Shown here one piece after another: positions 1 through 64,000 of a stretch of 64,000 nucleotides of DNA. How positions within the stretch are numbered: the stretch's first letter is position 1; each line of letters begins with the position of its first letter. The translations under genes were made by a program, and so were the position numbers. The notes below the pieces were generated by a model. That model was not told the origin of the DNA. It did not search any database and saw only the letters and a list, made by a program, of their open reading frames with translations. Source of the stretch: Tepidiformaceae bacterium (GTDB lineage Bacteria; Chloroflexota; Dehalococcoidia; Tepidiformales; Tepidiformaceae). The DNA lies in assembly GCA_958295975.1 (NCBI GenBank), contig OY282446.1:62001-126000 (forward strand), given 5' to 3'.

Positions 1-1135
1 TGGGCGGCAGCTGCTCCAGCACGTAGTCGATCTGCGCGTCCGTGGTGCCCGTGCCCACGCTCAGGCGCAGGGAGGCGTGCGCGAGGTCGGCGTCCACGCC
101 CATGGCCGTAAGCACGTGCGAGGGTTCGAGCGCGCCCGTCGTGCAGGCGCTGCCGGAGCTGGCGGCGATCTCGGCCATGTCCAGCGCCAGCAGCACGCTC
201 TCCCCCTCCACATCGCGGAAGCAGCAGCTGAAGTTATTCGGCAGCCGCGCGGCGGGGTCGGCGGGGCCGGTGACGACCGTGTCGGGCACGCGCTCGGGCA
301 GCTCGAAGAGGAGACGGTCGCGCAGATGGCGGCAGTGGGCGACGCGCTCGTCGCGCTCGGCCCAGGCGAGCTCCATGGCCACGGCCAGGCCGAAGGCGCC
401 GGCCACGTTCTCCGTGCCCGCGCGGCGCTCGCGCTCCTGCCCGCCGCCGAGCATCTGCGCGCGCCAGGGCGCGCCGCCGCGCACGTACAGCAGGCCCGAC
501 CCCTTCGGCCCATAGAACTTGTGCGCCGTGAGCGTGAGCAGGTCGACGCCGAGCGCGTCGGGGGAGACGTCGAGGGCGCCCGCGGCCTGCACGGCGTCGC
601 TGTGCACGAGCACGCGGGGATTGCGGGCGCGCGCCAGCGCCGCCGCCTCGGCCACGGGCTGGAGGGCGCCCACCTCGTTGTTGGCGGCCATCAGCGAGAG
701 CAGGACCGTCTCCGGGCCGACCGCCTCCTCGAGGGCGGCGAGATCGACGCGCCCCTCGCCGTCCACGGGCAGGAAGGTGGCGCGGAAGCCCTCCCGTTCC
801 AGCCGCTCGACGGTGTGCAGGACGGCGTGGTGCTCGACCTGGCTGGTGACGATGTGGTCGCCGCGGCCGCGGTCGCGCTGTTCCAGGGCGGCCCCGCGGA
901 TGGCGGCGTTGATGGACTCGGTGCCGCCGCTGGTGAAGACGATTTCGGAGGGCGAGACGCCCAGCGCCCTGGCGCAGCGGGCGCGCGCCTCGTCGAGCCA
1001 GCGGCGCGCCCGCTGCCCCTCCAGGTAGATGGAGGAGGGGTTGCCCCAGTCGCGCGAGAGGACGGTCCACACGGCCTCGAGCACGCGCGGGTCGGGCGGG
1101 GTGGTGGCGGCGTGATCCAGATAGACGCGCTCCAT
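1..1135 (-). CDS. Cysteine desulfurase, NifS/IscS family (3' end cut by window edge)
   Basis: PLP enzyme that removes sulfur from L-cysteine and hands it, as a persulfide, to Fe-S cluster assembly or thiolation. The frame opens MERVYLDHAATTPPDP, shows the PLP-site segment LTAHKFYGPKGSG with the Schiff-base lysine, and the mobile catalytic-cysteine segment SSGSACTTGALEPS. About 378 codons are present, close to the usual 380-400, so only the extreme C terminus lies outside. The ATG at 1135 is preceded by GGGAG at a good distance. It is divergent from the A-type Fe-S carrier gene at 1217, which supports a role in Fe-S assembly. It could serve tRNA thiolation instead; the family does not decide between these. 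Confidence 0.93.
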   Translation of the reverse strand, partial: MERVYLDHAATTPPDPRVLEAVWTVLSRDWGNPSSIYLEGQRARRWLDEARARCARALGVSPSEIVFTSGGTESINAAIRGAALEQRDRGRGDHIVTSQVEHHAVLHTVERLEREGFRATFLPVDGEGRVDLAALEEAVGPETVLLSLMAANNEVGALQPVAEAAALARARNPRVLVHSDAVQAAGALDVSPDALGVDLLTLTAHKFYGPKGSGLLYVRGGAPWRAQMLGGGQERERRAGTENVAGAFGLAVAMELAWAERDERVAHCRHLRDRLLFELPERVPDTVVTGPADPAARLPNNFSCCFRDVEGESVLLALDMAEIAASSGSACTTGALEPSHVLTAMGVDADLAHASLRLSVGTGTTDAQIDYVLEQLPP

Positions 1136-1216
1136 GTCTGTCTCCCTGCTATACTTTAGCGGCAGCCAGCGTGCGCGTGCACTCGCGGGCGCGGCGAACC
1201 GCCGAAGGAGCGATTC

Positions 1217-1606
1217 ATGACCACCGATACCATCAGCGGAACGACGCTCGTCACCATCACCGACGCGGCCGTGGAGAAGGCGAAGGCGCTCCTGGAGGCG
1301 CGCGACCTGCCGGAGGGCGCGCTGCGCGTGTTCGTGGCGGGCGGCGGCTGCTCGGGCTACCAGTACGGCATGGCCCTGGCCCGCTCGACGGAGGAGGACG
1401 ACATCGTCCTCGACGAAAGCGGCGTGCGCATCGTCATCGACCCGGAGAGCGCGCAGTACCTCGACGGGGCCGAGATCGACTACGTCGACGAGGTCATGAA
1501 GAGCGGCTTCAGCATCTACAACCCGAACGCCGTGAAGAGCTGCGCCTGCGGCTCCAGCTTCCAGACCTCGGACGGCAGCGGCCAGGCGCGCGCCTGCGGC
1601 TGCTAG
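1217..1606 (+). CDS. erpA: A-type iron-sulfur carrier protein (ErpA/IscA/HesB family)
   Basis: A 129-residue HesB-fold protein that carries Fe-S clusters from the scaffold to apo-enzymes. The three conserved cysteines are present: one in GGGCSGYQYGM (about residue 45) and the pair in SCACGSSF near the C terminus. The N-terminal 10 residues are extra. The start is fixed by AAGGAG six bases before the ATG. A TATACT box at 1150-1155 can serve as its promoter. It is divergent from a cysteine desulfurase, so the two form an Fe-S assembly locus. Whether it is closer to ErpA or IscA cannot be told by eye. Confidence 0.9.
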   Translation: MTTDTISGTTLVTITDAAVEKAKALLEARDLPEGALRVFVAGGGCSGYQYGMALARSTEEDDIVLDESGVRIVIDPESAQYLDGAEIDYVDEVMKSGFSIYNPNAVKSCACGSSFQTSDGSGQARACGC

Positions 1607-1615
1607 CGGCGCGAC

Positions 1616-1647
1616 GGGCGGCGCTACGCGGAATCGTCGCGCCGCCC
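1616..1647. terminator. Inverted repeat between convergent genes, possible bidirectional terminator
   Basis: GGGCGGCGC at 1616-1624 and GCGCCGCCC at 1639-1647 form a perfect 9-bp stem with a 14-base loop. It lies 10 bases after the erpA stop and includes the stop codon of the convergent gene at 1624. There is no clear T-run, so intrinsic termination is only possible. Confidence 0.3.
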
Positions 1648-2082
1648 GTTGGCGGAGGCCCCGGGAGGCGGCTCGTCGAAGGGATCGCCGTTCGCCAGCG
1701 CGGCCTCGCGCCGCTCGTACCAGTCGCGCCACTCCGCGCGGCCTTCCTCACGGCCTTCCTCACGCATGGCTTCGCGCACGGCCTTGCGTCGCGCCTCGCC
1801 CCTCGCCCGCGCCCAATCAATGAGAACCATGATTCCTCCTCCAAGAACCTCGGTGATGAGGAACGTCAGCGCCGCCACGGGGAACACCAGCGGCATGGCC
1901 GCGCGCAGAACGGTGGAGACGGTCTGCGGGAACGCTTCCGGCTCCGCCGACGGACGGGTGGCCTCGCCCCACGCCACGAACGCCAGCGCCGTCGCGAGCA
2001 CGACGGCGGTCGTCCACAGGTGGAGCCTTCGCGTGGCCGGGTCGATGCTCCATATCGACTGCCTCTCTTCGCTCGCCGCCAT
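1624..2082 (-). CDS. Small two-helix membrane protein of unknown function
   Basis: A 152-residue protein with two hydrophobic segments (about 23-41 and 60-86) joined by a short charged loop, then a highly charged tail rich in E and R (REAMREEGREEGRAEWR) that probably forms a cytoplasmic helix. I do not recognise a family. The ATG at 2082 is preceded by GAGGGG. A TATACT box (minus strand, 2122-2127) lies about 40 bases upstream, and the leader between them contains the palindrome CTCCCCGTGGGGAG, which may fold in the mRNA. It converges on erpA. Confidence 0.7.
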   Translation of the reverse strand: MAASEERQSIWSIDPATRRLHLWTTAVVLATALAFVAWGEATRPSAEPEAFPQTVSTVLRAAMPLVFPVAALTFLITEVLGGGIMVLIDWARARGEARRKAVREAMREEGREEGRAEWRDWYERREAALANGDPFDEPPPGASANGRRDDSA

Positions 2083-2121
2083 CGCCCCTCGAAACTCCCC
2101 ACGGGGAGCGTCTTCGCCAAC

Positions 2122-2127
2122 AGTATA
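2122..2127 (-). promoter_or_regulatory. TATACT -10 box for the 2082 membrane-protein gene
   Basis: On the minus strand TATACT matches the -10 consensus at five of six positions and lies about 40 bases before the ATG. No convincing -35 is visible, as is usual in this window. Confidence 0.45.
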
Positions 2128-2174
2128 GACACCAGCGCCGCGGCCTGCGCGCGTCGCCGATGGCACCGCGCTGT

Positions 2175-2828
2175 CTAGAGCAGGTTGCGCATGAGGTCGA
2201 CGTGCGTGGTGAGGAAGGCCATGGCCTCGCGCGTGGCCCGTCGCAGGCGCGCGAATTCGGCGTCGCGCAGGGCGAGGTCGTCGAAGCGCTGCAGCTCCGC
2301 CAGCTCGTCGAACTCGCCCGCGATGGCGATGGCGTTGACGCCGCCGGAGAGGGCCGACCAGACGCTGGTGGTGGCGTCGATGCCGCGGTCGGTCTGGTAG
2401 CGCAGCGCCTCGGAGAGGGAGAGCACGAATTCGCGCCCCTTGCCCGGCGCGACCTCGCCCGTCATGAGGCGCAGGAAGCGGCGCGGCGCGGTCGCCTCCT
2501 CGGCGGAGATGAGCCCCTCGGAGTGGTAGGCGAGGCGGTGGATGGAGGCGTCCGCGCTGCCCTCCAGCAGAAGCCCGTCCACGTCGGCCCAGATGTCGGC
2601 GAAGCGCGCGTCCTGCGTGGCGAGGTCGCTGAAGCGCTCCAGCCCCTCGAGGGCGCCGAAGTCCATGACGATGGCGACCTCGTTGGTGGGGCCGGTCATG
2701 GCCGTCCAGACGGCCGTGCGGGCGTGCACGCCGCGCGCGGACTGGTGCTCGATGGCGAGGCGCGCGGCCTCCACCAGCGCGCCCGTCTGGCCGCGCTCGA
2801 CGATGCCGCGGATCAGCCGCCGGTACAT
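2175..2828 (-). CDS. Protein with two tandem copies of an alpha/beta-barrel-like domain
   Basis: 217 residues made of an internal duplication. ARGVHARTAVWTAMTGPTNE followed by a ...ALEGLERFSDLATQDARFADI segment in the first half is matched by DRGIDATTSVWSALSGGVN and a ...ELAELQRFDDLALRDAEFARL segment in the second. The pattern, a short beta strand, an amphipathic helix and a trailing D-F-L segment, is like ABM/NIPSNAP dimeric alpha-beta-barrel proteins, where two domains pair. The function is unknown; no catalytic residue is evident. It is preceded by a -10 box only six bases before the ATG, which suggests a leaderless message. Confidence 0.75.
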   Translation of the reverse strand: MYRRLIRGIVERGQTGALVEAARLAIEHQSARGVHARTAVWTAMTGPTNEVAIVMDFGALEGLERFSDLATQDARFADIWADVDGLLLEGSADASIHRLAYHSEGLISAEEATAPRRFLRLMTGEVAPGKGREFVLSLSEALRYQTDRGIDATTSVWSALSGGVNAIAIAGEFDELAELQRFDDLALRDAEFARLRRATREAMAFLTTHVDLMRNLL

Positions 2829-2834
2829 GCGCGC

Positions 2835-2840
2835 AGTGTA
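2835..2840 (-). promoter_or_regulatory. TACACT -10 box, six bases before the start codon (leaderless)
   Basis: Minus-strand TACACT at 2835-2840 is followed by six bases (GCGCGC) and then the ATG at 2828. Transcription from such a box would begin at or next to the start codon. The same spacing occurs at several other genes in the window. Confidence 0.5.
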
Positions 2841-2852
2841 GCAGGCTTGCGT

Positions 2853-4076
2853 TCAGGGCAGCGCGAAGGGCTGTTCGCTGAGCTCGACGATGCCGCCGTC
2901 GCGGTACTCCCAGATGCCAACCCAGCCGCGCACGACGTCGCCATCCCCGTTCCAGTCCACCGACGACCCGGCGCCCTCGTAGTTCACCTCGACGCCGTCG
3001 CGGACCAAGCCGAGCGCCCGCGCGATGCCGTCCGCGCCCGCGATCACGGTCTCGCCGTCCGGCCCGGCCACGCCCACGAGGCGGTCGCGCATGCGGCGCC
3101 CGTCGGTCGAGCCCGCGGCCTCCGCCGCCAGCATGAGGACGACGGCGGCGTCGTAGCCCTCGCGCACGAAGGGGAGCGAGGGCAGCGCGACGTGCTTCTC
3201 GACGTAGGCCGCGTTCCAGGCGCGCGTGGAGGGCGTTTCGGGGCCGCCGGTGGGGGCGGTGCCGCGCATCCCCTCGAGGTGCTCCGCGCCCACGGCCTCG
3301 ATCAGGTCGGGGCTCTTGGTGCCATCGACGAAGAGGAACTGGTCGAAGAGGCCGGACTCGATGGCCTCGCGCACGAACACCTGCGCCTGCCGCGGATAGG
3401 CGATGGCGACCAGCGCCTCCGCGCCCTCCGAGGCCAGGCGCCGCAGCTGCGGCAGGTACGTCGTCTGGCCGTAGTCGAAGGCGATGGCCAGCGAATCGCC
3501 CGCGAAAGCGCCCTCGAAGACCTCGGCCATGCCCTGCCCGTAGGGGTTGTTCACGTAGAGGAGGGCCACGTTGGCGAAGCCCCGGTCGGCGGCGAGGCCC
3601 GCCAGCACCTCGCCCTGGCCCACGTCCGAGAGCGTGGTGCGGAAGAGGAAGCCGTCGTCGTCCGCCTTCGAGAAGAGGGGCGAGGTCGAGGCGGGCGAGA
3701 TCACGGGCACGCCCGCGGGCGCGGCCACCTCGCGCACGATGGCGATGGCGATGGCGTCGTCGATGGGGCCGATGATGGCGTGGACGCCCTCGTCCTCGAT
3801 GAGCCGCCGCGCCTCCGCGACGCCGGTCTCGATGCTGAGCCGCGTGTCGCCGAGGACCACCTCGACGGGGCGGCCCAGCACGCCGTCCGCGGCGTTCGCG
3901 TGCTCCACCGCCAGACGCACGCCCGTCTCGATGGCCGGACCCCACTCGGCGAGGTCGTCGGAGTAGTCCATGAGGAAGCCGAGGCGCAGGGGCGCGCCGG
4001 ACTCGTCATCGTCACCGCAGGCCGCGACCGCGACGATGAGACAGGCGAGCGTCAGGGAAAGGCCGATCTTCTTCAT
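2853..4076 (-). CDS. ABC transporter substrate-binding lipoprotein, Liv (branched-chain amino acid) type
   Basis: A 407-residue type I periplasmic binding protein. It starts with a lipoprotein signal, MKKIGLSLTLACLIVAVAAC, with the lipobox Cys at residue 20, followed by acidic residues. The mature part has the type I binding fold: LRLGFLMDYSDDLAEWGP, the VLGDTRLSIETGVAEARRL segment with a nearby IIGP motif, and VISPASTSP. Family members bind amino acids, amides or small aromatics for uptake or sensing. No permease or ATPase gene is adjacent, so the partner is elsewhere. It starts four bases after the stop of the enoyl-CoA hydratase gene, so the two are probably cotranscribed. Confidence 0.88.
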   Translation of the reverse strand: MKKIGLSLTLACLIVAVAACGDDDESGAPLRLGFLMDYSDDLAEWGPAIETGVRLAVEHANAADGVLGRPVEVVLGDTRLSIETGVAEARRLIEDEGVHAIIGPIDDAIAIAIVREVAAPAGVPVISPASTSPLFSKADDDGFLFRTTLSDVGQGEVLAGLAADRGFANVALLYVNNPYGQGMAEVFEGAFAGDSLAIAFDYGQTTYLPQLRRLASEGAEALVAIAYPRQAQVFVREAIESGLFDQFLFVDGTKSPDLIEAVGAEHLEGMRGTAPTGGPETPSTRAWNAAYVEKHVALPSLPFVREGYDAAVVLMLAAEAAGSTDGRRMRDRLVGVAGPDGETVIAGADGIARALGLVRDGVEVNYEGAGSSVDWNGDGDVVRGWVGIWEYRDGGIVELSEQPFALP

Positions 4077-4080
4077 GCGT

Positions 4081-4875
4081 TCATCTCCCGCGGAACTCGG
4101 GGTCGCGCCGTTCGAGGAAGGCCGCCATGCCCTCCCGGAAATCCTCGCTGCGGAACATCGCGCCCAGGTGGAGGTAGGAGTGGTCCACCGCCGTCTCGAA
4201 CGTCTCGTCCTGGGCCAGCCGCATCATGCGCTTGGTGGCCTGCACGGCGTAGGGCGCGTTGGCGGCGATGCGGGCGGCGGCGGCGGCGGCCTCGGCCATC
4301 AGCTCGTCGTGGGGCACGACGCGGTTGACGAGGCCCAGTTCGAGCGAGCGTTGGGCGTCGAGCACGTCGCCCATGAAGGCGATCTCGGCGGCTTTGGCCC
4401 AGCCCACGAGGCGCGGCAGGTACCAGACGCCGCCCGATTCGGGCAGCACCCCGCGGCGCACGAACACCGCGCCCAGCTTGGCGCGGTCGCTGGCGATGCG
4501 GATGTCGCAGCCGAGCGCGAGGTCCATGCCGTAGCCCGCGGCGGGGCCGTTGAGGGCGCAGACAACGGGCTTGTCCATGCGGTGGAGCGCCATCGGCGGC
4601 GAATCGCGCAGGTCGAAGAGGCGGGGAGCGTTGGCCTCCCCGTCGCCACCGCCGTCATCCCCGGCGCGGGCGCGCAGATCGAGCCCCGAGCAGAAGCCGC
4701 GGCCCGCGCCCGTGAGCACGACGGCGCGCACGGCGGGGTCGGCGTTGGCGCGCGCCAGCTCGGCGGCGAGCGCGCCCAGCATGGGGCCGCTGATGGCGTT
4801 GAGCCGTTCGGGGCGGTTGAGCGTGAGCGTGAGCACACCGCCGTCCCGTTCGACCAGCAGTTCCTCGGTGGACAC
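4081..4875 (-). CDS. Enoyl-CoA hydratase/isomerase family protein
   Basis: A 264-residue crotonase-fold enzyme acting on acyl-CoA esters. The oxyanion-hole segment is GRGFCSGLDLRA (about 62-73) and the second is NGPAAGYGMDLALGCDIR (about 112-129). A glutamate in the usual catalytic region occurs in VRRGVLPESGGVWYLPR, matching one of the two catalytic glutamates, so hydration or isomerisation is plausible. The GTG at 4875 is chosen because VSTEELLVERDGG begins the fold and GGGGAG precedes it at a good distance. The gene directly precedes the Liv-type binding protein, a pairing that hints at catabolism of an imported organic acid (inference). Confidence 0.9.
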   Translation of the reverse strand: MSTEELLVERDGGVLTLTLNRPERLNAISGPMLGALAAELARANADPAVRAVVLTGAGRGFCSGLDLRARAGDDGGGDGEANAPRLFDLRDSPPMALHRMDKPVVCALNGPAAGYGMDLALGCDIRIASDRAKLGAVFVRRGVLPESGGVWYLPRLVGWAKAAEIAFMGDVLDAQRSLELGLVNRVVPHDELMAEAAAAAARIAANAPYAVQATKRMMRLAQDETFETAVDHSYLHLGAMFRSEDFREGMAAFLERRDPEFRGR

Positions 4876-4931
4876 GGAATCTCCCCGGCCGATGGTGGCG
4901 GCAGTCTCGCACGGGCCGCCGCCAAGGGCAA

Positions 4932-5711
4932 TCAGCGGCGGCGCAGGAACTCGGTGAGCGTGAGGCCGCTGGCGCGCAGCTCCGCCGCCGTCTCGCGGCC
5001 CAGCCAGCGGAAGTGCCAGGGCTCGTACTGATAGCCGGTGACCGCCTCGGCCCCGCGCGGGTAGCTGAGCGCGAAGCCGTATTCGTGGGCGCGCTCCGCC
5101 AGCCAGCGCCCCCCGGGCGTGTCCCCGAAGGCCTCGACCAATTCGTAATTCACGGCGGCGCTGGCGAAGTCGACGGTCGTGCCGAGCTGGTGTTCGCTGT
5201 GGCCGGGGCGCGCGCTCACGCGCTCGGCCTGCTCCAGCCCCAGTCTCTCGACGTGGGACCGGAAGGCGCCGCGCTGCACCTCGTAGTCGCGGTAGGCGCT
5301 GAGCACGACGAGGCGGTGGCCCGCCGCCGCCGCGTCCTCCAGCATCTCCACGAGCGGCCCCAGCGCGGCGGCGGCGACCGAGTGCGAGCCCCAGGCGAAG
5401 GCGGCGGGAACGGGGCGCAGATCCGCGGGCGCGCAGTCCTCCTCCAGCCGGTGGCGCTTGTCGAGCGGGACGAGCGGGTCGCCGCAGGCCACCACGATCA
5501 CGCCGTCGCCGTCGGGGGCGGCGGTGGGCGACGCGGCGGCGACGACGTTCGGCTCCGGCGTCGCGGTCGCGGTGGCGGCGATGGACGGCGTGGCGGCGGC
5601 GGACGGCAGCGGCACGAATTCGCTGGTCGCGCCCTCGCCGCCCCCGCAGGCCGCCAGCAGGAGCAGCGCCAGCGCCGCCGCGCCCCGCCACCACGCCCGC
5701 GTTCGCCTCAT
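4932..5711 (-). CDS. Zinc D-Ala-D-Ala carboxypeptidase, peptidase M15B (VanY type), lipoprotein
   Basis: 259 residues. An Arg-rich N terminus, hydrophobic stretch and lipobox LLLLAAC (Cys about 23) indicate an exported lipoprotein. A linker rich in A, T and P (about 30-75) leads to the peptidase domain. The zinc and catalytic motifs of the M15B family are present: SAYRDYEVQ, the SEHQLGTTVDF segment (His and Asp metal ligands) and EPWHFRW (catalytic acid and third His ligand). Such enzymes trim the terminal D-Ala of peptidoglycan stem peptides, implying a peptidoglycan wall or at least the ability to attack one. The ATG at 5711 precedes MRRTRAWW; GGGGGG upstream can act as ribosome site. Confidence 0.88.
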   Translation of the reverse strand: MRRTRAWWRGAAALALLLLAACGGGEGATSEFVPLPSAAATPSIAATATATPEPNVVAAASPTAAPDGDGVIVVACGDPLVPLDKRHRLEEDCAPADLRPVPAAFAWGSHSVAAAALGPLVEMLEDAAAAGHRLVVLSAYRDYEVQRGAFRSHVERLGLEQAERVSARPGHSEHQLGTTVDFASAAVNYELVEAFGDTPGGRWLAERAHEYGFALSYPRGAEAVTGYQYEPWHFRWLGRETAAELRASGLTLTEFLRRR

Positions 5712-5740
5712 GCCCCCCACGATAAGCGCCGCGGGCCGCG

Positions 5741-6550
5741 CTACTCCCGCGCGCCCTCCGGCGGGGCGATGCGCGGGTCGCGGCGCACGTCGTCGACGAA
5801 GGCGCGCAGCAGGGCGTTCGTCACCGCCGGGCGCTCCAGCTGGAGGAAGTGGCCCGCGCCGGCCACGGGCTCCTGCCGCAGGAACTGGGTGATCCGGCGC
5901 AGGCGCTCCGGGTCGCCGAGCGGGCGATCCCCCCAGAGGGCCATGAACGGCTTGCGGTCGGCCTCCTGCAGGAGCGCGCCGAGGTGCTGGGCGAAGTAGC
6001 CGCCGTCCGTCAGCTGGCCCGCCGCCGCCTCGGGGTCGCAGGCCAACATGCGCGCCTCGATGCGCTCGCGCAGGGCGGGGTCGGCCTCCTCGCCGAAGAA
6101 GCGCTCGAAGAAGACGCGCGCGGGCTCCATCGAAGCGGCCTCGCGGATGCTCGCGGCGAGCCCGCCCATGGCCCCGCGCGCGGCGGAATCGAGGGGCGGG
6201 TCGGCCATGACCACGCCGAGCACGCGCTCGCCGTGGCGGCTGTTGGCGAGGAGCGCGGCCAGCCCCCCGATGTCGTGCCCGACGAGGATGGCCGCGCCCA
6301 TGCCGCGGCGCTCGACGGCGGCGGCGATGTCGTCCGCGGCCTGCGCGAGGTCGTGGGGCGGGTCGGGGGAGGAGTCGCCGCAGCCGCGCAGGTCGAGCGA
6401 GAGGCAATGGAAGTCGCGCGAGAGGTCCTCGAACTGGGGCCGCCAGAAGGAGCGGTCGCCCGCCCAGCCGTGGACGAAGACGAAGGCGGGAGCGCCCGCG
6501 CCACCCTCATCGCAGCCGAGGCGCGCGCCGTCGAGATTCAGGTGCGCCAT
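5741..6550 (-). CDS. Alpha/beta hydrolase with aspartate nucleophile
   Basis: 269 residues with the alpha/beta-hydrolase fold: oxyanion motif VHGWAGDRSFW (about 25-36), and nucleophile elbow VGHDIGGLA, in which the usual serine is replaced by aspartate. The catalytic His lies in GAGHFLQLERP near the C terminus. An Asp nucleophile is the hallmark of epoxide hydrolases and haloalkane/haloacetate dehalogenases, so ester hydrolysis is unlikely. The substrate is not predictable. The start overlaps the 3' end of the preceding hydrolase gene by 13 bases, so translation is probably coupled. Confidence 0.85.
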   Translation of the reverse strand: MAHLNLDGARLGCDEGGAGAPAFVFVHGWAGDRSFWRPQFEDLSRDFHCLSLDLRGCGDSSPDPPHDLAQAADDIAAAVERRGMGAAILVGHDIGGLAALLANSRHGERVLGVVMADPPLDSAARGAMGGLAASIREAASMEPARVFFERFFGEEADPALRERIEARMLACDPEAAAGQLTDGGYFAQHLGALLQEADRKPFMALWGDRPLGDPERLRRITQFLRQEPVAGAGHFLQLERPAVTNALLRAFVDDVRRDPRIAPPEGARE

Positions 6551-7797
6551 GCGAAGCGGCGACGGCGGCGACGCCCCCGCACGCGGTCGCGCAGCCCCGT
6601 GACGCCCGAGCCCGCGACCTCGCCCGCGCGCCGGACGCGGCGTCCTTCCGTCCCGACGCGGGCGAGCAGCGTCCGCGCGCGGCTACGACGGCGGCGCGGC
6701 AGCCGCGCGGGGAGACGGCGCAGGCCCCCGGCGCGCTCCGCCGCCCTTCGGCGCACGGCGCGCGCCTCGTCGGGGTGGGAGCGGGCGAGGGCGACCGTCC
6801 CCGCGATCGCGGCGAGGGCCGCGCCCGCCAGCGCCGCGCCGAGCAGGAGGCGCGTGCGGCGGCGGCGTCCGTTGGCCACGTCCGCCTCCACGAGGTCGTC
6901 GAGCGACGGGGCGGCGTCGGGGTCCGCGGCCTCGTCCGCGAAGCCCCCCGCGTCGACCTCGTCGAGGAAGGCGAGGACGGCGCGCGTGAAGCCGTCGGGG
7001 TTGTCGCCGGGCACGCTGTGGCCCGCGCCGGGCACGACGGCGAGGCGCGCGCGGCGCATCTCCGCGACGGCGCGCCGCGCGACCTCGTCGCTGAGGATGT
7101 CGCTCTCCGCGCCGCGCACGAGCAGCACCGGCGGGGCCAGTTCGCGGAAGCGCCGCCAGAGCTCGTCGCCGCCCGTTTCGCCGCCCGTGCGCACGGCGCC
7201 GTCGCCCTCGCGGAAGCGCCTGTCGAACTTCCACGTCCACTTGCCGTTCTCCAGCGGGCGCAGGCGGTGGCGCATGCGCTCGCGGATGTTCTCCTCGCTG
7301 CGGCGCGTGTTGAAGCGCATGGCGTTACGCACGAATTCGTCGAATTCGAGCTCATCGGGGCCGCGCGTGAAGCGCATGATGTTCTCGACGCCCTCCTTCG
7401 CCGCCTCGGGGCCGACGTCGACGAGCACGACGGCATCGACGCGGTCGGGGTGGCGGGAGGCGTACTCGACGGCGTTGAGGCCGCCCATGCTGTGGCCCAT
7501 GAGGACGAAGCGTTCGAGGCCCAGCGCCTCGCGCACGGCCTCCGCGTCGTGCGCGAAGGCCTCGCGCGTGTAGTCGCCGTCCCCGGCCCAGTCGCTGTCG
7601 CCGTGGCCGCGCTGGTCGAGGGCGATCAGGCGGATGCGGCCGCCCGCGCGCTGGCCGAACTCGTCGAACATGTGGCCGGAGACGCCGAAGCCGTGGAGGG
7701 CGAGGACGGGCGGGGCGTCCGGCGGCCCCCAGTCCTGGCAGACGAGCCGCAGCCCGCGGGCCTCAATGGTGCGCTCCTGGTACGCGTTCTCGATCAC
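6538..7797 (-). CDS. Alpha/beta hydrolase with a C-terminal membrane anchor and Arg-rich tail
   Basis: 419 residues. Residues 1 to about 285 form a serine alpha/beta hydrolase: LALHGFGVSGHMF, the nucleophile elbow MGHSMGGLNA, an acid region VRGAESD and the catalytic His in VPGAGHSVPGDN. The family usually ends there. The rest is an acidic linker, one hydrophobic segment (LLLGAALAGAALAAIAG) just after RRRR, and a tail of about 80 residues dominated by arginine. The GTG at 7797 has GGAGG seven bases upstream, and TATGAT farther upstream can be its -10. It overlaps the second hydrolase by 13 bases. The tail is an addition whose role is unknown; it may tether the enzyme to the membrane or nucleic acid. 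Confidence 0.82.
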   Translation of the reverse strand: MIENAYQERTIEARGLRLVCQDWGPPDAPPVLALHGFGVSGHMFDEFGQRAGGRIRLIALDQRGHGDSDWAGDGDYTREAFAHDAEAVREALGLERFVLMGHSMGGLNAVEYASRHPDRVDAVVLVDVGPEAAKEGVENIMRFTRGPDELEFDEFVRNAMRFNTRRSEENIRERMRHRLRPLENGKWTWKFDRRFREGDGAVRTGGETGGDELWRRFRELAPPVLLVRGAESDILSDEVARRAVAEMRRARLAVVPGAGHSVPGDNPDGFTRAVLAFLDEVDAGGFADEAADPDAAPSLDDLVEADVANGRRRRTRLLLGAALAGAALAAIAGTVALARSHPDEARAVRRRAAERAGGLRRLPARLPRRRRSRARTLLARVGTEGRRVRRAGEVAGSGVTGLRDRVRGRRRRRRFAWRT

Positions 7798-7879
7798 GGG
7801 CGGCCTCCGCGGCGGTTTCGCGGCGCGCGGGGCGGCCGCGATGGGCGATCATAGCACCGCGCCCGCTACGGGCCGCCGC

Positions 7880-8422
7880 TCAGGAGGGGCCGGCGTCGAT
7901 GTAGCGCTCCACCACCCAGCGCAGCCCGTCGAAGGCGGTGACGAGCAGGAAGCCGTCCGCCGCGCGCAGGGGCACGTGGCGGAAGCCGCCCGCCGCCATC
8001 TTGTGCAGGGCGACGGCGACGGTCTCGTTCTCGCGCACGACCACGGGGTCGGTGGTCATGTATTCGGCCACGGGCGCGTCGAGCGCGCCGGGCTGGCCCG
8101 CCACCTTCCGGAGCACGTCGCGTTCGGTGAAGATGCCGGAGAGGGTGTCGCCGTCCAGCACGAGCACGGCCCCGCCGGAGTTTTCGACGAGGAGCGCGAC
8201 CGCCTCGCGCACGGAGGCGGCGGGCGCGAGCGCGGGCGGGCGCGCGAGGCGCATGGAGCCGAGGGGCGCGCTGAAGGGGCTCTCGCTGACGGCCTGATCC
8301 GTCTCGGGAATGTCGAGGCTGCGAAGGGGCTGCAGGCAGTTCTCGCAGCGGTCCGTGCCCGCGAGGTTCTCCTCGCCGCAGGCCGGGCAGGCGAACAGTC
8401 CGCTCTCCGCGTCGCCGCTCAT
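7880..8422 (-). CDS. Zinc-ribbon protein with paired CBS domains
   Basis: 180 residues. The N terminus is a zinc ribbon (FACPACGEEN and RCENCLQPL, two CxxC pairs). After a linker comes a CBS pair (about 60-180): SVREAVALLVENSGGAVLVL, GIFTERDVLRKV and EYMTTDPVVVRENETVAVAL. CBS pairs bind adenine nucleotides and often sense energy state. It is the last gene after korB, 32 bases downstream, and a second CBS-pair gene opens the same operon, so it probably responds to nucleotide levels to adjust the oxidoreductase (inference). The ATG at 8422 is chosen because the zinc ribbon begins just after it. Confidence 0.85.
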   Translation of the reverse strand: MSGDAESGLFACPACGEENLAGTDRCENCLQPLRSLDIPETDQAVSESPFSAPLGSMRLARPPALAPAASVREAVALLVENSGGAVLVLDGDTLSGIFTERDVLRKVAGQPGALDAPVAEYMTTDPVVVRENETVAVALHKMAAGGFRHVPLRAADGFLLVTAFDGLRWVVERYIDAGPS

Positions 8423-8454
8423 GTCGCTTCCTCGCCTCCGCGCCGCGCCGCGCG

Positions 8455-9486
8455 CTAGCGCACGTCCCACGTTTCGGCCCCGCGGATGAGGGCCTCCAGG
8501 TCGGGTTCGGCGGCGGCGCGCGAGCGCTCGACCTGATCGTCCACGAGGGCCTCGTAGGTGTCGCGCTCGACCTGGCGGAAGACGCCCAGGGGCACGGGGA
8601 ACTCGGGGTAGTCCATGCCGCTCAGGATGACGGGCAGGGCGATGCCGTCGCGGTGGGCGTCGTGCACCAGCAGGTCGGTTCCGCTGGTGGCGGTCTCCAC
8701 CACCTCCGGCTGGAAGCCGTCGAGGCGCACGCCGTACTCGTCGTGCCTGCCGAAGCGCAGGGGCTCGCCGTGCTCGAGGTAGACCATGCGGTCCTGGCGC
8801 ACGTCCCTTTCGGCGAAGGCGGCGAAGGCTCCGTCGTTGTAGATGTTGCAGTTCTGGAAGACCTCGACGAAGGAGGCGCCCTTGTGGCGGGCGGCGGCCA
8901 GCAGCGTGGCCTCCAGGTGCTTCGTGTCGCGGTCGAGGGAGCGGGCCACGAAGGTCGCGCCCGCCGCCAGCGCCAGCTTGATCGGGTCGACGGGGTTCTC
9001 GGTGGTGCCCATGGGGGCCGACTTCGTCACCTTGCCCGCGGGCGAGGTGGGCGAGTACTGGCCCTTCGTGAGGCCGTAGATGCGGTTGTTGAAGAGCACC
9101 ATCGTCAGGTCCACGTTGCGCCGCAGCAGGTGGATGAGGTGGTTGCCGCCAATGCTGAGGCCGTCGCCATCGCCGGTGACGACGAAGACGGTCAGTTCGG
9201 GGCGGGCCGTCTTGAGGCCGGTGGCGATGGCGGGGGCGCGCCCGTGGATGGTGTGGAAGCCGTAGCTGTTCACGTAGTAGGGGAAGCGGCTGGAGCAGCC
9301 GATGCCGCTGATGAAGACGATCTCCTCGCGGGGGACGCCGAGGGAGGGAAGCGCCTTCTGCATCTGCGCCAGGATGGAGTAGTCCCCGCAGCCCGGGCAC
9401 CAGCGCACTTCCTGGTCGGAGACGAAATCCTTGCGCGTGAGGAGGGGAATCTCCTCGACCGCGCCGTTCGCGCCGATAGCCGTCAC
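8455..9486 (-). CDS. korB: 2-oxoacid:ferredoxin oxidoreductase, beta subunit (2-oxoglutarate type)
   Basis: A 343-residue thiamine-diphosphate subunit. Cysteines that bind a [4Fe-4S] cluster appear in WCPGCGDY and SGIGCSSR, and the TPP/Mg signature VVTGDGDGLSIGGNH is followed by NNRIYGLTKGQYSPT, typical of the KorB group. With KorA it decarboxylates a 2-oxoacid, most likely 2-oxoglutarate, to the acyl-CoA and reduces ferredoxin; in reverse it fixes CO2. It follows korA by 26 bases. No separate ferredoxin (delta) subunit is present, as in the two-subunit actinobacterial enzyme. Confidence 0.93.
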   Translation of the reverse strand: MTAIGANGAVEEIPLLTRKDFVSDQEVRWCPGCGDYSILAQMQKALPSLGVPREEIVFISGIGCSSRFPYYVNSYGFHTIHGRAPAIATGLKTARPELTVFVVTGDGDGLSIGGNHLIHLLRRNVDLTMVLFNNRIYGLTKGQYSPTSPAGKVTKSAPMGTTENPVDPIKLALAAGATFVARSLDRDTKHLEATLLAAARHKGASFVEVFQNCNIYNDGAFAAFAERDVRQDRMVYLEHGEPLRFGRHDEYGVRLDGFQPEVVETATSGTDLLVHDAHRDGIALPVILSGMDYPEFPVPLGVFRQVERDTYEALVDDQVERSRAAAEPDLEALIRGAETWDVR

Positions 9487-9512
9487 AGTAGCCTCCCCGC
9501 GGAGCGCCCGCG

Positions 9513-11393
9513 TCAGAGTTCGAGTTCGTAGGGCCCCGAAAGGCCGAGGACTTCGTCGATCTTCCCCGAGATCTCGGCGATCTTGAAGGGCTGGCCCGCG
9601 ATCTTGTTGAAGGGGATCGCGTCCACCAGGTAGCGCGCGCGCACGAGCACGGAGAGCTGGCCGTTGTTCAGCTCGGGGATGAGCACCTTGTCGTAGCGCG
9701 AAAGCACCTCGCCGAGGTTGGCGGGGAAGGGATTGAGGTGGCGCAGGTGGGCCGTGGCCACGGACTTGCCCTGGGCGCGCGCGCGTTCGCCCGCGCTGGC
9801 GATGGCCCCGTAGGTGCCGCCCCAGCCGAGCAGCAGCAGGTCGCCCGCGGGCGGCCCCACCGTCTCCAGGTCGGGAACCCCGGCCACGGCGCGGGCCACG
9901 CGCTCGGCGCGCGTGAGCGTCATGCGGTGGTGGTTGGCGGGGTCGTAGTTGATGTCGCCCGTCTCGTACGACTTCTCGAGGCCGCCCACGCGGTGCTCGA
10001 AGCCGGGCTGGCCGGGGATGGCCCAGGGGCGCGCCAGCGTCTCCGCGTCGCGCTCGTAGGCGTGGGCGTCCACGCCGGGCGCGGCGTAGCGGCGCTCGAT
10101 GGGGGGGATGTCCGCCAGGTCGGGGATGCGCCAGGGCTCGGAGCCGTTGGCGAGGTAGCCGTCGCTCAGGATGATGACCGGCACCATGGAGGTGAGGGCG
10201 ATGCGGAAGGCCTCGATGGCCATGCCGAAGCAGTCACCCGGCGTGGCCGGGGCGATGATGGCCACGGGCGAATCGCCGTTGCGCCCGTACATCGCCTGCA
10301 GCAGGTCCGACTGCTCGGTCTTGGTGGGCATGCCCGTGCTGGGGCCCGCGCGCTGCACGTCGAGCACCACGAGGGGCAGCTCCGCCATGACGGCCAGGTT
10401 GAGGGCCTCGCTCTTGAGGGCGAGCCCGGGGCCGCTGGTGCCGGTGAGCGCCATGTGGCCCCCGTAGGCCGCGCCGATGGCGGCGCAGACGGCGCCGATC
10501 TCGTCCTCGGCCTGCATCGTCCTGACGCCGAAGTTCTTGTGCCGCGCCAGCTCGTGGAGCACGTCCGAGGCGGGCGTGATGGGGTAGCTGGCGTAGAAGA
10601 GGGGCAGCCCGGCCAGCCGCGAGGCGGCGACGAAGCCGAGGGCCAGCGCCTCGTTGCCGCTGATGTGGCGGTAGGTGCCGGGGGGCACCGTGGCGGGCGG
10701 CACCTCGTAGCGCTCGTGCGTCAGCTCGGCGGTCTCGCCGAAGGCGTTGCCCGCGCGCAGGGCGCGCAGGTTGGCGTCCAGCACCACGGGGTTGCGCCGG
10801 AAGCGCTCCGTGGTCCAGCGCTCGACCGTGTCGAGGGGGCGGTTGAAGAGCCAGAGCACGAGCCCGAGGGCGTAGAAGTTGCGGGAGCGGAAGCGCTCCT
10901 TGGCGCCGAGGTCGAGCCCGTCCAGCGCGGCCGCGTTGTTGCGCGTGATGTCGAGGCGCAGCAGCCGCCAGGGCGCGAGCGAGCCGTCGTCGAGGGGGCT
11001 GGCGGCGTAGCCCGCCTTGCGCAGGTTGGTGGCGTTGAACTCGCCCTCGTCCACGATCAGCAGGCCGCCGGGCACGAGGTCGCCGAGGTTGGTCTTGAGG
11101 GCGGCGGGGTTCATGGCCACCAGCGCGTCGGGGTTGTCGCCCGGCGTGTGGATGTCGTCGCTGGAGAAGGAGAGCTGGAAGCCGGAGACGCCCGGCAGGG
11201 AGCCGGTGGGGGCGCGAATCTCGGCGGGATAGTCGGGCAGGGTGGCGAGGTCGTTGCCGTAGACGGCGGTGGTGCGCGTGAACTGCGTGCCCGTCAGCTG
11301 CATGCCGTCGCCGGAATCGCCAGCGAAGCGGATGGTCACGCGGTCGAGGGTCGTGACCGCCCCCCGGGGCTGCGACTGGGCGTCGATGGTCAT
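9513..11393 (-). CDS. korA: 2-oxoacid:ferredoxin oxidoreductase, fused gamma-alpha subunit
   Basis: 626 residues. The gamma domain comes first (about 15-215; RFAGDSGDGMQLTG, then AMNPAALKTNL), followed by the pyrimidine-binding alpha domain (about 235-450; YPITPASDVLHEL, QAEDEIGAVCAAIGAAYGG, TSGPGLALKSEALN) and a C-terminal domain with PELNNGQLSVLVRARYL. This gamma-alpha order is that of KorA of mycobacteria and related enzymes. It works with KorB in the oxidative or reductive TCA reaction at 2-oxoglutarate. The gene is only six bases downstream of a CBS-pair gene and upstream of korB, so four genes form one operon. Confidence 0.93.
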   Translation of the reverse strand: MTIDAQSQPRGAVTTLDRVTIRFAGDSGDGMQLTGTQFTRTTAVYGNDLATLPDYPAEIRAPTGSLPGVSGFQLSFSSDDIHTPGDNPDALVAMNPAALKTNLGDLVPGGLLIVDEGEFNATNLRKAGYAASPLDDGSLAPWRLLRLDITRNNAAALDGLDLGAKERFRSRNFYALGLVLWLFNRPLDTVERWTTERFRRNPVVLDANLRALRAGNAFGETAELTHERYEVPPATVPPGTYRHISGNEALALGFVAASRLAGLPLFYASYPITPASDVLHELARHKNFGVRTMQAEDEIGAVCAAIGAAYGGHMALTGTSGPGLALKSEALNLAVMAELPLVVLDVQRAGPSTGMPTKTEQSDLLQAMYGRNGDSPVAIIAPATPGDCFGMAIEAFRIALTSMVPVIILSDGYLANGSEPWRIPDLADIPPIERRYAAPGVDAHAYERDAETLARPWAIPGQPGFEHRVGGLEKSYETGDINYDPANHHRMTLTRAERVARAVAGVPDLETVGPPAGDLLLLGWGGTYGAIASAGERARAQGKSVATAHLRHLNPFPANLGEVLSRYDKVLIPELNNGQLSVLVRARYLVDAIPFNKIAGQPFKIAEISGKIDEVLGLSGPYELEL

Positions 11394-11399
11394 TGCGGG

Positions 11400-11873
11400 C
11401 TATCCCCCCTCCCGTGTGGCCACGACCTGGTGGGGCCGCGGCGGCAGGTTGAGCACTTCCTCGGCGAAGGACTCGGCGAAGTGCTGCAGCAGCTCGCCCA
11501 GGCGGACGAGCCCGACGACGGCGCCGTTCTCCAGCACCGGCAGGGTGCGGTAGCGATGGCGCTGCATGAGGGCGATGGCGTCGCCCACGGTGGTGTCGCC
11601 CGGCACCGTCACCGGATCGCGCGTGAGCAGCCCGCGATTCAGCGGCTGCTCCCAGTCGAAGTCGGGGCCCATGCAGCGCGTGAGCACGTCCCGCTCCGTG
11701 AAGATGCCCGCCAGCCGCCCGCCCTCCATGGCCAGCACGCAGGAGCGCGAGCCGCCCCGCATGCGGGCGACGGCGTCGCGCACGGTGGCCGCGGGCGTGA
11801 GAAAGACGGGTTCCGCGAGGGGCAATTCGCCCACCCGCTGGTCGATGAAGTGCGCGAGCCGGGAGCGGTCCAT
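11400..11873 (-). CDS. CBS-pair protein, first gene of the kor operon
   Basis: 157 residues that are almost entirely a CBS pair: TVRDAVARMRGGSRSCVLAM, GIFTERDVLTRC, then PVTVPGDTTVGDAIALMQ and RTLPVLENGAVVGLVRLGEL. The signature resembles the other CBS protein at the far end of the operon, but this one lacks a zinc ribbon. CBS pairs bind AMP, ADP, ATP or related ligands. The ATG at 11873 is used because an AGGAACGC stretch precedes it and the domain begins soon after. A frame extends further upstream but it has no domain and biased composition. Confidence 0.82.
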   Translation of the reverse strand: MDRSRLAHFIDQRVGELPLAEPVFLTPAATVRDAVARMRGGSRSCVLAMEGGRLAGIFTERDVLTRCMGPDFDWEQPLNRGLLTRDPVTVPGDTTVGDAIALMQRHRYRTLPVLENGAVVGLVRLGELLQHFAESFAEEVLNLPPRPHQVVATREGG

Positions 11874-12045
11874 GCGTTCCTGACTTGCCGTTCCTTCTCG
11901 CGGGGGGCGGCCCGCGGGCCGCGCCTCGCGCAACCCCCGCAGTGTAGCGCGTTTCGCGCTAAACGCACGCGGGGGCGTTCGCGCGGGCGCGAAGGGCGCT
12001 GCTACAATCCGCGCGAGACGCCGCACGCCGGCGAGGGAGACGCCC

Positions 12046-12681
12046 ATGAACACGCGCATCATCGCGGTCGCCCGCCCCGTGGGCACCGCCGGCGAGGAGA
12101 TCGCCCAGCTGACCGCCGCCCGGCTGGGCTTCCGCTTCTACGACTACCAGGTCGTGCAGACGGCGGCGCAGGACGCGGGCGTGTCGCCGGAGACGGTGAG
12201 CGAGGCGGTGCACACGCCCTCGCTGTTCACGCGCATCCTGGAGGCGCTGGCGCGCAATCCCAGCATGCCCGTGGCGGCGTGGGCCGACCCCGTGCCGCTG
12301 GCCGCCAACCCGCTGCTCACCTCCAGCGACTACCGCCGCTTCATCGAGGACGTGATCCGCGACCTCGCCGACCAGGGCGAGGCCGTGATCATCGGCCACG
12401 GCGCGCCCATGGTGCTGCGCGACCGCGAGGACACGTACAAGGTGCTCACCACCGGCTCGCCGGAGCAGCGCGCGGCGCGCATCGCCTCGGGCATGAACGT
12501 GGACATCGACATGGCCCGCAAGACGGTGGCGCGCACGGACTCCGAGCGCAACGACTACTTCCGGCGCTTCTACAACCGCGCCTGGCTGGCCGCCGAGAAC
12601 TACGACCTCTGCATCAACACCGACCGCATCGAGGCGGAGGAGGCGGCCTCCCTCATCGCGGAGGCGGCGCGCCTGCACTAG
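12046..12681 (+). CDS. Cytidylate kinase-like protein
   Basis: 211 residues of the cytidylate-kinase-like P-loop family. The N-terminal loop VARPVGTAGEEIAQ stands where the family usually has ISRQxGSGGREIA, so the P-loop is altered and has no lysine (no GxGK). It is followed by the typical GFRFYDYQVVQ strand and helix. Later there are VIIGHGAPMVLRDRE, HVRL-like substitutes and a lid segment with several arginines (QRAARIASGM). The altered P-loop makes kinase activity uncertain; the family also includes non-kinase regulators. GAGGGAGA precedes the ATG, and TACAAT upstream can be a -10. It is divergent from the kor operon. Confidence 0.75.
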   Translation: MNTRIIAVARPVGTAGEEIAQLTAARLGFRFYDYQVVQTAAQDAGVSPETVSEAVHTPSLFTRILEALARNPSMPVAAWADPVPLAANPLLTSSDYRRFIEDVIRDLADQGEAVIIGHGAPMVLRDREDTYKVLTTGSPEQRAARIASGMNVDIDMARKTVARTDSERNDYFRRFYNRAWLAAENYDLCINTDRIEAEEAASLIAEAARLH

Positions 12682-13622
12682 GCCCGCGCGAAGGCCGTGA
12701 CGGCGGCGGCCAGCAGGATCGCCTGCATGAGCGCCGCGGAGGCGAAGAGCCAGCGCCCGGCGGCGCGCTCGCGCGCGTGCGCGATCACGCCGAGGACGGC
12801 GTTGACGGCCACGATGGCGCCCGCCACCGCGCCCACGCGCAGCAGCTCCGCGCGGTCGCCCACGCGCACGATGCTGGCCGCCTGCGGAAACTCGATGCGG
12901 ACGAGCGCGGGCAGCCCCGGATACTGGCTGAAGAGGTAGCCGCCGAGCGCCGCCAGCGCCAGCAGCGCCAGCCCCAGCGCCAGCCACGCCGCGCGGTCGC
13001 GCCAGATGGGCAGCGCGCCCAGCCGGTCGGGGGCCACGCGCTGCGGCGGCGTCGCGTCCGCCCCCACCGCCTGCGGGCGCGTGCAGGCGGCCACGAAGGC
13101 GGCTTCCTCGGCGGCGGACACGGTGAGCGCGTAGGCGCGCGCGGGCGTGACCACGTAGACGTTGCCGGCGGTCCCGCCGTGGGTGGCGAAGAAGAGGGCG
13201 GCGCCCAGACGCGGAACCTCGCCCCGCCCCACGTGGCAGCCCCACCAGTTCAGCCCGCGGGCGCTGGCCCCCTGCAGCGTGCGCCCGGGCACGACGCGCT
13301 CAATGTCGGCCACGGGCACGACCACCTCGCCCCCGCACCAGCGGATGCGCAGGGCCTCGTCGTCGATGGCGTAGGCGAGGCGCGCCAGCCCCAGCGTCCA
13401 CCAGGCGAAGACGAGCGCCAGCGCGCCGAAGAGGGCGAGCGCGACCCAGGCCGCGAAGGTGGTGAATTCGATGGCCGCGCCCGTCGCCGTCACGCCCGCG
13501 ACCAGCGCGATGAACGCCGCCCAGAGCGCGAACCCCCCGCCGGTGATGACGCCCAGGGCGCGGGGTGGCCGGAAGACCTCCGCCGCTACGACGCCACCCG
13601 CGCCCGCACGGCGGTGCACCAA
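12678..13622 (-). CDS. Membrane protein with a PH-like domain
   Basis: 314 residues. Two N-terminal membrane segments (about 25-48 and 55-80) are followed by a bacterial PH-like domain: AYAIDDEALRIRWCGGEVVV then IERVVPGRTL and YVVTPARAYALT. Two or three membrane segments follow at the C terminus. The role is unknown; related proteins with transmembrane and PH-like parts are found widely in bacteria. Its start overlaps the end of ilvE by 37 bases, and its end overlaps the convergent kinase-like gene by 4 bases, so the true start could be slightly further in, though no better start codon is visible. Confidence 0.7.
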   Translation of the reverse strand: MVHRRAGAGGVVAAEVFRPPRALGVITGGGFALWAAFIALVAGVTATGAAIEFTTFAAWVALALFGALALVFAWWTLGLARLAYAIDDEALRIRWCGGEVVVPVADIERVVPGRTLQGASARGLNWWGCHVGRGEVPRLGAALFFATHGGTAGNVYVVTPARAYALTVSAAEEAAFVAACTRPQAVGADATPPQRVAPDRLGALPIWRDRAAWLALGLALLALAALGGYLFSQYPGLPALVRIEFPQAASIVRVGDRAELLRVGAVAGAIVAVNAVLGVIAHARERAAGRWLFASAALMQAILLAAAVTAFARA

Positions 13623-14518
13623 TGGCGGTACTTCTCACTCTTCCCGCGGATGGCGTCGAAGAAGAGGTCGGACAGCTCGCGCGTGACCGGCCCCGCGCGG
13701 CCATCGCCGATCACGCGCCGGTCGATCTCGACCACGGGCGTGAGGTGCGCCGCCGTGCCCGTCATGAACACCTCGTCCGCGATGTAGAGCTCGGAGCGGT
13801 CGATGGACCGCTGGACGGTTTCGACGCCGAGTTCGGCGGCCGCCAGCTCCACCACCGTGTCGGCGGTGATGCCCTCGAGGATGTTGTCGGAGGGCGCGGG
13901 CGTGATCAGCCTGCCCCCGCGCACGATGAAGATGTTTTCGCCGCTGCCCTCGGAGACGTGACCGTCGGCGTTGAGCACGATGGCCTCGTCGAAGCCGTTC
14001 AGCTCGGCCTCGGTCTTGGCGAGGGCGCTGTTCACGTAGATGCCCGTCACCTTGGCGCGCGGGGGGATGCCGAGGTCGTCCACGCGCCGCCAGCTGCTCG
14101 TGTGGCAGCGCGCGCCCTTGTCGATGTCGAGGTAGGGGCCGAAGGGCGTGATGAAGATGAGCAGGTCGCTCTCCAGCCCGTGCAGGCGCACGCCCAGCGC
14201 CTCGGAGCTGAGGTAGACCATGGGGCGCAGGTAGACGTCCTCCTCGTAGCCGCTGCGCTCGACGATTTCGAGGGTGAGCTCGCAGAGGCGGTCGAGGGGC
14301 TCGCGCAGTTCGAGGCCGAGGATGTGGCTGCTGCGCGCCAGCCGCTCGTAGTGCTCGCGCATGCGGAAGAGGTACAGGCTCCCGTCCTCCGCGTTCCAGT
14401 TGCCGCGGAAGCCCTCGAAGACGGCGGTGCCGTAGTTGAAGGCGTGCGTCATGACGCCGATTTTCGCCTCCCCGAGGGGGACGATGCGGCCCTGGAAGTA
14501 GGCGTGCGGCGTGGGCAT
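13586..14518 (-). CDS. ilvE: Branched-chain amino acid aminotransferase
   Basis: A 310-residue class IV PLP transaminase that interconverts Val, Leu and Ile with their 2-oxoacids. Diagnostic features are HAFNYGTAVFEGFRG near the N terminus, the Schiff-base lysine in VNSALAKTEA, GHVSEGSGENIF, and the late TADTVVELAAAELG segment. The ATG at 14518 is fixed by GAGGAG nine bases upstream, and a TATACT box lies about 35 bases before the start (minus strand). It fits with the ketoacid-related genes nearby, but no ilv biosynthetic cluster is present in the window. Confidence 0.94.
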   Translation of the reverse strand: MPTPHAYFQGRIVPLGEAKIGVMTHAFNYGTAVFEGFRGNWNAEDGSLYLFRMREHYERLARSSHILGLELREPLDRLCELTLEIVERSGYEEDVYLRPMVYLSSEALGVRLHGLESDLLIFITPFGPYLDIDKGARCHTSSWRRVDDLGIPPRAKVTGIYVNSALAKTEAELNGFDEAIVLNADGHVSEGSGENIFIVRGGRLITPAPSDNILEGITADTVVELAAAELGVETVQRSIDRSELYIADEVFMTGTAAHLTPVVEIDRRVIGDGRAGPVTRELSDLFFDAIRGKSEKYRHWCTAVRARVAS

Positions 14519-14574
14519 GAAGGCGCGCTCCTCGTGCTGCTTGGCCGCCAGTATACGCCATACGCCCGCGCGCG

Positions 14575-14985
14575 CTAGCGCTCTGTGAGGAAGGCGGGAT
14601 CGCGGCATTCGGACACGTCGCGCGCGCGACGCGCCAGCCGCGCGCGCACCTCTTCGGCGGGCAGCGGCGGCGCGACCGCGAGCGGGCGGGTGGGGTCGTC
14701 CACCGCCGCCTCGAGGTAGGCGATGAAGGCCGCGTGGAAGCCGCCCAGGTCCGGCGGCGGCGCGACCGCCCGCAGGTCGTCGAGGAAGGCGACCACGGCC
14801 ACGGCGATGCCCGCCGCCTCCGTCGCCGTCTCCGCCGCCACGGCGTAGCGCTCCTGCCCCACGCACAGGACGGCGAGGTACTCCTCGTCCGTGAGGGGCG
14901 CGGGGGCGTCCGCGCCGCCGCAGGCGAGCGCCGACAGCCCGAGTGCGGCGACGGCGAACGCGAGCGCGAGACGGCGCGGGGTCAT
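14575..14985 (-). CDS. Small lipoprotein of unknown function
   Basis: 136 residues beginning with MTPRRLALAFAVAALGLSALAC, a lipoprotein signal with Cys at 22 followed by GGAD. The mature part is alpha-helical and has one pair of conserved-looking cysteines (LCVGQERY and SECRDPAF). I recognise no family. It starts inside the stop codon of the upstream gene at 14982 (ATGA), so translation is coupled to it. Confidence 0.75.
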   Translation of the reverse strand: MTPRRLALAFAVAALGLSALACGGADAPAPLTDEEYLAVLCVGQERYAVAAETATEAAGIAVAVVAFLDDLRAVAPPPDLGGFHAAFIAYLEAAVDDPTRPLAVAPPLPAEEVRARLARRARDVSECRDPAFLTER

Positions 14986-15848
14986 CGCCGGAGCGCGAGG
15001 CGGCGTCCGGCCCCCGTGGGCGCGCGCCGCCAGTTCTCGATGACGTAGCGCTCATCGCCGTCGCCGTCCGTGGCGCGCTCCATGCGGCAGCGGCGCGGCT
15101 CCGACAGCAGCCGCTCGGCCTCCCGCGCCCAGCCGCGCAGGGCGTCCGCGTCGGGGAGCGGCAGCGGGCCGCCTTCGGCGAGCAGCAGCTCGGCTTTGGC
15201 CGCGCCCAGCGCCAGCAGCCAGCCGCCCGTCAGCTCGGCCAGCCCCAGGTGGAAGTCGCGGTCGCCGAAGGTCACGGCCAGACGGCCCGCGCCGCTCTCG
15301 CCGCCCGCCAGCAGGATGGTCGCGCCGGGCGCGGCGCCCGCCAGCGCGCCCGCCGCCGCGCGCGTCTCCGCCAGCCGCGCGGGGAGGTCCGCCACTTCGG
15401 GCGGCGCGCCCAGGGCGATGCCGGCGGCGCGCTCCTCCGGCAGGTCGCGCAGGCCGTCGCCTTCGAGCCAGCCGCGCCAGGCGCCGCCGCCGTCCGCGAT
15501 CAGGGCCGCGCAGGCCGCCTCCAGCTCCGCCGCCGAGGCGACGAGCGCGACGGCGGCGGCGTAGTTCCCCCATTCGAGCGCGTGCAGCGCCTGCAGCCGC
15601 GCCAGCCAGCCGCGCGAGCCGGTGGCGAGGAGGGCGGCCACGGCCACGGTGCGATGGCGCGCGCCCGCGGCCTCGCCCGCCACGGCGGACTCCAGCCGCA
15701 GCCCCGCGAGCGCGTGCCCGACCTCCTCGCCGAGCACGAAGGCGGTCTGGCGGTGGGCGTCCGCCGCGCCCGCCATGTCCGCCGGGGGACGGGGCGCGCG
15801 CGCGGCCTCGGGGAAGACGCGCGGCGGCGAAACGCGCACTCCCGCCAC
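14982..15848 (-). CDS. Alanine-rich protein of unknown function
   Basis: 288 residues, strongly enriched in A, G, L and E, with no signal peptide and no clear catalytic motif. Segments such as QTAFVLGEEVGHALAGLRL and GWLARLQALHALEWGNYAAA look helical, and a basic C terminus ends the protein. I do not recognise a family. It lies two bases after the enolase stop and overlaps the following lipoprotein start by 4 bases, so it belongs to the def-TIGR00725-eno cluster as a cotranscribed gene. Confidence 0.6.
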   Translation of the reverse strand: MAGVRVSPPRVFPEAARAPRPPADMAGAADAHRQTAFVLGEEVGHALAGLRLESAVAGEAAGARHRTVAVAALLATGSRGWLARLQALHALEWGNYAAAVALVASAAELEAACAALIADGGGAWRGWLEGDGLRDLPEERAAGIALGAPPEVADLPARLAETRAAAGALAGAAPGATILLAGGESGAGRLAVTFGDRDFHLGLAELTGGWLLALGAAKAELLLAEGGPLPLPDADALRGWAREAERLLSEPRRCRMERATDGDGDERYVIENWRRAPTGAGRRLALRR

Positions 15849-15850
15849 GC

Positions 15851-18191
<2,341 letters not shown>

Positions 18192-18254
18192 TGTACGGAG
18201 CCGCGCCATGCGCGCGAACGGCGCGCGCCCGTCGCGGGGGCTTCGTGTAGCTCG

Positions 18255-18260
18255 TACACT
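18255..18260 (+). promoter_or_regulatory. TACACT -10 box, six bases before nadB
   Basis: TACACT at 18255-18260, then AAGTCG, then the ATG at 18267. No ribosome site fits in such a short space, so the transcript would be leaderless. Confidence 0.55.
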
Positions 18261-18266
18261 AAGTCG

Positions 18267-19811
18267 ATGGGCGCTCCCCCCGCGGCGGACGGACGCTACC
18301 ACGCCATCGTCATCGGCAGCGGGCTGGCGGGGCTGCTCACGGCGCTGGAGGCGAGCGCCGCCGGTCCCGTGCTGGTGCTCACCAAGGCGGGGCTGGAGGA
18401 GGGCGCCACCGGCCAGGCGCAGGGCGGCATCGCCGCCGCCATCGGCCCCGGCGATTCGCCCGCGCAGCATCTGGCGGACACCGTGGCCGCGGGCGCGGGG
18501 CTGGTGGACGAGGCCATGGCGCGCATCCTCGTGGAGGGCGCCCCCGCCTGCATCCGCGCGCTCGAACGGTACGGCGTCGCCTTCGACGGCGCGGGGGCGG
18601 GCCCCGCCTTCGGGCGCGAGGGGGCGCATCGCCGCGCGCGCGTGCTCCACGCCCGCGGCGACCGCACGGGCGCGGCCATCGAGGCGGCGCTGGCGCAACG
18701 CATCGCGGACGGCGGCGTGGCCGTGCGCGAGCGCGCGCTGGCGACGGAGGTCGTGCTGGAGGGCGGGCGGGCCGCGGGCGTGCGCGCGCTCGACCTCGCG
18801 GAGGGCGGGGAGCGCGTGTTCGAGGCGCCCGCCGTGGCGCTCGCCACGGGCGGGGCGGGGGCCGCCTTCTCCCACACCACGAACCCGCCCGTGGCCACCG
18901 CCGACGGCATCGCCCTCGCCTTCGCGGCGGGCGCGGAGGTGGCCGACCTCGAGTTCTGCCAGTTCCACCCGACCGCCTTCCGCCGCGCGGGCGCGCCCCC
19001 CTTCCTCATCTCCGAGGCGCTGCGGGGCGAGGGCGCCGTGCTGCGCGACGCCGCCGGGCGCGCGTTCATGGCCGACCACCACGAGCTGGCCGACCTCGCC
19101 CCCCGCGACGTGGTGGCCCGCGCCATGCTGGCGGAGATGCGCGCCGCCGGAGCGGACCACGTGCGGCTCGACTGCACCGCGCTCGACGGGGTCGATCCGG
19201 TCGAGCGCTTCCCCGCCATCGCCGCCTTCTGCCGCGCGCAGGGCGTCGACATCCGCCGCGAGCCCGTGCCCGTGGCCCCCGCCGCGCACTACCTGATGGG
19301 GGGCGTGCGCACGGACGACCACGGGCGCACGACGGTGCCCGGCCTCTACGCCTGCGGCGAGACGGCGGCCACGGGCGTGCACGGCGCGAACCGGCTGGCC
19401 AGCAACTCCCTGCTCGAAACCGCCGTCTTCGCCAGCCGCGCCGCCGCGCACATCGCCGCCGGCGGGGGCGGGGCCCTGCCGCGCCACGCCCGCGCGATCG
19501 CGGTCGCGCCGGGCGGCAGCGTCCCCCCCGACCGCGCCGCGCTCCAGCGGCTGTTGTGGGAACGCGCGGGCATCGAGCGCGACGGCGCGGGGCTGCGCGC
19601 GGCGCTGGCGGAGGCGCGCGCCTGGCCCGTCTCGCCGCCGGAACCCTCGCGCGACTGGGGCGAACGGCGCGCGCTGGCCCTCTTCGCCGAGCTGCTGCTG
19701 ACCGCCGCGCTCGCGCGCGAGGAGAGCCGCGGCGCGCACTTCCGCACGGATTTCCCCGAACGCGACGACGCCCGCTGGCTCAGGCGGCAGGTCTTCCGCC
19801 GTGCCGGTTGA
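18267..19811 (+). CDS. nadB: L-aspartate oxidase
   Basis: 514 residues; FAD enzyme that oxidises L-Asp to iminoaspartate, the first step of NAD synthesis. The FAD motif IGSGLAGLLTALEAS opens the protein, followed by GATGQAQGGIAAA, the substrate-binding QFHPTAF, HYLMGGVRTDD and the GANRLASNSLLET segment. The C-terminal helical domain follows. The start is chosen at 18267 because upstream in-frame sequence is shadow of def and because a -10 box sits six bases before it. It overlaps nadC by 11 bases. No nadA is in the window. Confidence 0.94.
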   Translation: MGAPPAADGRYHAIVIGSGLAGLLTALEASAAGPVLVLTKAGLEEGATGQAQGGIAAAIGPGDSPAQHLADTVAAGAGLVDEAMARILVEGAPACIRALERYGVAFDGAGAGPAFGREGAHRRARVLHARGDRTGAAIEAALAQRIADGGVAVRERALATEVVLEGGRAAGVRALDLAEGGERVFEAPAVALATGGAGAAFSHTTNPPVATADGIALAFAAGAEVADLEFCQFHPTAFRRAGAPPFLISEALRGEGAVLRDAAGRAFMADHHELADLAPRDVVARAMLAEMRAAGADHVRLDCTALDGVDPVERFPAIAAFCRAQGVDIRREPVPVAPAAHYLMGGVRTDDHGRTTVPGLYACGETAATGVHGANRLASNSLLETAVFASRAAAHIAAGGGGALPRHARAIAVAPGGSVPPDRAALQRLLWERAGIERDGAGLRAALAEARAWPVSPPEPSRDWGERRALALFAELLLTAALAREESRGAHFRTDFPERDDARWLRRQVFRRAG

Positions 19812-20664
19812 GCCGCCCCCCGCGGACGCGGTCGCGGCGGTCGTGCGGCGCGCGCTGGACGAGGACCGCGCGCGCGACGACGCCACCACGGCGGCGACGG
19901 TCGCGCCCGACCTGTTCGCGCAGGCGCGGCTGATCGCGCGCGAGGAGGGCGTGGCCTGCGGGCTGGACGTCGCCGCGCGCGTCTTCGCGGCGCTCGACGG
20001 GCGCGTCTCCCTGCGCGCGCGCGTGGCCGAGGGCGGGCGCTTCGCCGCCGGGGCCGCGCTGGCGGACGTGGACGGCCCCGCGCGCGCCATCCTCTCCGGC
20101 GAGCGCACGGCCCTGAACCTCGCGCAGCGCCTCTCCGGCATCGCCACGCTCACGCGCCGCTTCGCGGACGCCGTGGCGGGGAGCGGCTGCGCCATCCTCG
20201 ACACGCGCAAGACGGCGCCCGGCCTGCGCGACCTCGAGAAGTACGCGGTGCGCTGCGGCGGCGGGCGCAACCACCGCCGCGACCTCGCCGCCATGGCCAT
20301 GATCAAGGACAACCACCGCGAGGCCATCGCGCGGCAGGGCGGCGACCTCGCCGGAGCCGTGGCCGCCATCCGCGCGCGCGCGCCGGGCGTGCCCGTCGAA
20401 ATCGAGATCGACGCCCTCGATCAGCTGGATGAGGCGCTGGCCGCGCGCCCCGACTGGATCCTGCTGGACAACATGGGCGACGCCCAGCTGCGCGAGGCCG
20501 TGGCGGCGACGGCGGGGCGCGCGCGGCTGGAGGCGAGCGGCGGCGTCACCCTCGCGCGCGCCGCCGGGGTAGCCGCCACGGGCGTGGACGCGCTCTCCTC
20601 GGGCGCGCTCACGCACAGCGCCCCGGCGCTCGACCTCTCGCTCGACATCGCCTTCGCGGACTGA
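19801..20664 (+). CDS. nadC: Nicotinate-nucleotide pyrophosphorylase (carboxylating)
   Basis: 287 residues; converts quinolinate and PRPP to nicotinate mononucleotide, the third step of NAD synthesis. The family signature is present in pieces: DTRKTAPGLRDLEKYAV, GGGRNHRRDLA and MIKDNH (Arg and Lys residues that hold quinolinate and PRPP), then EIEIDAL and LLDNM, and LEASGGV near the end. It begins with GTG at 19801 and overlaps nadB by 11 bases, so the two are translated together. Confidence 0.93.
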   Translation: MPVEPPPADAVAAVVRRALDEDRARDDATTAATVAPDLFAQARLIAREEGVACGLDVAARVFAALDGRVSLRARVAEGGRFAAGAALADVDGPARAILSGERTALNLAQRLSGIATLTRRFADAVAGSGCAILDTRKTAPGLRDLEKYAVRCGGGRNHRRDLAAMAMIKDNHREAIARQGGDLAGAVAAIRARAPGVPVEIEIDALDQLDEALAARPDWILLDNMGDAQLREAVAATAGRARLEASGGVTLARAAGVAATGVDALSSGALTHSAPALDLSLDIAFAD

Positions 20665-20678
20665 GCGCGCGTACGTCC

Positions 20679-20963
20679 TCATTCCGCCGCCCCGGCGCGC
20701 GGAAAGCGGGCCAGCCGCGCGACCGCAAGCAGCAGGCAGGGCAGGGCGAGGGCGGCGGCGAAGCTGAGCGCGAGGCCCGGCCCGTCGTCACGCACGAGGA
20801 GGGGGACCGCCAGCCCTCCGGCCACGCCCGCGGCCAGACAGGCGGGCAGCAGGCGCAGCCCCGCATGGCCGCGCGTGGCCACGCTCAGCGCGAGCCAGGG
20901 CGCGAAGCCCAGCGCCAGCCAGCCCAGCGCGTAGAGCGTGACGAAGAGGAGGGTGAAGAGCAC
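20679..20963 (-). CDS. Small hydrophobic membrane protein
   Basis: 94 residues with two to three hydrophobic segments (about 5-28, 38-57 and 65-85) and short charged loops. I recognise no family. It is the last gene of the run that starts at the sugar transferase, 10 bases after the site-2 protease gene, so its expression is probably tied to it. The composition is compatible with a real gene, but small hydrophobic frames in GC-rich DNA are easily spurious. Confidence 0.55.
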   Translation of the reverse strand: MLFTLLFVTLYALGWLALGFAPWLALSVATRGHAGLRLLPACLAAGVAGGLAVPLLVRDDGPGLALSFAAALALPCLLLAVARLARFPRAGAAE

Positions 20964-20973
20964 GGCGCGGGCG

Positions 20974-22530
20974 TCAGGTGATGAGGCGCCTGATGTCGAA
21001 CCAGGTGATGACGACGATGCCCGCCAGCAGCACGGCGAAGCCGACGAGGTGGAAGAGGGCCTCCTTGCGCGGCGAGATGCGCCGCCCCCCGCGCGCGATT
21101 TCGATGAGCACGAAGAGCATGCGGCCCCCGTCGAGGGCGGGGAAGGGCAGGGCGTTGAAGACGGCCAGCGAGAGGCTGAGCAGCGCCGCCAGCTCGATCA
21201 GCGAGCGCCAGCCCGCCTGCTCGATGATGTCGCCGGTGGCGCTGGCGATGCCGACCGGCCCGGAGAAGAGCGGCTGGTCCTCCCCCGGCGAGCTGGCCCC
21301 GGCGATGCGCGCCTGTATCTCGTTCTTGGTGATGACGACGGCGTCGATCATGGCCCGCCAGCCCAGCGGCAACGCCTCCCACGGCGGCGCCCAGACGCGC
21401 TCGCTGAAGGGGAAGCGCGGCTGGCAGACGGGCTCGCCCGCCGCGTCCACGCTGGCGCAGACGGTGGGCGGGCCCACGCGGATGCCGGTCGGCCCCTGCC
21501 CCGCGGGCGGACGCCAGCGCGCGTGCACGCGCGCGTCGAGCGTGGCCCCTTCGCGCGAGACGACCCAGTCCTGCGTCTCCCCCAGGTGGCGGCGCGTGGT
21601 GAAGATGAGCTCGCTCACGTTGCGCACCTCGCGCCCGTTCACCTCCATGATGACGTCGCCCGCCTGAAGGCCCCGTTCGGGGGCCGAGCCGTCGCGCATG
21701 GAGCCCGTGATGGCCGCCGTCGAGGCGGGCGAGCCCGGCGCCACCTCCGCGACCTGGGCGAGGGTGAGGGAGCGTTCGCGCGGCACCATGAAGCCGGTGG
21801 CGAAGAGCAGGAGGGCCAGCGCGAGGTTCATGGCCACGCCCGCGCCCATGACCGTGAGCCGCTTCCAGCGGGCGGCGGCGGCGAGCGAGCGCGGATGGCC
21901 CCACAGGGGCAGCGCCTCGAGGTTGCTCAGCGTGCGTCCGTCCGGCGCCTCCGTTTCCTCGGCGAGGTAGACGAGCAGCTGCGCCACGGCCGCCTCCCCG
22001 GCCTCGTTCCCCGCGACCGATTCGGGGACGTCGTCGCCGAACCTGCGGGCCACGAGCCGCGCCGCCACGTCGGCGGGCAGGGGCGGGCGCTCCACTTCGG
22101 GCATGCCGCTGGCGCCGTCGGCCCGCTCCAGCAGCAGGCGGGCGGGTTCGGCGCGGGCCAGGTCCGCTTCCACGTCCCCGCCCACCGCCACCTGGAAGGA
22201 CAGGCGCGCCTCGCCGGGGACCAGCTCGGCGAGGGCGAGGGCGCGTTCGCCGTCGCGCTCGATCAGCGCCGCCGCCATGTAGGGGATGTCCGTCTCGCCC
22301 AGCAGGCGCACGAACCCGCCGATGGGGAGCCAGTTGAGGGTGTACTCCGTCTCGCCGCGCCGCCAGGACAGCCCCTTGATGCGCGGGGGGAAGCCGACGC
22401 CGAACTCCAGCACCTTGATGCCGAAGGCCTTGGCCGCGAGGAAGTGGCCCAGCTCGTGGAGCACGACGAGGCCGACGAGCAGCCCGGCGAAGGGCAGGAC
22501 CGTGCGCAGGAGGACGTCGGCGACGATCAC
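20974..22530 (-). CDS. rseP: Site-2 protease, RseP/M50 family
   Basis: 518 residues. Zinc site LHELGHFLA (HExxH, about 24-32) lies in the first membrane helix, followed by GIKVLEFGVGFPPRI. A PDZ-like region is at about 235-330 (GLQAGDVIMEVNGREV), and the third metal ligand is in NALPFPALDGGRM. It cleaves membrane-embedded anti-sigma factors or signal peptides. The protein is longer than usual because of an insert of about 130 residues (about 85-215) between the HExxH helix and the next membrane segment. The GTG start at 22530 overlaps dxr by 4 bases. Confidence 0.9.
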   Translation of the reverse strand: MIVADVLLRTVLPFAGLLVGLVVLHELGHFLAAKAFGIKVLEFGVGFPPRIKGLSWRRGETEYTLNWLPIGGFVRLLGETDIPYMAAALIERDGERALALAELVPGEARLSFQVAVGGDVEADLARAEPARLLLERADGASGMPEVERPPLPADVAARLVARRFGDDVPESVAGNEAGEAAVAQLLVYLAEETEAPDGRTLSNLEALPLWGHPRSLAAAARWKRLTVMGAGVAMNLALALLLFATGFMVPRERSLTLAQVAEVAPGSPASTAAITGSMRDGSAPERGLQAGDVIMEVNGREVRNVSELIFTTRRHLGETQDWVVSREGATLDARVHARWRPPAGQGPTGIRVGPPTVCASVDAAGEPVCQPRFPFSERVWAPPWEALPLGWRAMIDAVVITKNEIQARIAGASSPGEDQPLFSGPVGIASATGDIIEQAGWRSLIELAALLSLSLAVFNALPFPALDGGRMLFVLIEIARGGRRISPRKEALFHLVGFAVLLAGIVVITWFDIRRLIT

Positions 22531-23678
22531 GCGCCCGCCCCCGCGGGGACCGCCGCCGCCGCCACGCGCGCGCGGGCGTCGGCGGCGAGCACGGCATCGA
22601 GGTCGTCGTCGGGCGCGCGCTCGTGGCGCTCCAGCACGCGCTCGACGATGGCGGGGATGTCGAGGAAACCGACCTCGCCCGCGAGGAAGCGCGCCACCGC
22701 CACCTCGTCGGCGGCGGCCAGGGCGGCGGGGACGGTGCCGCCCAGCCGTCCGGCCTCCATGGCCAGGCGCAGGCAGGGGAAGCGCGCCACGTCGGGGTCG
22801 CCGAAGGTGAGCGCGCCCACCGCCGCCAGGTCGAGGGCGGGCGCGGGCGGCTCCGGCATGCGTTCGGGCCAGGCGAGCGCGCACTGGATGGGCAGGCGCA
22901 TGTCGGGCAGGCCCAGCTGCGCCTTCACGCTGCCGTCGCTGAATTCGACGAGCGAGTGCACGATGGATTCGCGGTGGAGCACGACGCGCACGCGCTCCAT
23001 GGGCACGTCGAACAGCCACATGGCCTCGATCGTCTCCATGCCCTTGTTCATGAGCGTGGCGCAATCGACCGTGATCTTGTCGCCCATGTTCCAGGTGGGG
23101 TGGCGGAGCGCCTGCGCGGGCGTGACGGCGGCGAGGGCGTCGGCGTCGAGGTCGCGGAAGGCCCCGCCGCTGGCCGTGAGCAGGATGCGGCGCACGCCGT
23201 GGCCCTCCTCGCCCCAGAGGCACTGCCAGATGGCGGAGTGCTCGCTGTCCACGGGGCGCAGCTGGCCGCCGCCCCGCTCCAGCGCGCGGCGGATGAGGCG
23301 GCCCGCCATGACGAGCGCCTCCTTGTTGGCGATGGCGACGGGCTTGCCCGCCTCCAGGGCGGCGATGGTGGGCAGCAGCCCGGCGGCCCCGCCGGTGCCC
23401 GCCAGCACCACGTCCACCTCGGGCGCGACGGCCATTTCGGTCATGGGCAGGAAGGCCGCGCCCGCCGCGTCGATGGCCTCGTCGAGGGCGGCGCTGCGCG
23501 CTTCCGCGAAGACGTAGCGGGGGCGCAGGGCGGCCACCTGCCCGGCCAGCAGCGCCGCGTTGCGGCCCGCCGCCAGCGCCGTCACCTCGAAGCGGTCGGG
23601 AAGCTGGCGCACGACGTCGAGCGTCTGGCGCCCGATGGAGCCGGTGGAGCCCAGCACGGCGATGCGCTTCGGGGGCAT
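22527..23678 (-). CDS. dxr: 1-deoxy-D-xylulose 5-phosphate reductoisomerase
   Basis: 383 residues; converts DXP to MEP with NADPH, the second step of isoprenoid synthesis by the MEP pathway. NADPH motif VLGSTGSIGRQTL is at the N terminus; the active-site segments are IANKEALVMAG, DSEHSAIWQCL and ILLTASGGAFRD, and MNKGME holds metal- and substrate-binding residues. A dxr-rseP pair is common in bacteria. It is overlapped by rseP at its stop and lies 31 bases after the nucleotide-sugar dehydrogenase gene. Confidence 0.95.
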   Translation of the reverse strand: MPPKRIAVLGSTGSIGRQTLDVVRQLPDRFEVTALAAGRNAALLAGQVAALRPRYVFAEARSAALDEAIDAAGAAFLPMTEMAVAPEVDVVLAGTGGAAGLLPTIAALEAGKPVAIANKEALVMAGRLIRRALERGGGQLRPVDSEHSAIWQCLWGEEGHGVRRILLTASGGAFRDLDADALAAVTPAQALRHPTWNMGDKITVDCATLMNKGMETIEAMWLFDVPMERVRVVLHRESIVHSLVEFSDGSVKAQLGLPDMRLPIQCALAWPERMPEPPAPALDLAAVGALTFGDPDVARFPCLRLAMEAGRLGGTVPAALAAADEVAVARFLAGEVGFLDIPAIVERVLERHERAPDDDLDAVLAADARARVAAAAVPAGAGA

Positions 23679-23709
23679 GGTTCCGGTTGGCCGCGTCCGC
23701 GCGGCGGCG

Positions 23710-25062
23710 CTAGCGGCCCACGCCCCGGCAGGTGAAGCCGGCGCGGACCAGCGCCTCCCGGTCGAGGAAGTTGCGCCCGTCCACGATCAGGGGCGTGGCC
23801 ATGCTTTCGCGCAGCCGGAGCGCATCGACCTCGCGGTACTCCGGCCACTCCGTCAGCAGCAGGACGGCGTCGGCGCCGCGCGCGGCGTCCAGGGCGGAGG
23901 CGGCCCAGTGGACGGCGTCCCCCGCCGCGCGGCGGCACTTGCGGAACTCGTCCATGGCCATGGGGTCGTGCAGGCGCACGCGCGCGCCGTGCTCGATCAG
24001 GCAGTCGACCATGCGCAGGCTGGGGGCGTCGCGCACGTCGTCGACGCCGGGCTTGAAGGCGAGGCCCCAGACGGCCACGGTGCGCCCCGCGAGCCCGCCG
24101 AGCTCGCGCGCCAGCGTGCGGGCCAGCCGGTCGGGGCGTTCGTCGTTGATGCGGGCGACGGCCTCCAGCAGCGACGGATCGACGCCGTGGTCGGCGAGCG
24201 TGTGCGTGAAGGAGGCGAGGTCCTTGGGGAAGCAGCCGCCGAAGCCGGCGCCCGCGCCGAAGAATTCGGGGCCGATGCGCGGGTCCATGCCCAGACCGCG
24301 GGCCACGGCGTCGACGTCCACGCCCGCGCTCTCGCAAAAGTCGGCCAGCATGTTGACGAAGGAGAGGCGGGTGGCGAGGAAGGCGTTGGCGGCGTGCTTG
24401 ATCGTCTCCGCCGTGGCGGAGTCGGTGACCAGCACGCGCCCGTCCGCGGTCGCGGAGCCGCTCCCGTTGCGCTCGAACAGGGGGGCGTAGATGCGGAGGA
24501 GCAGGTCGCGGGCGCGGTCCGATTCCACGCCGAGGACGACGCGGTCGGGGGCGAGGAAGTTCTCGATCGCCTGCCCCTCGCGCAGGAATTCGGGGTTGAC
24601 GGCCACGTCCCATTCGCGCGCGCCGTTCGCGCGCGCGGCGAGGGCCTCGCGGATGCGCGCCGCCGAGCCCACGGGGTTGGTGCTCTTCTCGACGATGAGG
24701 GTGTAGCCGTCCATGTGGTCGGCGATGACGCGGGAGACGTCCTCCACCTGGCCCAGGTCGGTCGAGCCGTCCTCCCGCCGGGGCGTGGGCACGCAGACGA
24801 AGACGGCCCCGGAGTCGCGCACGGCGTCGGCGCTCGCGGTCACGCGGAAGCGGCCGGAGTCGAGGTGCCGGAGCAGCAGTTCGGGAACGCCGGGCTCGTG
24901 GTGGAGGGGTTCGCCCGCGGCCAGGCTCGCGGCGGTGGCGGGATCGGCGTCCGCCCCCGCCACGGTCCAGCCCAGTTCCGCCAAGCCGAGCGCCACGGGC
25001 AGGCCCACGCGCCCGAGGCCGAGCACGCCGAGCGTCAGATCGCCGTCCGCGCCGCCGGTCAT
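23710..25062 (-). CDS. Nucleotide-sugar dehydrogenase (UDP-glucose 6-dehydrogenase type)
   Basis: 450 residues. NAD motif VLGLGRVGLPVALGLAELG; EKSTNPVGSA and NPEFLREG follow; the catalytic cysteine is in GAGFGGCFPKD, with the lysine of that segment. Central helix TAETIKHAANAFLATRLSFVN and the C-terminal NAD-like domain follow. The enzyme makes a uronic acid for polysaccharide (UDP-glucuronate or a relative). The Cys motif lacks the extra Ser that usually follows GG, a one-residue shortening worth noting. The ATG overlaps the stop of the sugar transferase by 4 bases. Confidence 0.88.
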   Translation of the reverse strand: MTGGADGDLTLGVLGLGRVGLPVALGLAELGWTVAGADADPATAASLAAGEPLHHEPGVPELLLRHLDSGRFRVTASADAVRDSGAVFVCVPTPRREDGSTDLGQVEDVSRVIADHMDGYTLIVEKSTNPVGSAARIREALAARANGAREWDVAVNPEFLREGQAIENFLAPDRVVLGVESDRARDLLLRIYAPLFERNGSGSATADGRVLVTDSATAETIKHAANAFLATRLSFVNMLADFCESAGVDVDAVARGLGMDPRIGPEFFGAGAGFGGCFPKDLASFTHTLADHGVDPSLLEAVARINDERPDRLARTLARELGGLAGRTVAVWGLAFKPGVDDVRDAPSLRMVDCLIEHGARVRLHDPMAMDEFRKCRRAAGDAVHWAASALDAARGADAVLLLTEWPEYREVDALRLRESMATPLIVDGRNFLDREALVRAGFTCRGVGR

Positions 25063-25760
25063 TGCGCCTCCGCGCGAAGCCCCTCCCGCGCTTCGCGCAG
25101 CAGCGCGAACGGGGTAAGGAGGAGCAGCTTCAGGTCCAGCCACGGGCTCATGCGCCCAATATAGAGCAGATCGTAGCGGAGTTTCTGCGGGGGCGGCGTG
25201 GCGTAGCGCCCGCGCACCTGCGCCAGCCCGGTGACGCCGGGACGCACGAGCAGGCGGCGGGAGAAGCCGGGGATCTCGCGCTCGAAGCGCTCGGCCAGCA
25301 CGGGGCGCTCGGGCCGCGGCCCCACGAAGCTCATCTCACCGCGCAGGATGTTGATCATCTGCGGCATCTCGTCCAGGTGCAGGACGCGCAGGACGCGCCC
25401 GACCGCGGTCGTGCGGTCGGCGGCTTCGTTGGCCCAGACGGGGCCGGTTTCGACCTCGGCGTCCGGCACCATGGTGCGGAACTTGACCATCAGGAAGCGC
25501 TTGCCCCCGCGACCGAGCCGCTCCTGCCGGTAGAAGACGGGGCCGCGATCGCAGGCCCACACGGCCAGCGGCGCCAGCGTCCAGAACAGCGCCCAGAACG
25601 GCGCCAGCAGCAGATGGCCGAACAGCAGCACGGCGAGATCGAAGGAGCGCTGATAACCGTCGCGCCGGGAGAAGAGAACGGCTTCCGGCGACGCGGAAAC
25701 GGCGGCCTCGATCTCGTACGCCTCGCTCGCCGGAACTCCGTACTGCGGCGATGCTGCCAC
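25059..25760 (-). CDS. Bacterial sugar transferase (initiating phosphoglycosyl transferase)
   Basis: 233 residues. One membrane-associated helix (about 35-60; LAVLLFGHLLLAPFWALFWT) precedes the catalytic domain: FYRQERLGRGGKRFLMVKFRTM, with the E and D residues of the active site, DEMPQMINILRGEMSFVGPRP and RPGVTGLAQV. Such enzymes move a sugar phosphate from a UDP-sugar to undecaprenyl phosphate to begin a polysaccharide. GTG at 25760 is preferred: a TAGAAT box lies eight bases upstream, and the TTG at 25796 would place the promoter inside the gene. The length fits the small monotopic type. It heads the sugar transferase - dehydrogenase - dxr - rseP run. Confidence 0.87.
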   Translation of the reverse strand: MAASPQYGVPASEAYEIEAAVSASPEAVLFSRRDGYQRSFDLAVLLFGHLLLAPFWALFWTLAPLAVWACDRGPVFYRQERLGRGGKRFLMVKFRTMVPDAEVETGPVWANEAADRTTAVGRVLRVLHLDEMPQMINILRGEMSFVGPRPERPVLAERFEREIPGFSRRLLVRPGVTGLAQVRGRYATPPPQKLRYDLLYIGRMSPWLDLKLLLLTPFALLREAREGLRAEAQ

Positions 25761-25768
25761 GACTGGCG

Positions 25769-25796
25769 ATTCTATCCCATCATCCGCGGAGCGCAA
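25769..25796 (-). promoter_or_regulatory. Promoter of the sugar transferase, next to a G-tract
   Basis: On the minus strand TAGAAT (25769-25774) is a good -10, 16 bases downstream of TTGCGC (25791-25796), a weak -35. The GTG start is eight bases after the -10. The 15-G tract begins three bases beyond the -35, where changes in tract length could affect polymerase contact. Confidence 0.45.
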
Positions 25797-25799
25797 GTC

Positions 25800-25814
25800 G
25801 GGGGGGGGGGGGGG
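25800..25814. repeat. Mononucleotide tract of 15 G
   Basis: Fifteen G in a row on the plus strand, in the gap between the glycosyltransferase stop (25821) and the sugar transferase promoter. It is not inside either gene. In GC-rich DNA a run this long is still unusual and is prone to slip in replication or in sequencing. Confidence 0.95.
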
Positions 25815-25820
25815 TCGGCA

Positions 25821-26882
25821 TCAGGCATGCCGGCGCCTGCGCGCGGGCCAGAGGAAGCCCGCGCCCCAGCACAGGTGCATGGCCGCCAGCGCCAGCGGCA
25901 TCAGGAGCGCGGCGCCGTCCCGACGCCGCAGTCCGACGGCGGCGGACGCGCCCGCGAGCGTGAGCAGGTAGGCGAGGGGCGCCGCCAGCGCCGCCGGGGG
26001 AAACAGGGCGAGGCCGGCGACGGTGGAGGCGATCAGCGCCAGCAGCAGCAGGGGCGGGGCCAGCTGGCGGGGACGCAGCGAGGCCGGGTGCCGGAGCAGG
26101 ACCGCCGACTTCCAGCGCCCGTACTGGAAGTACTGGCGGGCGAGGTCGCGGAGCCCGCCGCGGGGCCGGTAGCCCGCGCTCAGGGCCGGGTCGAACCACA
26201 CGATCCCGCCGCGCTGGCGCAGCCGCCAGTTCAGCTCGTAGTCCTGATTCCGCAGCAGGGTGGCGTCGAAGCCCCCGGCGGCCTCCAGCGTCTCCCGCCG
26301 CCAGGCGCCGAGGTAGACGGTGTCGACCGGGCCCTCCGCGCCGCCCGCGCGGTAGGCGGCGTTGCCCGATCCCAGCGGGGTGGTGAGGGCGTGCGCGACC
26401 GCCCGCTCGAAGGGGGACACGCCCGCCGGGCGCTGCCGTCCGCCGACGTGGGCCGCGCCGGTGCGCCGCAGCGTCTCCACGGCGCGCCGCACGTAGCCCG
26501 GGGCGAGCGTGGCGTGGGCGTCGCAGCGGACGACGATCTCGCCGCCGGATTCGCGGATGGCGTGGTTCAGACCGGCGGGCGTGACGCGCTCCGGGTTGGG
26601 GATCACGCGCACGGAGGGCCAGCCGCGGCGGATGGCGTCCGCCATGTCGGGCGTGGCGGAGCCGTCGGCCACCACCACTTCCAGCTCGCCCGGGTACTCC
26701 TGGGCGAGCACCGAATCGAGCGCCGCGCCGATGGTGGCGGCGGCGTCGCGCGCGGGGATGATGACGGAGACGGAGGGGTAGGGGGCGGGCGCGGGCGGCG
26801 CGGCCGCTTCCGGTTCCTCCAGCGTCGCGCTGGCCGCCGCCGCGACGGCGGGCGCAGCGGGCGACACGGCGAACTCCGCCAT
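25821..26882 (-). CDS. Glycosyltransferase family 2 with C-terminal membrane helices
   Basis: 353 residues. An A/P-rich leader (1-40) precedes the GT-A fold: VSVIIPARDAAATIGAALDS, then ELEVVVADGSATPDMA, VVRCDAHATLAPGYV (the DxD-like metal site is DAH), and VYLGAWRRETLEAAGGFD, then LRNQDYELNWRLRQRGG. About four hydrophobic segments (about 265-345) end the protein. It probably adds a sugar to lipid-linked polysaccharide at the membrane. The ATG at 26882 has GGAGGG seven bases upstream. Its stop lies eight bases before the G-tract. Confidence 0.85.
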   Translation of the reverse strand: MAEFAVSPAAPAVAAAASATLEEPEAAAPPAPAPYPSVSVIIPARDAAATIGAALDSVLAQEYPGELEVVVADGSATPDMADAIRRGWPSVRVIPNPERVTPAGLNHAIRESGGEIVVRCDAHATLAPGYVRRAVETLRRTGAAHVGGRQRPAGVSPFERAVAHALTTPLGSGNAAYRAGGAEGPVDTVYLGAWRRETLEAAGGFDATLLRNQDYELNWRLRQRGGIVWFDPALSAGYRPRGGLRDLARQYFQYGRWKSAVLLRHPASLRPRQLAPPLLLLALIASTVAGLALFPPAALAAPLAYLLTLAGASAAVGLRRRDGAALLMPLALAAMHLCWGAGFLWPARRRRHA

Positions 26883-26938
26883 CGCGCATCCCTCCGACCA
26901 ACGGCGAATTCCCGCGAAGGGTACACCCCGCCCGGCTT

Positions 26939-28201
26939 TCACGCTCCCGCGGGCGGCGCGTCCGCGAGCACGGCGCGGAAGAGGGCCTCGTAGGCGGCGG
27001 CGGCGCGTTCGGGGGAGAAGTCGGCGGCCCGCCGCACGAGCGCCTCCGCGGGCGGTCGCCTGCCGTCGAGCGTCTCCTCCAGCGCCCGCGCGAGGGCGGG
27101 GGCGTCGCCCACGGGAACCAGCGCGCCCCACCTGCCGTCCCCGAGGATTTCGCGCGGGCCGTGGGGCGAATCCGTGCTCACCACCGGCGTCCCGCAGGCC
27201 AGTGCCTCGACGAGCGTCAGCGGCAGCCCCTCGTGCCTTGAGGAGAGCGCGACCACCGCCGCGCGGCGCATATGGCGCCAGGGGTTCTCGTCGAAACCGA
27301 GAAAGGCCACGTCCTCCGCCACGCCCGCGCGCGCGGCCAGCGCCCGCAGCTCCGCGCGATACGGCTTCGGGAACGCGCCCATGAACGCCAGCCGCGCGGG
27401 TCGCTTCCGGCGCACGCGCGCGAAGGCTTCGATGAGCGTGCCGGGATCTTTCGGGGGAGACTCCCTCGTCACCGTCAGAACGACGGGCGGTTCGCCTTCC
27501 CGGAACCAGTCATGGGGCGCTTCGGCGCGGCTCAGGCGCTCGATCTCCGCCACGGGCACGGGATTCGGGATAACGCGCACGCGCGCGACGTCGATCTCCA
27601 GCGCACGCGCGAGTTCGTCCGCCGCGCCGCGCGAAACCGCCACGAGCGCATCCGCGTTCGGGTAGAGCGCCCGCGCCCGCGCCCGCTGCAGCGGCGAATA
27701 CGCCAGCCGCGCATTGAGGTGCACGGCGACGACGGCGGGGACGGCCACCGCCCCCGCGGCGCGCCCGTACAGGAGGGCGGCGTCGGCACGCGGCAGGGCC
27801 GAGAGCAGCAGTTGGGGGCGGGCCTCGCGGACGTAGCGCGCGACCACGGACGCGTCGAGCGCGTTCCCCGGCCGTACGCCGAGCGCGGGATAGGCGCGCC
27901 GGAGCGCCAGCCACAGCCGCGCCGCCGCCAGCGGATTCACGGACAGGGGGCGCGTTTCGATGCCCCGCGCGCGGCAATGCCGCAACAGGTCGCGGTCGGA
28001 GTCGGGGCGGCGCGGGTAGCAGAGGCGCAGGCCGTCGGGGATGGCGGAACGGTACGCGCCCTTGCAGCGCAGCAGCAGCAGGTCGACGCGGTGGCCGCGT
28101 TCGAGCAGGGCGGCGGCCAGCGAGAGCGTGGCGCGCTCGGCCCCCCCGCCCCCCAGCCCGGAGAGCGCGAGGCCGACGTGGAGGCGCTCCGGCGGCGTCA
28201 T
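26939..28201 (-). CDS. Glycosyltransferase family 4
   Basis: 420 residues of the GT-B fold. N-terminal domain: LALSGLGGGGAERATLSLA and a lipid-sugar acceptor region. C-terminal domain: PPVVLTVTRESPPKDPGTLIEA, AFLGFDENPWRHM, and the nucleotide-sugar site SSRHEGLPLTLVEALACG with two glutamates, then PVVSTD. It retains donor-side sugar and adds to the growing polysaccharide. The ATG at 28201 overlaps the preceding polymerase gene by 4 bases, so this run is cotranscribed. Confidence 0.88.
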   Translation of the reverse strand: MTPPERLHVGLALSGLGGGGAERATLSLAAALLERGHRVDLLLLRCKGAYRSAIPDGLRLCYPRRPDSDRDLLRHCRARGIETRPLSVNPLAAARLWLALRRAYPALGVRPGNALDASVVARYVREARPQLLLSALPRADAALLYGRAAGAVAVPAVVAVHLNARLAYSPLQRARARALYPNADALVAVSRGAADELARALEIDVARVRVIPNPVPVAEIERLSRAEAPHDWFREGEPPVVLTVTRESPPKDPGTLIEAFARVRRKRPARLAFMGAFPKPYRAELRALAARAGVAEDVAFLGFDENPWRHMRRAAVVALSSRHEGLPLTLVEALACGTPVVSTDSPHGPREILGDGRWGALVPVGDAPALARALEETLDGRRPPAEALVRRAADFSPERAAAAYEALFRAVLADAPPAGA

Positions 28202-29616
28202 GCCGCGCCGCCTTCCCGCTCCCCGTCCGCCGCGAACGGGAGCGCCAGCAGCATCCCCAGCAGGACGAAGAGGGGGCGCGTGTCGAGTACCGACTGGCTC
28301 AGCAGGCTCCAGCCAACGAGGAATCCCGCGACGCAAACGCCCGGCCAGAAGCGCAGCCTCGCGAACGCACGGATCCCGGCGACCAGCAACGCGACATAGA
28401 GGAGCACGCCAACCGCGCCCTGATCGATCCCCAGGTCCAGATACATGACGGCGGGGTCCACTTCCATCGCCTCGCTGAAGCCCGTCCCGTGCCCCACGAC
28501 GGGGGATGCCGCGATTGCGTCGAGGGCGTTTCGCAGGCGGACGAGGCGGGCGTCATCGAATTCGATCACGCCGCCCTCCACGCGGGCGAGGTCGGGAGGT
28601 TCGGAACCGTCGATCCGGCCAAAGCCCTCCAGCCGCTGCCGGTAGCCCGCGAACGCATCCTCGTCGGCGGCGTCCCACCTGCGCGTGAGCCAGCCGCGCA
28701 CGTCGAGGAACTGGTCCACGCCGCGCACCACGTCGGGGCTGGACGCCTCGGCCCGCGCGCGCTCCATCCCCGTGAAGTAGGGGAGCGTCTGCACGGAAAG
28801 CCAGCAGACGAGGACCATGAGCGCCCCGGCGGCGGCAAAGGCGGACAGGCGGCGCAGGCGGCGCCCCGGCGGCGTGCGCCAGAGACTGAAGGCCAGCGCG
28901 CAGAGGGCCAGCAGGATGAAGAGCGCCAGCCCGCCGCGCGAGAGCGTCAGGAACACGGCGGTTCCGGCCAGGAAGAGCGCCGCCGGAGCGCCGGGGCCGG
29001 GGCGGCGCTCCGCCACGAGCGGCGCGGCCAGCAGCAGCAGCAGGTGGCTGGCGAGGTTGCTGTCCAGCGCCAGACCCGTCACGCGGTACTCGTGCAGCGA
29101 GAACGTGCCCACGCGGATGGCGTCCGCCCAGACGCTCAGGCAGAGCGCTGCGAAGGCGATCCACAGGTACGTCCGCCAGTGCCGCCGCACGGGGGACGCG
29201 AGCGGCAGCAGCGTCGCCGCCCCGCAGATGGCGAAGGGCAGGGCGATGGAGACCGCGTTCGCCGCCGAGGGATCGGGCGCGCGGAACCAGTTGGCCAGGC
29301 TGAGGACGACCAGCGCCGCGAAGGCCAGCGCGAACGGCCACTGGCGGCGCGCTAACGCCAGTCCGTGCTCCCGCAGATCGCGCCGCGAGCGCGCTCCGCC
29401 AGCCAGCAGGCAGAGCGCGAAAACGGCCATGCACGCGGCGAACAGGGCGATGCCGGGCGGACCCCAGCCGCGCAGCGCGGGCTGTTTGTCGAGCTGCGTC
29501 AGGAAGAGCGTGAAGAAGAGGGCGAGGAAAGCGTGGATGGCCGCGTCGCGGATGGGGAAGGCCCGCGCGCGCCGCCGGATGCGTTCGGGCAGGATGGGAC
29601 CGGCGAGCACGGCCAC
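28198..29616 (-). CDS. O-antigen ligase/polymerase-like membrane protein
   Basis: 472 residues with about 12 hydrophobic segments, and a long non-membrane stretch (about 290-380) that includes LDVRGWLTRRWDAADEDAF and VVGHGTGFSE, the place of the big periplasmic loop of Wzy/WaaL proteins. The loop carries basic residues (R), as in ligases that bind lipid diphosphate. It sits between glycosyltransferases, 4 bases after the upstream one and overlapping the next by 4, so a role in joining repeat units is likely. Ligase and polymerase cannot be separated by sequence. Confidence 0.75.
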   Translation of the reverse strand: MAVLAGPILPERIRRRARAFPIRDAAIHAFLALFFTLFLTQLDKQPALRGWGPPGIALFAACMAVFALCLLAGGARSRRDLREHGLALARRQWPFALAFAALVVLSLANWFRAPDPSAANAVSIALPFAICGAATLLPLASPVRRHWRTYLWIAFAALCLSVWADAIRVGTFSLHEYRVTGLALDSNLASHLLLLLAAPLVAERRPGPGAPAALFLAGTAVFLTLSRGGLALFILLALCALAFSLWRTPPGRRLRRLSAFAAAGALMVLVCWLSVQTLPYFTGMERARAEASSPDVVRGVDQFLDVRGWLTRRWDAADEDAFAGYRQRLEGFGRIDGSEPPDLARVEGGVIEFDDARLVRLRNALDAIAASPVVGHGTGFSEAMEVDPAVMYLDLGIDQGAVGVLLYVALLVAGIRAFARLRFWPGVCVAGFLVGWSLLSQSVLDTRPLFVLLGMLLALPFAADGEREGGAA

Positions 29617-29620
29617 GGCG

Positions 29621-30712
29621 CTATCGGGCGCGGGCGAGGGCGCGCAGATCGGCGGCCACGCCGTCGTACCAGCGCGCGCCGCGGAAGCATTCGCCGCGCC
29701 GCCCGGCCCCCTCGCGGAGACGGCGGCGCAGGTCGGGGTCCGCCACCAGCAGGCGGATGGCCGCCTCCAGTTCGCCCACGGAGCGGGGCGCGACCAGCAG
29801 CCCGCTCTCCCCGTGCCCGACCATGTCCGGGATGCCGCGCCAGCGCGTGGCGATCACGGGCGTTCCGCACTGGAGCGCCTCGACGACGACGCCCGGGTAG
29901 TTCTCGCCACGGTAGCGGGTGGGCAGCAGGAGCGCGTCGCATTCGCGCAGCACGGCGGGCACGCCGGCGGGGTCGAGCACGCCGCCGTAGAGCGCCCGCG
30001 GGTGCCCCTCGAAGAGGGCCCACTCCGTGTCGGGCATGGGCGGCCCGTACACGTGCAGGCGCCAGTCCGGCGGCAGGGAGCGGCAGGCCACCAGCGCCTC
30101 GGCCAGCCCTTTCTCCATACGCAATTGGCCGATGAAGGCGAGCTTCCCGCCCGCCTCGCGGCGCGGCGCGGACGCCTCCGGCGAAGGGGCCACGTCGCGC
30201 GTGTTGGGGAGCCAGCGGAAGTTGGCGGGATCGCCGAACTGGCGGCACAGCTGGCGCGATTCGACGAACACGAGCGGGCAGCGCAGGAAGGTGCGGTCCG
30301 CCAGCCAGCGCGCCAACGGCCCGTAGCGCCGATGCACCTCGAAGAGGGCGCCCCCGAAGAAACGCACGGCCAGCGGCCTGCGCGCGAGGCGGCAGACGAG
30401 CCAGAGCGCGGACGCCGCCGCCAGCGCCCCGTAGGGCGACATGTGGAGGAAGACGACGTCGGCGCGCCGGACCGCGGCCAGCACGCGCAGGAGCACGCGC
30501 GCGAAGACGAACGCCTCGCGCAGCAGCGTCCGCCCGCGGCTCGCGGCGGCGCGCGACCGCGAGGTGCTGACCACGTCGAGCGCGAATCCCCGCGACTCCA
30601 GCTCGCGGACGGTTTCGGCGAACGCCACCCTGGCCCCGCCGATCACGCCGTCGCGGCCGGACGCGGGACCGACCAGCAGGATTCTCGTCGGGGGACCGTC
30701 CTCAATGCTCAA
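29621..30712 (-). CDS. Glycosyltransferase family 4
   Basis: 363 residues, GT-B fold. N-terminal: RILLVGPASGRDGVIGGARVA, with RRADVVFLHMSPYG. C-terminal: GKLAFIGQLRMEKGLAEALVA, then LHVYGPPMPDT, YGGVLDPAGVPAVLRECD, LLLPTRYRGENYPGVVVEA (two glutamates that hold the sugar nucleotide), and GTPVIATRWRGIPDMV. It heads the three-gene run with the polymerase and a second GT4. The start ATG gives MSIEDGPPTR; no upstream gene lies within 120 bases, so the promoter is in the gap 30713-30835. Confidence 0.87.
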   Translation of the reverse strand: MSIEDGPPTRILLVGPASGRDGVIGGARVAFAETVRELESRGFALDVVSTSRSRAAASRGRTLLREAFVFARVLLRVLAAVRRADVVFLHMSPYGALAAASALWLVCRLARRPLAVRFFGGALFEVHRRYGPLARWLADRTFLRCPLVFVESRQLCRQFGDPANFRWLPNTRDVAPSPEASAPRREAGGKLAFIGQLRMEKGLAEALVACRSLPPDWRLHVYGPPMPDTEWALFEGHPRALYGGVLDPAGVPAVLRECDALLLPTRYRGENYPGVVVEALQCGTPVIATRWRGIPDMVGHGESGLLVAPRSVGELEAAIRLLVADPDLRRRLREGAGRRGECFRGARWYDGVAADLRALARAR

Positions 30713-30835
30713 GGCTCACCCGGGGGCCGGTCGCCGGGGGCCGGCGTTCGCGGCTGGCTCGCGGTTGCCCAACATACCAGCCAGCGGCGATACTCGCCGC
30801 CGCCGCCTCCGCTGCGGCGGAAGGAGCGCGCTCCC

Positions 30836-31750
30836 GTGAAATGCGTCGTCACCGGCGGCTGCGGCTTCATCGGCTCCCACCTGGTCGACGCGCTGGTCGC
30901 GCGCGGCGACGAGGTGGCGGCGCTGGACGACTTCTCGACCGGCGACCGCGGCTTCCTCAACCCCGCCGCGGCGCTGGTCGAGGGCTCCATCACGGACGCG
31001 GAGCTGCTGCGCTCCATGCTGCGCGGCGCCGATGCCGTCTTTCACACGGCGGCGATGGCGAGCGTGCCCCTGTCCGTGGACGATCCGGCGGGCACGCACG
31101 AGGTGAACGCCACGGGCACGCTGAACGTGCTGCAGGCGGCGCGCGAGGGCGGCGTCGGGCGCGTCGTCTTCTCCTCCTCCTCCAGCGTCTACGGCGAGCA
31201 GGCCAGCCCCATCATGCGCGAGGACATGACGCCGCGGCCGCTCTCGCCCTACGGGCTGCAGAAGCTCGTGGGCGAGCAGTACGCGGGCCTGTTCGCGCAG
31301 CTCTTCGGGATGCGCGCGGTCTCGCTGCGCTACTTCAACGTCTACGGCCCGCGCCAGCCCGCCAGGGGCGCCTACGCGCTCGTCATCCCCCAGTTCCTGC
31401 AGCTGCGCGCCGCGGGCAAGCCCCTGACCGTCTACGGCGACGGCCGCCAGACGCGCAGCTACATGCACGTGGACGACGTGGTGCGCGCCAACCTGCTGGC
31501 GGCGGACGCCGACCTGCCCGCGGGCGAGGGCGTCGTGCTCAACGTCGGCTCCGGGGAGGAGACGTCGGTCAACGAGATCGCCGCGCTCATCGGGGGCACG
31601 GTGGAGCACATCATCCCCAATCCGCGCGGCGCGTTCGAGGAGAGCCGCAAGTGCGCCGACCATTCGCGGGCGACGGCGCTCATCGGCTGGGCGCCGCGCA
31701 TCCCCTTCGCCGAGGGCCTTCGGAGCGTGCTCGAACCAGCCGCCGGATGA
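30836..31750 (+). CDS. NAD-dependent sugar-nucleotide epimerase/dehydratase (GalE-like)
   Basis: 304 residues of the short-chain reductase/epimerase fold. NAD motif TGGCGFIGSHLVDAL at the N terminus, then DDFSTGDRG, the serine and YxxxK catalytic pair in FSSSSSVYGEQ and SPYGLQKLVGEQ, RYFNVYGPRQ, and GDGRQTRSYMHVDDVV. It makes UDP-galactose or a related sugar for the polysaccharide locus. The GTG at 30836 has AAGGAG nine bases upstream. The only gene of the locus on the plus strand; it overlaps the neighbouring GT4 gene by 71 bases tail to tail. Confidence 0.9.
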   Translation: MKCVVTGGCGFIGSHLVDALVARGDEVAALDDFSTGDRGFLNPAAALVEGSITDAELLRSMLRGADAVFHTAAMASVPLSVDDPAGTHEVNATGTLNVLQAAREGGVGRVVFSSSSSVYGEQASPIMREDMTPRPLSPYGLQKLVGEQYAGLFAQLFGMRAVSLRYFNVYGPRQPARGAYALVIPQFLQLRAAGKPLTVYGDGRQTRSYMHVDDVVRANLLAADADLPAGEGVVLNVGSGEETSVNEIAALIGGTVEHIIPNPRGAFEESRKCADHSRATALIGWAPRIPFAEGLRSVLEPAAG

Positions 31751-32864
31751 GTTCCTCCCAGGCGTCGAGACAGGCCTCCGGCGAGTAGCCGGAGCTGATC
31801 GCCGCGCGGCCCGCCAGCCCCATCGCCCGCCGCTCCGCCGGGGACATGGCGGCGAGGCGCGCGATGGCCTCCGCCATGTCCGCGGGCGAGCGCGGATCGA
31901 AGAGGAAGCCGCTGCGCCCGTCCTCCACCAGCCGGGGCGTGTCGCTCACGCGGCTGGCGAGCACGGGCAGGCCGCAGGCCATGGCCTCGCAGATGGCATT
32001 GGAGACGCCCTCGGAGAACGACGGCAGGCAGACGGCGTCGGCAGCGCGGTAGAGCGGAACCACGTCCTCCAGCGGTTCGCGCAGGTGGAAGCGGTCGCCC
32101 AGCGAGCGGCGCGCGATCCCGGCCTCCAGTTCGCGCCGCCGGGCGGCCCGGCGGGCGTTGCGCGGGCTCTCCCCGGTCGTGGCCTCGCCGCGCCAGTCCA
32201 CGGTTATGTCCAGCTCGGGTCGTTCCCGCCGCAGGAGGTCCAGCGCCTCCAGCAGGCCGAAAGGGTTCTTCTGCGGACGAATGCGCGCCGGAACGAGCAG
32301 CCGCAGCCGTCCGGGCGCGCTCCCGTCGGGCGGATCGCCGGGCGCGAACCGCTCCGTGTCGATGCCGTTGACGATGACGCTGGTTCGCCCCGCGAGCGCG
32401 GGGGCCAGTTCCAGCATCCGCTCCCGTTGGGCGTGCGAGTTGCTGACCACCGCATCCGCCAGACGGTGCAGGGCGTAGCGCAAGCTGCGGCGCGGGCTCC
32501 AGCTGGACGTGTCGAGGACACGCTCCGAGGCCGCCACGGCGAAGCCCCGCCGGGGAAGCCCGGCCAGTTCGGCCAGCGCGGAGGGACCGGGCAGGAAGGC
32601 CAGCACCGCGTCGGGAGCGCCGCGGCGGATGGCCGCGCGCATGGCGAAGACGAGCGCCAGCCGGTTGCGCGATGGCACGTGGACCACGGGCACGCCCGCC
32701 TCCGCCAGCGCGTCCGCGAAGAAGTCGCCGCGCCGGTAGGTCAGCACGCGGACTTCGTGGCCGCGGCGACGCAGGCCCGCGGCCAGCAGCGCCAGCTGCC
32801 GCTGCGCGCCGCCGGGGCCGAGGTCGTCGATCGCCAGCGTCACGCGGAGGGGGTCAGGCGCCAA
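31680..32864 (-). CDS. Glycosyltransferase family 4
   Basis: 394 residues, GT-B fold. N-terminal AIDDLGPGGAQRQLALLAAG, C-terminal RLRLLVPARIRPQKNPFGLL, YRAADAVCLPSFSEGVSNA (donor-site glutamate), and CGLPVLASRVSDTPRLV. TTG at 32864 is chosen because GGAGGCGGACCG precedes it and the fold begins shortly after; the alternative GTG at 32843 has no ribosome site. The start overlaps the flippase gene by 11 bases. The C-terminal 20 residues (SEGPRRRGCAAPSR at the end) lie on DNA that also encodes the end of the convergent epimerase. Confidence 0.85.
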   Translation of the reverse strand: MAPDPLRVTLAIDDLGPGGAQRQLALLAAGLRRRGHEVRVLTYRRGDFFADALAEAGVPVVHVPSRNRLALVFAMRAAIRRGAPDAVLAFLPGPSALAELAGLPRRGFAVAASERVLDTSSWSPRRSLRYALHRLADAVVSNSHAQRERMLELAPALAGRTSVIVNGIDTERFAPGDPPDGSAPGRLRLLVPARIRPQKNPFGLLEALDLLRRERPELDITVDWRGEATTGESPRNARRAARRRELEAGIARRSLGDRFHLREPLEDVVPLYRAADAVCLPSFSEGVSNAICEAMACGLPVLASRVSDTPRLVEDGRSGFLFDPRSPADMAEAIARLAAMSPAERRAMGLAGRAAISSGYSPEACLDAWEELIRRLVRARSEGPRRRGCAAPSR

Positions 32865-34218
32865 CGGTCCGCCTCCAGCCGTACGCCTGCCCAAGCACCG
32901 CGCGCCCCGAGCGCCACAGGTAGGCGGCGTCGCCGGCGCGCGGCAGCCAGGCGCTGGCCAGCGGGATGCCCGTGGCGCGATGGAACACAACGGCGAGGAA
33001 GAGGCCCTCGATGAGCAGGCCGAGCGTCATCGCCCAGGCGGCCCCCTCCATGCCGAACAGGGGGTAGAGGGTGAGGATGCCGGCCGCGTTGACGGCGATG
33101 CCGATCCACGAGCCCCACGAGCAGACGTGCGGCCGCTTGGAGGCGAGGAAGTAGGTCGAGAGGATGGCGGTGGCGGCGAGGGCCAGTATCCCCGGCGCGA
33201 TGATGCGAATGAGCGGGACCATGTCGAGGAAGCGCTCGGAGAAGAAGATGCGCACGAGCGGCGGGCTGAGCAGGATGAAGAGCGCCAGCCCCGCCACGGT
33301 GACGCCGCAGGCGAGGCGCAGGCACAGCCCGAACAGCGCGTAGCGGTCTTCCGTCACGCCCGCGCTGCGGGGGAAGAGGACGGTGCCGAGCACCTCGGCG
33401 GGGATGCCGAAGCGCAGCATGATGGCGCTGGCCGTGGCGAAGATGCCGATGTCGCCCACGTCCGCGCGCGCCGCGATCACCCCCAGCAGCAGGATGCCCA
33501 GACGCGAATCGAGGAAATTGCCCATCTGCGCGGGGTGGTACCTGAGCCCGTAGCCGAGCAGGCGCGCGCCGATGCCGATGGACGGCATTTCGAACGTCAG
33601 CCCGCAGCGGCGGCGGAAGTACCAGAGGCAGGCGGCGGCGGTGAAGCCGTTGCCCACGATGAGCGCCAGCAGCGCCCCGTTGACGCCGCCGTCGAACCCC
33701 CACACCAGCGCCACCGTGAGGAGCGTCACGAGCGCCGCCTGCGCGGGCAGGACGGCGGCGAGCCAGCCGAAGCGCCGCAGGCCGGTCAACTGCACCTCGA
33801 ACGCATTCGCCAGGTAGACGAGCGGCACCAGCGCGAGCGCGAGGTGGAACGAGCCGGCGTCGGCCTGCTTGAAGAAGAGCGCGCCGCTCCCGATCAGGGG
33901 CATGGCCAGCACCGCCACCAGCGCGCTTCCCGCGAGCGTGACCGCCAGCACGGACGCCACGCCCTGCGACAGGCGCGCGCCGCCGGTGGTGACGTGGTAG
34001 AGCGAGCCCTTGTCCACGCTCAGCGTGAAGAGCAGCCCGGCGACGGCGGCGAAGGTGACGCAGACGGCGTACTCGCCGCGGCCCTCCGGCAACAGGAACC
34101 AGGCCAGCACGCTCTGCGAGCCGAGGCTGATCAGCAGGCTGATCACGCGGGCGGCGAGGAAGAAGGCCGCGTCCTGGCTGGCGGCGGTGCGCGGCGCGGC
34201 CGCTTCCGGCGAGGTCAC
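32854..34218 (-). CDS. Polysaccharide flippase (Wzx/MATE-like)
   Basis: 454 residues with about 12-14 hydrophobic segments. Features of the Wzx/PST family: ISLLISLGSQSVLAWFLLP at the first segment, GRGEYAVCVTFAAV, then GATASAIMLRFGI-like segments and LFPRSAGVTEDRY. It moves lipid-linked repeat units across the membrane. GTG at 34218 overlaps the sulfotransferase stop (GTGA), so it is translated together with it. The long frame upstream of GTG has no domain. Its stop overlaps the next glycosyltransferase by 11 bases. Confidence 0.85.
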   Translation of the reverse strand: MTSPEAAAPRTAASQDAAFFLAARVISLLISLGSQSVLAWFLLPEGRGEYAVCVTFAAVAGLLFTLSVDKGSLYHVTTGGARLSQGVASVLAVTLAGSALVAVLAMPLIGSGALFFKQADAGSFHLALALVPLVYLANAFEVQLTGLRRFGWLAAVLPAQAALVTLLTVALVWGFDGGVNGALLALIVGNGFTAAACLWYFRRRCGLTFEMPSIGIGARLLGYGLRYHPAQMGNFLDSRLGILLLGVIAARADVGDIGIFATASAIMLRFGIPAEVLGTVLFPRSAGVTEDRYALFGLCLRLACGVTVAGLALFILLSPPLVRIFFSERFLDMVPLIRIIAPGILALAATAILSTYFLASKRPHVCSWGSWIGIAVNAAGILTLYPLFGMEGAAWAMTLGLLIEGLFLAVVFHRATGIPLASAWLPRAGDAAYLWRSGRAVLGQAYGWRRTVGA

Positions 34219-35087
34219 GCGCCCGCACCGCGCGCGCGCCGCAGGAAGACGCCGGGCCGCGGGCGTTCCGACGCCTCCGCGACGGTCGCGCGGCATTCGC
34301 GCCAGGATTCCGCCAGCACCCGCGCGCTGGCCTCGGAGAGGGACGGGGCCGCGTCCGCGCCGTCGAGCGGGGCGAAGAGGAGCGCCCGCAGGCGGCGGCT
34401 GTCCTTGAGGCGCTGGAGCGTGCGCCGCAGGCCCAGCCGCCGCAGCGCGAGGGCGGCCAGCTTCCCCGCGACGGCGAGCGGCGGGACGCGCGCCCGCACC
34501 GCTTCGTTCACCGCGCCCGTCTCCGCGGCGGGCGCGAACGGCGCGACCCCGCAGAGGGCGGCGAGGCAGTCGAGCGTGGCCGCCACGTCCGCCGTGAGGG
34601 CGTCGAAGCAGAGGGCGAGCACGTCGGCGTCGAGGGCGTAGAGGGCCAGCAGGCGCCCGCGCGTGAGCCGGTCCCGCACCACCGCCTTCTCCAGCCGCCG
34701 CGCGCCGAGCAGGGCGGAGAACTCGCCGCGGCTGCGGCGGAAGGCGATCATGGAACGGGCGCGCTCGCGGTGGTCCCGCAGCAGCACCACCAGCAGGACG
34801 CGCACGCCCCGCGCCCGCAGCGCCCGCACGCCCGGCGCGAGGGCGGCGTCGCGGTAGCCGAGGTTGGCGACGTCGACCAGCACCCGCCCATCGCTGCGGG
34901 CGCGCGCCTTGCGGAAGGCGCGCGGCGAGCGGTAGTAGTAGCCCTCCTTGATTTCGGGGAAGGCGAAGGCGGGATGGCCCTTCAGGCGGCGGTAGAGGAA
35001 CTCGCTGCCGGAGCGTCCGGGGCCGACCACCAGCAGGTAGTCGCAGGCGGGGCCGTCGGGAGCCGTCACGCCGCGCCGTCCCCGCAT
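34215..35087 (-). CDS. Sulfotransferase family protein
   Basis: 290 residues. PAPS-binding 5' loop YLLVVGPGRSGSEFLYRRLKG (GxxRSGS-type P-loop; shown as segments GPGRSGSEFLYRRL) and a 3'-phosphate segment LLRDHRERARSMIAFRRSRGE with the R and S typical of the family. It transfers sulfate from PAPS to a polysaccharide or lipid. It is the first gene of the sulfotransferase - flippase - GT4 run, which suggests that the surface polysaccharide is sulfated. ATG at 35087 is used; a GTG at 35069 is also possible. Confidence 0.82.
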   Translation of the reverse strand: MRGRRGVTAPDGPACDYLLVVGPGRSGSEFLYRRLKGHPAFAFPEIKEGYYYRSPRAFRKARARSDGRVLVDVANLGYRDAALAPGVRALRARGVRVLLVVLLRDHRERARSMIAFRRSRGEFSALLGARRLEKAVVRDRLTRGRLLALYALDADVLALCFDALTADVAATLDCLAALCGVAPFAPAAETGAVNEAVRARVPPLAVAGKLAALALRRLGLRRTLQRLKDSRRLRALLFAPLDGADAAPSLSEASARVLAESWRECRATVAEASERPRPGVFLRRARGAGA

Positions 35088-35103
35088 CGCGCGGCGGGCG
35101 CGC

Positions 35104-35589
35104 TCACTCCGCCGCCGCCCAGCGCGCCAGCCCCTTCGCGGGATCGCCCAGCTCCTCCAGCGACTCGTAGTAGCAATCGCGCCAGCCGTCGTGCGGCAGC
35201 CCCGTGAAGAGCATCAGGTTGAGCGGGTAGTCCTCGCTGTCGGTGGCGCGGCGGAAGTCGTCGCGGAAGAGGAAGGTGGGCTTGCCCAGGGCGATGGCCA
35301 TGCCCAGCTCGACCATGACGCCCTCATCGGGCGGCACGCCGTTGACGACGGCGAGGATGCCGTCGGCCTCGCGCACGTCGCGGAAGTCGGCCTGTCCGAG
35401 GCGCCAGGCCCAGCCCGGCCCGGCCATGTTGGCCTGCACGTTGCGCGCGAAGGGCTCCCACACCTCGAGGCCGAGCACCTCCAGCGCCCCCGCGAGTTCC
35501 GGCAGCAGGAGCGCCCGCTGCTGGCGGGAGAACCCGTACGGATTCGCGAGGTAGACGGTCTTGCGGCGCGCGGCCATCCCGTTCGCCAT
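35104..35589 (-). CDS. Nucleoside 2-deoxyribosyltransferase-like protein
   Basis: 161 residues of the Rossmann-like NDT family. VYLANPYGFSRQQR at the N terminus, FRDVREADGILAVVNG, then PPDEGVMVELGMAIALGKP with the catalytic Glu, and LFRDDFRRA. The fold binds or exchanges nucleobases on deoxyribose; relatives include DNA-repair and nucleotide salvage enzymes. It is led by a TATACT box only seven bases before the ATG, so its message may be leaderless. It is downstream of a truncated lipoprotein leader. Confidence 0.85.
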   Translation of the reverse strand: MANGMAARRKTVYLANPYGFSRQQRALLLPELAGALEVLGLEVWEPFARNVQANMAGPGWAWRLGQADFRDVREADGILAVVNGVPPDEGVMVELGMAIALGKPTFLFRDDFRRATDSEDYPLNLMLFTGLPHDGWRDCYYESLEELGDPAKGLARWAAAE

Positions 35590-35729
35590 GGCAGGCAGTA
35601 TAGCGACGCGCCGGAGTACGGCGGCGCTACGGCAGCCTCACCACCGCCGCAGGCCGCAACCAGCCCCGCAAGCAACAGGCAGACGCAGCCGACGGCAGCC
35701 AGCCGCCCCCGCAGCGGCGGGAACGACAC
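35590..35729 (-). pseudogene. Lipoprotein signal-peptide remnant
   Basis: A GTG at 35729 opens a frame that begins MSFPPLRGRLAAVGCVC and continues with a lipobox LLLAGLVAACGGG (Cys about 27), typical of the lipoproteins in this window. After about 45 codons the frame runs into the next gene in another frame. No mature lipoprotein of normal length fits, so it looks like the 5' stub of a lost gene, or a very small lipoprotein. Confidence 0.4.
35597..35602 (-). promoter_or_regulatory. TATACT -10 box, seven bases before the NDT gene
   Basis: Minus-strand TATACT, then seven bases, then the ATG at 35589. It lies inside the remnant lipoprotein frame. The gap is too short for a ribosome site, so the transcript may be leaderless. 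Confidence 0.5.
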
Positions 35730-35734
35730 GGAGA

Positions 35735-35754
35735 CGCCCCGTTCGCGCGGGGGC
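35735..35754. terminator. Hairpin after the SnoaL-like gene
   Basis: CGCCCC (35735-35740) and GGGGCG (35749-35754) pair with an 8-base loop. It is just after the stop at 35761 on the minus strand and is followed by a short T-containing stretch. It is a weak intrinsic-terminator candidate. Confidence 0.25.
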
Positions 35755-35760
35755 GCGGGC

Positions 35761-36204
35761 CTAGACGGGGACGGCGATCTTCGAGAATTCGCCGCTCAGG
35801 TCGGCGGGGCCCCGGTAGAGCGCCTGGAACTCGCGCGTCTGGATGTACCACTGCCCGTCGATGCGCGTGTACGTGTCGACGTAGCAGATGGAGTTCATGG
35901 TGCGCGAGCCGTCCGCCATGTTCAGGAACTCGCCCATGTACCAGCGGCCCCTGGCGGTGTCGCCGGTCACGTCGTCGATGACGCCGGAGTAGACGTGCAT
36001 GTAGACGTTGGGGATGCTGGCCACGATCTGCGTCCAGAGGGGCACCATCACGTCGCGCCCCTTGTGCACCTGCCCCACGTTCCACTCGCCGTCGGGGGCC
36101 CAGGTCTGGCCCCAGGCCTCGGCGTCGAAGCGGTTGACGGCGTCCACGTAGCGCTCGGCCACCATGCGGATGGCGGTGTAGTCCTCGGTCGTCGGCTTGC
36201 CCAT
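35761..36204 (-). CDS. SnoaL-like (nuclear transport factor 2 fold) protein
   Basis: 147 residues of the cone-like NTF2 fold: VAERYVDAVNRFDAEAWGQTW, APDGEWNVGQVHKGRDVMV, and the strands ending with TRIDGQWYIQTREFQALY. The family includes ketosteroid-isomerase-like, dehydratase and polyketide cyclase enzymes, but no special catalytic pair is clear here. The ATG at 36204 has GGAGG upstream. It follows a paralogue at 36709 by 55 bases and has the same W-D-G layout, so the two came from a tandem duplication. Confidence 0.8.
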   Translation of the reverse strand: MGKPTTEDYTAIRMVAERYVDAVNRFDAEAWGQTWAPDGEWNVGQVHKGRDVMVPLWTQIVASIPNVYMHVYSGVIDDVTGDTARGRWYMGEFLNMADGSRTMNSICYVDTYTRIDGQWYIQTREFQALYRGPADLSGEFSKIAVPV

Positions 36205-36259
36205 TGCGGTTCCTCCGTTGCGATTTCGCCCTGCGCGCGCGTGCGCCAGCGGGCCGCTG

Positions 36260-36709
36260 TCAGTCCGCGTCCCGCGCGGCGTCGGGGTGGAAGACGCCGC
36301 TCAGGTCGGGGCCGCTGTAGAGCAGGCGGTGACTGCGGCGGGCGAAACGCCAGTCGCCGTCGACGCGCGTCAGCTCGTCCTCGTAGAGGGTGACCCCGGC
36401 CATGCCCCCCCGCTCGCCCACCTGCACGTGCTCGGAATGGTACCAGCGCGCCGCCGCGGCGTCGCCATCCACCCGTTCGACGACGCCGGAATGGACGACC
36501 ATGACGATAGCGGAGATGTCCCGCATGGCCTCTTTCCAGAAGCGCCCCAGGGCCTCGCGCCCGCGCGGCGGATCGTCCCCGCCGTACAGCCACACGCCGT
36601 CCGGCGCCCAGGTGGCCAGCCAGGCGGCCTCATCGCGCCGGTTGACGGCATCGACGTAGCGCTCGCAGAGCTGGCGGATGGCGAGGTACTCGTCCGGCAC
36701 GGCGGCCAT
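36260..36709 (-). CDS. SnoaL-like (nuclear transport factor 2 fold) protein, paralogue of the next gene
   Basis: 149 residues: LCERYVDAVNRRDEAAWLATW and APDGVWLYGGDDPPRGREAL, then VVHSGVVERVDGDAAAARWY and TRVDGDWRFARRSHRLLYSG, with the same order as the downstream neighbour. It starts at ATG 36709. No catalytic residues can be named by eye. Expressed with the downstream paralogue. Confidence 0.78.
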   Translation of the reverse strand: MAAVPDEYLAIRQLCERYVDAVNRRDEAAWLATWAPDGVWLYGGDDPPRGREALGRFWKEAMRDISAIVMVVHSGVVERVDGDAAAARWYHSEHVQVGERGGMAGVTLYEDELTRVDGDWRFARRSHRLLYSGPDLSGVFHPDAARDAD

Positions 36710-36818
36710 GCTACATCGTTCGCGGGCTTGTGGGGAGCCATCCTTCCGCCCGGGCGTTCACGAGTCGGGCATGGCGGGCACCGCCCGCCCCGTGGTTCCG
36801 AATCGGCGGCGCACGCCC

Positions 36819-38801
36819 TCAGTCCGGGAACGACAGCCTCTCCCGCCATACCGTCTCAAATGTCGTCTCGCCATCCCTCTCTCCCAGGATATACTGACCC
36901 GTGGTCAGATACTCGATGTCGTAAGCTGGAAGATAGCGTAGCGCAACGCACGTATCATCCCGAATTTCCCCATACCGGTCAAAAGCAAAGTCGAGGTTCT
37001 CGAATCCGTGTTCCCTTCGCTCCGGGGGAAGGTCTTCAGTGCGAACCGGATAGATGTGCAAGGAAAACGACTTCGCCTCTTCGGTACAGGACTCTTTGAT
37101 ATAAATGAGCCGGGAATCATCAAGATAGATATTATATTCGGAGCGTATCACCGGATCGGATGCCAGAATGCGATCCAGTCCTTCAGCAAAAAGAGCGTGC
37201 ACGGGGAAATACAGGCGTCCCGTCCACACGGGTTCGAAAGTCTCCTGCCCATCCACTTCTCCCACAATATGCTGGCCGGTGGCCAGATGCGCAATATTGT
37301 AGGAAGGAAGAAAGCGCAACGCGATGCACATGCTGCTTTCAGTCCATCCGTATCGATCAAAATCAAAGTCGAAGTTCTCAAACCCATCTTCTTTTCTTTC
37401 TTCGGGCAGGTCATCAACTCGATCTGGAGAAATGTGCAGGAAAAATGGCTCCTCTTCTTCCTCACAGGATTCCTTGATGTAAATGAGCCGTGAATCATCA
37501 AGGTAAACATCATACCGGGAACGTATCACGGGTTCGGATGCCAAAATACGGTCTATCTCCGCGATGGACAATCGCATTCCGAAGGGCACGGGAGCGGCAT
37601 TCGGGTCAATCACATGGATTTCCCCGTCCAGTGTGACAAGGTAGAGCAAACCGTTCCGCTCGAGGATAGCGGTCGTGAGTGTATTTTCCGAATAAACGAC
37701 TGTCGGATTGAATGTTTCGTAGTCGAACCGTTCCACTACTCTTCTGGCGTCTTCCTCAATGTGAAGATACGCAACATAGACTCCATCTTCATTCGCATGC
37801 GTTGCAGTCGATGCCACTCCCTGCAGGATTGCCACGGGCTCAGTCACATTTGCATCAGGGGGAGCCTCGTTCGTTCCATACATGGGAAAGCCGTAGAATT
37901 CTCCCTCCCTGATTGCATTCAGTTCCTCCAGGTGTCCGGATTCTGCTATTCCATCCCCGACATCGTTGTCCGCGCCATAGATCGTTCCATCGGGCGCTAT
38001 GGAGATGCCGTATACGTTCCGTAATCCCCGTGCATAGATCTCAACACTCCCGGATGGATCTATACGCGCAATTACTCCCATTAAATCATGCCTTACCGAC
38101 ATATCCTCTAGCTGATCAACGTGATCTCCAAAGTATCGATGAGGGTATCCAATGGACACATACACGTAGTTACCATCGTTTGTCAGTCCGTTCGGACTAT
38201 GATCTCTACCTATTACTACAATTCTGTCCACGATCACTTGTTCAGTGTCAAGGTTCCCGGTCTCATCAATGCGATACGAAAAGATTCTGGCTGTGTATTG
38301 TGCAAGATGTTCCAGAAGTACATCATTTGGACGTCTGCTCATGAGTATTTTGCACCACGGGAGCACACGGAATCTGGCAGCTTCCAGCCTCTCCGCCTCG
38401 TCCCGGATACCCTGGCAGACGTTCCCCAGGTCCGTGACGTACAACCGGTCGCGCAGAACCGTCACGCCCTGTGGCATGCTCAATCCCGTCTTCACCGTCC
38501 GCAACTCCCCAGTCCTGACATTCAGGAGGCGTATGCGCCCCTCGAGATCCGTCAGGTACATGCGGTGATCGTCGAGCCAGGCGGCCGCCGTGAGCATGCC
38601 CCCCGGCGTCAACATGCCGCAGTAGCCGCCCCGTTCCAGGCAGCCCTCAGGCAACAGGGGTTCGGCTGCGAGCGCGGAAGCGGGCGGGGGCTCGTTCATG
38701 TCGCCGTTCCCGCCGCCGCAGGCGACAAGCAGCGCCGCCGCCAGAACGAAGGCCAACGCCCCACCGACGCGCACCGGGACGTGGCGCCGTGCGGCGCTCA
38801 T
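36819..38801 (-). CDS. Glucose/sorbosone-dehydrogenase-like beta-propeller lipoprotein with duplicated C-terminal module
   Basis: 660 residues. N-terminal lipoprotein signal (AALLVACGGGNGD; Cys about 28). About 70-430 is a beta-propeller of the soluble aldose/sorbosone dehydrogenase type: PQGVTVLRDRLYVTDLGN, NGLTNDGNYVYVSIGYP, GLRNVYGISIAPDGTIYGAD and ELNAIREGEFYGFPMYGT. The C-terminal about 230 residues are two copies of one module: DRILASEPVIRSRYDVYLD and DRILASDPVIRSEYNIYLD, each followed by an F-F-L-H-I/F-S-L-H-I segment, DLPEER.. or DLPPER.., and TGQHIV or TGQYIL. The first about 150 codons are GC-rich like the neighbours; the rest is clearly AT-richer. Start overlaps the VOC gene by 4 bases. 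Function unknown; a secreted sugar or PQQ-linked enzyme is possible. Confidence 0.78.
   Translation of the reverse strand: MSAARRHVPVRVGGALAFVLAAALLVACGGGNGDMNEPPPASALAAEPLLPEGCLERGGYCGMLTPGGMLTAAAWLDDHRMYLTDLEGRIRLLNVRTGELRTVKTGLSMPQGVTVLRDRLYVTDLGNVCQGIRDEAERLEAARFRVLPWCKILMSRRPNDVLLEHLAQYTARIFSYRIDETGNLDTEQVIVDRIVVIGRDHSPNGLTNDGNYVYVSIGYPHRYFGDHVDQLEDMSVRHDLMGVIARIDPSGSVEIYARGLRNVYGISIAPDGTIYGADNDVGDGIAESGHLEELNAIREGEFYGFPMYGTNEAPPDANVTEPVAILQGVASTATHANEDGVYVAYLHIEEDARRVVERFDYETFNPTVVYSENTLTTAILERNGLLYLVTLDGEIHVIDPNAAPVPFGMRLSIAEIDRILASEPVIRSRYDVYLDDSRLIYIKESCEEEEEPFFLHISPDRVDDLPEERKEDGFENFDFDFDRYGWTESSMCIALRFLPSYNIAHLATGQHIVGEVDGQETFEPVWTGRLYFPVHALFAEGLDRILASDPVIRSEYNIYLDDSRLIYIKESCTEEAKSFSLHIYPVRTEDLPPERREHGFENLDFAFDRYGEIRDDTCVALRYLPAYDIEYLTTGQYILGERDGETTFETVWRERLSFPD
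36822..37566 (-). repeat. Tandem duplication coding two about 120-residue C-terminal modules
   Basis: The 3' part of the lipoprotein gene consists of two in-frame copies (about 37180-37566 and 36822-37180) whose products align along their whole length (SRLIYIKESC occurs in both). The DNA copies have diverged, so the duplication is not recent. Confidence 0.8.
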
Positions 38802-39286
38802 TCGTCCGCGTAGTCGGGCATGGCCGCCGCCGCGCCCGCGCGCAGCTCCTCTTCGGAGACGGGCTCCATGCGCGCGATGAGCGCCCAGTGATGACCGAAG
38901 GGATCGCGCAGGCGTCCGTAGGCCGCGCCCCAGAACTGCCGCGCGAAGGGCATCGTCACCTCCGCGCCCGCGGCCACGGCGCGCTCCCAGAGGGCATCCG
39001 CCTCGCCGTCCTCCGCCTGCAGGTGGATGGTGACGGGGCTGCCGCCCAGCGCCTCCGGCGTGGACCCCTCCGACGGGTTCCCGGCAAAGTCGTCGGAGAG
39101 CATGATCACGCCGCCGTTGAGCTCGATTTCGGCGTGCATGATTTTGCGCCCGTCGGGCGTGAGGTTGCGCTCGCGCTCGACCGCGCCGAAGGCCCGCTCG
39201 TAGAAGGCGATGGCCGCCGCCGCGTCGGGCACCGTGAGGTAGGGCGTGACGGGCGGGTAGGGGAGCGGGGCGGATTCGCCGGACAA
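38798..39286 (-). CDS. VOC-family (glyoxalase/PhnB-like) protein
   Basis: 162 residues with the paired beta-alpha-beta-beta-beta modules of the vicinal oxygen chelate fold: TPYLTVPDAAAAIAFYERAFGA in the first half and TIHLQAEDGEADALWERAV, FWGAAYGRLRDPFGHHWAL in the second. PhnB-like members often lack a full metal set. It may act on a small substrate or bind a drug. TTG at 39286 is favoured by GGGAGG upstream. It overlaps the lipoprotein start by 4 bases, so the two share a transcript. Confidence 0.82.
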   Translation of the reverse strand: MSGESAPLPYPPVTPYLTVPDAAAAIAFYERAFGAVERERNLTPDGRKIMHAEIELNGGVIMLSDDFAGNPSEGSTPEALGGSPVTIHLQAEDGEADALWERAVAAGAEVTMPFARQFWGAAYGRLRDPFGHHWALIARMEPVSEEELRAGAAAAMPDYADE

Positions 39287-39414
39287 CGACGGGCCTCCCG
39301 TGCGGGTTGGCGACAGCGTACCGCGCGGGCCGCGAGCGCGCGAGCGCGGCGGGCGGATGGCCGTATGATGGGGGCGATGGCCGCGCCGCAGCCCCGCCCC
39401 CGCCGGAGCGCTCC

Positions 39415-40710
39415 GTGATCCCCCGCTATTCGCGCCCGCGCATGGCCGCCATCTGGAGCGAACGGGCGAAGTTCGAGCGCTGGCTCGAAGTCGAGATCGC
39501 CGTCTGCGAGGCGCGCGCGGAGGCGGACGAACTGCCCCGCGCGGACGCCGCCCGCATCCGCGAACGCGCCGCCTTCGACCTCGACCGCATCGCCGACTAC
39601 CTGGCCGTCACCCACCACGACATGACCGCCTTCCTGCGGTCGGTGGCGGATTCGCTGGGCGAGGAGTCGCGCCACGTCCACTACGGGCTGACCACGAACG
39701 ACGTGTGGGACACGGCCACGGCCCTGCAGCTGCGGGAGGCCAGCGACCTGCTGCTGGAGGGCGCGGAGCGGCTGACGGCGGCGCTGGAGCGGCTGGCGGT
39801 GGAGCACCGCGGGACGCTCTGCGCGGGGCGCACCCACGGCGTGCACGCGGAGCCCACCACCTTCGGCCTGAAGGTGGCCGTGTGGGTGGCGGAGATGCGG
39901 CGCAACGGCGCGCGGCTGCGGGCGGCGCGCGAGGCCGTGGCCGTGGGCGCCATCAGCGGCACGGTGGGCACGCACGCATCCATCGCCCCCGCCATCGAGG
40001 AGGCGGTCTGCGACGCCCTCGGCCTCGGCCTCGAGGAAGCGTCGACACAGGTGATCCAGCGCGACCGGCACGCGCAGTTCGTGGGCGCGCTGGCGCTCAC
40101 GGGGGCGTCCCTCGAGAAGTTCGCCACGGAGATTCGCGGCCTCCAGCGCACGGAGGTGCAGGAGGCGGAGGAGCCCTTCGCGGCGGGCCAGACGGGCTCC
40201 AGCGCCATGCCCCACAAGCGCAATCCGGAGAAGTGCGAGCGCATCACGGGGCTGGCGCGGGTGCTGCGCGGCCACGCCTCGACGGCGCTGGAGAACGTCG
40301 CCCTCTGGCACGAGCGCGACATCAGCCACTCCTCCACAGAGCGCATCGTGCTGCCCGACGCCTGCCTGCTGCTCGACTACATGCTGGCGCTCTTCACGGA
40401 CATCGCGGAGGGGCTCACGGTCCACCCGGATCGCATGCGGGAGAACCTGGAGCGCTCGCACGGGCTCGTCTTCTCGCAGCGCGTGCTGCTGGCGCTGATC
40501 GAACGGGGGCTCAGCCGCCAGCGGGCCTACGAGCTGGTGCAGCGCAACGCCATGGCCGCCGGGGAGCGGCGCGCGCCCTTCCTCGACCTGCTGCTGGCGG
40601 ACGCGGAGGTGACGGCGCTGCTGGATGCGGGGGAGCTGCGCGCGCTCTTCGACTACGGCTACTACCTGCGCCACGCGGGCGCCGCCTTCGAGCGGCTCGG
40701 CCTGGCGTGA
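39415..40710 (+). CDS. purB: Adenylosuccinate lyase
   Basis: 431 residues; catalyses two fumarate-releasing steps of purine synthesis (SAICAR to AICAR, and adenylosuccinate to AMP). The fumarase/aspartase-family signature GSSAMPHKRNPEKCE is present, with GLTTNDVWDTATALQL and RTHGVHAEPTTFG (catalytic His) upstream. The GTG at 39415 is favoured by GGAG upstream and by the usual N-terminal MIPRYSRPRMAAIWS; a TATGAT box is about 50 bases before it. It overlaps the next gene by GTGA. Confidence 0.94.
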   Translation: MIPRYSRPRMAAIWSERAKFERWLEVEIAVCEARAEADELPRADAARIRERAAFDLDRIADYLAVTHHDMTAFLRSVADSLGEESRHVHYGLTTNDVWDTATALQLREASDLLLEGAERLTAALERLAVEHRGTLCAGRTHGVHAEPTTFGLKVAVWVAEMRRNGARLRAAREAVAVGAISGTVGTHASIAPAIEEAVCDALGLGLEEASTQVIQRDRHAQFVGALALTGASLEKFATEIRGLQRTEVQEAEEPFAAGQTGSSAMPHKRNPEKCERITGLARVLRGHASTALENVALWHERDISHSSTERIVLPDACLLLDYMLALFTDIAEGLTVHPDRMRENLERSHGLVFSQRVLLALIERGLSRQRAYELVQRNAMAAGERRAPFLDLLLADAEVTALLDAGELRALFDYGYYLRHAGAAFERLGLA

Positions 40711-41510
40711 GCGCGGCGGCGGGCGCGCCGCGCGTGGGCGTGGGGGAAACGCTGCGCGCGGCGCTGGCGCTCATGCGCGACCACCCGCGCGAGACGATGG
40801 CGCCGCTGGCCCTCACGCAGGGGCCGGTCGCCGCCGTCACCGTCCTCGCCGGCATCGCGCTCTACGCCACCGCCTTCGCGGGCGAGCCGTATCCCGATGG
40901 CGGGCTGGCGGGCGCGAGCGGGGGCGCGCCGCTCGCCGCGCTGGTGACGCTGCAGGCAGCGGCGGCGGTGCTGGGGCTGGTGGGCGCGGGGGCCACGATC
41001 GTCTCCGTGGCCGCGCTGGCGAAGGGCCGCCCCATCGGCCTGCGCGAGGCCTTCGACCCCGCCTTCACGCGCCTCGGCCGCCTGATCGCGCTGGCCGCCA
41101 TCCTGCTGGTCGCGGGCGTGCTGCTCGCCGCGCTGATGACGCTGCAGGCGGCGGCGGCGGTGGTGGGGCTGGCGGCGCTCCCCTTCCTGCTGCCGCGCGT
41201 GGCCGTGGCCTTCCAGGCGCTCATGCTGGAGGACGCGGGCCCGCTGGAGGCGCTGCGCCGCAGCTGGCGGCTGACGCACGGGCACATGCTGCGGCTGCTC
41301 GGGATCCTGATCGCGGCCATCGTCATCCTCGCCGCCATCGCCTTCCTCGCGCCCACGGTGCCGGGGCCGGAGGAGGCGGGGCGGGGCGCGCGCATGGCCA
41401 TCGACGCCGCCATCCAGGCGCTGCAGACCGGACTCTTCATCCCCGCCGGGGCGTTTGCCCACGGCGCCGTCACGCTCTACTATCTTCGCATTCGGGAGGA
41501 TCAGCCGTGA
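40707..41510 (+). CDS. Integral membrane protein between purB and purC
   Basis: 267 residues with about six hydrophobic segments, including APLALTQGPVAAVTVLAGIAL and LGRLIALAAILLVAGVLLAAL. A repeated motif, TLQAAAAV, is found twice at matching places. The layout, with SWRLTHGHMLRLLGILI after a long amphipathic loop, resembles GDPD-type membrane domains and DUF7847-like proteins. The role is unknown. GTG at 40707 overlaps the purB stop, and its own end overlaps purC by 4 bases, so it is fully embedded in the pur operon. Confidence 0.72.
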   Translation: MSAAAGAPRVGVGETLRAALALMRDHPRETMAPLALTQGPVAAVTVLAGIALYATAFAGEPYPDGGLAGASGGAPLAALVTLQAAAAVLGLVGAGATIVSVAALAKGRPIGLREAFDPAFTRLGRLIALAAILLVAGVLLAALMTLQAAAAVVGLAALPFLLPRVAVAFQALMLEDAGPLEALRRSWRLTHGHMLRLLGILIAAIVILAAIAFLAPTVPGPEEAGRGARMAIDAAIQALQTGLFIPAGAFAHGAVTLYYLRIREDQP

Positions 41511-42409
41511 CGACCGAAACGGTACTGTCCACGGACCTGCCCGCACCGGTGAGGCGCGGCAAGGTGCGCGACATCTACGACCTGGGCGACCGGTTGTTGC
41601 TGGTCGCGACCGACCGCATCTCCGCGCTCGATCTGGTGCTGCCCACGCCCATCCCGCGCAAGGGCGAGATGCTCACGCGGCTCTCCGCCTGGTGGTTCGC
41701 GCGCATCGGCGAGGTGGTGCCCCACCACTTCATCGACGTGATCGACGCCGGCAACGCGGAGGCGCTGCTCCCCTTCCCCCTGCCCGCCGATTACCACGGG
41801 CGCTCGATGCTGGTGCGGAAGGCGCGGCGCCACGAGGCCGAGTGCATCGTGCGCGGCTACCTCTCCGGCTCCGGCTGGCGGGAGTACCGGCGCGACGGGG
41901 CCGTCTGCGGCATCGCCCTGCCCGAGGGGCTGGAGGAGTCGCAGCGGCTGCCGGAGCCCATCTTCACGCCCTCGACGAAGGCCGACGAGGGCCACGACGA
42001 GAACATCAGCTACGAGCGGCTGGAGGCGACCGTGGGGGCGGAGGCGGCGAACGCCATGCGCAAACGCAGCCTCGCCGTCTACGACTACGCCCACCGCGTG
42101 GCGCTGGAGCGCGGCGTCATCATCGCCGACACCAAGTTCGAGTTCGGGCTGCGCGACGAGGAGACGATCCTCATCGACGAGGCGCTGACGCCGGACAGCA
42201 GCCGCTTCTGGCCGCTGGACCGCTACGAGCCGGGGGGCTCCCAGCCGAGCCTCGACAAGGAGCCGGTGCGCGCCTGGCTGGTGGCCAGCGGCTGGCGCGA
42301 GGGCGACCCCGCGCCGGAGGTCCCGGACGACGTGGCGGCGGCCACCACGGAGCGCTACCTCGCCGTATACCGCACGCTCACGGGCGAGGACCTGCCCGCG
42401 TCCGCGTGA
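41507..42409 (+). CDS. purC: Phosphoribosylaminoimidazole-succinocarboxamide synthase (SAICAR synthetase)
   Basis: 300 residues; joins CAIR and aspartate with ATP in purine synthesis. GKVRDIYDLGDRLLLVATDR at the N terminus, RKARRHEAECIVRGYLSGSG, the TPSTKADEGHDENIS segment, then IADTKFEFGL and DEALTPDSSRFW (PDSSR signature). The GTG at 41507 has GGGAGGATC upstream. Its end overlaps purS by 4 bases. The length fits the long bacterial/yeast-like form. Confidence 0.95.
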   Translation: MTTETVLSTDLPAPVRRGKVRDIYDLGDRLLLVATDRISALDLVLPTPIPRKGEMLTRLSAWWFARIGEVVPHHFIDVIDAGNAEALLPFPLPADYHGRSMLVRKARRHEAECIVRGYLSGSGWREYRRDGAVCGIALPEGLEESQRLPEPIFTPSTKADEGHDENISYERLEATVGAEAANAMRKRSLAVYDYAHRVALERGVIIADTKFEFGLRDEETILIDEALTPDSSRFWPLDRYEPGGSQPSLDKEPVRAWLVASGWREGDPAPEVPDDVAAATTERYLAVYRTLTGEDLPASA

Positions 42410-42669
42410 GCCGCTTCCTCGCCTCCGTGGCGGTCACGCTCAAGCCCGCCGTGAACGACCCCGAGGGGCTGACCATCGCCTCCGCGCTGCACAGCCTCGG
42501 CTTCGCGGGCGTGGCCTCCGTGCGCGCGGGCAAGCTCTTCGAGATCGCCATCGAGGCGTCGAGCGCGGAGGAGGCGCGGACGATGGCGGAGGCCATGTGC
42601 GAGCGCCTGCTGGCCAACCCCGTGATGGAGCGCTACGCCTGCGCCATCGCGGAAGCGGAGCGCGCCTAG
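42406..42669 (+). CDS. purS: Phosphoribosylformylglycinamidine synthase, PurS subunit
   Basis: 87 residues; small subunit that bridges PurQ and PurL in FGAM synthase. It shows the short alpha/beta fold VTLKPAVNDPEGLTIASALHSLGF and VRAGKLFEIAIEA, typical of PurS. It begins with GTG inside the purC stop. purQ usually follows, but here the next DNA is an AT-rich insert (from about 42710), so purQ and purL must be elsewhere or were displaced. Confidence 0.92.
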   Translation: MSRFLASVAVTLKPAVNDPEGLTIASALHSLGFAGVASVRAGKLFEIAIEASSAEEARTMAEAMCERLLANPVMERYACAIAEAERA

Positions 42670-42726
42670 GGGTCAGGCGATGCGCGCCACGGCGGAGGGC
42701 GGGTAGACAGTGTCGGCACCCAGCAG

Positions 42727-42732
42727 TACACT
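42727..42732 (+). promoter_or_regulatory. TACACT -10 box, six bases before the AlbA_2 gene
   Basis: TACACT at 42727-42732, then six bases, then the GTG at 42739. This is the same leaderless spacing as at host genes, so the foreign-looking gene has a promoter suited to this host. Confidence 0.5.
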
Positions 42733-42738
42733 CCATTC

Positions 42739-43544
42739 GTGGTCCCTGAGGAGAGCAACATCGAAAAGCTGCTCGCAGCCAAGCGTGAGTCCCTGAATAT
42801 CGAGTACAAGGGATCTGCGCCGTGGGATAGCTTGTGCTACAAACTCATCAGGACTGTCATGGCCATGGCCAATACCCGACGCGGTGGGAACATTGTCATT
42901 GGAGTGGAGGATGGGACTTTCCATGCAGCCGGAGTGCATGACATTCACGGCAAAACTTTCCCGAGTGAAGAAAAATTTCTTGCGAAAGTGAATGCATTTT
43001 CCGACCCGCATGTCCAGTTTCAGTTTTCCAAGCAGACGCATGGTGGAAAAGATTTCTGGGTTGCTACAGTCCCGGAGTCTGATCATATTCCTGTTTTTTG
43101 CACTCGATCAGAAAAGAATATTCTCAAAAGAGGAGCTGTCTATGTTCGTTCGACTCGGATTCCAGAGACTGTGGCAATTCATTCTCCGACACCGGATGAT
43201 CTTCGAAATCTGATAGATTTAGCAGTACGAAAAAGAACTACTTCTTTCACTCGTCGAGCCACAACATCGGTGAATAAAGTTCTGACGGATGAAGATTGGA
43301 CTAAGGGAACAATCAGCCAGACTCCAACTATCACAATCCCTTATTTTGAGGAAGATAGCTATATATCCTTGCTGTTCCTGATTCCGTTGAGGTTGTTGAG
43401 ATCAAGCTGGGGGTCAATGATATGGATGATCTCACGAAAATCTCTGGCATAATCGACGGTGAAAAATGGAACATATGGACTTCTAATAATAAGCTGTTTT
43501 CCAGTGCTTATTCCGAGGGAACGGCCATTATCCGCGCACAATAG
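42739..43544 (+). pseudogene. AlbA_2 (Schlafen-like) domain protein, frameshifted
   Basis: The N-terminal about 150 residues are an AlbA_2-type putative nucleic-acid/ATP-binding domain: ESLNIEYKGSAPWDS, MANTRRGGNIVIGVEDG, VYVRSTRIPETV. The frame is open to a stop near 43452, but its last 32 residues look random. Moving to the -1 frame at a TATATAT run (43360-43366) gives coding-like sequence EEDSYILAVPDSVEVVEIK..., ending at TAG 43542-43544. Removing one AT unit restores a 267-residue protein. The region is AT-rich, unlike its GC-rich neighbours, so it was probably acquired. Whether the shift is a mutation, a phase-variable site or an assembly error is open. Some AlbA_2 proteins take part in phage defence. 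Confidence 0.72.
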
Positions 43545-43557
43545 TTGAAATATACGA

Positions 43558-43593
43558 TTAATCGCGAATGCCCTGCTTCCTCAGCTCGACCAT
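43558..43593 (-). pseudogene. Possible 5' stub of a protein-L-isoaspartate methyltransferase gene
   Basis: Minus-strand ATG at 43593 gives MVELRKQGIRD and a stop (TAA 43558-43560) at the exact place where the AT-rich insert begins. The peptide resembles the usual Pcm start (E. coli has QLRAQGIQD at the same place). A TAGGAT box lies six bases upstream. It is best read as the first codons of a gene cut off by the insert. Eleven residues cannot prove the family. Confidence 0.35.
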
Positions 43594-43599
43594 GACACC

Positions 43600-43605
43600 A
43601 TCCTA
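43600..43605 (-). promoter_or_regulatory. TAGGAT -10 box before the pcm-like stub
   Basis: Minus-strand TAGGAT, six bases, then ATG at 43593. The TAG of this box is also the stop codon of the phosphatase gene at 43603. Confidence 0.4.
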
Positions 43606-44214
43606 CCCTACGGCGTGCAGGTGGCAGGCGTCGTTGTGGCGCCGGATGACGGTGCGTCCGGCGGCGTCGCGCGCGAACTCCGTGATGGCGCAGTTCTCCA
43701 TGCGGAAGCGCAGGCGCGCCCCCGCGTCGCCGAAGGCAAGGCTCAGGGCCGCCGTGATGACGCCGCCGTGGGCGATGGCGACGGCGCGTTCCCCCGACGC
43801 CAGCAGGTCGTCCACGACCGCGGCCACGCGCGCCTCGAAGGCGTCCATGCCCTCCTCGCCGGGCAGCAGGGGGCGCTCGACGCCGTCGGCGCGCCCGCCG
43901 CTCCAGTCGGGGTAGCGCTCGTACACCTCGGCGGGCGTGAGGCCGCTGGCCTCGCCGAAGCCGTACTCCATCAGGCGCGCGTCCGCGGCGAGGGGCAGGC
44001 CGAGGGCGGCGGCGATGGTCTCCCCCGTGGCGCGGGCGCGCGCGAGGGGGCTGGCGACGACGCGCCCGACGCCGCCCTCGGCGCGCAGGCGTTCGGCCAC
44101 GGCGCGCGCCTGCGCGCGCCCCAGCACGGTCAGCGGCGGGTTCAGCTGGCCCTGGATGACGCCCGCGGCGTTGCCCTCGGACTGGCCGTGGCGCACGAGC
44201 AGGAGCGGCGCCAC
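43603..44214 (-). CDS. Histidine phosphatase family protein (phosphoglycerate mutase-like)
   Basis: 203 residues. Catalytic LVRHGQSEGNAAG at the N terminus, second-His VVASPLARARATGETI, MEYGFGEASGLTP, and AIAHGGVITAAL with the acid/His motif. These enzymes transfer or remove phosphate through a phospho-His; the group includes broad phosphatases, such as alpha-ribazole or sugar phosphatases. No enolase or pgm context here. It lies 4 bases after the large VWA gene and shares its transcript. Confidence 0.87.
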   Translation of the reverse strand: MAPLLLVRHGQSEGNAAGVIQGQLNPPLTVLGRAQARAVAERLRAEGGVGRVVASPLARARATGETIAAALGLPLAADARLMEYGFGEASGLTPAEVYERYPDWSGGRADGVERPLLPGEEGMDAFEARVAAVVDDLLASGERAVAIAHGGVITAALSLAFGDAGARLRFRMENCAITEFARDAAGRTVIRRHNDACHLHAVG

Positions 44215-44218
44215 GGCG

Positions 44219-47200
44219 CTACTCCGTGAGCCGCCGGTAGAGGGCGGGCAGGCGGCGCGGCAGCGACTCGATGTCGCCCACCACCTCGTAGCCCATGTCC
44301 TCGCACATCGTCTTCAGGTAGTCGTGGCCGGCGCGGTCGACGGTGAGGGCGAAGGGCGTGATGCCCTCGCGCCTGGCCTCGTTCAGCGCCTGCCGGGTGT
44401 CGTGGATGGCGTACTCCTTCTCCGTGCGGTCGCGCCCGTAGCCGTGGTCCTGGGGGCGGCCGTCGCTGAGCAGCACGAGGATGCGCACCTTGGCCTCGGT
44501 GGCGGAGAGCTTGTGGATGGCGTGGCGGATGGCGGGGCCCATGCGCGTGGAGCGGATGGGCGTGACCTTGTCGATGCGGCGCTTCGTGGCCTCCCCGAAG
44601 CGCTCCTCGAAGTCCTTGATCACGTAGAACTCGACGTTGTCGCGCCCGTAGCCGCTGAAGCCGTAGATGCCGTAGTCGTCGCCGATCGTCTCCAGCGCCG
44701 TGATGAGGAGGACGGTGGCCTCCTTCTCGAGGTCGATGATGCGCTTGGGGGGCGCGGCCAGCTCCTGCCGCCGCTTCGTCACCCACCAGCTGAGGTACTT
44801 GCGCGGATCGTCGCCGGCGTCGTCGTACTGCTGGTCGCGGCGCGCGATCTCCTCGTCCGTGGAGGCCGACATGTCGAGCAGGAAGGCGATGGCCACGTCG
44901 CGCTCCACCTTGTTGCGCCGCCAGTAGATCTTCTCCGTGGGGCTGACGCCGGTGCGGATGTCGATCATCCACTCGATGGCCGGGTCCAGCTCCACGTCCT
45001 CGCCGTCGGAGAGGCGCTTGATCTTGCGGAAGAGCTCGGGCTTCATCAGCTCGAACTGCTTGCGCGTCTGCGAGACGAGGGAGGCGTATTCGCGCAGCGT
45101 CTCCTCGTAGAACTCCTCGCCGCCCTCCTCCAGCGCGGTCTCCTTCACGGCGCACCAGCGGGGCTTGTAGTCCTGCGCGCGGAAATCCCACTCGTCGTAG
45201 TAGTAGGTGGTGACGACGGGGGCGAGCGGCTCCTCGCCCTCGTCCGCGCCCGTGCTCAGGTCGCTCAGGGGCTGGTCGGACTGGGCGTCGGAATCGAGCG
45301 CGGGCGTGCCCGCCTCCTTCAGCAGATTGGAGAGGAACATGCCCGTCGTCTGCTGCAGGTCGCCCTCGAGCAGCGCGTCGAGGTCGATCTCGGCGCTCTT
45401 CTCCAGCAGCTCGCGCAGCTGCTCCTCGGTGAGCTGTTCGGGGGAAATCCGCCCGGCATCGCCCTGCTCGGCGCCGTCGCGCAGCTTCATAAGCAGCTGC
45501 ACGAGTTCGGGCTTGAACTCGCCGCGGAAATCGATCTCCTGGGGGCTTTCGTATTCGCTCTCGCCCTCGGGGGCCTCGCCCAGCTCCATGGGGGGGCCGT
45601 CGCCGCCGAGGCCGCTCAGGTCGAGGTCGAGCGACTGCTCGTCGAATTCGGGCAGGGCGTCCCAGTCGTCCTCGCTCTCGTCGCGTTCGTTGCGGATGCC
45701 GATGGCCAGCCGGTAGAGGCGCAGGGCGGCCTCGGCGGCGTCCTCGGCGGTGGCCCCCGCGGCCGTCAGGCGCTGGAGGATGGCGACGCCGCCGGCCATG
45801 GGTTCGGCGCGGCCGGCGGGCCAGCGCACGGCCCCGGCCCCGTCGAGGCTGACGCGCACGAGGTTCTCCACGAACGCCTGCCGCAGGGGCAGCTCGCTCA
45901 CTTCGGGGCGGCGCGCCAGCTCCTCGCGCTGCATCCGTCCGAGCGGCCCGCGGATGCCCGCGTAGGCGCGCTTGATGGCGGCGTCGATGCGCGCATCCTC
46001 CGCGATCTCGTGCAGGTCGCTGGCCAGCGCGCGGTCGGGGAAGAGGTCGAAGAAGCGCTCGATTTCGGTGGCGGGCCGGGCCTCCCCGCGCTCCGGCAGC
46101 GTGGGGCGCAGGTCCTCGAAGAGGGCGGAGGGGCGCTCGAAGGAGAAGGCGAAGCTCTCGAATTCGAGATGCGCCGCCTGGTGCGTGGCGAACACCTTCA
46201 TGGCGGCGAAGTTCTCGTCCTTGTCGCGGTGCCGCTCCATCACCTCGGGCAGGAAGATGGTGGTGCCTTCCGTGCTGGCGCGCTCCTCGTCCACCCAGCC
46301 AATGCCCTTTTCGGCGAGCACGGCGGCGGCGTGGATGCTGATGTCGCGCCCCGTCAGCGCCTTCGCGTAGAGGCGCAGCACCTCGCCCACGCGGGCGAGC
46401 TCGACGCGCGCCGAGAGCGTGTCCAGCACCTCCTCGCCGCGGCTGGACTGCAGGCGGAAGTAGGCCTCGCCGCCCTCGCGACTGGCGGCGAGGATGCCCA
46501 GCCCCGCCGCCTGCCAAGCGGGCAGCTCGTCGATGCGCACCTTCTCCAGCACGGCGGGGGAGTTGCCGATGAAGTCCATGGCGGCGTAGGCGGAATGGGG
46601 GGCCAGCTGCTCGGCCAGCTCGATGACCGGCCCGTGGGCGTCGGGCTCGACCTCGCCGAGGGCCGCGGCCCCGTCCTCGAAGTACTGGAAGGCGGAGCGG
46701 CTGTGGTCGCGCGCCACGCGCGCCGCCAGCAGCAGGTAGCGTTCGCGCACGGGCGCGTGCACGCGCTGCAGCAGGGCGACGCCGCGGTCAAAATAGAGGC
46801 GCGAATCGGCCCAGCTCGACTGCGCCAGCTCCACGCCGAAGGTGAGGAAGGGCGCGCGGTCGGCCCCGTCGAGGCGGCCCAGCACCTCCGGCGCGGAGGC
46901 GAGGCAGGCGGCGGCCAGCTCGTAGGAGTGGCGCGCCAGCTCGTCGAGGAAGAGCGTCAGCCGCCCCGCCTGGCTCATGCGGATGGCGGCGAACAGCTCC
47001 GGCCCGGCGTCGTAGAACTGCGCCGCCAGCGAGGAGCTCTTCCAGTTGCCCTTGTAGAGGCGGCGGCCGAGGTCGGCCCACTGCGCGAGGTGGTTGGGGC
47101 CGACGAGCGCCAGCGTTTCGGGCGCGCTGCGCAGGAAGGAGACGGCCAGGGGGGCGGACTGCTCGGTGAGGGAGGCGGCCTCGCCCGCCAGCTGCTCCCA

Positions 47201-47443
47201 GGTCTCCCACGGGGCCGCCTCGGGGATGCGCGGTCCGGCGCGGAAGTACTCCGCCGCCGATTCCCAGGAGCGCAGGCTGACGGCCATGAGGTCGAGGCCG
47301 CCGCGCGACCAGTTCTCCAGGCGCGTGGGCGTGAGCCGCGCCTCAAGCGCGCGCAGGCCCGCCTCGTAGGCCTCCAGCAGGGGCTCGGGGAAGCCCTCGA
47401 AGCGCTCGCGGTTGCGCGCCGCCAGTTCGGCCGCGACGCTCAT
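44219..47443 (-). CDS. VWA-domain protein of the NorD/CbbO type
   Basis: 1074 residues. The C-terminal about 230 residues are a von Willebrand A domain with an intact metal site: [12 protein letters not shown] (DxSxS), the [14 protein letters not shown] threonine and [10 protein letters not shown]. Upstream there is an acidic region (about 585-740) and a long helical N-terminal part (1-580), larger than in the average NorD/CbbO. Such proteins work with a MoxR-type AAA+ ATPase to activate or insert metal into partner enzymes (rubisco, nitric oxide reductase). No such partner is next to it. It starts in the stop of the AAA gene (4-base overlap). Confidence 0.85.
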
Positions 47444-48348
47444 TCGAAGATCGAGGTCACGACCTCTTCGATGCTGCGCTGAACATCGAGATCGTCGGTG
47501 AGCGCCCAGGTGACGGCCACCTGGGCGGCGCGGCGCGGCGCGATGCCGCGCTCGATGAGGCGTCCGGCGTAGATCAGCAGGCGCGTGCTCACGCCCTCGC
47601 CGAGGCCGTGCTCCTTCAGGTTCCGCACCTTCTCGCCCAGCTTGGCCAGCTCGATGGAGACGGCCATGTCGACGCCCGATTCGTGGGTGATGATCTCCGC
47701 CTCCTGCTCGCGCGAGGGATAGGTGAACTCGACCGAGATGAAGCGCTGGCGGGTCGAGTGCTTGAGGTCCTTGAGGGCGCTCTGGTAGCCCGGGTTGTAG
47801 GAGATGACGAGCAGGAAGCCGTCCGCCGCCTCCACCACCTGCCCCAGCTTCTCAATGGGCAGCAGGCGGCGGTAGTCGGTGAGCGGGTGGATGAGCACGG
47901 TCGTGTCCTTGCGCGCCTCCACCACCTCGTCGAGGTAGCAGATGGCGCCGTGCTTGACCGCGCGCGTGAGCGGGCCGTCGATCCAGCGCGTGCCGTCGGT
48001 GTCCAGCAGGTAGCGCCCCACGAGGTCGCTGGCGGTGAGGTCCTCGTGGCAGGCGACGGTGACGAAGGGGCGGGGGCCGGCCTCGCCGGGGCCGTCGCCG
48101 CCCTGCGAGATGCGCGTCACGGGCTGGCCGAGGCGGTAGGACATGTACTCGACGAAGCGCGTCTTGCCGCAGCCCGTGGGGCCCTTGAGGAGCACGGGGA
48201 TGCGCTGCCGGAAGGCGGCCTCGAAGAGCTCGATCTCGTCCCCCAGGGGCAGGTAGTAGGGCTCCTCGCGGACGGTGAACTCCTCGGCGGCGAGCACGAG
48301 CCCGCCGGGCGCGGTGGGAACGCTCGGGGCGATGGATGCTTCAGCCAA
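47440..48348 (-). CDS. MoxR-family AAA+ ATPase of the NorQ/CbbQ type
   Basis: 302 residues. Walker [39 protein letters not shown], Walker [21 protein letters not shown], then a sensor region [16 protein letters not shown] typical of CbbQ/NorQ/NirQ. The protein and the VWA protein downstream form a chaperone pair that remodels a metalloenzyme. It overlaps the VWA gene by 4 bases and the end of coaE by 8. The target enzyme is not known. Confidence 0.9.
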
Positions 48349-48964
48349 TCGTCTGCCTCTCCGTGGCGGTGCGCTCGCGGAGCGCGTCCCAGGCGGCGCG
48401 CACGCGCTCCGCGAGCTCCTCGCGCGTGCCGTCGTTCTCGATGACCACGGAGGCGGCGGCGGCGCGCTCCGCGTTGGAAAGCTGGGAAGCGATGCGGGCG
48501 CGGGCCGCCGCCTCGTCCAGCCCGTTGCGCTCGGCGAGGCGCGCCACCACGGCGTCGGGTGCGGCGGCGGTCACCCAGATCTCGTCCACCAGATCCCCCC
48601 AGCCCGCCTCCAGCAGGACGGCGGCCTCAAGCACGGCCAGGCGCGTGCCCGCCACCTCCAGCGCCGACAGCTCTTCGGAGGCGAGGGCGCGGATGCCCGG
48701 CCACACGATGTCCGTGAGCCGCGTCATCTCCTCCGGCTTGCCGAACACCTTCCCGCCCAGCGCGCGCCGGTCGATGGTTCCATCCTCCGCCACGACGTCG
48801 TCTCCGAAGGCGGCGACGACGGCGGCGAAGGTGGCGGCGCCCGGCTCGTAGGTGCGGTGGCCGAGGAGGTCGGCGTCGATCACGGGCACGCCGCGCTCGC
48901 GGAAAAACTCCGCGACGGTCGATTTGCCGCTGGCGATGCCGCCAGTGAGGCCGATGGTGTGCAC
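48341..48964 (-). CDS. coaE: Dephospho-CoA kinase
   Basis: 207 residues; last step of CoA synthesis. P-loop [18 protein letters not shown] at the N terminus, [15 protein letters not shown], and [11 protein letters not shown], then [11 protein letters not shown] and [22 protein letters not shown] at 48964 is used because the P-loop begins right after and GGAGCGAG is upstream. A TATCCT box on the minus strand lies upstream. The 48-residue longer frame to 49108 has only basic low-complexity residues. Confidence 0.92.
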
Positions 48965-49098
48965 GCGCTCGCTCCGTTCGTGGCGTCCATGAGGATACGG
49001 GGCGCGGGCGCGGCTGGGCAAACGGGCGCGGCGCGCGACGGCGTTCCCGCTCGCATCACGGGCGGCGGGGGCGTAGGCTGGCGGGAGAAGAGCACCGC

Positions 49099-49257
49099 AT
49101 GGCCGCACCCCCGCATAGTGAGATGCGAACGGAGATGGCTCAGATGCGGACGGAGATGGCTCAGATGCGAGCCGACCTCATGCGCATGATGTGGCTTCAG
49201 GCCATCGGCATCACTGGCGTGCTGGGGACGCTGGTGGCCCTGTTCAACCTGCTGTAG
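49099..49257 (+). CDS. Very small coiled-coil membrane protein (52 residues)
   Basis: ATG at 49099 with GGGAGAAGAG upstream. The 52-residue product begins MAAPPHSE, then has heptad-like tandem MRTEMAQ MRTEMAQ MRADLM repeats, and ends in one hydrophobic helix LQAIGITGVLGTLVALFNLL. The layout, a short helix attached to a tail anchor, is typical of small multimerising membrane proteins. It may be a stabiliser or a partner of a larger complex. TAGGCT at 49074 can be a -10. It is too short to be judged by codon use alone, but both signals are good. Confidence 0.6.
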   Translation: MAAPPHSEMRTEMAQMRTEMAQMRADLMRMMWLQAIGITGVLGTLVALFNLL

Positions 49258-49338
49258 CCCTGTAGGCCACGCGCACCTATCGCGCCGTTCTGCTGTACCA
49301 TCGCGGGAACGCCCCGCCGGAAGGGGCGCGGAGCGCGC

Positions 49339-51768
49339 ATGCTTGAATCGACGGAGGCGACGCTGGCGAAGGCGCTGGCGGGCGCGGCGCCCACCGCGGA
49401 GGAGGCGCGCGCCCTCGCCCGCGAGGACGACCTCGCGGCCCTCGCCGGGGCCGCCGCCGCCATGCGCGACCAGGCCCACCGCCGCGTTATCTCGTATTCG
49501 CGCAACTGCTTCATCCCCCTCACGAAGCTCTGTCGCGACGTGTGCCACTACTGCACCTTCGCGCAGCCGCCGCGCCCCGGCGAAGCCGCCTACCTGACGA
49601 TCGACGAGGTGCTGGCGATCGCGCGCGGGGCCGCCGCCGCGGGCTGCACGGAGGCGCTCTTCACGCTGGGCGACAAGCCCGAGCTGCGCTACGAGGCCGC
49701 CCGCCGCGAACTGGCCGCCCTCGGCCACGAGACCACCATCTCCTACCTCGCCGAGGCGGCGGGCGCGGTCGTCGAGGAGACGGGGCTGCTGCCCCACCTG
49801 AACCCGGGCGTCATGACCGCCGCCGACATCGCCCTGCTGCGCGAGGTCTCCGTCTCGCAGGGGATCATGCTGGAGAGCGTCTCGCCGCGCCTGATGGAGA
49901 AGGGCGAGGCGCACCACGGCTCGCCCGACAAGGAGCCCGCCGCCCGCCTGGAGACGATCCGGCTGGCCGGGGAACTGGCCGTGCCCTTCACCTCCGGCAT
50001 CCTCATCGGCATCGGCGAGACGCGGCTGGAGCGCATCGACTCGCTGCTCGCCCTGCGCGCCGCGCACGAGGCGCACGGGCACGTTCAGGAGCTGATCATC
50101 CAGAACTTCCGGGCCAAGCCGGGCACGCGCATGGCGAACGCGCCGGAGCCCGATTTCGACGACCTGCTCTGGACGCTGGCGGTGGCGCGCATCCTCTTCG
50201 GGCCGGAAATGGGCGTGCAGGCGCCCCCCAACCTGATGCCCGATTCCTACGGGCGGCTGGTGGCGGCGGGGCTGAGCGACTGGGGCGGCGTCTCGCCCGT
50301 GACCATCGACCACGTGAACCCCGAGGCCCCGTGGCCGCAGCTGGAGGCGCTGCGCCGCCAGACGGAGGCCGCGGGCCACCACCTCGCCGAGCGCCTCGCC
50401 GTCTACCCCGCCTACGCGCGCGACGGCGGGCGCTGGCAGAGCGCGGCCATGGCCACGCGCGTGCTGCGCGCGATGGACGCGGACGGCTTCGCGCGCGCGG
50501 GCGATTGGGCCCCCGGGGCGGTGCTCGACCCGCCCGCGGACGCCTCCCCGCGCACGCCGCCGGGCGCGTTGCCGCCCGATTCGCCCGTGCCCGCGCTGGC
50601 GGACAAGGCGCGCCGCGGCGAGGAGCTGGCGGAGGCCGATCTGGCCCGCCTGTTCGAGGCCCGCGGCCCCGAATTCGACTACCTGCGCGCCGCCGCCGAC
50701 GAGCTGCGCGCGGAGGTCAGCGGCGACATCGTGCGCTACGTCGTCAACCGCAACATCAACTACACGAACATCTGCTACTTCAAGTGCCAGTTCTGCGCCT
50801 TCTCCAAGGGCAAGCTGAGCGAGAACCTGCGGGGCAAGCCGTACGACCTCGGCATCGACGAGGTGGTGCGCCGCGCACGCGAGGCGTGGGAGCGCGGGGC
50901 CACCGAGGTGTGCATGCAGGGCGGCATCCACCCCGACTACACGGGGGCCACCTACCTGGAGCTGTGCGCGGCGGTGAAGGAGGCACTGCCGGGGATGCAC
51001 GTGCACGCCTTCTCCCCGCTTGAGGTGCACCAGGGAGCGGCCACGCTGGGCGTGCCCGTGCCCGAGTTCCTGGGGCGGCTGCGGGAGGCGGGGCTGGGCA
51101 CGCTGCCGGGCACCGCCGCCGAGATCCTCGACGACGACATGCGCGCCATCCTTTGCCCCGACAAGCTGAGCGCGGACGAGTGGATCGGCGTGGTGGAGGC
51201 GGCGCACGGGGTCGGGTTCACCACCACCTCCACCATCATGTACGGCCACGTGGACGGGCCCGGGCCGTGGGCGCGGCACCTGCTGCGCCTGCGCCGCCTG
51301 CAGGAGCGCACGGGCGGCATCAGCGAGTTCGTGCCCCTGCCCTTCGTGCACATGGACGCGCCGCTCTACCTGAAGGGGCGCGCGCGCCGCGGCCCCACCT
51401 GGCGCGAGGCCATCCTCATGCACGCCGTGGCGCGGCTGGCCCTCCATCCCCTCATTCCCAACATCCAGGTCTCGTGGGTGAAGATGGGCGCGGAGGGCTC
51501 GAAGGCGTGCCTGCGGGCGGGGGCGAACGACATGGGCGGCACGCTCATGAACGAGAGCATCAGCCGCGCCGCCGGGGCCAGCCACGGGCAGGAGATGCCC
51601 CCCGAGGCCATGGACGCGCTCATCGCGGGCATGGGGCGCATCCCCCGCCAGCGCACGACCCTCTACGGCGCGCCGCCGCCGGAGCGCACCGGCGCCTCCT
51701 ACGGCGCGGACGAGCTCACGCCCATCGTGCTCACGCCCGCGAAGAAGTACGCGCGCGTCGCCCGCTAG
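49339..51768 (+). CDS. fbiC: Bifunctional FO synthase (CofG-CofH fusion)
   Basis: 809 residues; two radical-SAM enzymes in one chain that make the deazaflavin FO of coenzyme F420. The CofG half has NCFIPLTKLCRDVCHYC, with CxxxCxxC; GITLGDKPE-like segments and ISYLAEAAGAVVEETG follow. The CofH half has NINYTNICYFKCQFCAF (CxxxCxxC) and MQGGIHPDYTGATYLELC. Both cluster motifs are intact. Fused FbiC is seen in actinobacteria and in some Chloroflexota. GGAAGGGGCGCGGAG precedes the ATG, and TACCAT is a possible -10. Its 3' end, KYARVAR-stop, is repeated at 53400. Confidence 0.95.
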   Translation: MLESTEATLAKALAGAAPTAEEARALAREDDLAALAGAAAAMRDQAHRRVISYSRNCFIPLTKLCRDVCHYCTFAQPPRPGEAAYLTIDEVLAIARGAAAAGCTEALFTLGDKPELRYEAARRELAALGHETTISYLAEAAGAVVEETGLLPHLNPGVMTAADIALLREVSVSQGIMLESVSPRLMEKGEAHHGSPDKEPAARLETIRLAGELAVPFTSGILIGIGETRLERIDSLLALRAAHEAHGHVQELIIQNFRAKPGTRMANAPEPDFDDLLWTLAVARILFGPEMGVQAPPNLMPDSYGRLVAAGLSDWGGVSPVTIDHVNPEAPWPQLEALRRQTEAAGHHLAERLAVYPAYARDGGRWQSAAMATRVLRAMDADGFARAGDWAPGAVLDPPADASPRTPPGALPPDSPVPALADKARRGEELAEADLARLFEARGPEFDYLRAAADELRAEVSGDIVRYVVNRNINYTNICYFKCQFCAFSKGKLSENLRGKPYDLGIDEVVRRAREAWERGATEVCMQGGIHPDYTGATYLELCAAVKEALPGMHVHAFSPLEVHQGAATLGVPVPEFLGRLREAGLGTLPGTAAEILDDDMRAILCPDKLSADEWIGVVEAAHGVGFTTTSTIMYGHVDGPGPWARHLLRLRRLQERTGGISEFVPLPFVHMDAPLYLKGRARRGPTWREAILMHAVARLALHPLIPNIQVSWVKMGAEGSKACLRAGANDMGGTLMNESISRAAGASHGQEMPPEAMDALIAGMGRIPRQRTTLYGAPPPERTGASYGADELTPIVLTPAKKYARVAR

Positions 51769-51802
51769 CCGCCCGGTTCCCACGAGACGACGCCCAGCGC
51801 CC
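51744..51802. repeat. Left 59-bp direct repeat
   Basis: Identical to 53400-53458 except at one base (G at 51771, T at 53427), at a constant offset of 1656. It contains the last codons and stop of fbiC and, in reverse, the final codons of a methyltransferase. Confidence 0.95.
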
Positions 51803-53399
51803 GCTAGGAGAAAGTTTTCTCAATGAGTTCAAGCTCATTCACGATCATCAAGCACATGTGGCGAAAATGATCGGCGGGCGAATCGTGCCCACCAAGGGCA
51901 TCACGCCAGAGTCTTTCGCCTTCTTTACCTCCAGCATGTGCAGCCACAGTACTCCGTATTCTCTGAACCATTTTCAATGCGGCAAGATCGTTACCCGTAA
52001 GACGGGACAGTAATGCCAAGCTTCGCCAAGACGTATCATAATTGAGTTCTCGATCATCCATAGCACTGCGAATGTATTTGGTTTGAAAACCAGCACTCAC
52101 AAGTTCAGACAGATTCTGAAATTCCTGTGCCCAGTCTTTTCGACTTGAAGTGTAGGGAATGTTAACAGATTTCAGCAATCGAGGATCATTTTTCCACCAC
52201 GGAACACTGGATTCATACCATCGAGTGATAATAGAAAGAAGATGTTCAAGTTCATCAGGATCAGGAAACTGTGCCTTAAAATCAGTTTTCCAAGCTCGTG
52301 CAGAAATTCCTGCTCTCGGTTCCTCATTAAAACTCTTCCAGTATTCTTGTTCTCTATGAGGCAGCATTCTGAGATCGCATAGATAAGCGTGGACTTGACC
52401 AGCATCATTGACATCATAGCTCCTGAGATACCATCCACCACGGCAGGATATCATTCCTCCATCAATAGAATACTTCTCATCATCTGCCTTGTATTTATGC
52501 AGAACTTCTGGGTTGAAAAAGATGGGTTCCAATCTAAATTGTGCAACTGTACCACTAAGACCCCGGAAATCAACAGGGCTCTGCACAGATCCGTAGTCAT
52601 TTTCAAAAATCGATTGATGTGCATCTTCTTTGGTAACACTAGGAAAGATCACTTGCGCTCCTCGCGTAATGGAGACTCCATCAGCAGTGTAGATGTCTTG
52701 GCAATAAAAAAGGGAATCACCCTCAACGTGCTCCGACCTTTCTGCCGACATATTTCCCAGTGAAATTTTATTGAACAATTTGAAATCAAAGACACGGATA
52801 AGCACTGAGTTATTTGCAGCCAGATACTGTTCCAAGGGAGTTATCAATGCGGATGCGATGTCAGGCTGGGTTTGGAATGAAATGACTTGTTCAACATCAC
52901 CTATCTTGTCGTACCGACAATAGGAATTCTGATCTTCAAACCAGTATATGTCAGAAAGGTGGGCATATTCTTGAAGAACTTCCAGGTAGGTTTTTTCTTT
53001 ATATTCCCGTGCATAGACCAAGGGCTTAGAGTCGCTAAGCGCCTCACACGACCAGTCAAATTTTTTGGAAATTGCGAGTTTTTTAGAATCATCCACATAG
53101 TACGCAGACCTCATCGAGTACAAACTTTCGTCCCACTGCAACAGATTTTCGATATCAATGGGATTGACGCGAGATTCATCAACAATCAGAGAATACACAA
53201 GCGAGTGGCGCGTCAGCGCATGAACGAGAATTTCTTTCTGCTGGTCGTGACTACGGAGCAGGTCCAGATGCTGACTGGCGTTGAGCCACTCCCGATAGGC
53301 CTCGCCTGCGTCAGGCCGGGTGTCAGCTTCACGGAGCTGCCGGACCAACTGCCTGTGCTCGAAACTCGTCATGCTCCCCTGCCCGAGGACAGTCTAGCA
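51803..53399 (-). mobile_element. Single-gene AT-rich element between 59-bp direct repeats
   Basis: A 1,597-bp unit holds only one gene (51804-53372) and its promoter, TAGACT on the minus strand at 53391-53396. The gene's stop is two bases inside the left edge. No transposase, integrase or terminal inverted repeat is visible apart from a shared GCTAG at the ends. The unit is clearly richer in A and T than its flanks. Deleting it by recombination between repeats would leave fbiC and the methyltransferase tail to tail with stops overlapping at CTAG. Confidence 0.7.
51804..53372 (-). CDS. Unknown protein carried by the repeat-flanked element
   Basis: 522 residues, no family recognised, no signal peptide and no membrane helix. 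It is rich in aromatic and acidic residues with a few notable segments: WFEDQNSYCRYDKIGD, GGMISCRGGWYLRSYDV, WYESSVPWWKNDPR and MDDRELNYDTSWRSLALL. The first about 55 codons are GC-rich and the middle is AT-rich. AGGGGAGC precedes the ATG and TAGACT upstream is a -10. The gene starts after the right repeat and stops at the left one. It could be a defence or effector protein, but I see no motif that shows this. Confidence 0.75.
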   Translation of the reverse strand: MTSFEHRQLVRQLREADTRPDAGEAYREWLNASQHLDLLRSHDQQKEILVHALTRHSLVYSLIVDESRVNPIDIENLLQWDESLYSMRSAYYVDDSKKLAISKKFDWSCEALSDSKPLVYAREYKEKTYLEVLQEYAHLSDIYWFEDQNSYCRYDKIGDVEQVISFQTQPDIASALITPLEQYLAANNSVLIRVFDFKLFNKISLGNMSAERSEHVEGDSLFYCQDIYTADGVSITRGAQVIFPSVTKEDAHQSIFENDYGSVQSPVDFRGLSGTVAQFRLEPIFFNPEVLHKYKADDEKYSIDGGMISCRGGWYLRSYDVNDAGQVHAYLCDLRMLPHREQEYWKSFNEEPRAGISARAWKTDFKAQFPDPDELEHLLSIITRWYESSVPWWKNDPRLLKSVNIPYTSSRKDWAQEFQNLSELVSAGFQTKYIRSAMDDRELNYDTSWRSLALLSRLTGNDLAALKMVQRIRSTVAAHAGGKEGERLWRDALGGHDSPADHFRHMCLMIVNELELIEKTFS

Positions 53400-53458
53400 G
53401 AAGTACGCGCGCGTCGCCCGCTAGCCTCCCGGTTCCCACGAGACGACGCCCAGCGCCC
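53400..53458. repeat. Right 59-bp direct repeat
   Basis: Second copy of the 51744 repeat. It includes 21 bases that match the end of fbiC (here non-coding) and the genuine final codons of the methyltransferase. Confidence 0.95.
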
Positions 53459-54251
53459 CCGCATCGCGCCGGAACTCGACGCGCCCGTCCGCGCCGATGC
53501 GCGCGTGGCGCGGCAGCAGCTCGCGCAGGCGCGCCTCCTCGGGGCCGTCCGGCGCGACCCAGAGCTGCTGGCGCAGGAAGCGCAGCGCGTCCTCCACGCC
53601 GTCCCAGCCGGGCGCGGCGGACTCGACGTAGGCCGTCTCGCAGCGCCGTCCGCGCGCCCGCTGCAGGGCGAGGAACTGCGGCAGCGCGGGCAACGGCTCG
53701 CGCGGCTCCCCGTGGATCGCCTCCCAGAAGGGGTCGGCGCGCGACGGCGGCGGACGGCTGAAGAGCACGGCCACGCAGCGCCGCGCCGCCGCCGCTTCCA
53801 TCGCCTCCAGGAAGGGGCCGATGGCCTCGACGTCGTAGCCCACGTGCGCGATCAGGGCCACGTCCGCGGCGGGCGGCTCGGCGCACGGCCAGGCCTCCGC
53901 GACGACGCGCACGTTGGCGACGCCGTGCGCCTCCATGCCCTCGCGCAGCACGGCGCGCATCCCCTCGGAGGGCTCGACCGCGATCACCTCGCGCGCGTGC
54001 AGGGCCAGGGGCAGGGCATAGCGCCCGCCGCCAGCGCCGATGTCGAGCACCGTCTCCTCCGGCCGCACGAGGCCGCGCAGCGCCTCCAGCACGGCGTCGC
54101 CCTCGCGGCGCGGGTCGGCGCGGAACCACGAGGCGATGGGCGCGTAGAAATCGCCGCCGTCGGGCAGGGTGCGGCGGCGACGCTCCGCCTGTTCGCGGTT
54201 GCGGCGCACCCGCGCGGCCCAGTCCGCCAGCACCTCCGTCGCGTCGCCCAT
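53421..54251 (-). CDS. Class I SAM-dependent methyltransferase
   Basis: 276 residues. Motif I VLDIGAGGGRYALPLAL at about 70, acidic end of strand 2 VIAVEPSEGM, then ALIAHVGYDV, LFSRPPPSRADPFW. The substrate is unknown. Its last 12 codons lie in the right 59-bp repeat, and a second copy of those codons lies at the left repeat. Before the element arrived, its stop overlapped that of fbiC (CTAG). Confidence 0.85.
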   Translation of the reverse strand: MGDATEVLADWAARVRRNREQAERRRRTLPDGGDFYAPIASWFRADPRREGDAVLEALRGLVRPEETVLDIGAGGGRYALPLALHAREVIAVEPSEGMRAVLREGMEAHGVANVRVVAEAWPCAEPPAADVALIAHVGYDVEAIGPFLEAMEAAAARRCVAVLFSRPPPSRADPFWEAIHGEPREPLPALPQFLALQRARGRRCETAYVESAAPGWDGVEDALRFLRQQLWVAPDGPEEARLRELLPRHARIGADGRVEFRRDAGALGVVSWEPGG

Positions 54252-54340
54252 GCCCGCCAGTCTGCCCCACCGGCGCGGCGAGCGCAGCGCCCCATCGTGT
54301 AGGCTGGGCGCATCAACCCCGCGCGGGAACGAGGCAGGCC

Positions 54341-54694
54341 GTGGCTACGAAGGATCCGCAGGAGCCGTTCACGAGGATCAGCATCGAGGAGGCGAAGGCG
54401 AAGCTCGACGGCGGCGAGGCCGTCATGGTCGACGTGCGCGACCCGCACGAGTACGTCGAGGTGCACGCGGCGGGCGTGCGGCTCATCCCCGTGAACACGG
54501 TCGTGAACGAGGTGAAGCAGATTCGCGAGTTCGCGGGGGAGCGCGGCGAGGTGCTGTTCATCTGCAAGATGGGGTCGCGCAGCGCGCTGGCGGCGGAGTA
54601 CGCGGCGGCGGCGGGGCTGTCGGAGCTGGAGCTGTACAACGTGGAGGGGGGCACGGAGGCCTGGGCCGCCGCGGGCTACCCCACGGGGGACTGA
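54341..54694 (+). CDS. Rhodanese-like protein
   Basis: 117 residues with one rhodanese fold: VMVDVRDPHEYVEVHAAGV and the active-site loop FICKMGSRSALAAEY, where Cys 62 or so can hold persulfide sulfur. It may transfer sulfur or bind phosphate. GTG at 54341 with GGAACGAGG upstream; TAGGCT at 54300 is a -10. It is divergent from the methyltransferase, and its stop lies inside the hairpin-like repeats before the toxin-antitoxin genes. Confidence 0.88.
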   Translation: MATKDPQEPFTRISIEEAKAKLDGGEAVMVDVRDPHEYVEVHAAGVRLIPVNTVVNEVKQIREFAGERGEVLFICKMGSRSALAAEYAAAAGLSELELYNVEGGTEAWAAAGYPTGD

Positions 54695-54743
54695 TACACT
54701 GTCCCCAACGGTTCCCGGGGTAGCCCCGCACGGAAACGGGAAC
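54686..54743. promoter_or_regulatory. Promoter and nested inverted repeats before the DUF433/DUF5615 pair
   Basis: TACACT (54695-54700) is a -10 box and sits in the loop of GGGGAC (54686-54691) and GTCCCC (54701-54706). A second set follows: CGGGG-TAG-CCCCG (54716-54728) inside GTTCCC (54711-54716) and GGGAAC (54738-54743). Such arms fit an operator bound by the antitoxin, or a hairpin in the leader. Confidence 0.45.
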
Positions 54744-54755
54744 GGGAGGCGCGGA

Positions 54756-55448
54756 GTGACGGCAGCGCTTGGCGAGACCCGGACGGCCCCAGCCTTCGAC
54801 GGCATCTACGAAGCGCCCGAAGCGGCCAGATACCTGAAGGTGGCCGCACACGGAGAAATCATCTACCCCGTTCGTTCGGCGACCATCATTCGCTGGATTC
54901 GCCATGGGCTTGCTTCCCCCGATCTCGCCGACGTCCCGGGCGACGAACTGCTTCTCACGTTCGCGGACCTCGTGTCGGTGAGGGTCATCGCCGCCCTGCG
55001 CGGCACGGGCGTCCAGTGGAAGGAGATCCGCGCGACGGAGCGCTGGCTGCGGAAGGAACTCGGCATCCAGCGCCCGTTCGCCTCGGAAGCGCTGTGGACG
55101 AGAGGGGGACAGGTGCTGGGCGACTGGACGAGCCGCCTGCTGGCGGCAAGCATGCACGGGCAGGCGGCCTTCGAGATGCTGCGCCAGTACCTGATTCCGG
55201 TGCACGGTCTGGATTTCGACGAGGCATCCGGCATGGCCTCGTCCTGGGAGGCAGCGCCGTCGATCATGCTGGCGCCGGAGATACAATTCGGGGCGCCCTG
55301 CATCAAGGGAACGCGGATACCGGCGCGAACCATTGCCGGGATGATTGACGCCGGAGACTCAAGGGAATGGGTGATGCGGGAGTTCGGAATTTCGGAAGAG
55401 GAGGCCGATGCCGCCTGTGAATGGGAACATCGTCTCCAAGCCGCATAA
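54756..55448 (+). CDS. DUF433-type antitoxin with a large N-terminal extension
   Basis: 230 residues. The C-terminal about 60 residues are DUF433: EIQFGAPCIKGTRIPARTI, GMIDAGDSREWVMREFGI, a helix-turn-helix fold used by antitoxins of PIN-type toxins. The first 150 residues are extra: PEAARYLKVAAHGEIIYPV and TIIRWIRHGLASPDLADV read like a second DNA-binding helix-turn-helix (MerR-like), then ELLLTFADLVSVRVIAALR. It may bind its own promoter twice. GTG at 54756 has GGGAGG upstream. It overlaps the toxin by 41 bases. Confidence 0.8.
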   Translation: MTAALGETRTAPAFDGIYEAPEAARYLKVAAHGEIIYPVRSATIIRWIRHGLASPDLADVPGDELLLTFADLVSVRVIAALRGTGVQWKEIRATERWLRKELGIQRPFASEALWTRGGQVLGDWTSRLLAASMHGQAAFEMLRQYLIPVHGLDFDEASGMASSWEAAPSIMLAPEIQFGAPCIKGTRIPARTIAGMIDAGDSREWVMREFGISEEEADAACEWEHRLQAA

Positions 55449-55842
55449 CCCTCTTTTCCTGCTTGATGAGTCGCTGGTCGCCGCCGTCGCCCGCGCTTTG
55501 AATGCAGTCGGCTACCGATTTGTCACCGTCCTCGACGTTTTGGGCCGAGAGACGAAGGATCCGGAGATCATCGACTGGTGTCGGGAGCGGGAGGCCGTGT
55601 GGGTTCATGCGGACGACCGGGCCAGGAAGGAGCATCGCGCACTGCTCCAGAGGAGTGGAATCCGGACGGTGTGGGTGTACAGAAATCGCGGACAGATGAC
55701 CGGACGGGAGCAGCTGCGAATCCTGTCTTTCGTGTTGCCCAAACTGATCGAGCATTGGCGGCAACGTCCGGGAATTCGCCACTACCGCGCATCCGCTGCC
55801 AACCCGCTGGCCACCCCGAGCCTGCGCGAAGTCCGCATCTGA
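55408..55842 (+). CDS. DUF5615 PIN-like toxin
   Basis: 144 residues. The PIN-like fold starts LFLLDESLVAAVARALNAVG, then DVLGRETKDPEIIDWCRE, EAVWVHADDRARKEH, with acidic residues D/E at the places of the metal-dependent RNase site (LLDE, KDPE, HADD). With the DUF433 protein it forms a toxin-antitoxin pair. The last 20 residues are basic. The 41-base overlap implies that toxin translation depends on the antitoxin. Confidence 0.8.
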   Translation: MPPVNGNIVSKPHNPLFLLDESLVAAVARALNAVGYRFVTVLDVLGRETKDPEIIDWCREREAVWVHADDRARKEHRALLQRSGIRTVWVYRNRGQMTGREQLRILSFVLPKLIEHWRQRPGIRHYRASAANPLATPSLREVRI

Positions 55843-55846
55843 TCCC

Positions 55847-58800
55847 TCACGCCCCGGCCGCTTCCGCCGCCACCTCCACGAGGCGCGCGAGGGCGTTGGC
55901 CAGATGCATCTGGCGCGGCGTGCGGCAGAGGGCCTGCGTCAGCTCCGGGCTGGCGACCACCACCGCCAGGCATTGCGCGCGGCTGGTGGCCACGTTCAGG
56001 CGGTTGAGGCTGTACAGGAACTCCATGCCGCGCGGCGCGTCCGCGACGGAGCTGGTGGCCATCGAGTAGATGGCGACCGGCGCCTGCTGCCCCTGGAACT
56101 TGTCCACCGTGCCGATGCGGAAGCCGGGCAGGGCCTTGCGGAGGGCGCGCACCTGCGCGTTGTAGGGCGAGATGATGACGATGTCGTCGCGCGTGAGGGG
56201 ATGGTCGCGGCCCTCCGCGTCGGTCCACGCGGCCTCCGAGTCGAGCAGCGCCCCGACCCGCTCGCGGATGAGCGCGACCTCCTCCTCCGATTCGCTCGAC
56301 CGCCCCTCGTGCGCGACGGGGAGGAAGCGGATGCCCGCACCGGCGAAGGGCGGCTCGCCGCGAACGGCCTGCCGCTCCCGCCCCGAATGAGCGCGCAGAC
56401 GGCCCTCGTAGAACACCTCGGAGGTATAGGCGCAGATGTCGGGATGGAGCCGCCAGGTGCCGTCTAGGAAGAGGCCGAGCGACTCCGGCATCACCTGCGC
56501 GCCGTCGAGCAGGTGCGCGAGCGCGGAACGCTCCGCGCCCGGCGGATGGGCGCCCTGGAGCGGCTGGTCCAGCTGCTGCGGGTCGCCCAGCAGGATGAGG
56601 TTCGTCGCGCAGGGGGCGGCGGCGAGGACGTCCGCGAGCGACATCTGGCCGGACTCGTCGATGACCAGCGTATCGACGCTTTCGGCCATGTCCTCGCGCG
56701 CCCAGAGCCACGCCGTGCCGCCGACCACGTCGAATTCCCCGTCGGCGAGGCCGTCGCGGGCCTGCTCGTTCTTCTTCAGGAAGGTCGCGTCCGCGGCGGC
56801 GTCCTCCTCGCCGTTCGCCTTCTGGCCGATGGCCACGGGAACGTCGAGCGCCTTCGCCACCGCCGCCACCTTGTCGAGCAGCTCGCCGATGACCTTGTGG
56901 CTGTTGGCGGTGACGCCCACGCGCCCGCCCGCGGCCACCAGCTCGACGATCAGCTCCGCGCCGACGGTGCTCTTGCCCGAGCCGGGCGGGCCCTGGATGG
57001 CGAGGTAGCTTTCGTCGAGCGCGAGGGCGATGCGCCGCGCGGCGGCGGTGGGCGTCTCGCCGGAGCGGAGCAGGGGCGCGTCCGGCGGCTGGCCCGCGCG
57101 CGGCGCGCGGCGCACGAGCAGGTCGCGGATGGCGCGATGCGGCCCGGGCGCGTCCATGCCGTGCTCCAGCACCCACTGCGCGACCCGCTGCTGGCTCTCC
57201 GGCTTGGGTCTGGCGTACACGATGTCGAAGGGGATGAGCGCGGTCGGGAGACGCCCGTCCCCCGCCTTGCCGCGCCGCAGGTCGATCGTCCCCGCGTCGT
57301 CATCGATCACCAGCACCTCGCCCGCGGATTTCCCGATGCCGCCGGGCTCTCCCGCGACGGGGTCGTGCGGGCTGTCGCCCTCGCGGAACTTGTGCTCCTG
57401 CGGGGGGAAGCGGAAGCGGTGGACGGTGGAGCGCGGCTTGACGAGGTCCGGCCACGACTTCAGGAACGTGAGTCCGCCGAGCGCGTCGCGCTCCTCGATG
57501 CGATCCTCGTCCGTGAGGCCCTTCAGCTCGAAGTAGCGCCACCAGGACGCCTTGTCCTCGCGGCGGTGCCACTGCAGCAGGTGCGCGAGCAGCTGGCGCG
57601 CGTGGTCGGCGTCGCTCCGGTCCGCCGCCTCGGCGGGCAGGTTCTCGACGAGCGCGTCCGCCAGCGCCCGCACGGCCTTCTGCGCCTCGCTGTCCCCGCG
57701 CTCGTCCGGTTCGACGATCCGCGGGCGCGGGAGCGGCTCGCCCAGATCGTCGGCGAGCGCAGCGCGCTGTTCCTCGAGCCAGTCGCGCAGCCGCCAGGTG
57801 GAGACGCAGTCGTCGCGGTTGTAGCGCTCGATGTCGGCCAGCGCCCCGTCCTTGCGCTCGCCCTCGCCAAGTTCGAGCCACTCCTCGAAGGCGACGATGC
57901 TGGCGTTGGCGTCGCGCAGGTCGATCTCGCGGTTGAACTGGAAGAGCGGTTCGATGGCCTTGAGCGAGTAGCTTTCGAGGGAGGCGCGGACGCCCCCGCG
58001 CACGACGCGGTGGAGGTCCACGAACACCTCGCCGCGCAGGAGCTGGTCCACTTCCTCCTCGCGCGTGCCGTGGCGGCCCGCGAGCCGCTTCATGGCGCCG
58101 GGCTCGTAGGGCGCGTAGTGGTAGACGTGCAGCGCGGGGTCGGCGGCCCAGCGGTCCATGATCAGGTCGATCAGTTCCTCGAAGGCGCGGCGCTCGGCGT
58201 CGGGCGTGACCGCCTCGCCCTCGACCGACCAGAGGGCGTGGAAGCGCGGCTCGCCGTCGGCGTCCGCGCGTGCCGGTTCGATCACGCCGAAGAGGTACTC
58301 GATGCCGTCGAAGCCGCCGCCCATGTAGAAGGGATCGCCCTCGATGTCGAAGAAGAGGTCGCCGCGCGAGGGTTCGGGCAGGAGCAGCAGGCCCTGGTTG
58401 GGCACGAGCGCGCCGTCCGCGTCCCGCGCGGGCGCGATGCGCTCGGAGCGGAGCGCGCCCTCGCGCTCGCCGCGCAGCTGGATGGCGGCCTGCAGGTGGA
58501 CGCGCTCCACGGCCTCCGCGGAGAGGCCCCCAACCTTCCCCGGGTGGCGCTCGCCGAGCGCGGTGCGCGTGGGCACGCCGTGCGCGCGCAATCCATCCCG
58601 CTGGCGCGTGCTGATGTCCGCCACGAGCGACAGGTGGTCGTCGCGCCGCCACGCCGCCTTGCACTCCATCCGCCAGCGGCAAACGCCGCAGTGGCTCACG
58701 GGCTCCGGCTGCGTGGGGAGCGGCCAGGCGGGGGCGTCGTCGCGCAGGAAGGCCTCGAAGCGGCGCGCGACCGCGCGGTAATGGGCGGCGTAGTCGGCCA

Positions 58801-59362
58801 CGCGCAAGGGGACCTTCTCCGCTTTCGCGCCGCCGAGGGCGAGGTGCATCCATGCGGGCGCGACGCCCTGCAGGTCGGCCACCATGTCGGAGTAGCGGCA
58901 CAGCTGGAGCACGGCGGACGCCTTCACGCTGCGCGCCAGCTTCGTGTCCCAGACCTCGTAGCTCCATGCGCCCAGATCGCTGGGCATGTCCACGCGCAGG
59001 AGGAAGTCCGCGAAGCCCAGGCGCTCGCCGTCGAACAGGGTCGCCTGGAAGATGGCATCGCGGCCCGCGCGCATGGCGGCCAGCGTGGCCTCGCGTCCGG
59101 CGGCGTAGCCCTCCAGCCGGGGGAGCGCGCGGTCGATGGCGATCTCCTCGACTTCGCGCCCCTCGGCGGCGAGCTCGTCGAGGAAGCGCTCCTCGTGCTG
59201 GAAGCCGCGCTTGATGATGCGCTCGCGGAAGCGGTCCCTGCGCATGGGCCATTTCGCGTGGCCCAGCACGGCGGCGCGTTCGAGGGCGGCCAGGTGGCGA
59301 CATTCGAGGAACCCGACGAGGTCGCTCGCGGAGTGGACGATGCGGTCTCCCGGTCGCTGCAC
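55847..59362 (-). CDS. Three-part nuclease-helicase: RecB-like nuclease, RNase H-like domain and SF1 helicase
   Basis: 1171 residues. About 1-240: TM0106-type RecB nuclease with [20 protein letters not shown] and a Cys group [11 protein letters not shown], which fits a 4Fe-4S site. About 315-510: RNase H_2/DnaQ-like exonuclease, [17 protein letters not shown]. About 700-1171: helicase of the Upf1/Dna2 kind, with [15 protein letters not shown], a Walker B with DES ([10 protein letters not shown]), [13 protein letters not shown] and [17 protein letters not shown]. It probably cuts and unwinds DNA or RNA in repair or defence. GTG at 59362 is the start; TACGGT lies nine bases upstream. It is convergent with the toxin gene, whose stop lies 4 bases away. 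Confidence 0.85.
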
Positions 59363-59498
59363 GGCGGCGTTACCGTACCAGAGAACGCGCGACGGTCGCC
59401 GCGGCGTTTCCCAGTCGCCGCCGGTTTCTGCTATCCTGACCGTGGTGCGTCATGCCCGGCGCGCCGCCCCATCCCGCGCACAGGGGGTTCGCCGTCCC

Positions 59499-61154
<1,656 letters not shown>

Positions 61155-61164
61155 CGCCCCCGCC

Positions 61165-61581
61165 TCATCCCTTCGGGCCCGGCTCGCGCCAGAGGCGCAG
61201 CCCCGCGTTCACCGTGAGGATGGCGAAGCCCGTGTTGACCACGATCCACTCGAAGGGAATGGCGCCGCCATCGCCCTGCGCGAGACGCACGAAGATGAAC
61301 AGCCAGGCGATCAAGAGCATGGGCAGCGCGATCTGCGACCCGTGGGTACGGGCGATGGCTGGTAGCCGCTCCCATGCGTCCGCGTCCGCGGGCAGGGCCT
61401 GCCCGACGGCGTGCGCGCCGAACGCCAGCGGCACCGCGGCGACCGCCATGATCCAGTTGAGCACGCCCCAGATGCGGTCGTCGCCCTGTTCCACGTACAG
61501 CCCGAAGACGAGGAAGTAGCCCCCCACGGCCAGCCCCGCGGCCATGAAGGCCGCACCGCGCGTCCTGCGCGTGACGGTCAT
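61165..61581 (-). CDS. Membrane protein, paralogue 4 of a tandem family
   Basis: 138 residues with four hydrophobic segments: AAGLAVGGYFLVFGLY, IWGVLNWIMAVAAVPL, LPMLLIAWLFIFV and VVNTGFAILTVNAGLRL. ALPADADAWERL lies between. It shares these with the three genes upstream (70% or more in some parts). It overlaps the next paralogue by 4 bases (ATGA). The family is not known to me. Confidence 0.75.
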   Translation of the reverse strand: MTVTRRTRGAAFMAAGLAVGGYFLVFGLYVEQGDDRIWGVLNWIMAVAAVPLAFGAHAVGQALPADADAWERLPAIARTHGSQIALPMLLIAWLFIFVRLAQGDGGAIPFEWIVVNTGFAILTVNAGLRLWREPGPKG

Positions 61582-61979
61582 GCCTCGCGCCAGAGGCGCA
61601 GCCCCGCATTGACCGTGAGGATGGCGAAGCCCGTGTTGACCACGATCCACTCGAAGGGAATGGCGCCGCCGCCCCAGCGGTCGGCGAACCAGGCGTTGAA
61701 GAACACCAGCAGGAGGGCCAGCGCCCCGTAGAAGCGCGCGCTGGCCGTCAGCCGCGCCCATGCGTCCGCGTCCGCGGGCAGGGCCCGCCGGGCGGCGTAC
61801 GCGACGAGCGTCAGCAGGATCACGGCGACCGCGATGATCCAGTTGAGCACCTCCCAGATGTCGTTCGCGGCGTCGGCGTCCCCCTGCCCCGCGTACAGCT
61901 CGAAGACGAGGTAGTAGCCGCCCACGGCCAGCCCCGCGGCGATGAAGGCCGCGCCCAGCGTCCTGCGCGCGACGGTCAT
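61578..61979 (-). CDS. Membrane protein, paralogue 3 of a tandem family
   Basis: 133 residues with four hydrophobic segments. AAFIAAGLAVGGYYLVFELY and GGAIPFEWIVVNTGFAILTV match the next gene downstream almost perfectly. ALPADADAWARL is common to all members. The stop overlaps the start of the downstream paralogue by 4 bases. Function unknown. Confidence 0.75.
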   Translation of the reverse strand: MTVARRTLGAAFIAAGLAVGGYYLVFELYAGQGDADAANDIWEVLNWIIAVAVILLTLVAYAARRALPADADAWARLTASARFYGALALLLVFFNAWFADRWGGGAIPFEWIVVNTGFAILTVNAGLRLWREA

Positions 61980-61993
61980 GATCGTCGCGCGCC

Positions 61994-62434
61994 TCAGGCG
62001 GCCTTGCGCCAGAGGCGCAGCCCCACGTTGACCGTGAGGATGGCGAGGGTGATGTCGGTTGCGATCCACTCGATGGCGATGTGCGCTCCACCGCCGCCCT
62101 CGGCGGCGGCGGTGCCCCAGCGGCCGGCGAACCACACGTTGAAGAACAGGAACAGGAGGGCGAGCGACCCGAAGAAGCGCACGTTGGCCGCCAGCCACTC
62201 GCGGTGGTCCGCATCCGCGGGCAGGGCCCGCCGGAGGGCGTACGTCACGAGCGCGAGCAGGACCACGGCGACCGCCATGATCCAGTCGAGCACGCGCCAG
62301 ATGTCGAACGCGTCGCCGGCGTTCCCCTGCCCGGCGTACAGCTCGAAGACGAGGAAGTAGCCGCCCACGGCCAGCCCCACGGCAATGAAGGCCGCGCCCA
62401 GCACCCGGTGCGCGATGGTCATGGCGTCGTTCAT
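61994..62434 (-). CDS. Membrane protein, paralogue 2 of a tandem family
   Basis: 146 residues: AVGLAVGGYFLVFELYAGQG, IWRVLDWIMAVAVVLLALV, ALPADADHREWL, ALLFLFFNVWFAGRWG, then a G/E-rich loop and ILTVNVGLRLWR. ATG at 62434 is used; a second at 62422 is possible. It is 14 bases upstream of the next paralogue. Confidence 0.73.
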   Translation of the reverse strand: MNDAMTIAHRVLGAAFIAVGLAVGGYFLVFELYAGQGNAGDAFDIWRVLDWIMAVAVVLLALVTYALRRALPADADHREWLAANVRFFGSLALLFLFFNVWFAGRWGTAAAEGGGGAHIAIEWIATDITLAILTVNVGLRLWRKAA

Positions 62435-62446
62435 GCGTTCGCTCCT

Positions 62447-62863
62447 TCAGGCGGCTTCGCGCCAGAGCCGCAGCCCCGCGGCCACGGACAGGATGGGGAT
62501 GGCGGCGTCGATGAGCGCCCACACGTCCCAGAGCTGGCGCGAGGCGTCGCCCCATTCGGCCAGGAACCAGTTGGGGAAGTAGGAGAGGGCGGTCGCGACC
62601 GTGAGGTAGAAGAGGACGTTCGCCTCAAGGTACTCGCGCCAGCCGGGGTCCGCGGGCAGCGCGCGCTTCCACGCGAACGTGGCGATCAGCAGCAGGATGA
62701 GGCCCGCCGCCGAGAACCAGTCGATGACCAGCCAGGCGGTCACGTCGGGGTCCGCACTGCGGTCGTAGAGGGGGAAGGCGAGGTAGTGCCCCGCCACCAC
62801 GAGCGCGAGCAGGAACAGGTAGATCGCCGCGAGCCGCCTGAGCGCGGGGGGTGCGAACGCCAT
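62447..62863 (-). CDS. Membrane protein, most diverged paralogue 1 of a tandem family
   Basis: 138 residues with four hydrophobic segments, sharing the plan ALPADPGWREYLEANVLFY, FFPNWFLAEWG-like segment and VAAGLRLWREAA with the other three. It starts the run: AAGGAGG precedes the ATG at 62863 and TATCAT upstream is the -10. The run of four probably serves one transport or membrane-assembly task, but nothing shows which. Confidence 0.72.
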   Translation of the reverse strand: MAFAPPALRRLAAIYLFLLALVVAGHYLAFPLYDRSADPDVTAWLVIDWFSAAGLILLLIATFAWKRALPADPGWREYLEANVLFYLTVATALSYFPNWFLAEWGDASRQLWDVWALIDAAIPILSVAAGLRLWREAA

Positions 62864-62920
62864 CGGCCGCCTCCTTCGGCGGGATGATACCACCGTCGCG
62901 CGCGCGGGCGCGATCCGCCG

Positions 62921-62926
62921 TAGGCT
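62921..62926 (+). promoter_or_regulatory. TAGGCT -10 box, six bases before the Nudix gene
   Basis: TAGGCT, then GCGCGC, then GTG at 62933. Same spacing as at nadB and the 2828 gene. Confidence 0.5.
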
Positions 62927-62932
62927 GCGCGC

Positions 62933-63469
62933 GTGGCCGACGCCCCGCAATCCGTCGCCAGCGAGACCGCGCACGCGGGCCGCCTCTTCGACCTGCGCCT
63001 CGAGACGCTGCGCCAGGCGGACGGGCGCGAGTCGCGGCGCGAGATGATCTACCACCCGGGCGCCGTCTGCATGGTGGCCGTGGACGGCGACGAGCGACTG
63101 CTGCTCGTCGAGCAGTACCGCCACGGCGCGCGCGGGCGTCTGCTCGAAATCCCCGCGGGCACGCTGGAGGCGGGCGAGGATCCCGTCGTCGCCGCCGTGC
63201 GCGAGCTGCGCGAGGAGGTGGGCATGGCGCCGGGCCGCGTGGAGGCGCTCGGCGGCTTCTGGGTCGCGCCCAGCTACGCCACCGAGTACCTCCACCTCTT
63301 CCTCTGCACCGAACTCTCCGCCGCGCCCCTGCCGGGCGACGAGGACGAGGACATCGAGGTCGTGCGGCTCACGCGCGCGGAGGCGCTGGCGGCGGTGGAC
63401 GGGGGGCGCATCGCGGACGCCAAGTCGATCGCGGGCATCCTGCGCTGGGACCGCCTGCGCGGGCGCTAG
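62933..63469 (+). CDS. Nudix hydrolase, ADP-ribose pyrophosphatase-like
   Basis: 178 residues. The Nudix box is complete: GTLEAGEDPVVAAVRELREE followed by VGM (G-x5-E-x7-REUxEExGU). ExLLLVEQYRHGARGRLLEI upstream and FWVAPSYATEYLHLFL after it are typical of ADP-ribose pyrophosphatases. It splits ADP-ribose or related nucleotide sugars. GTG at 62933 is preferred as the -10 box is six bases upstream. Its stop overlaps that of the convergent gene at CTAG. Confidence 0.88.
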   Translation: MADAPQSVASETAHAGRLFDLRLETLRQADGRESRREMIYHPGAVCMVAVDGDERLLLVEQYRHGARGRLLEIPAGTLEAGEDPVVAAVRELREEVGMAPGRVEALGGFWVAPSYATEYLHLFLCTELSAAPLPGDEDEDIEVVRLTRAEALAAVDGGRIADAKSIAGILRWDRLRGR

Positions 63470-63705
63470 CGCCGCTCCCGTTCGAGCGCCGCCACGCGCC
63501 GGTCGAGGCTGCGCAGCGTGTAGCGGATGATCGCCATCGTCACGAAGAAATCGAACCACAGCATGATCGCGCCGAGGATGGCGAACACGTCCCGCAGGAC
63601 CTGGTTGTCGACGAGGATGGCGGCGAGGATGAAGGCCACGCCCGCCCCCGAAAGCAGCGAGGGCACCACGATGAGCGCGCCGCCGACCGTGCGCCGCACC
63701 GTCAC
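63466..63705 (-). CDS. Small two-helix membrane protein
   Basis: 79 residues with two hydrophobic segments (about 8-31 and 36-62) and a basic/acidic C-terminal helix RSLDRRVAALERERR. I recognise no family. GTG at 63705 lies in the stop of the nitroreductase gene (4-base overlap), so it is cotranscribed with it. Confidence 0.65.
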   Translation of the reverse strand: MTVRRTVGGALIVVPSLLSGAGVAFILAAILVDNQVLRDVFAILGAIMLWFDFFVTMAIIRYTLRSLDRRVAALERERR

Positions 63706-64000
63706 GCGCGTTCTCCCCGCGCGGGCTCGCCGTGGCGCGCCTCCCAGCGGTCGACGGCCACGATGCGGTCGAGCGGCAGGCGGCGCCGGTCGCGGCGCTC
63801 GCGGCCCCGCAGGTCCTCCGGCAGCGTCTCCGGCGCGCCGGGGAAGCCGATGGCGAAGACGGCCAGCACGCGCAGCTCGGGGGGCGCGGCGAAGGCGCGG
63901 CGCGCGGCCTCCTCGTCGAAGCCCGCCATGGGGTGCGCGATCAGCCCCAGCGCCGTGGCCTGCGCCATCAGGTTGGCAGCGGCGATGCCCGCGTGGAACG
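63702..64000 (-). CDS. Nitroreductase family protein (5' end outside window)
   Basis: The C-terminal 98 residues are present: HAGIAAANLMAQATALGL, HPMAGFDEEAARRAFAAP and LAVFAIGFPGAPETLP are typical of the FMN-dependent nitroreductase fold. The flavin and N-terminal parts are beyond the window. It could reduce nitro compounds, quinones or be a dehalogenase-like or F420-related enzyme. Confidence 0.82.
   Translation of the reverse strand, partial: FHAGIAAANLMAQATALGLIAHPMAGFDEEAARRAFAAPPELRVLAVFAIGFPGAPETLPEDLRGRERRDRRRLPLDRIVAVDRWEARHGEPARGERA

Follow-up and report, generated by a model that had tools for sequence, protein, structure and literature searches.

The gene at 36819-38801 on the minus strand of the window (the whole stretch of 64,000 nucleotides that was analysed) encodes a propeller lipoprotein that ends in two copies of an undescribed module. 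In our best explanation, to which we give slightly less than even odds (about 0.45), the module is an extracytoplasmic Ig/Fn3-like unit, mobile between phyla and between genes, that serves glycan-active envelope enzymes of one community as a binding or docking module. The parts of the gene are:

36819..38801, minus strand: whole gene, propeller lipoprotein plus two C-terminal modules, 660 aa (ORF translation)
38718..38801, minus strand: signal peptide and lipobox LVAC, residues 25-28 (by inspection of the translation)
37587..38669, minus strand: beta-propeller region, residues ~45-405, weak GSDH match (PF07995 score and 13 homologues at 52-60% identity)
38352..38411, minus strand: composition break, residues ~130-150, GC3 falling from 0.87 to ~0.50 (base composition)
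37224..37562, minus strand: first copy of the module, core aa 418-522, or 414-526 including flanks (repeat/profile comparison)
36846..37184, minus strand: second copy of the module, core aa 544-648, or 540-652 including flanks (repeat/profile comparison; structure predicted from this copy)

The gene and its module

The first-pass annotation had described a propeller lipoprotein with two copies of a module marked by DRILAS.PVIRS, SRLIYIKESC and TGQ motifs, and this description held. As in bacterial lipoproteins, an N-terminal hydrophobic stretch precedes a lipobox Cys, and the C-terminal ~240 residues form two module copies of ~108 aa each that share all three motifs and are 65% identical over 113 residues, where the best identity among 2000 shuffles was 18%. 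The copies differ at 53 third, 30 first and 22 second codon positions, a third-position excess that indicates constraint and an old duplication. The ATG of the gene overlaps the stop codon of an upstream glyoxalase-like gene. A surface-polysaccharide cluster occupies 23710-35087 of the window on the minus strand (UDP-sugar dehydrogenase, sugar transferase, GT2, three GT4, a Wzy_C ligase/polymerase, a MurJ-like flippase and a weak sulfotransferase(-like) gene); our gene stands 1.7 kb from it on the same strand, and this nearness may be coincidence, given the four unrelated genes between.

The claim that the module is undescribed was borne out as well. Against 91 diverse module copies, Pfam and NCBIfam gave isolated chance matches only, with none to fn3 (PF00041) at E <= 0.1, to any Ig-family Pfam entry or to a type IX sorting domain of NCBIfam; PDB sequences, also searched for a well-known domain, gave no significant match. 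PDB profile matches to GABA receptors (E 0.24 and up) and PHROGs matches were judged to be chance. A literature search found no paper describing the module or naming the OY282/CATQH records, from which many copies come (see below), as symbionts.

Conservation reaches 80% or more at 40 positions among the 91 copies; two Cys and one Trp are invariant, and the motifs TGQ, LP.Y and GFDNLDF nearly so. An AlphaFold model of copy 2, made with the 91 sequences (pLDDT 91.9, pTM 0.84), consists mostly of strands, and the solved structures most like it are Fn3/Ig-like sandwiches (aligned over 80-95 residues at VIA-align Z 6-7), a Z of about 7 being a middling similarity that can come from a common arrangement alone; Foldseek gave no match below 1e-3. 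An Ig/Fn3-like beta-sandwich of seven predicted strands is the likely fold class, not a proven kinship, and the two cysteines would form a disulfide. The module resembles Fn3/Ig-like domains in this predicted sandwich, in size and in tandem extracytoplasmic use, but has a conserved set of its own (the two Cys, GFDNLDF, LP.Y, TGQ and Trp) and is joined to glycosyltransferases and propellers.

Distribution and hosts of the module

A single-copy query returned no relatives and alignment A1 had no stretch conserved enough, but the narrower alignment A2, searched against 84,980 species genomes, gave 325 confirmed relatives. The best 79 of these were examined, and every one belongs to a single MAG accession series (OY282352-OY282565 plus CATQH) that spans seven phyla; the remaining 246 may include other sources. 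The labels among the best 79 are Latescibacteria, Caldilineaceae, Entotheonella, Gammaproteobacteria, Pseudomonadales, Bryobacterales, Nitrospirales, Binatia and Dehalococcoidia. The first-pass annotation had mentioned similar single copies at the ends of proteins in Dehalococcoidia-like genomes: copies do end many proteins, but in a range of phyla for which that description is too narrow.

All 27 genomes of the series that were tested carry the module, at 17-65 copies each. It was absent from the 59 relatives of our genome that were searched (8 of the same genus, 27 of the same family, 24 of the same class) and, outside the series, from phylum-mates in five of six sampled phyla: other Latescibacterota (0 of 62), other Tectomicrobia (0 of 4), Pseudomonadota (0 of 298), Binatota (0 of 197) and Nitrospirota (0 of 294), in samples that were not exhaustive, that left out Acidobacteriota and that, where large, had limited candidates scored per genome. 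Seven of 400 sampled Chloroflexota had it, our own genome included, and five Chloroflexota outside the recognised series hold 1-7 diverged copies each. The distribution is thus close to all-or-none. Assembly artefact or contamination was rejected on the intact frames, the different bodies, the mostly single-chromosome assemblies and the wide divergence; phage or plasmid origin is unsupported, viral contigs searched with A2 and plasmids searched with the whole protein having yielded no relatives.

In our genome (2.40 Mb, one contig) about 21 proteins carry 40 module copies between them, and almost every copy sits C-terminally on a polytopic, GT-C-type protein; apart from the window gene the intact hosts of this genome are polytopic, with several above the PMT_2 cut-off. 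Across the best 79 of the 325 loci together with this genome, GT-C-type or similar polytopic hosts make up about 96 frames in three clusters (7-10 hydrophobic segments; several above the GT-C/PMT_2 cut-off, others below it or without a Pfam match). A further 29 hosts are multi-span membrane proteins with an invariant AGEE.SWGQR and no Pfam match, 10 are propeller lipoproteins of the GSDH type (a cytochrome c domain occurs in at least one) and six are arylsulfotransferase propellers. The module sits C-terminally on its hosts in 1-4 copies, with an internal exception, one divergent module inside a cadherin/fn3/LRR protein (L082 1-3291, open frame 2788 aa). Most recognised host bodies belong to families whose substrates are sugars or sulfate esters, and the host types suggest the outer side of the cytoplasmic membrane as the common location of the module.

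The multi-span family (L152 4766-6154 and 28 relatives) also has invariant TP..L..N and H residues and often occurs in arrays of module genes; its model (pLDDT 76.7) gave no usable fold match. Two genes of our own genome look damaged: L009 371761-372237 is a broken-looking module gene, a 158-aa piece with about one and a third modules, and L012 783551-785578 has an N-terminal part unlike its paralogues, as if frameshifted.

The C-terminal sorting domains of type IX secretion are Ig-like and are found at the C-terminus of many cargo proteins per genome. The module is like them in being a predicted Ig-like domain placed C-terminally on many proteins of one genome, but differs in its polytopic hosts, its often tandem and once internal arrangement and its presence in both monoderm and diderm phyla; we dropped a sorting-signal reading because most hosts are polytopic membrane proteins.

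Transfer between phyla and history of the window gene

Host bodies are 70-88% identical between phyla over several hundred residues; a Latescibacterota body and a Pseudomonadota one, for example, are 88% identical over 577 aa. The GT-C tree mixes phyla (8 changes for 8 rows of Latescibacterota, 7 for 9 of Pseudomonadota); paralogy adds to this mixing, not to the high inter-phylum identities. Module similarity is independent of the body: between genomes, module identity is 0.55 on unrelated bodies and 0.55 on same-family bodies, and across phyla body and module identity are uncorrelated (r = 0.11). For modules on unrelated bodies in one genome the identity is 0.60, a value reached in 0 of 300 permutations. 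At a Latescibacteria locus (L169), neighbouring GT-C and arylsulfotransferase genes with unrelated main bodies have in common a 339-bp module that is 97.6% identical at the DNA level. The inter-phylum identity of bodies, the body-independent similarity of modules and this pair together argue for a module that behaves as an independent unit: it travels across phyla along with its hosts, and inside genomes it is copied from one gene into another. The same locus has a second, shorter repeat (beginning SDCFWQRMEPHFDYQSGDVGVIVDGRMVQAF) at 3693-3844, 6404-6555 and 6554-6705; it precedes the module in two adjacent genes whose bodies are otherwise unrelated.

The higher likeness within than between genomes is what a shared partner would favour, and so bears on an explanation by protein-protein docking or self-association, in which modules bind each other or a single common partner and so hold glycosyltransferases and lipoproteins together as an envelope complex, no glycan being bound. 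The presence of one module on both membrane and lipoprotein enzymes, and its tandem copies, would suit such a complex, but the difference (0.60 against 0.55) is small and gene-to-gene copying alone could give it, and a search that was not systematic found no dedicated partner protein; we consider this explanation unlikely. Copying, together with the C-terminal position and some broken copies, could also mark a passive mobile repeat that spreads by recombination and is tolerated for doing little. That reading we think very improbable: it is weakened by the strong conservation of the module across the 91 diverse copies, the third-position excess between the window copies and the confident compact fold run against it, and no mobile element was identified.

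As for the propeller itself, the window-gene body has a marginal, partial match to GSDH (PF07995; 26.5 bits at a cut-off of 25, aa 175-309) and falls outside the ScyD/ScyE family (NF033206; 28 bits at a cut-off of 80). Other module hosts match GSDH strongly, where the window gene is alike only weakly, and both families differ from it in having no such C-terminal modules. Five Chloroflexota MAGs of the one series contain 13 homologues of the propeller, 52-60% identical to it; none of comparable strength was found in the 39 relatives searched, and acquisition is therefore likely. Four of the five homologue loci that were read have one module each, and the remaining one (L184, frame 474 aa) has no module that we could find.

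Base composition bears on the same history. In a window of GC 0.72 overall, GC3 is 0.87 over aa 1-130, 0.50 over aa 131-410 and 0.50 and 0.56 in the modules, so that the GC-rich start and AT-rich remainder reported by the first-pass annotation are real. Its further suggestion, a chimera of host signal peptide and acquired body, survives in part: the break is genuine and acquisition is likely, but the GC-rich part is more than the signal peptide and extends to residue ~130-150. The break falls ~100 residues downstream of the lipobox, within the propeller; the GC-rich stretch before it also aligns with the propeller homologues, and these are not uniform in composition either, showing a fall in GC along the gene that is milder than in the window gene. 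We therefore rejected the signal-peptide chimera as stated, recombination or partial replacement inside the gene fitting better. Two own-genome hosts (596490 and 1287636) have the reverse mismatch, with bodies at GC3 0.61-0.66 and modules at 0.88-0.92, and from these opposite mismatches bodies and modules seem to differ in history. On the best reading the window gene came in by acquisition, the donor probably being another Chloroflexota member of the same community; its module was then duplicated in place, a step peculiar to this gene, and its 5' part was recombined or replaced. Two further AT-rich stretches of the window, at 42601-43600 and 51601-53400 (GC 0.42-0.56), are possibly acquired DNA.

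A candidate envelope part of one community

Most recognised hosts act on sugars or sulfate esters and a polysaccharide cluster lies nearby, and it is for these reasons that we favour a binding or docking module for glycan-active enzymes. On this explanation 1-4 tandem copies at the C-termini of envelope proteins, namely GT-C-type glycosyltransferases, the multi-helix membrane family and propeller lipoproteins of sugar-dehydrogenase and arylsulfotransferase type, would draw these enzymes to a common surface ligand, for which an envelope glycan or animal matrix is a candidate.

Entotheonella is known from sponges. The same link is made in the title of PMC11705928; OY282 numbers are used for Sanger Tree of Life assemblies, and sponge metagenomes published by the Sanger Aquatic Symbiosis Genomics project contain circular MAGs of, among others, Latescibacteria, Tectomicrobia, Binatia, Chloroflexota and Acidobacteriota (PMC12648040; PMC12181767). 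The community of the series is likely, though unproven, to be a marine sponge holobiont. The four negative Tectomicrobia may be sponge symbionts themselves; the module would then be a mark of particular communities and not of sponges generally.

Cadherin, fn3, NHL and PQQ proteins are enriched and laterally transferred among sponge symbionts (PMC8163846; PMC9531527). The module is like these eukaryote-like or adhesion proteins, fn3 and cadherin included, in its transfer between phyla of one, here probably animal-associated, community, but they are known domains, and the module is undescribed, sits on envelope enzymes, is close to all-or-none in distribution and reaches tens of copies per genome. 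Such enrichment and transfer of surface proteins, with this distribution over seven phyla and the high copy number, would also fit a recognition tag, displayed by many community members to gain tolerance or recognition from the animal host or from neighbouring cells. We judge this quite unlikely, as most copies are on inner-membrane proteins, which would be unexposed in diderm members, and the association with an animal host is one that we infer.

As a docking module, the reading that we prefer, it may be a part of the cell surface that unrelated symbionts of probably one sponge-type community hand on to each other. A wider proposal, which we put forward tentatively and with more doubt than belief, is that an entire animal-associated community has this one Ig-like module as its shared surface part: seven phyla would exchange it, each member would have expanded it to tens of copies and relatives elsewhere would lack it, such that its presence can be read as membership, be it as a glycan-docking part or as a recognition tag. 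Lateral transfer of adhesins and repeat proteins among sponge symbionts is already known; a single undescribed domain at 17-65 copies per tested member in seven phyla, yet present in hardly any sampled relative, would, if the proposal is true, be an unusually sharp genomic mark of one-community life. The module would then offer a marker for community membership and gene flow, and a testable molecule for how unrelated bacteria jointly build a compatible envelope.
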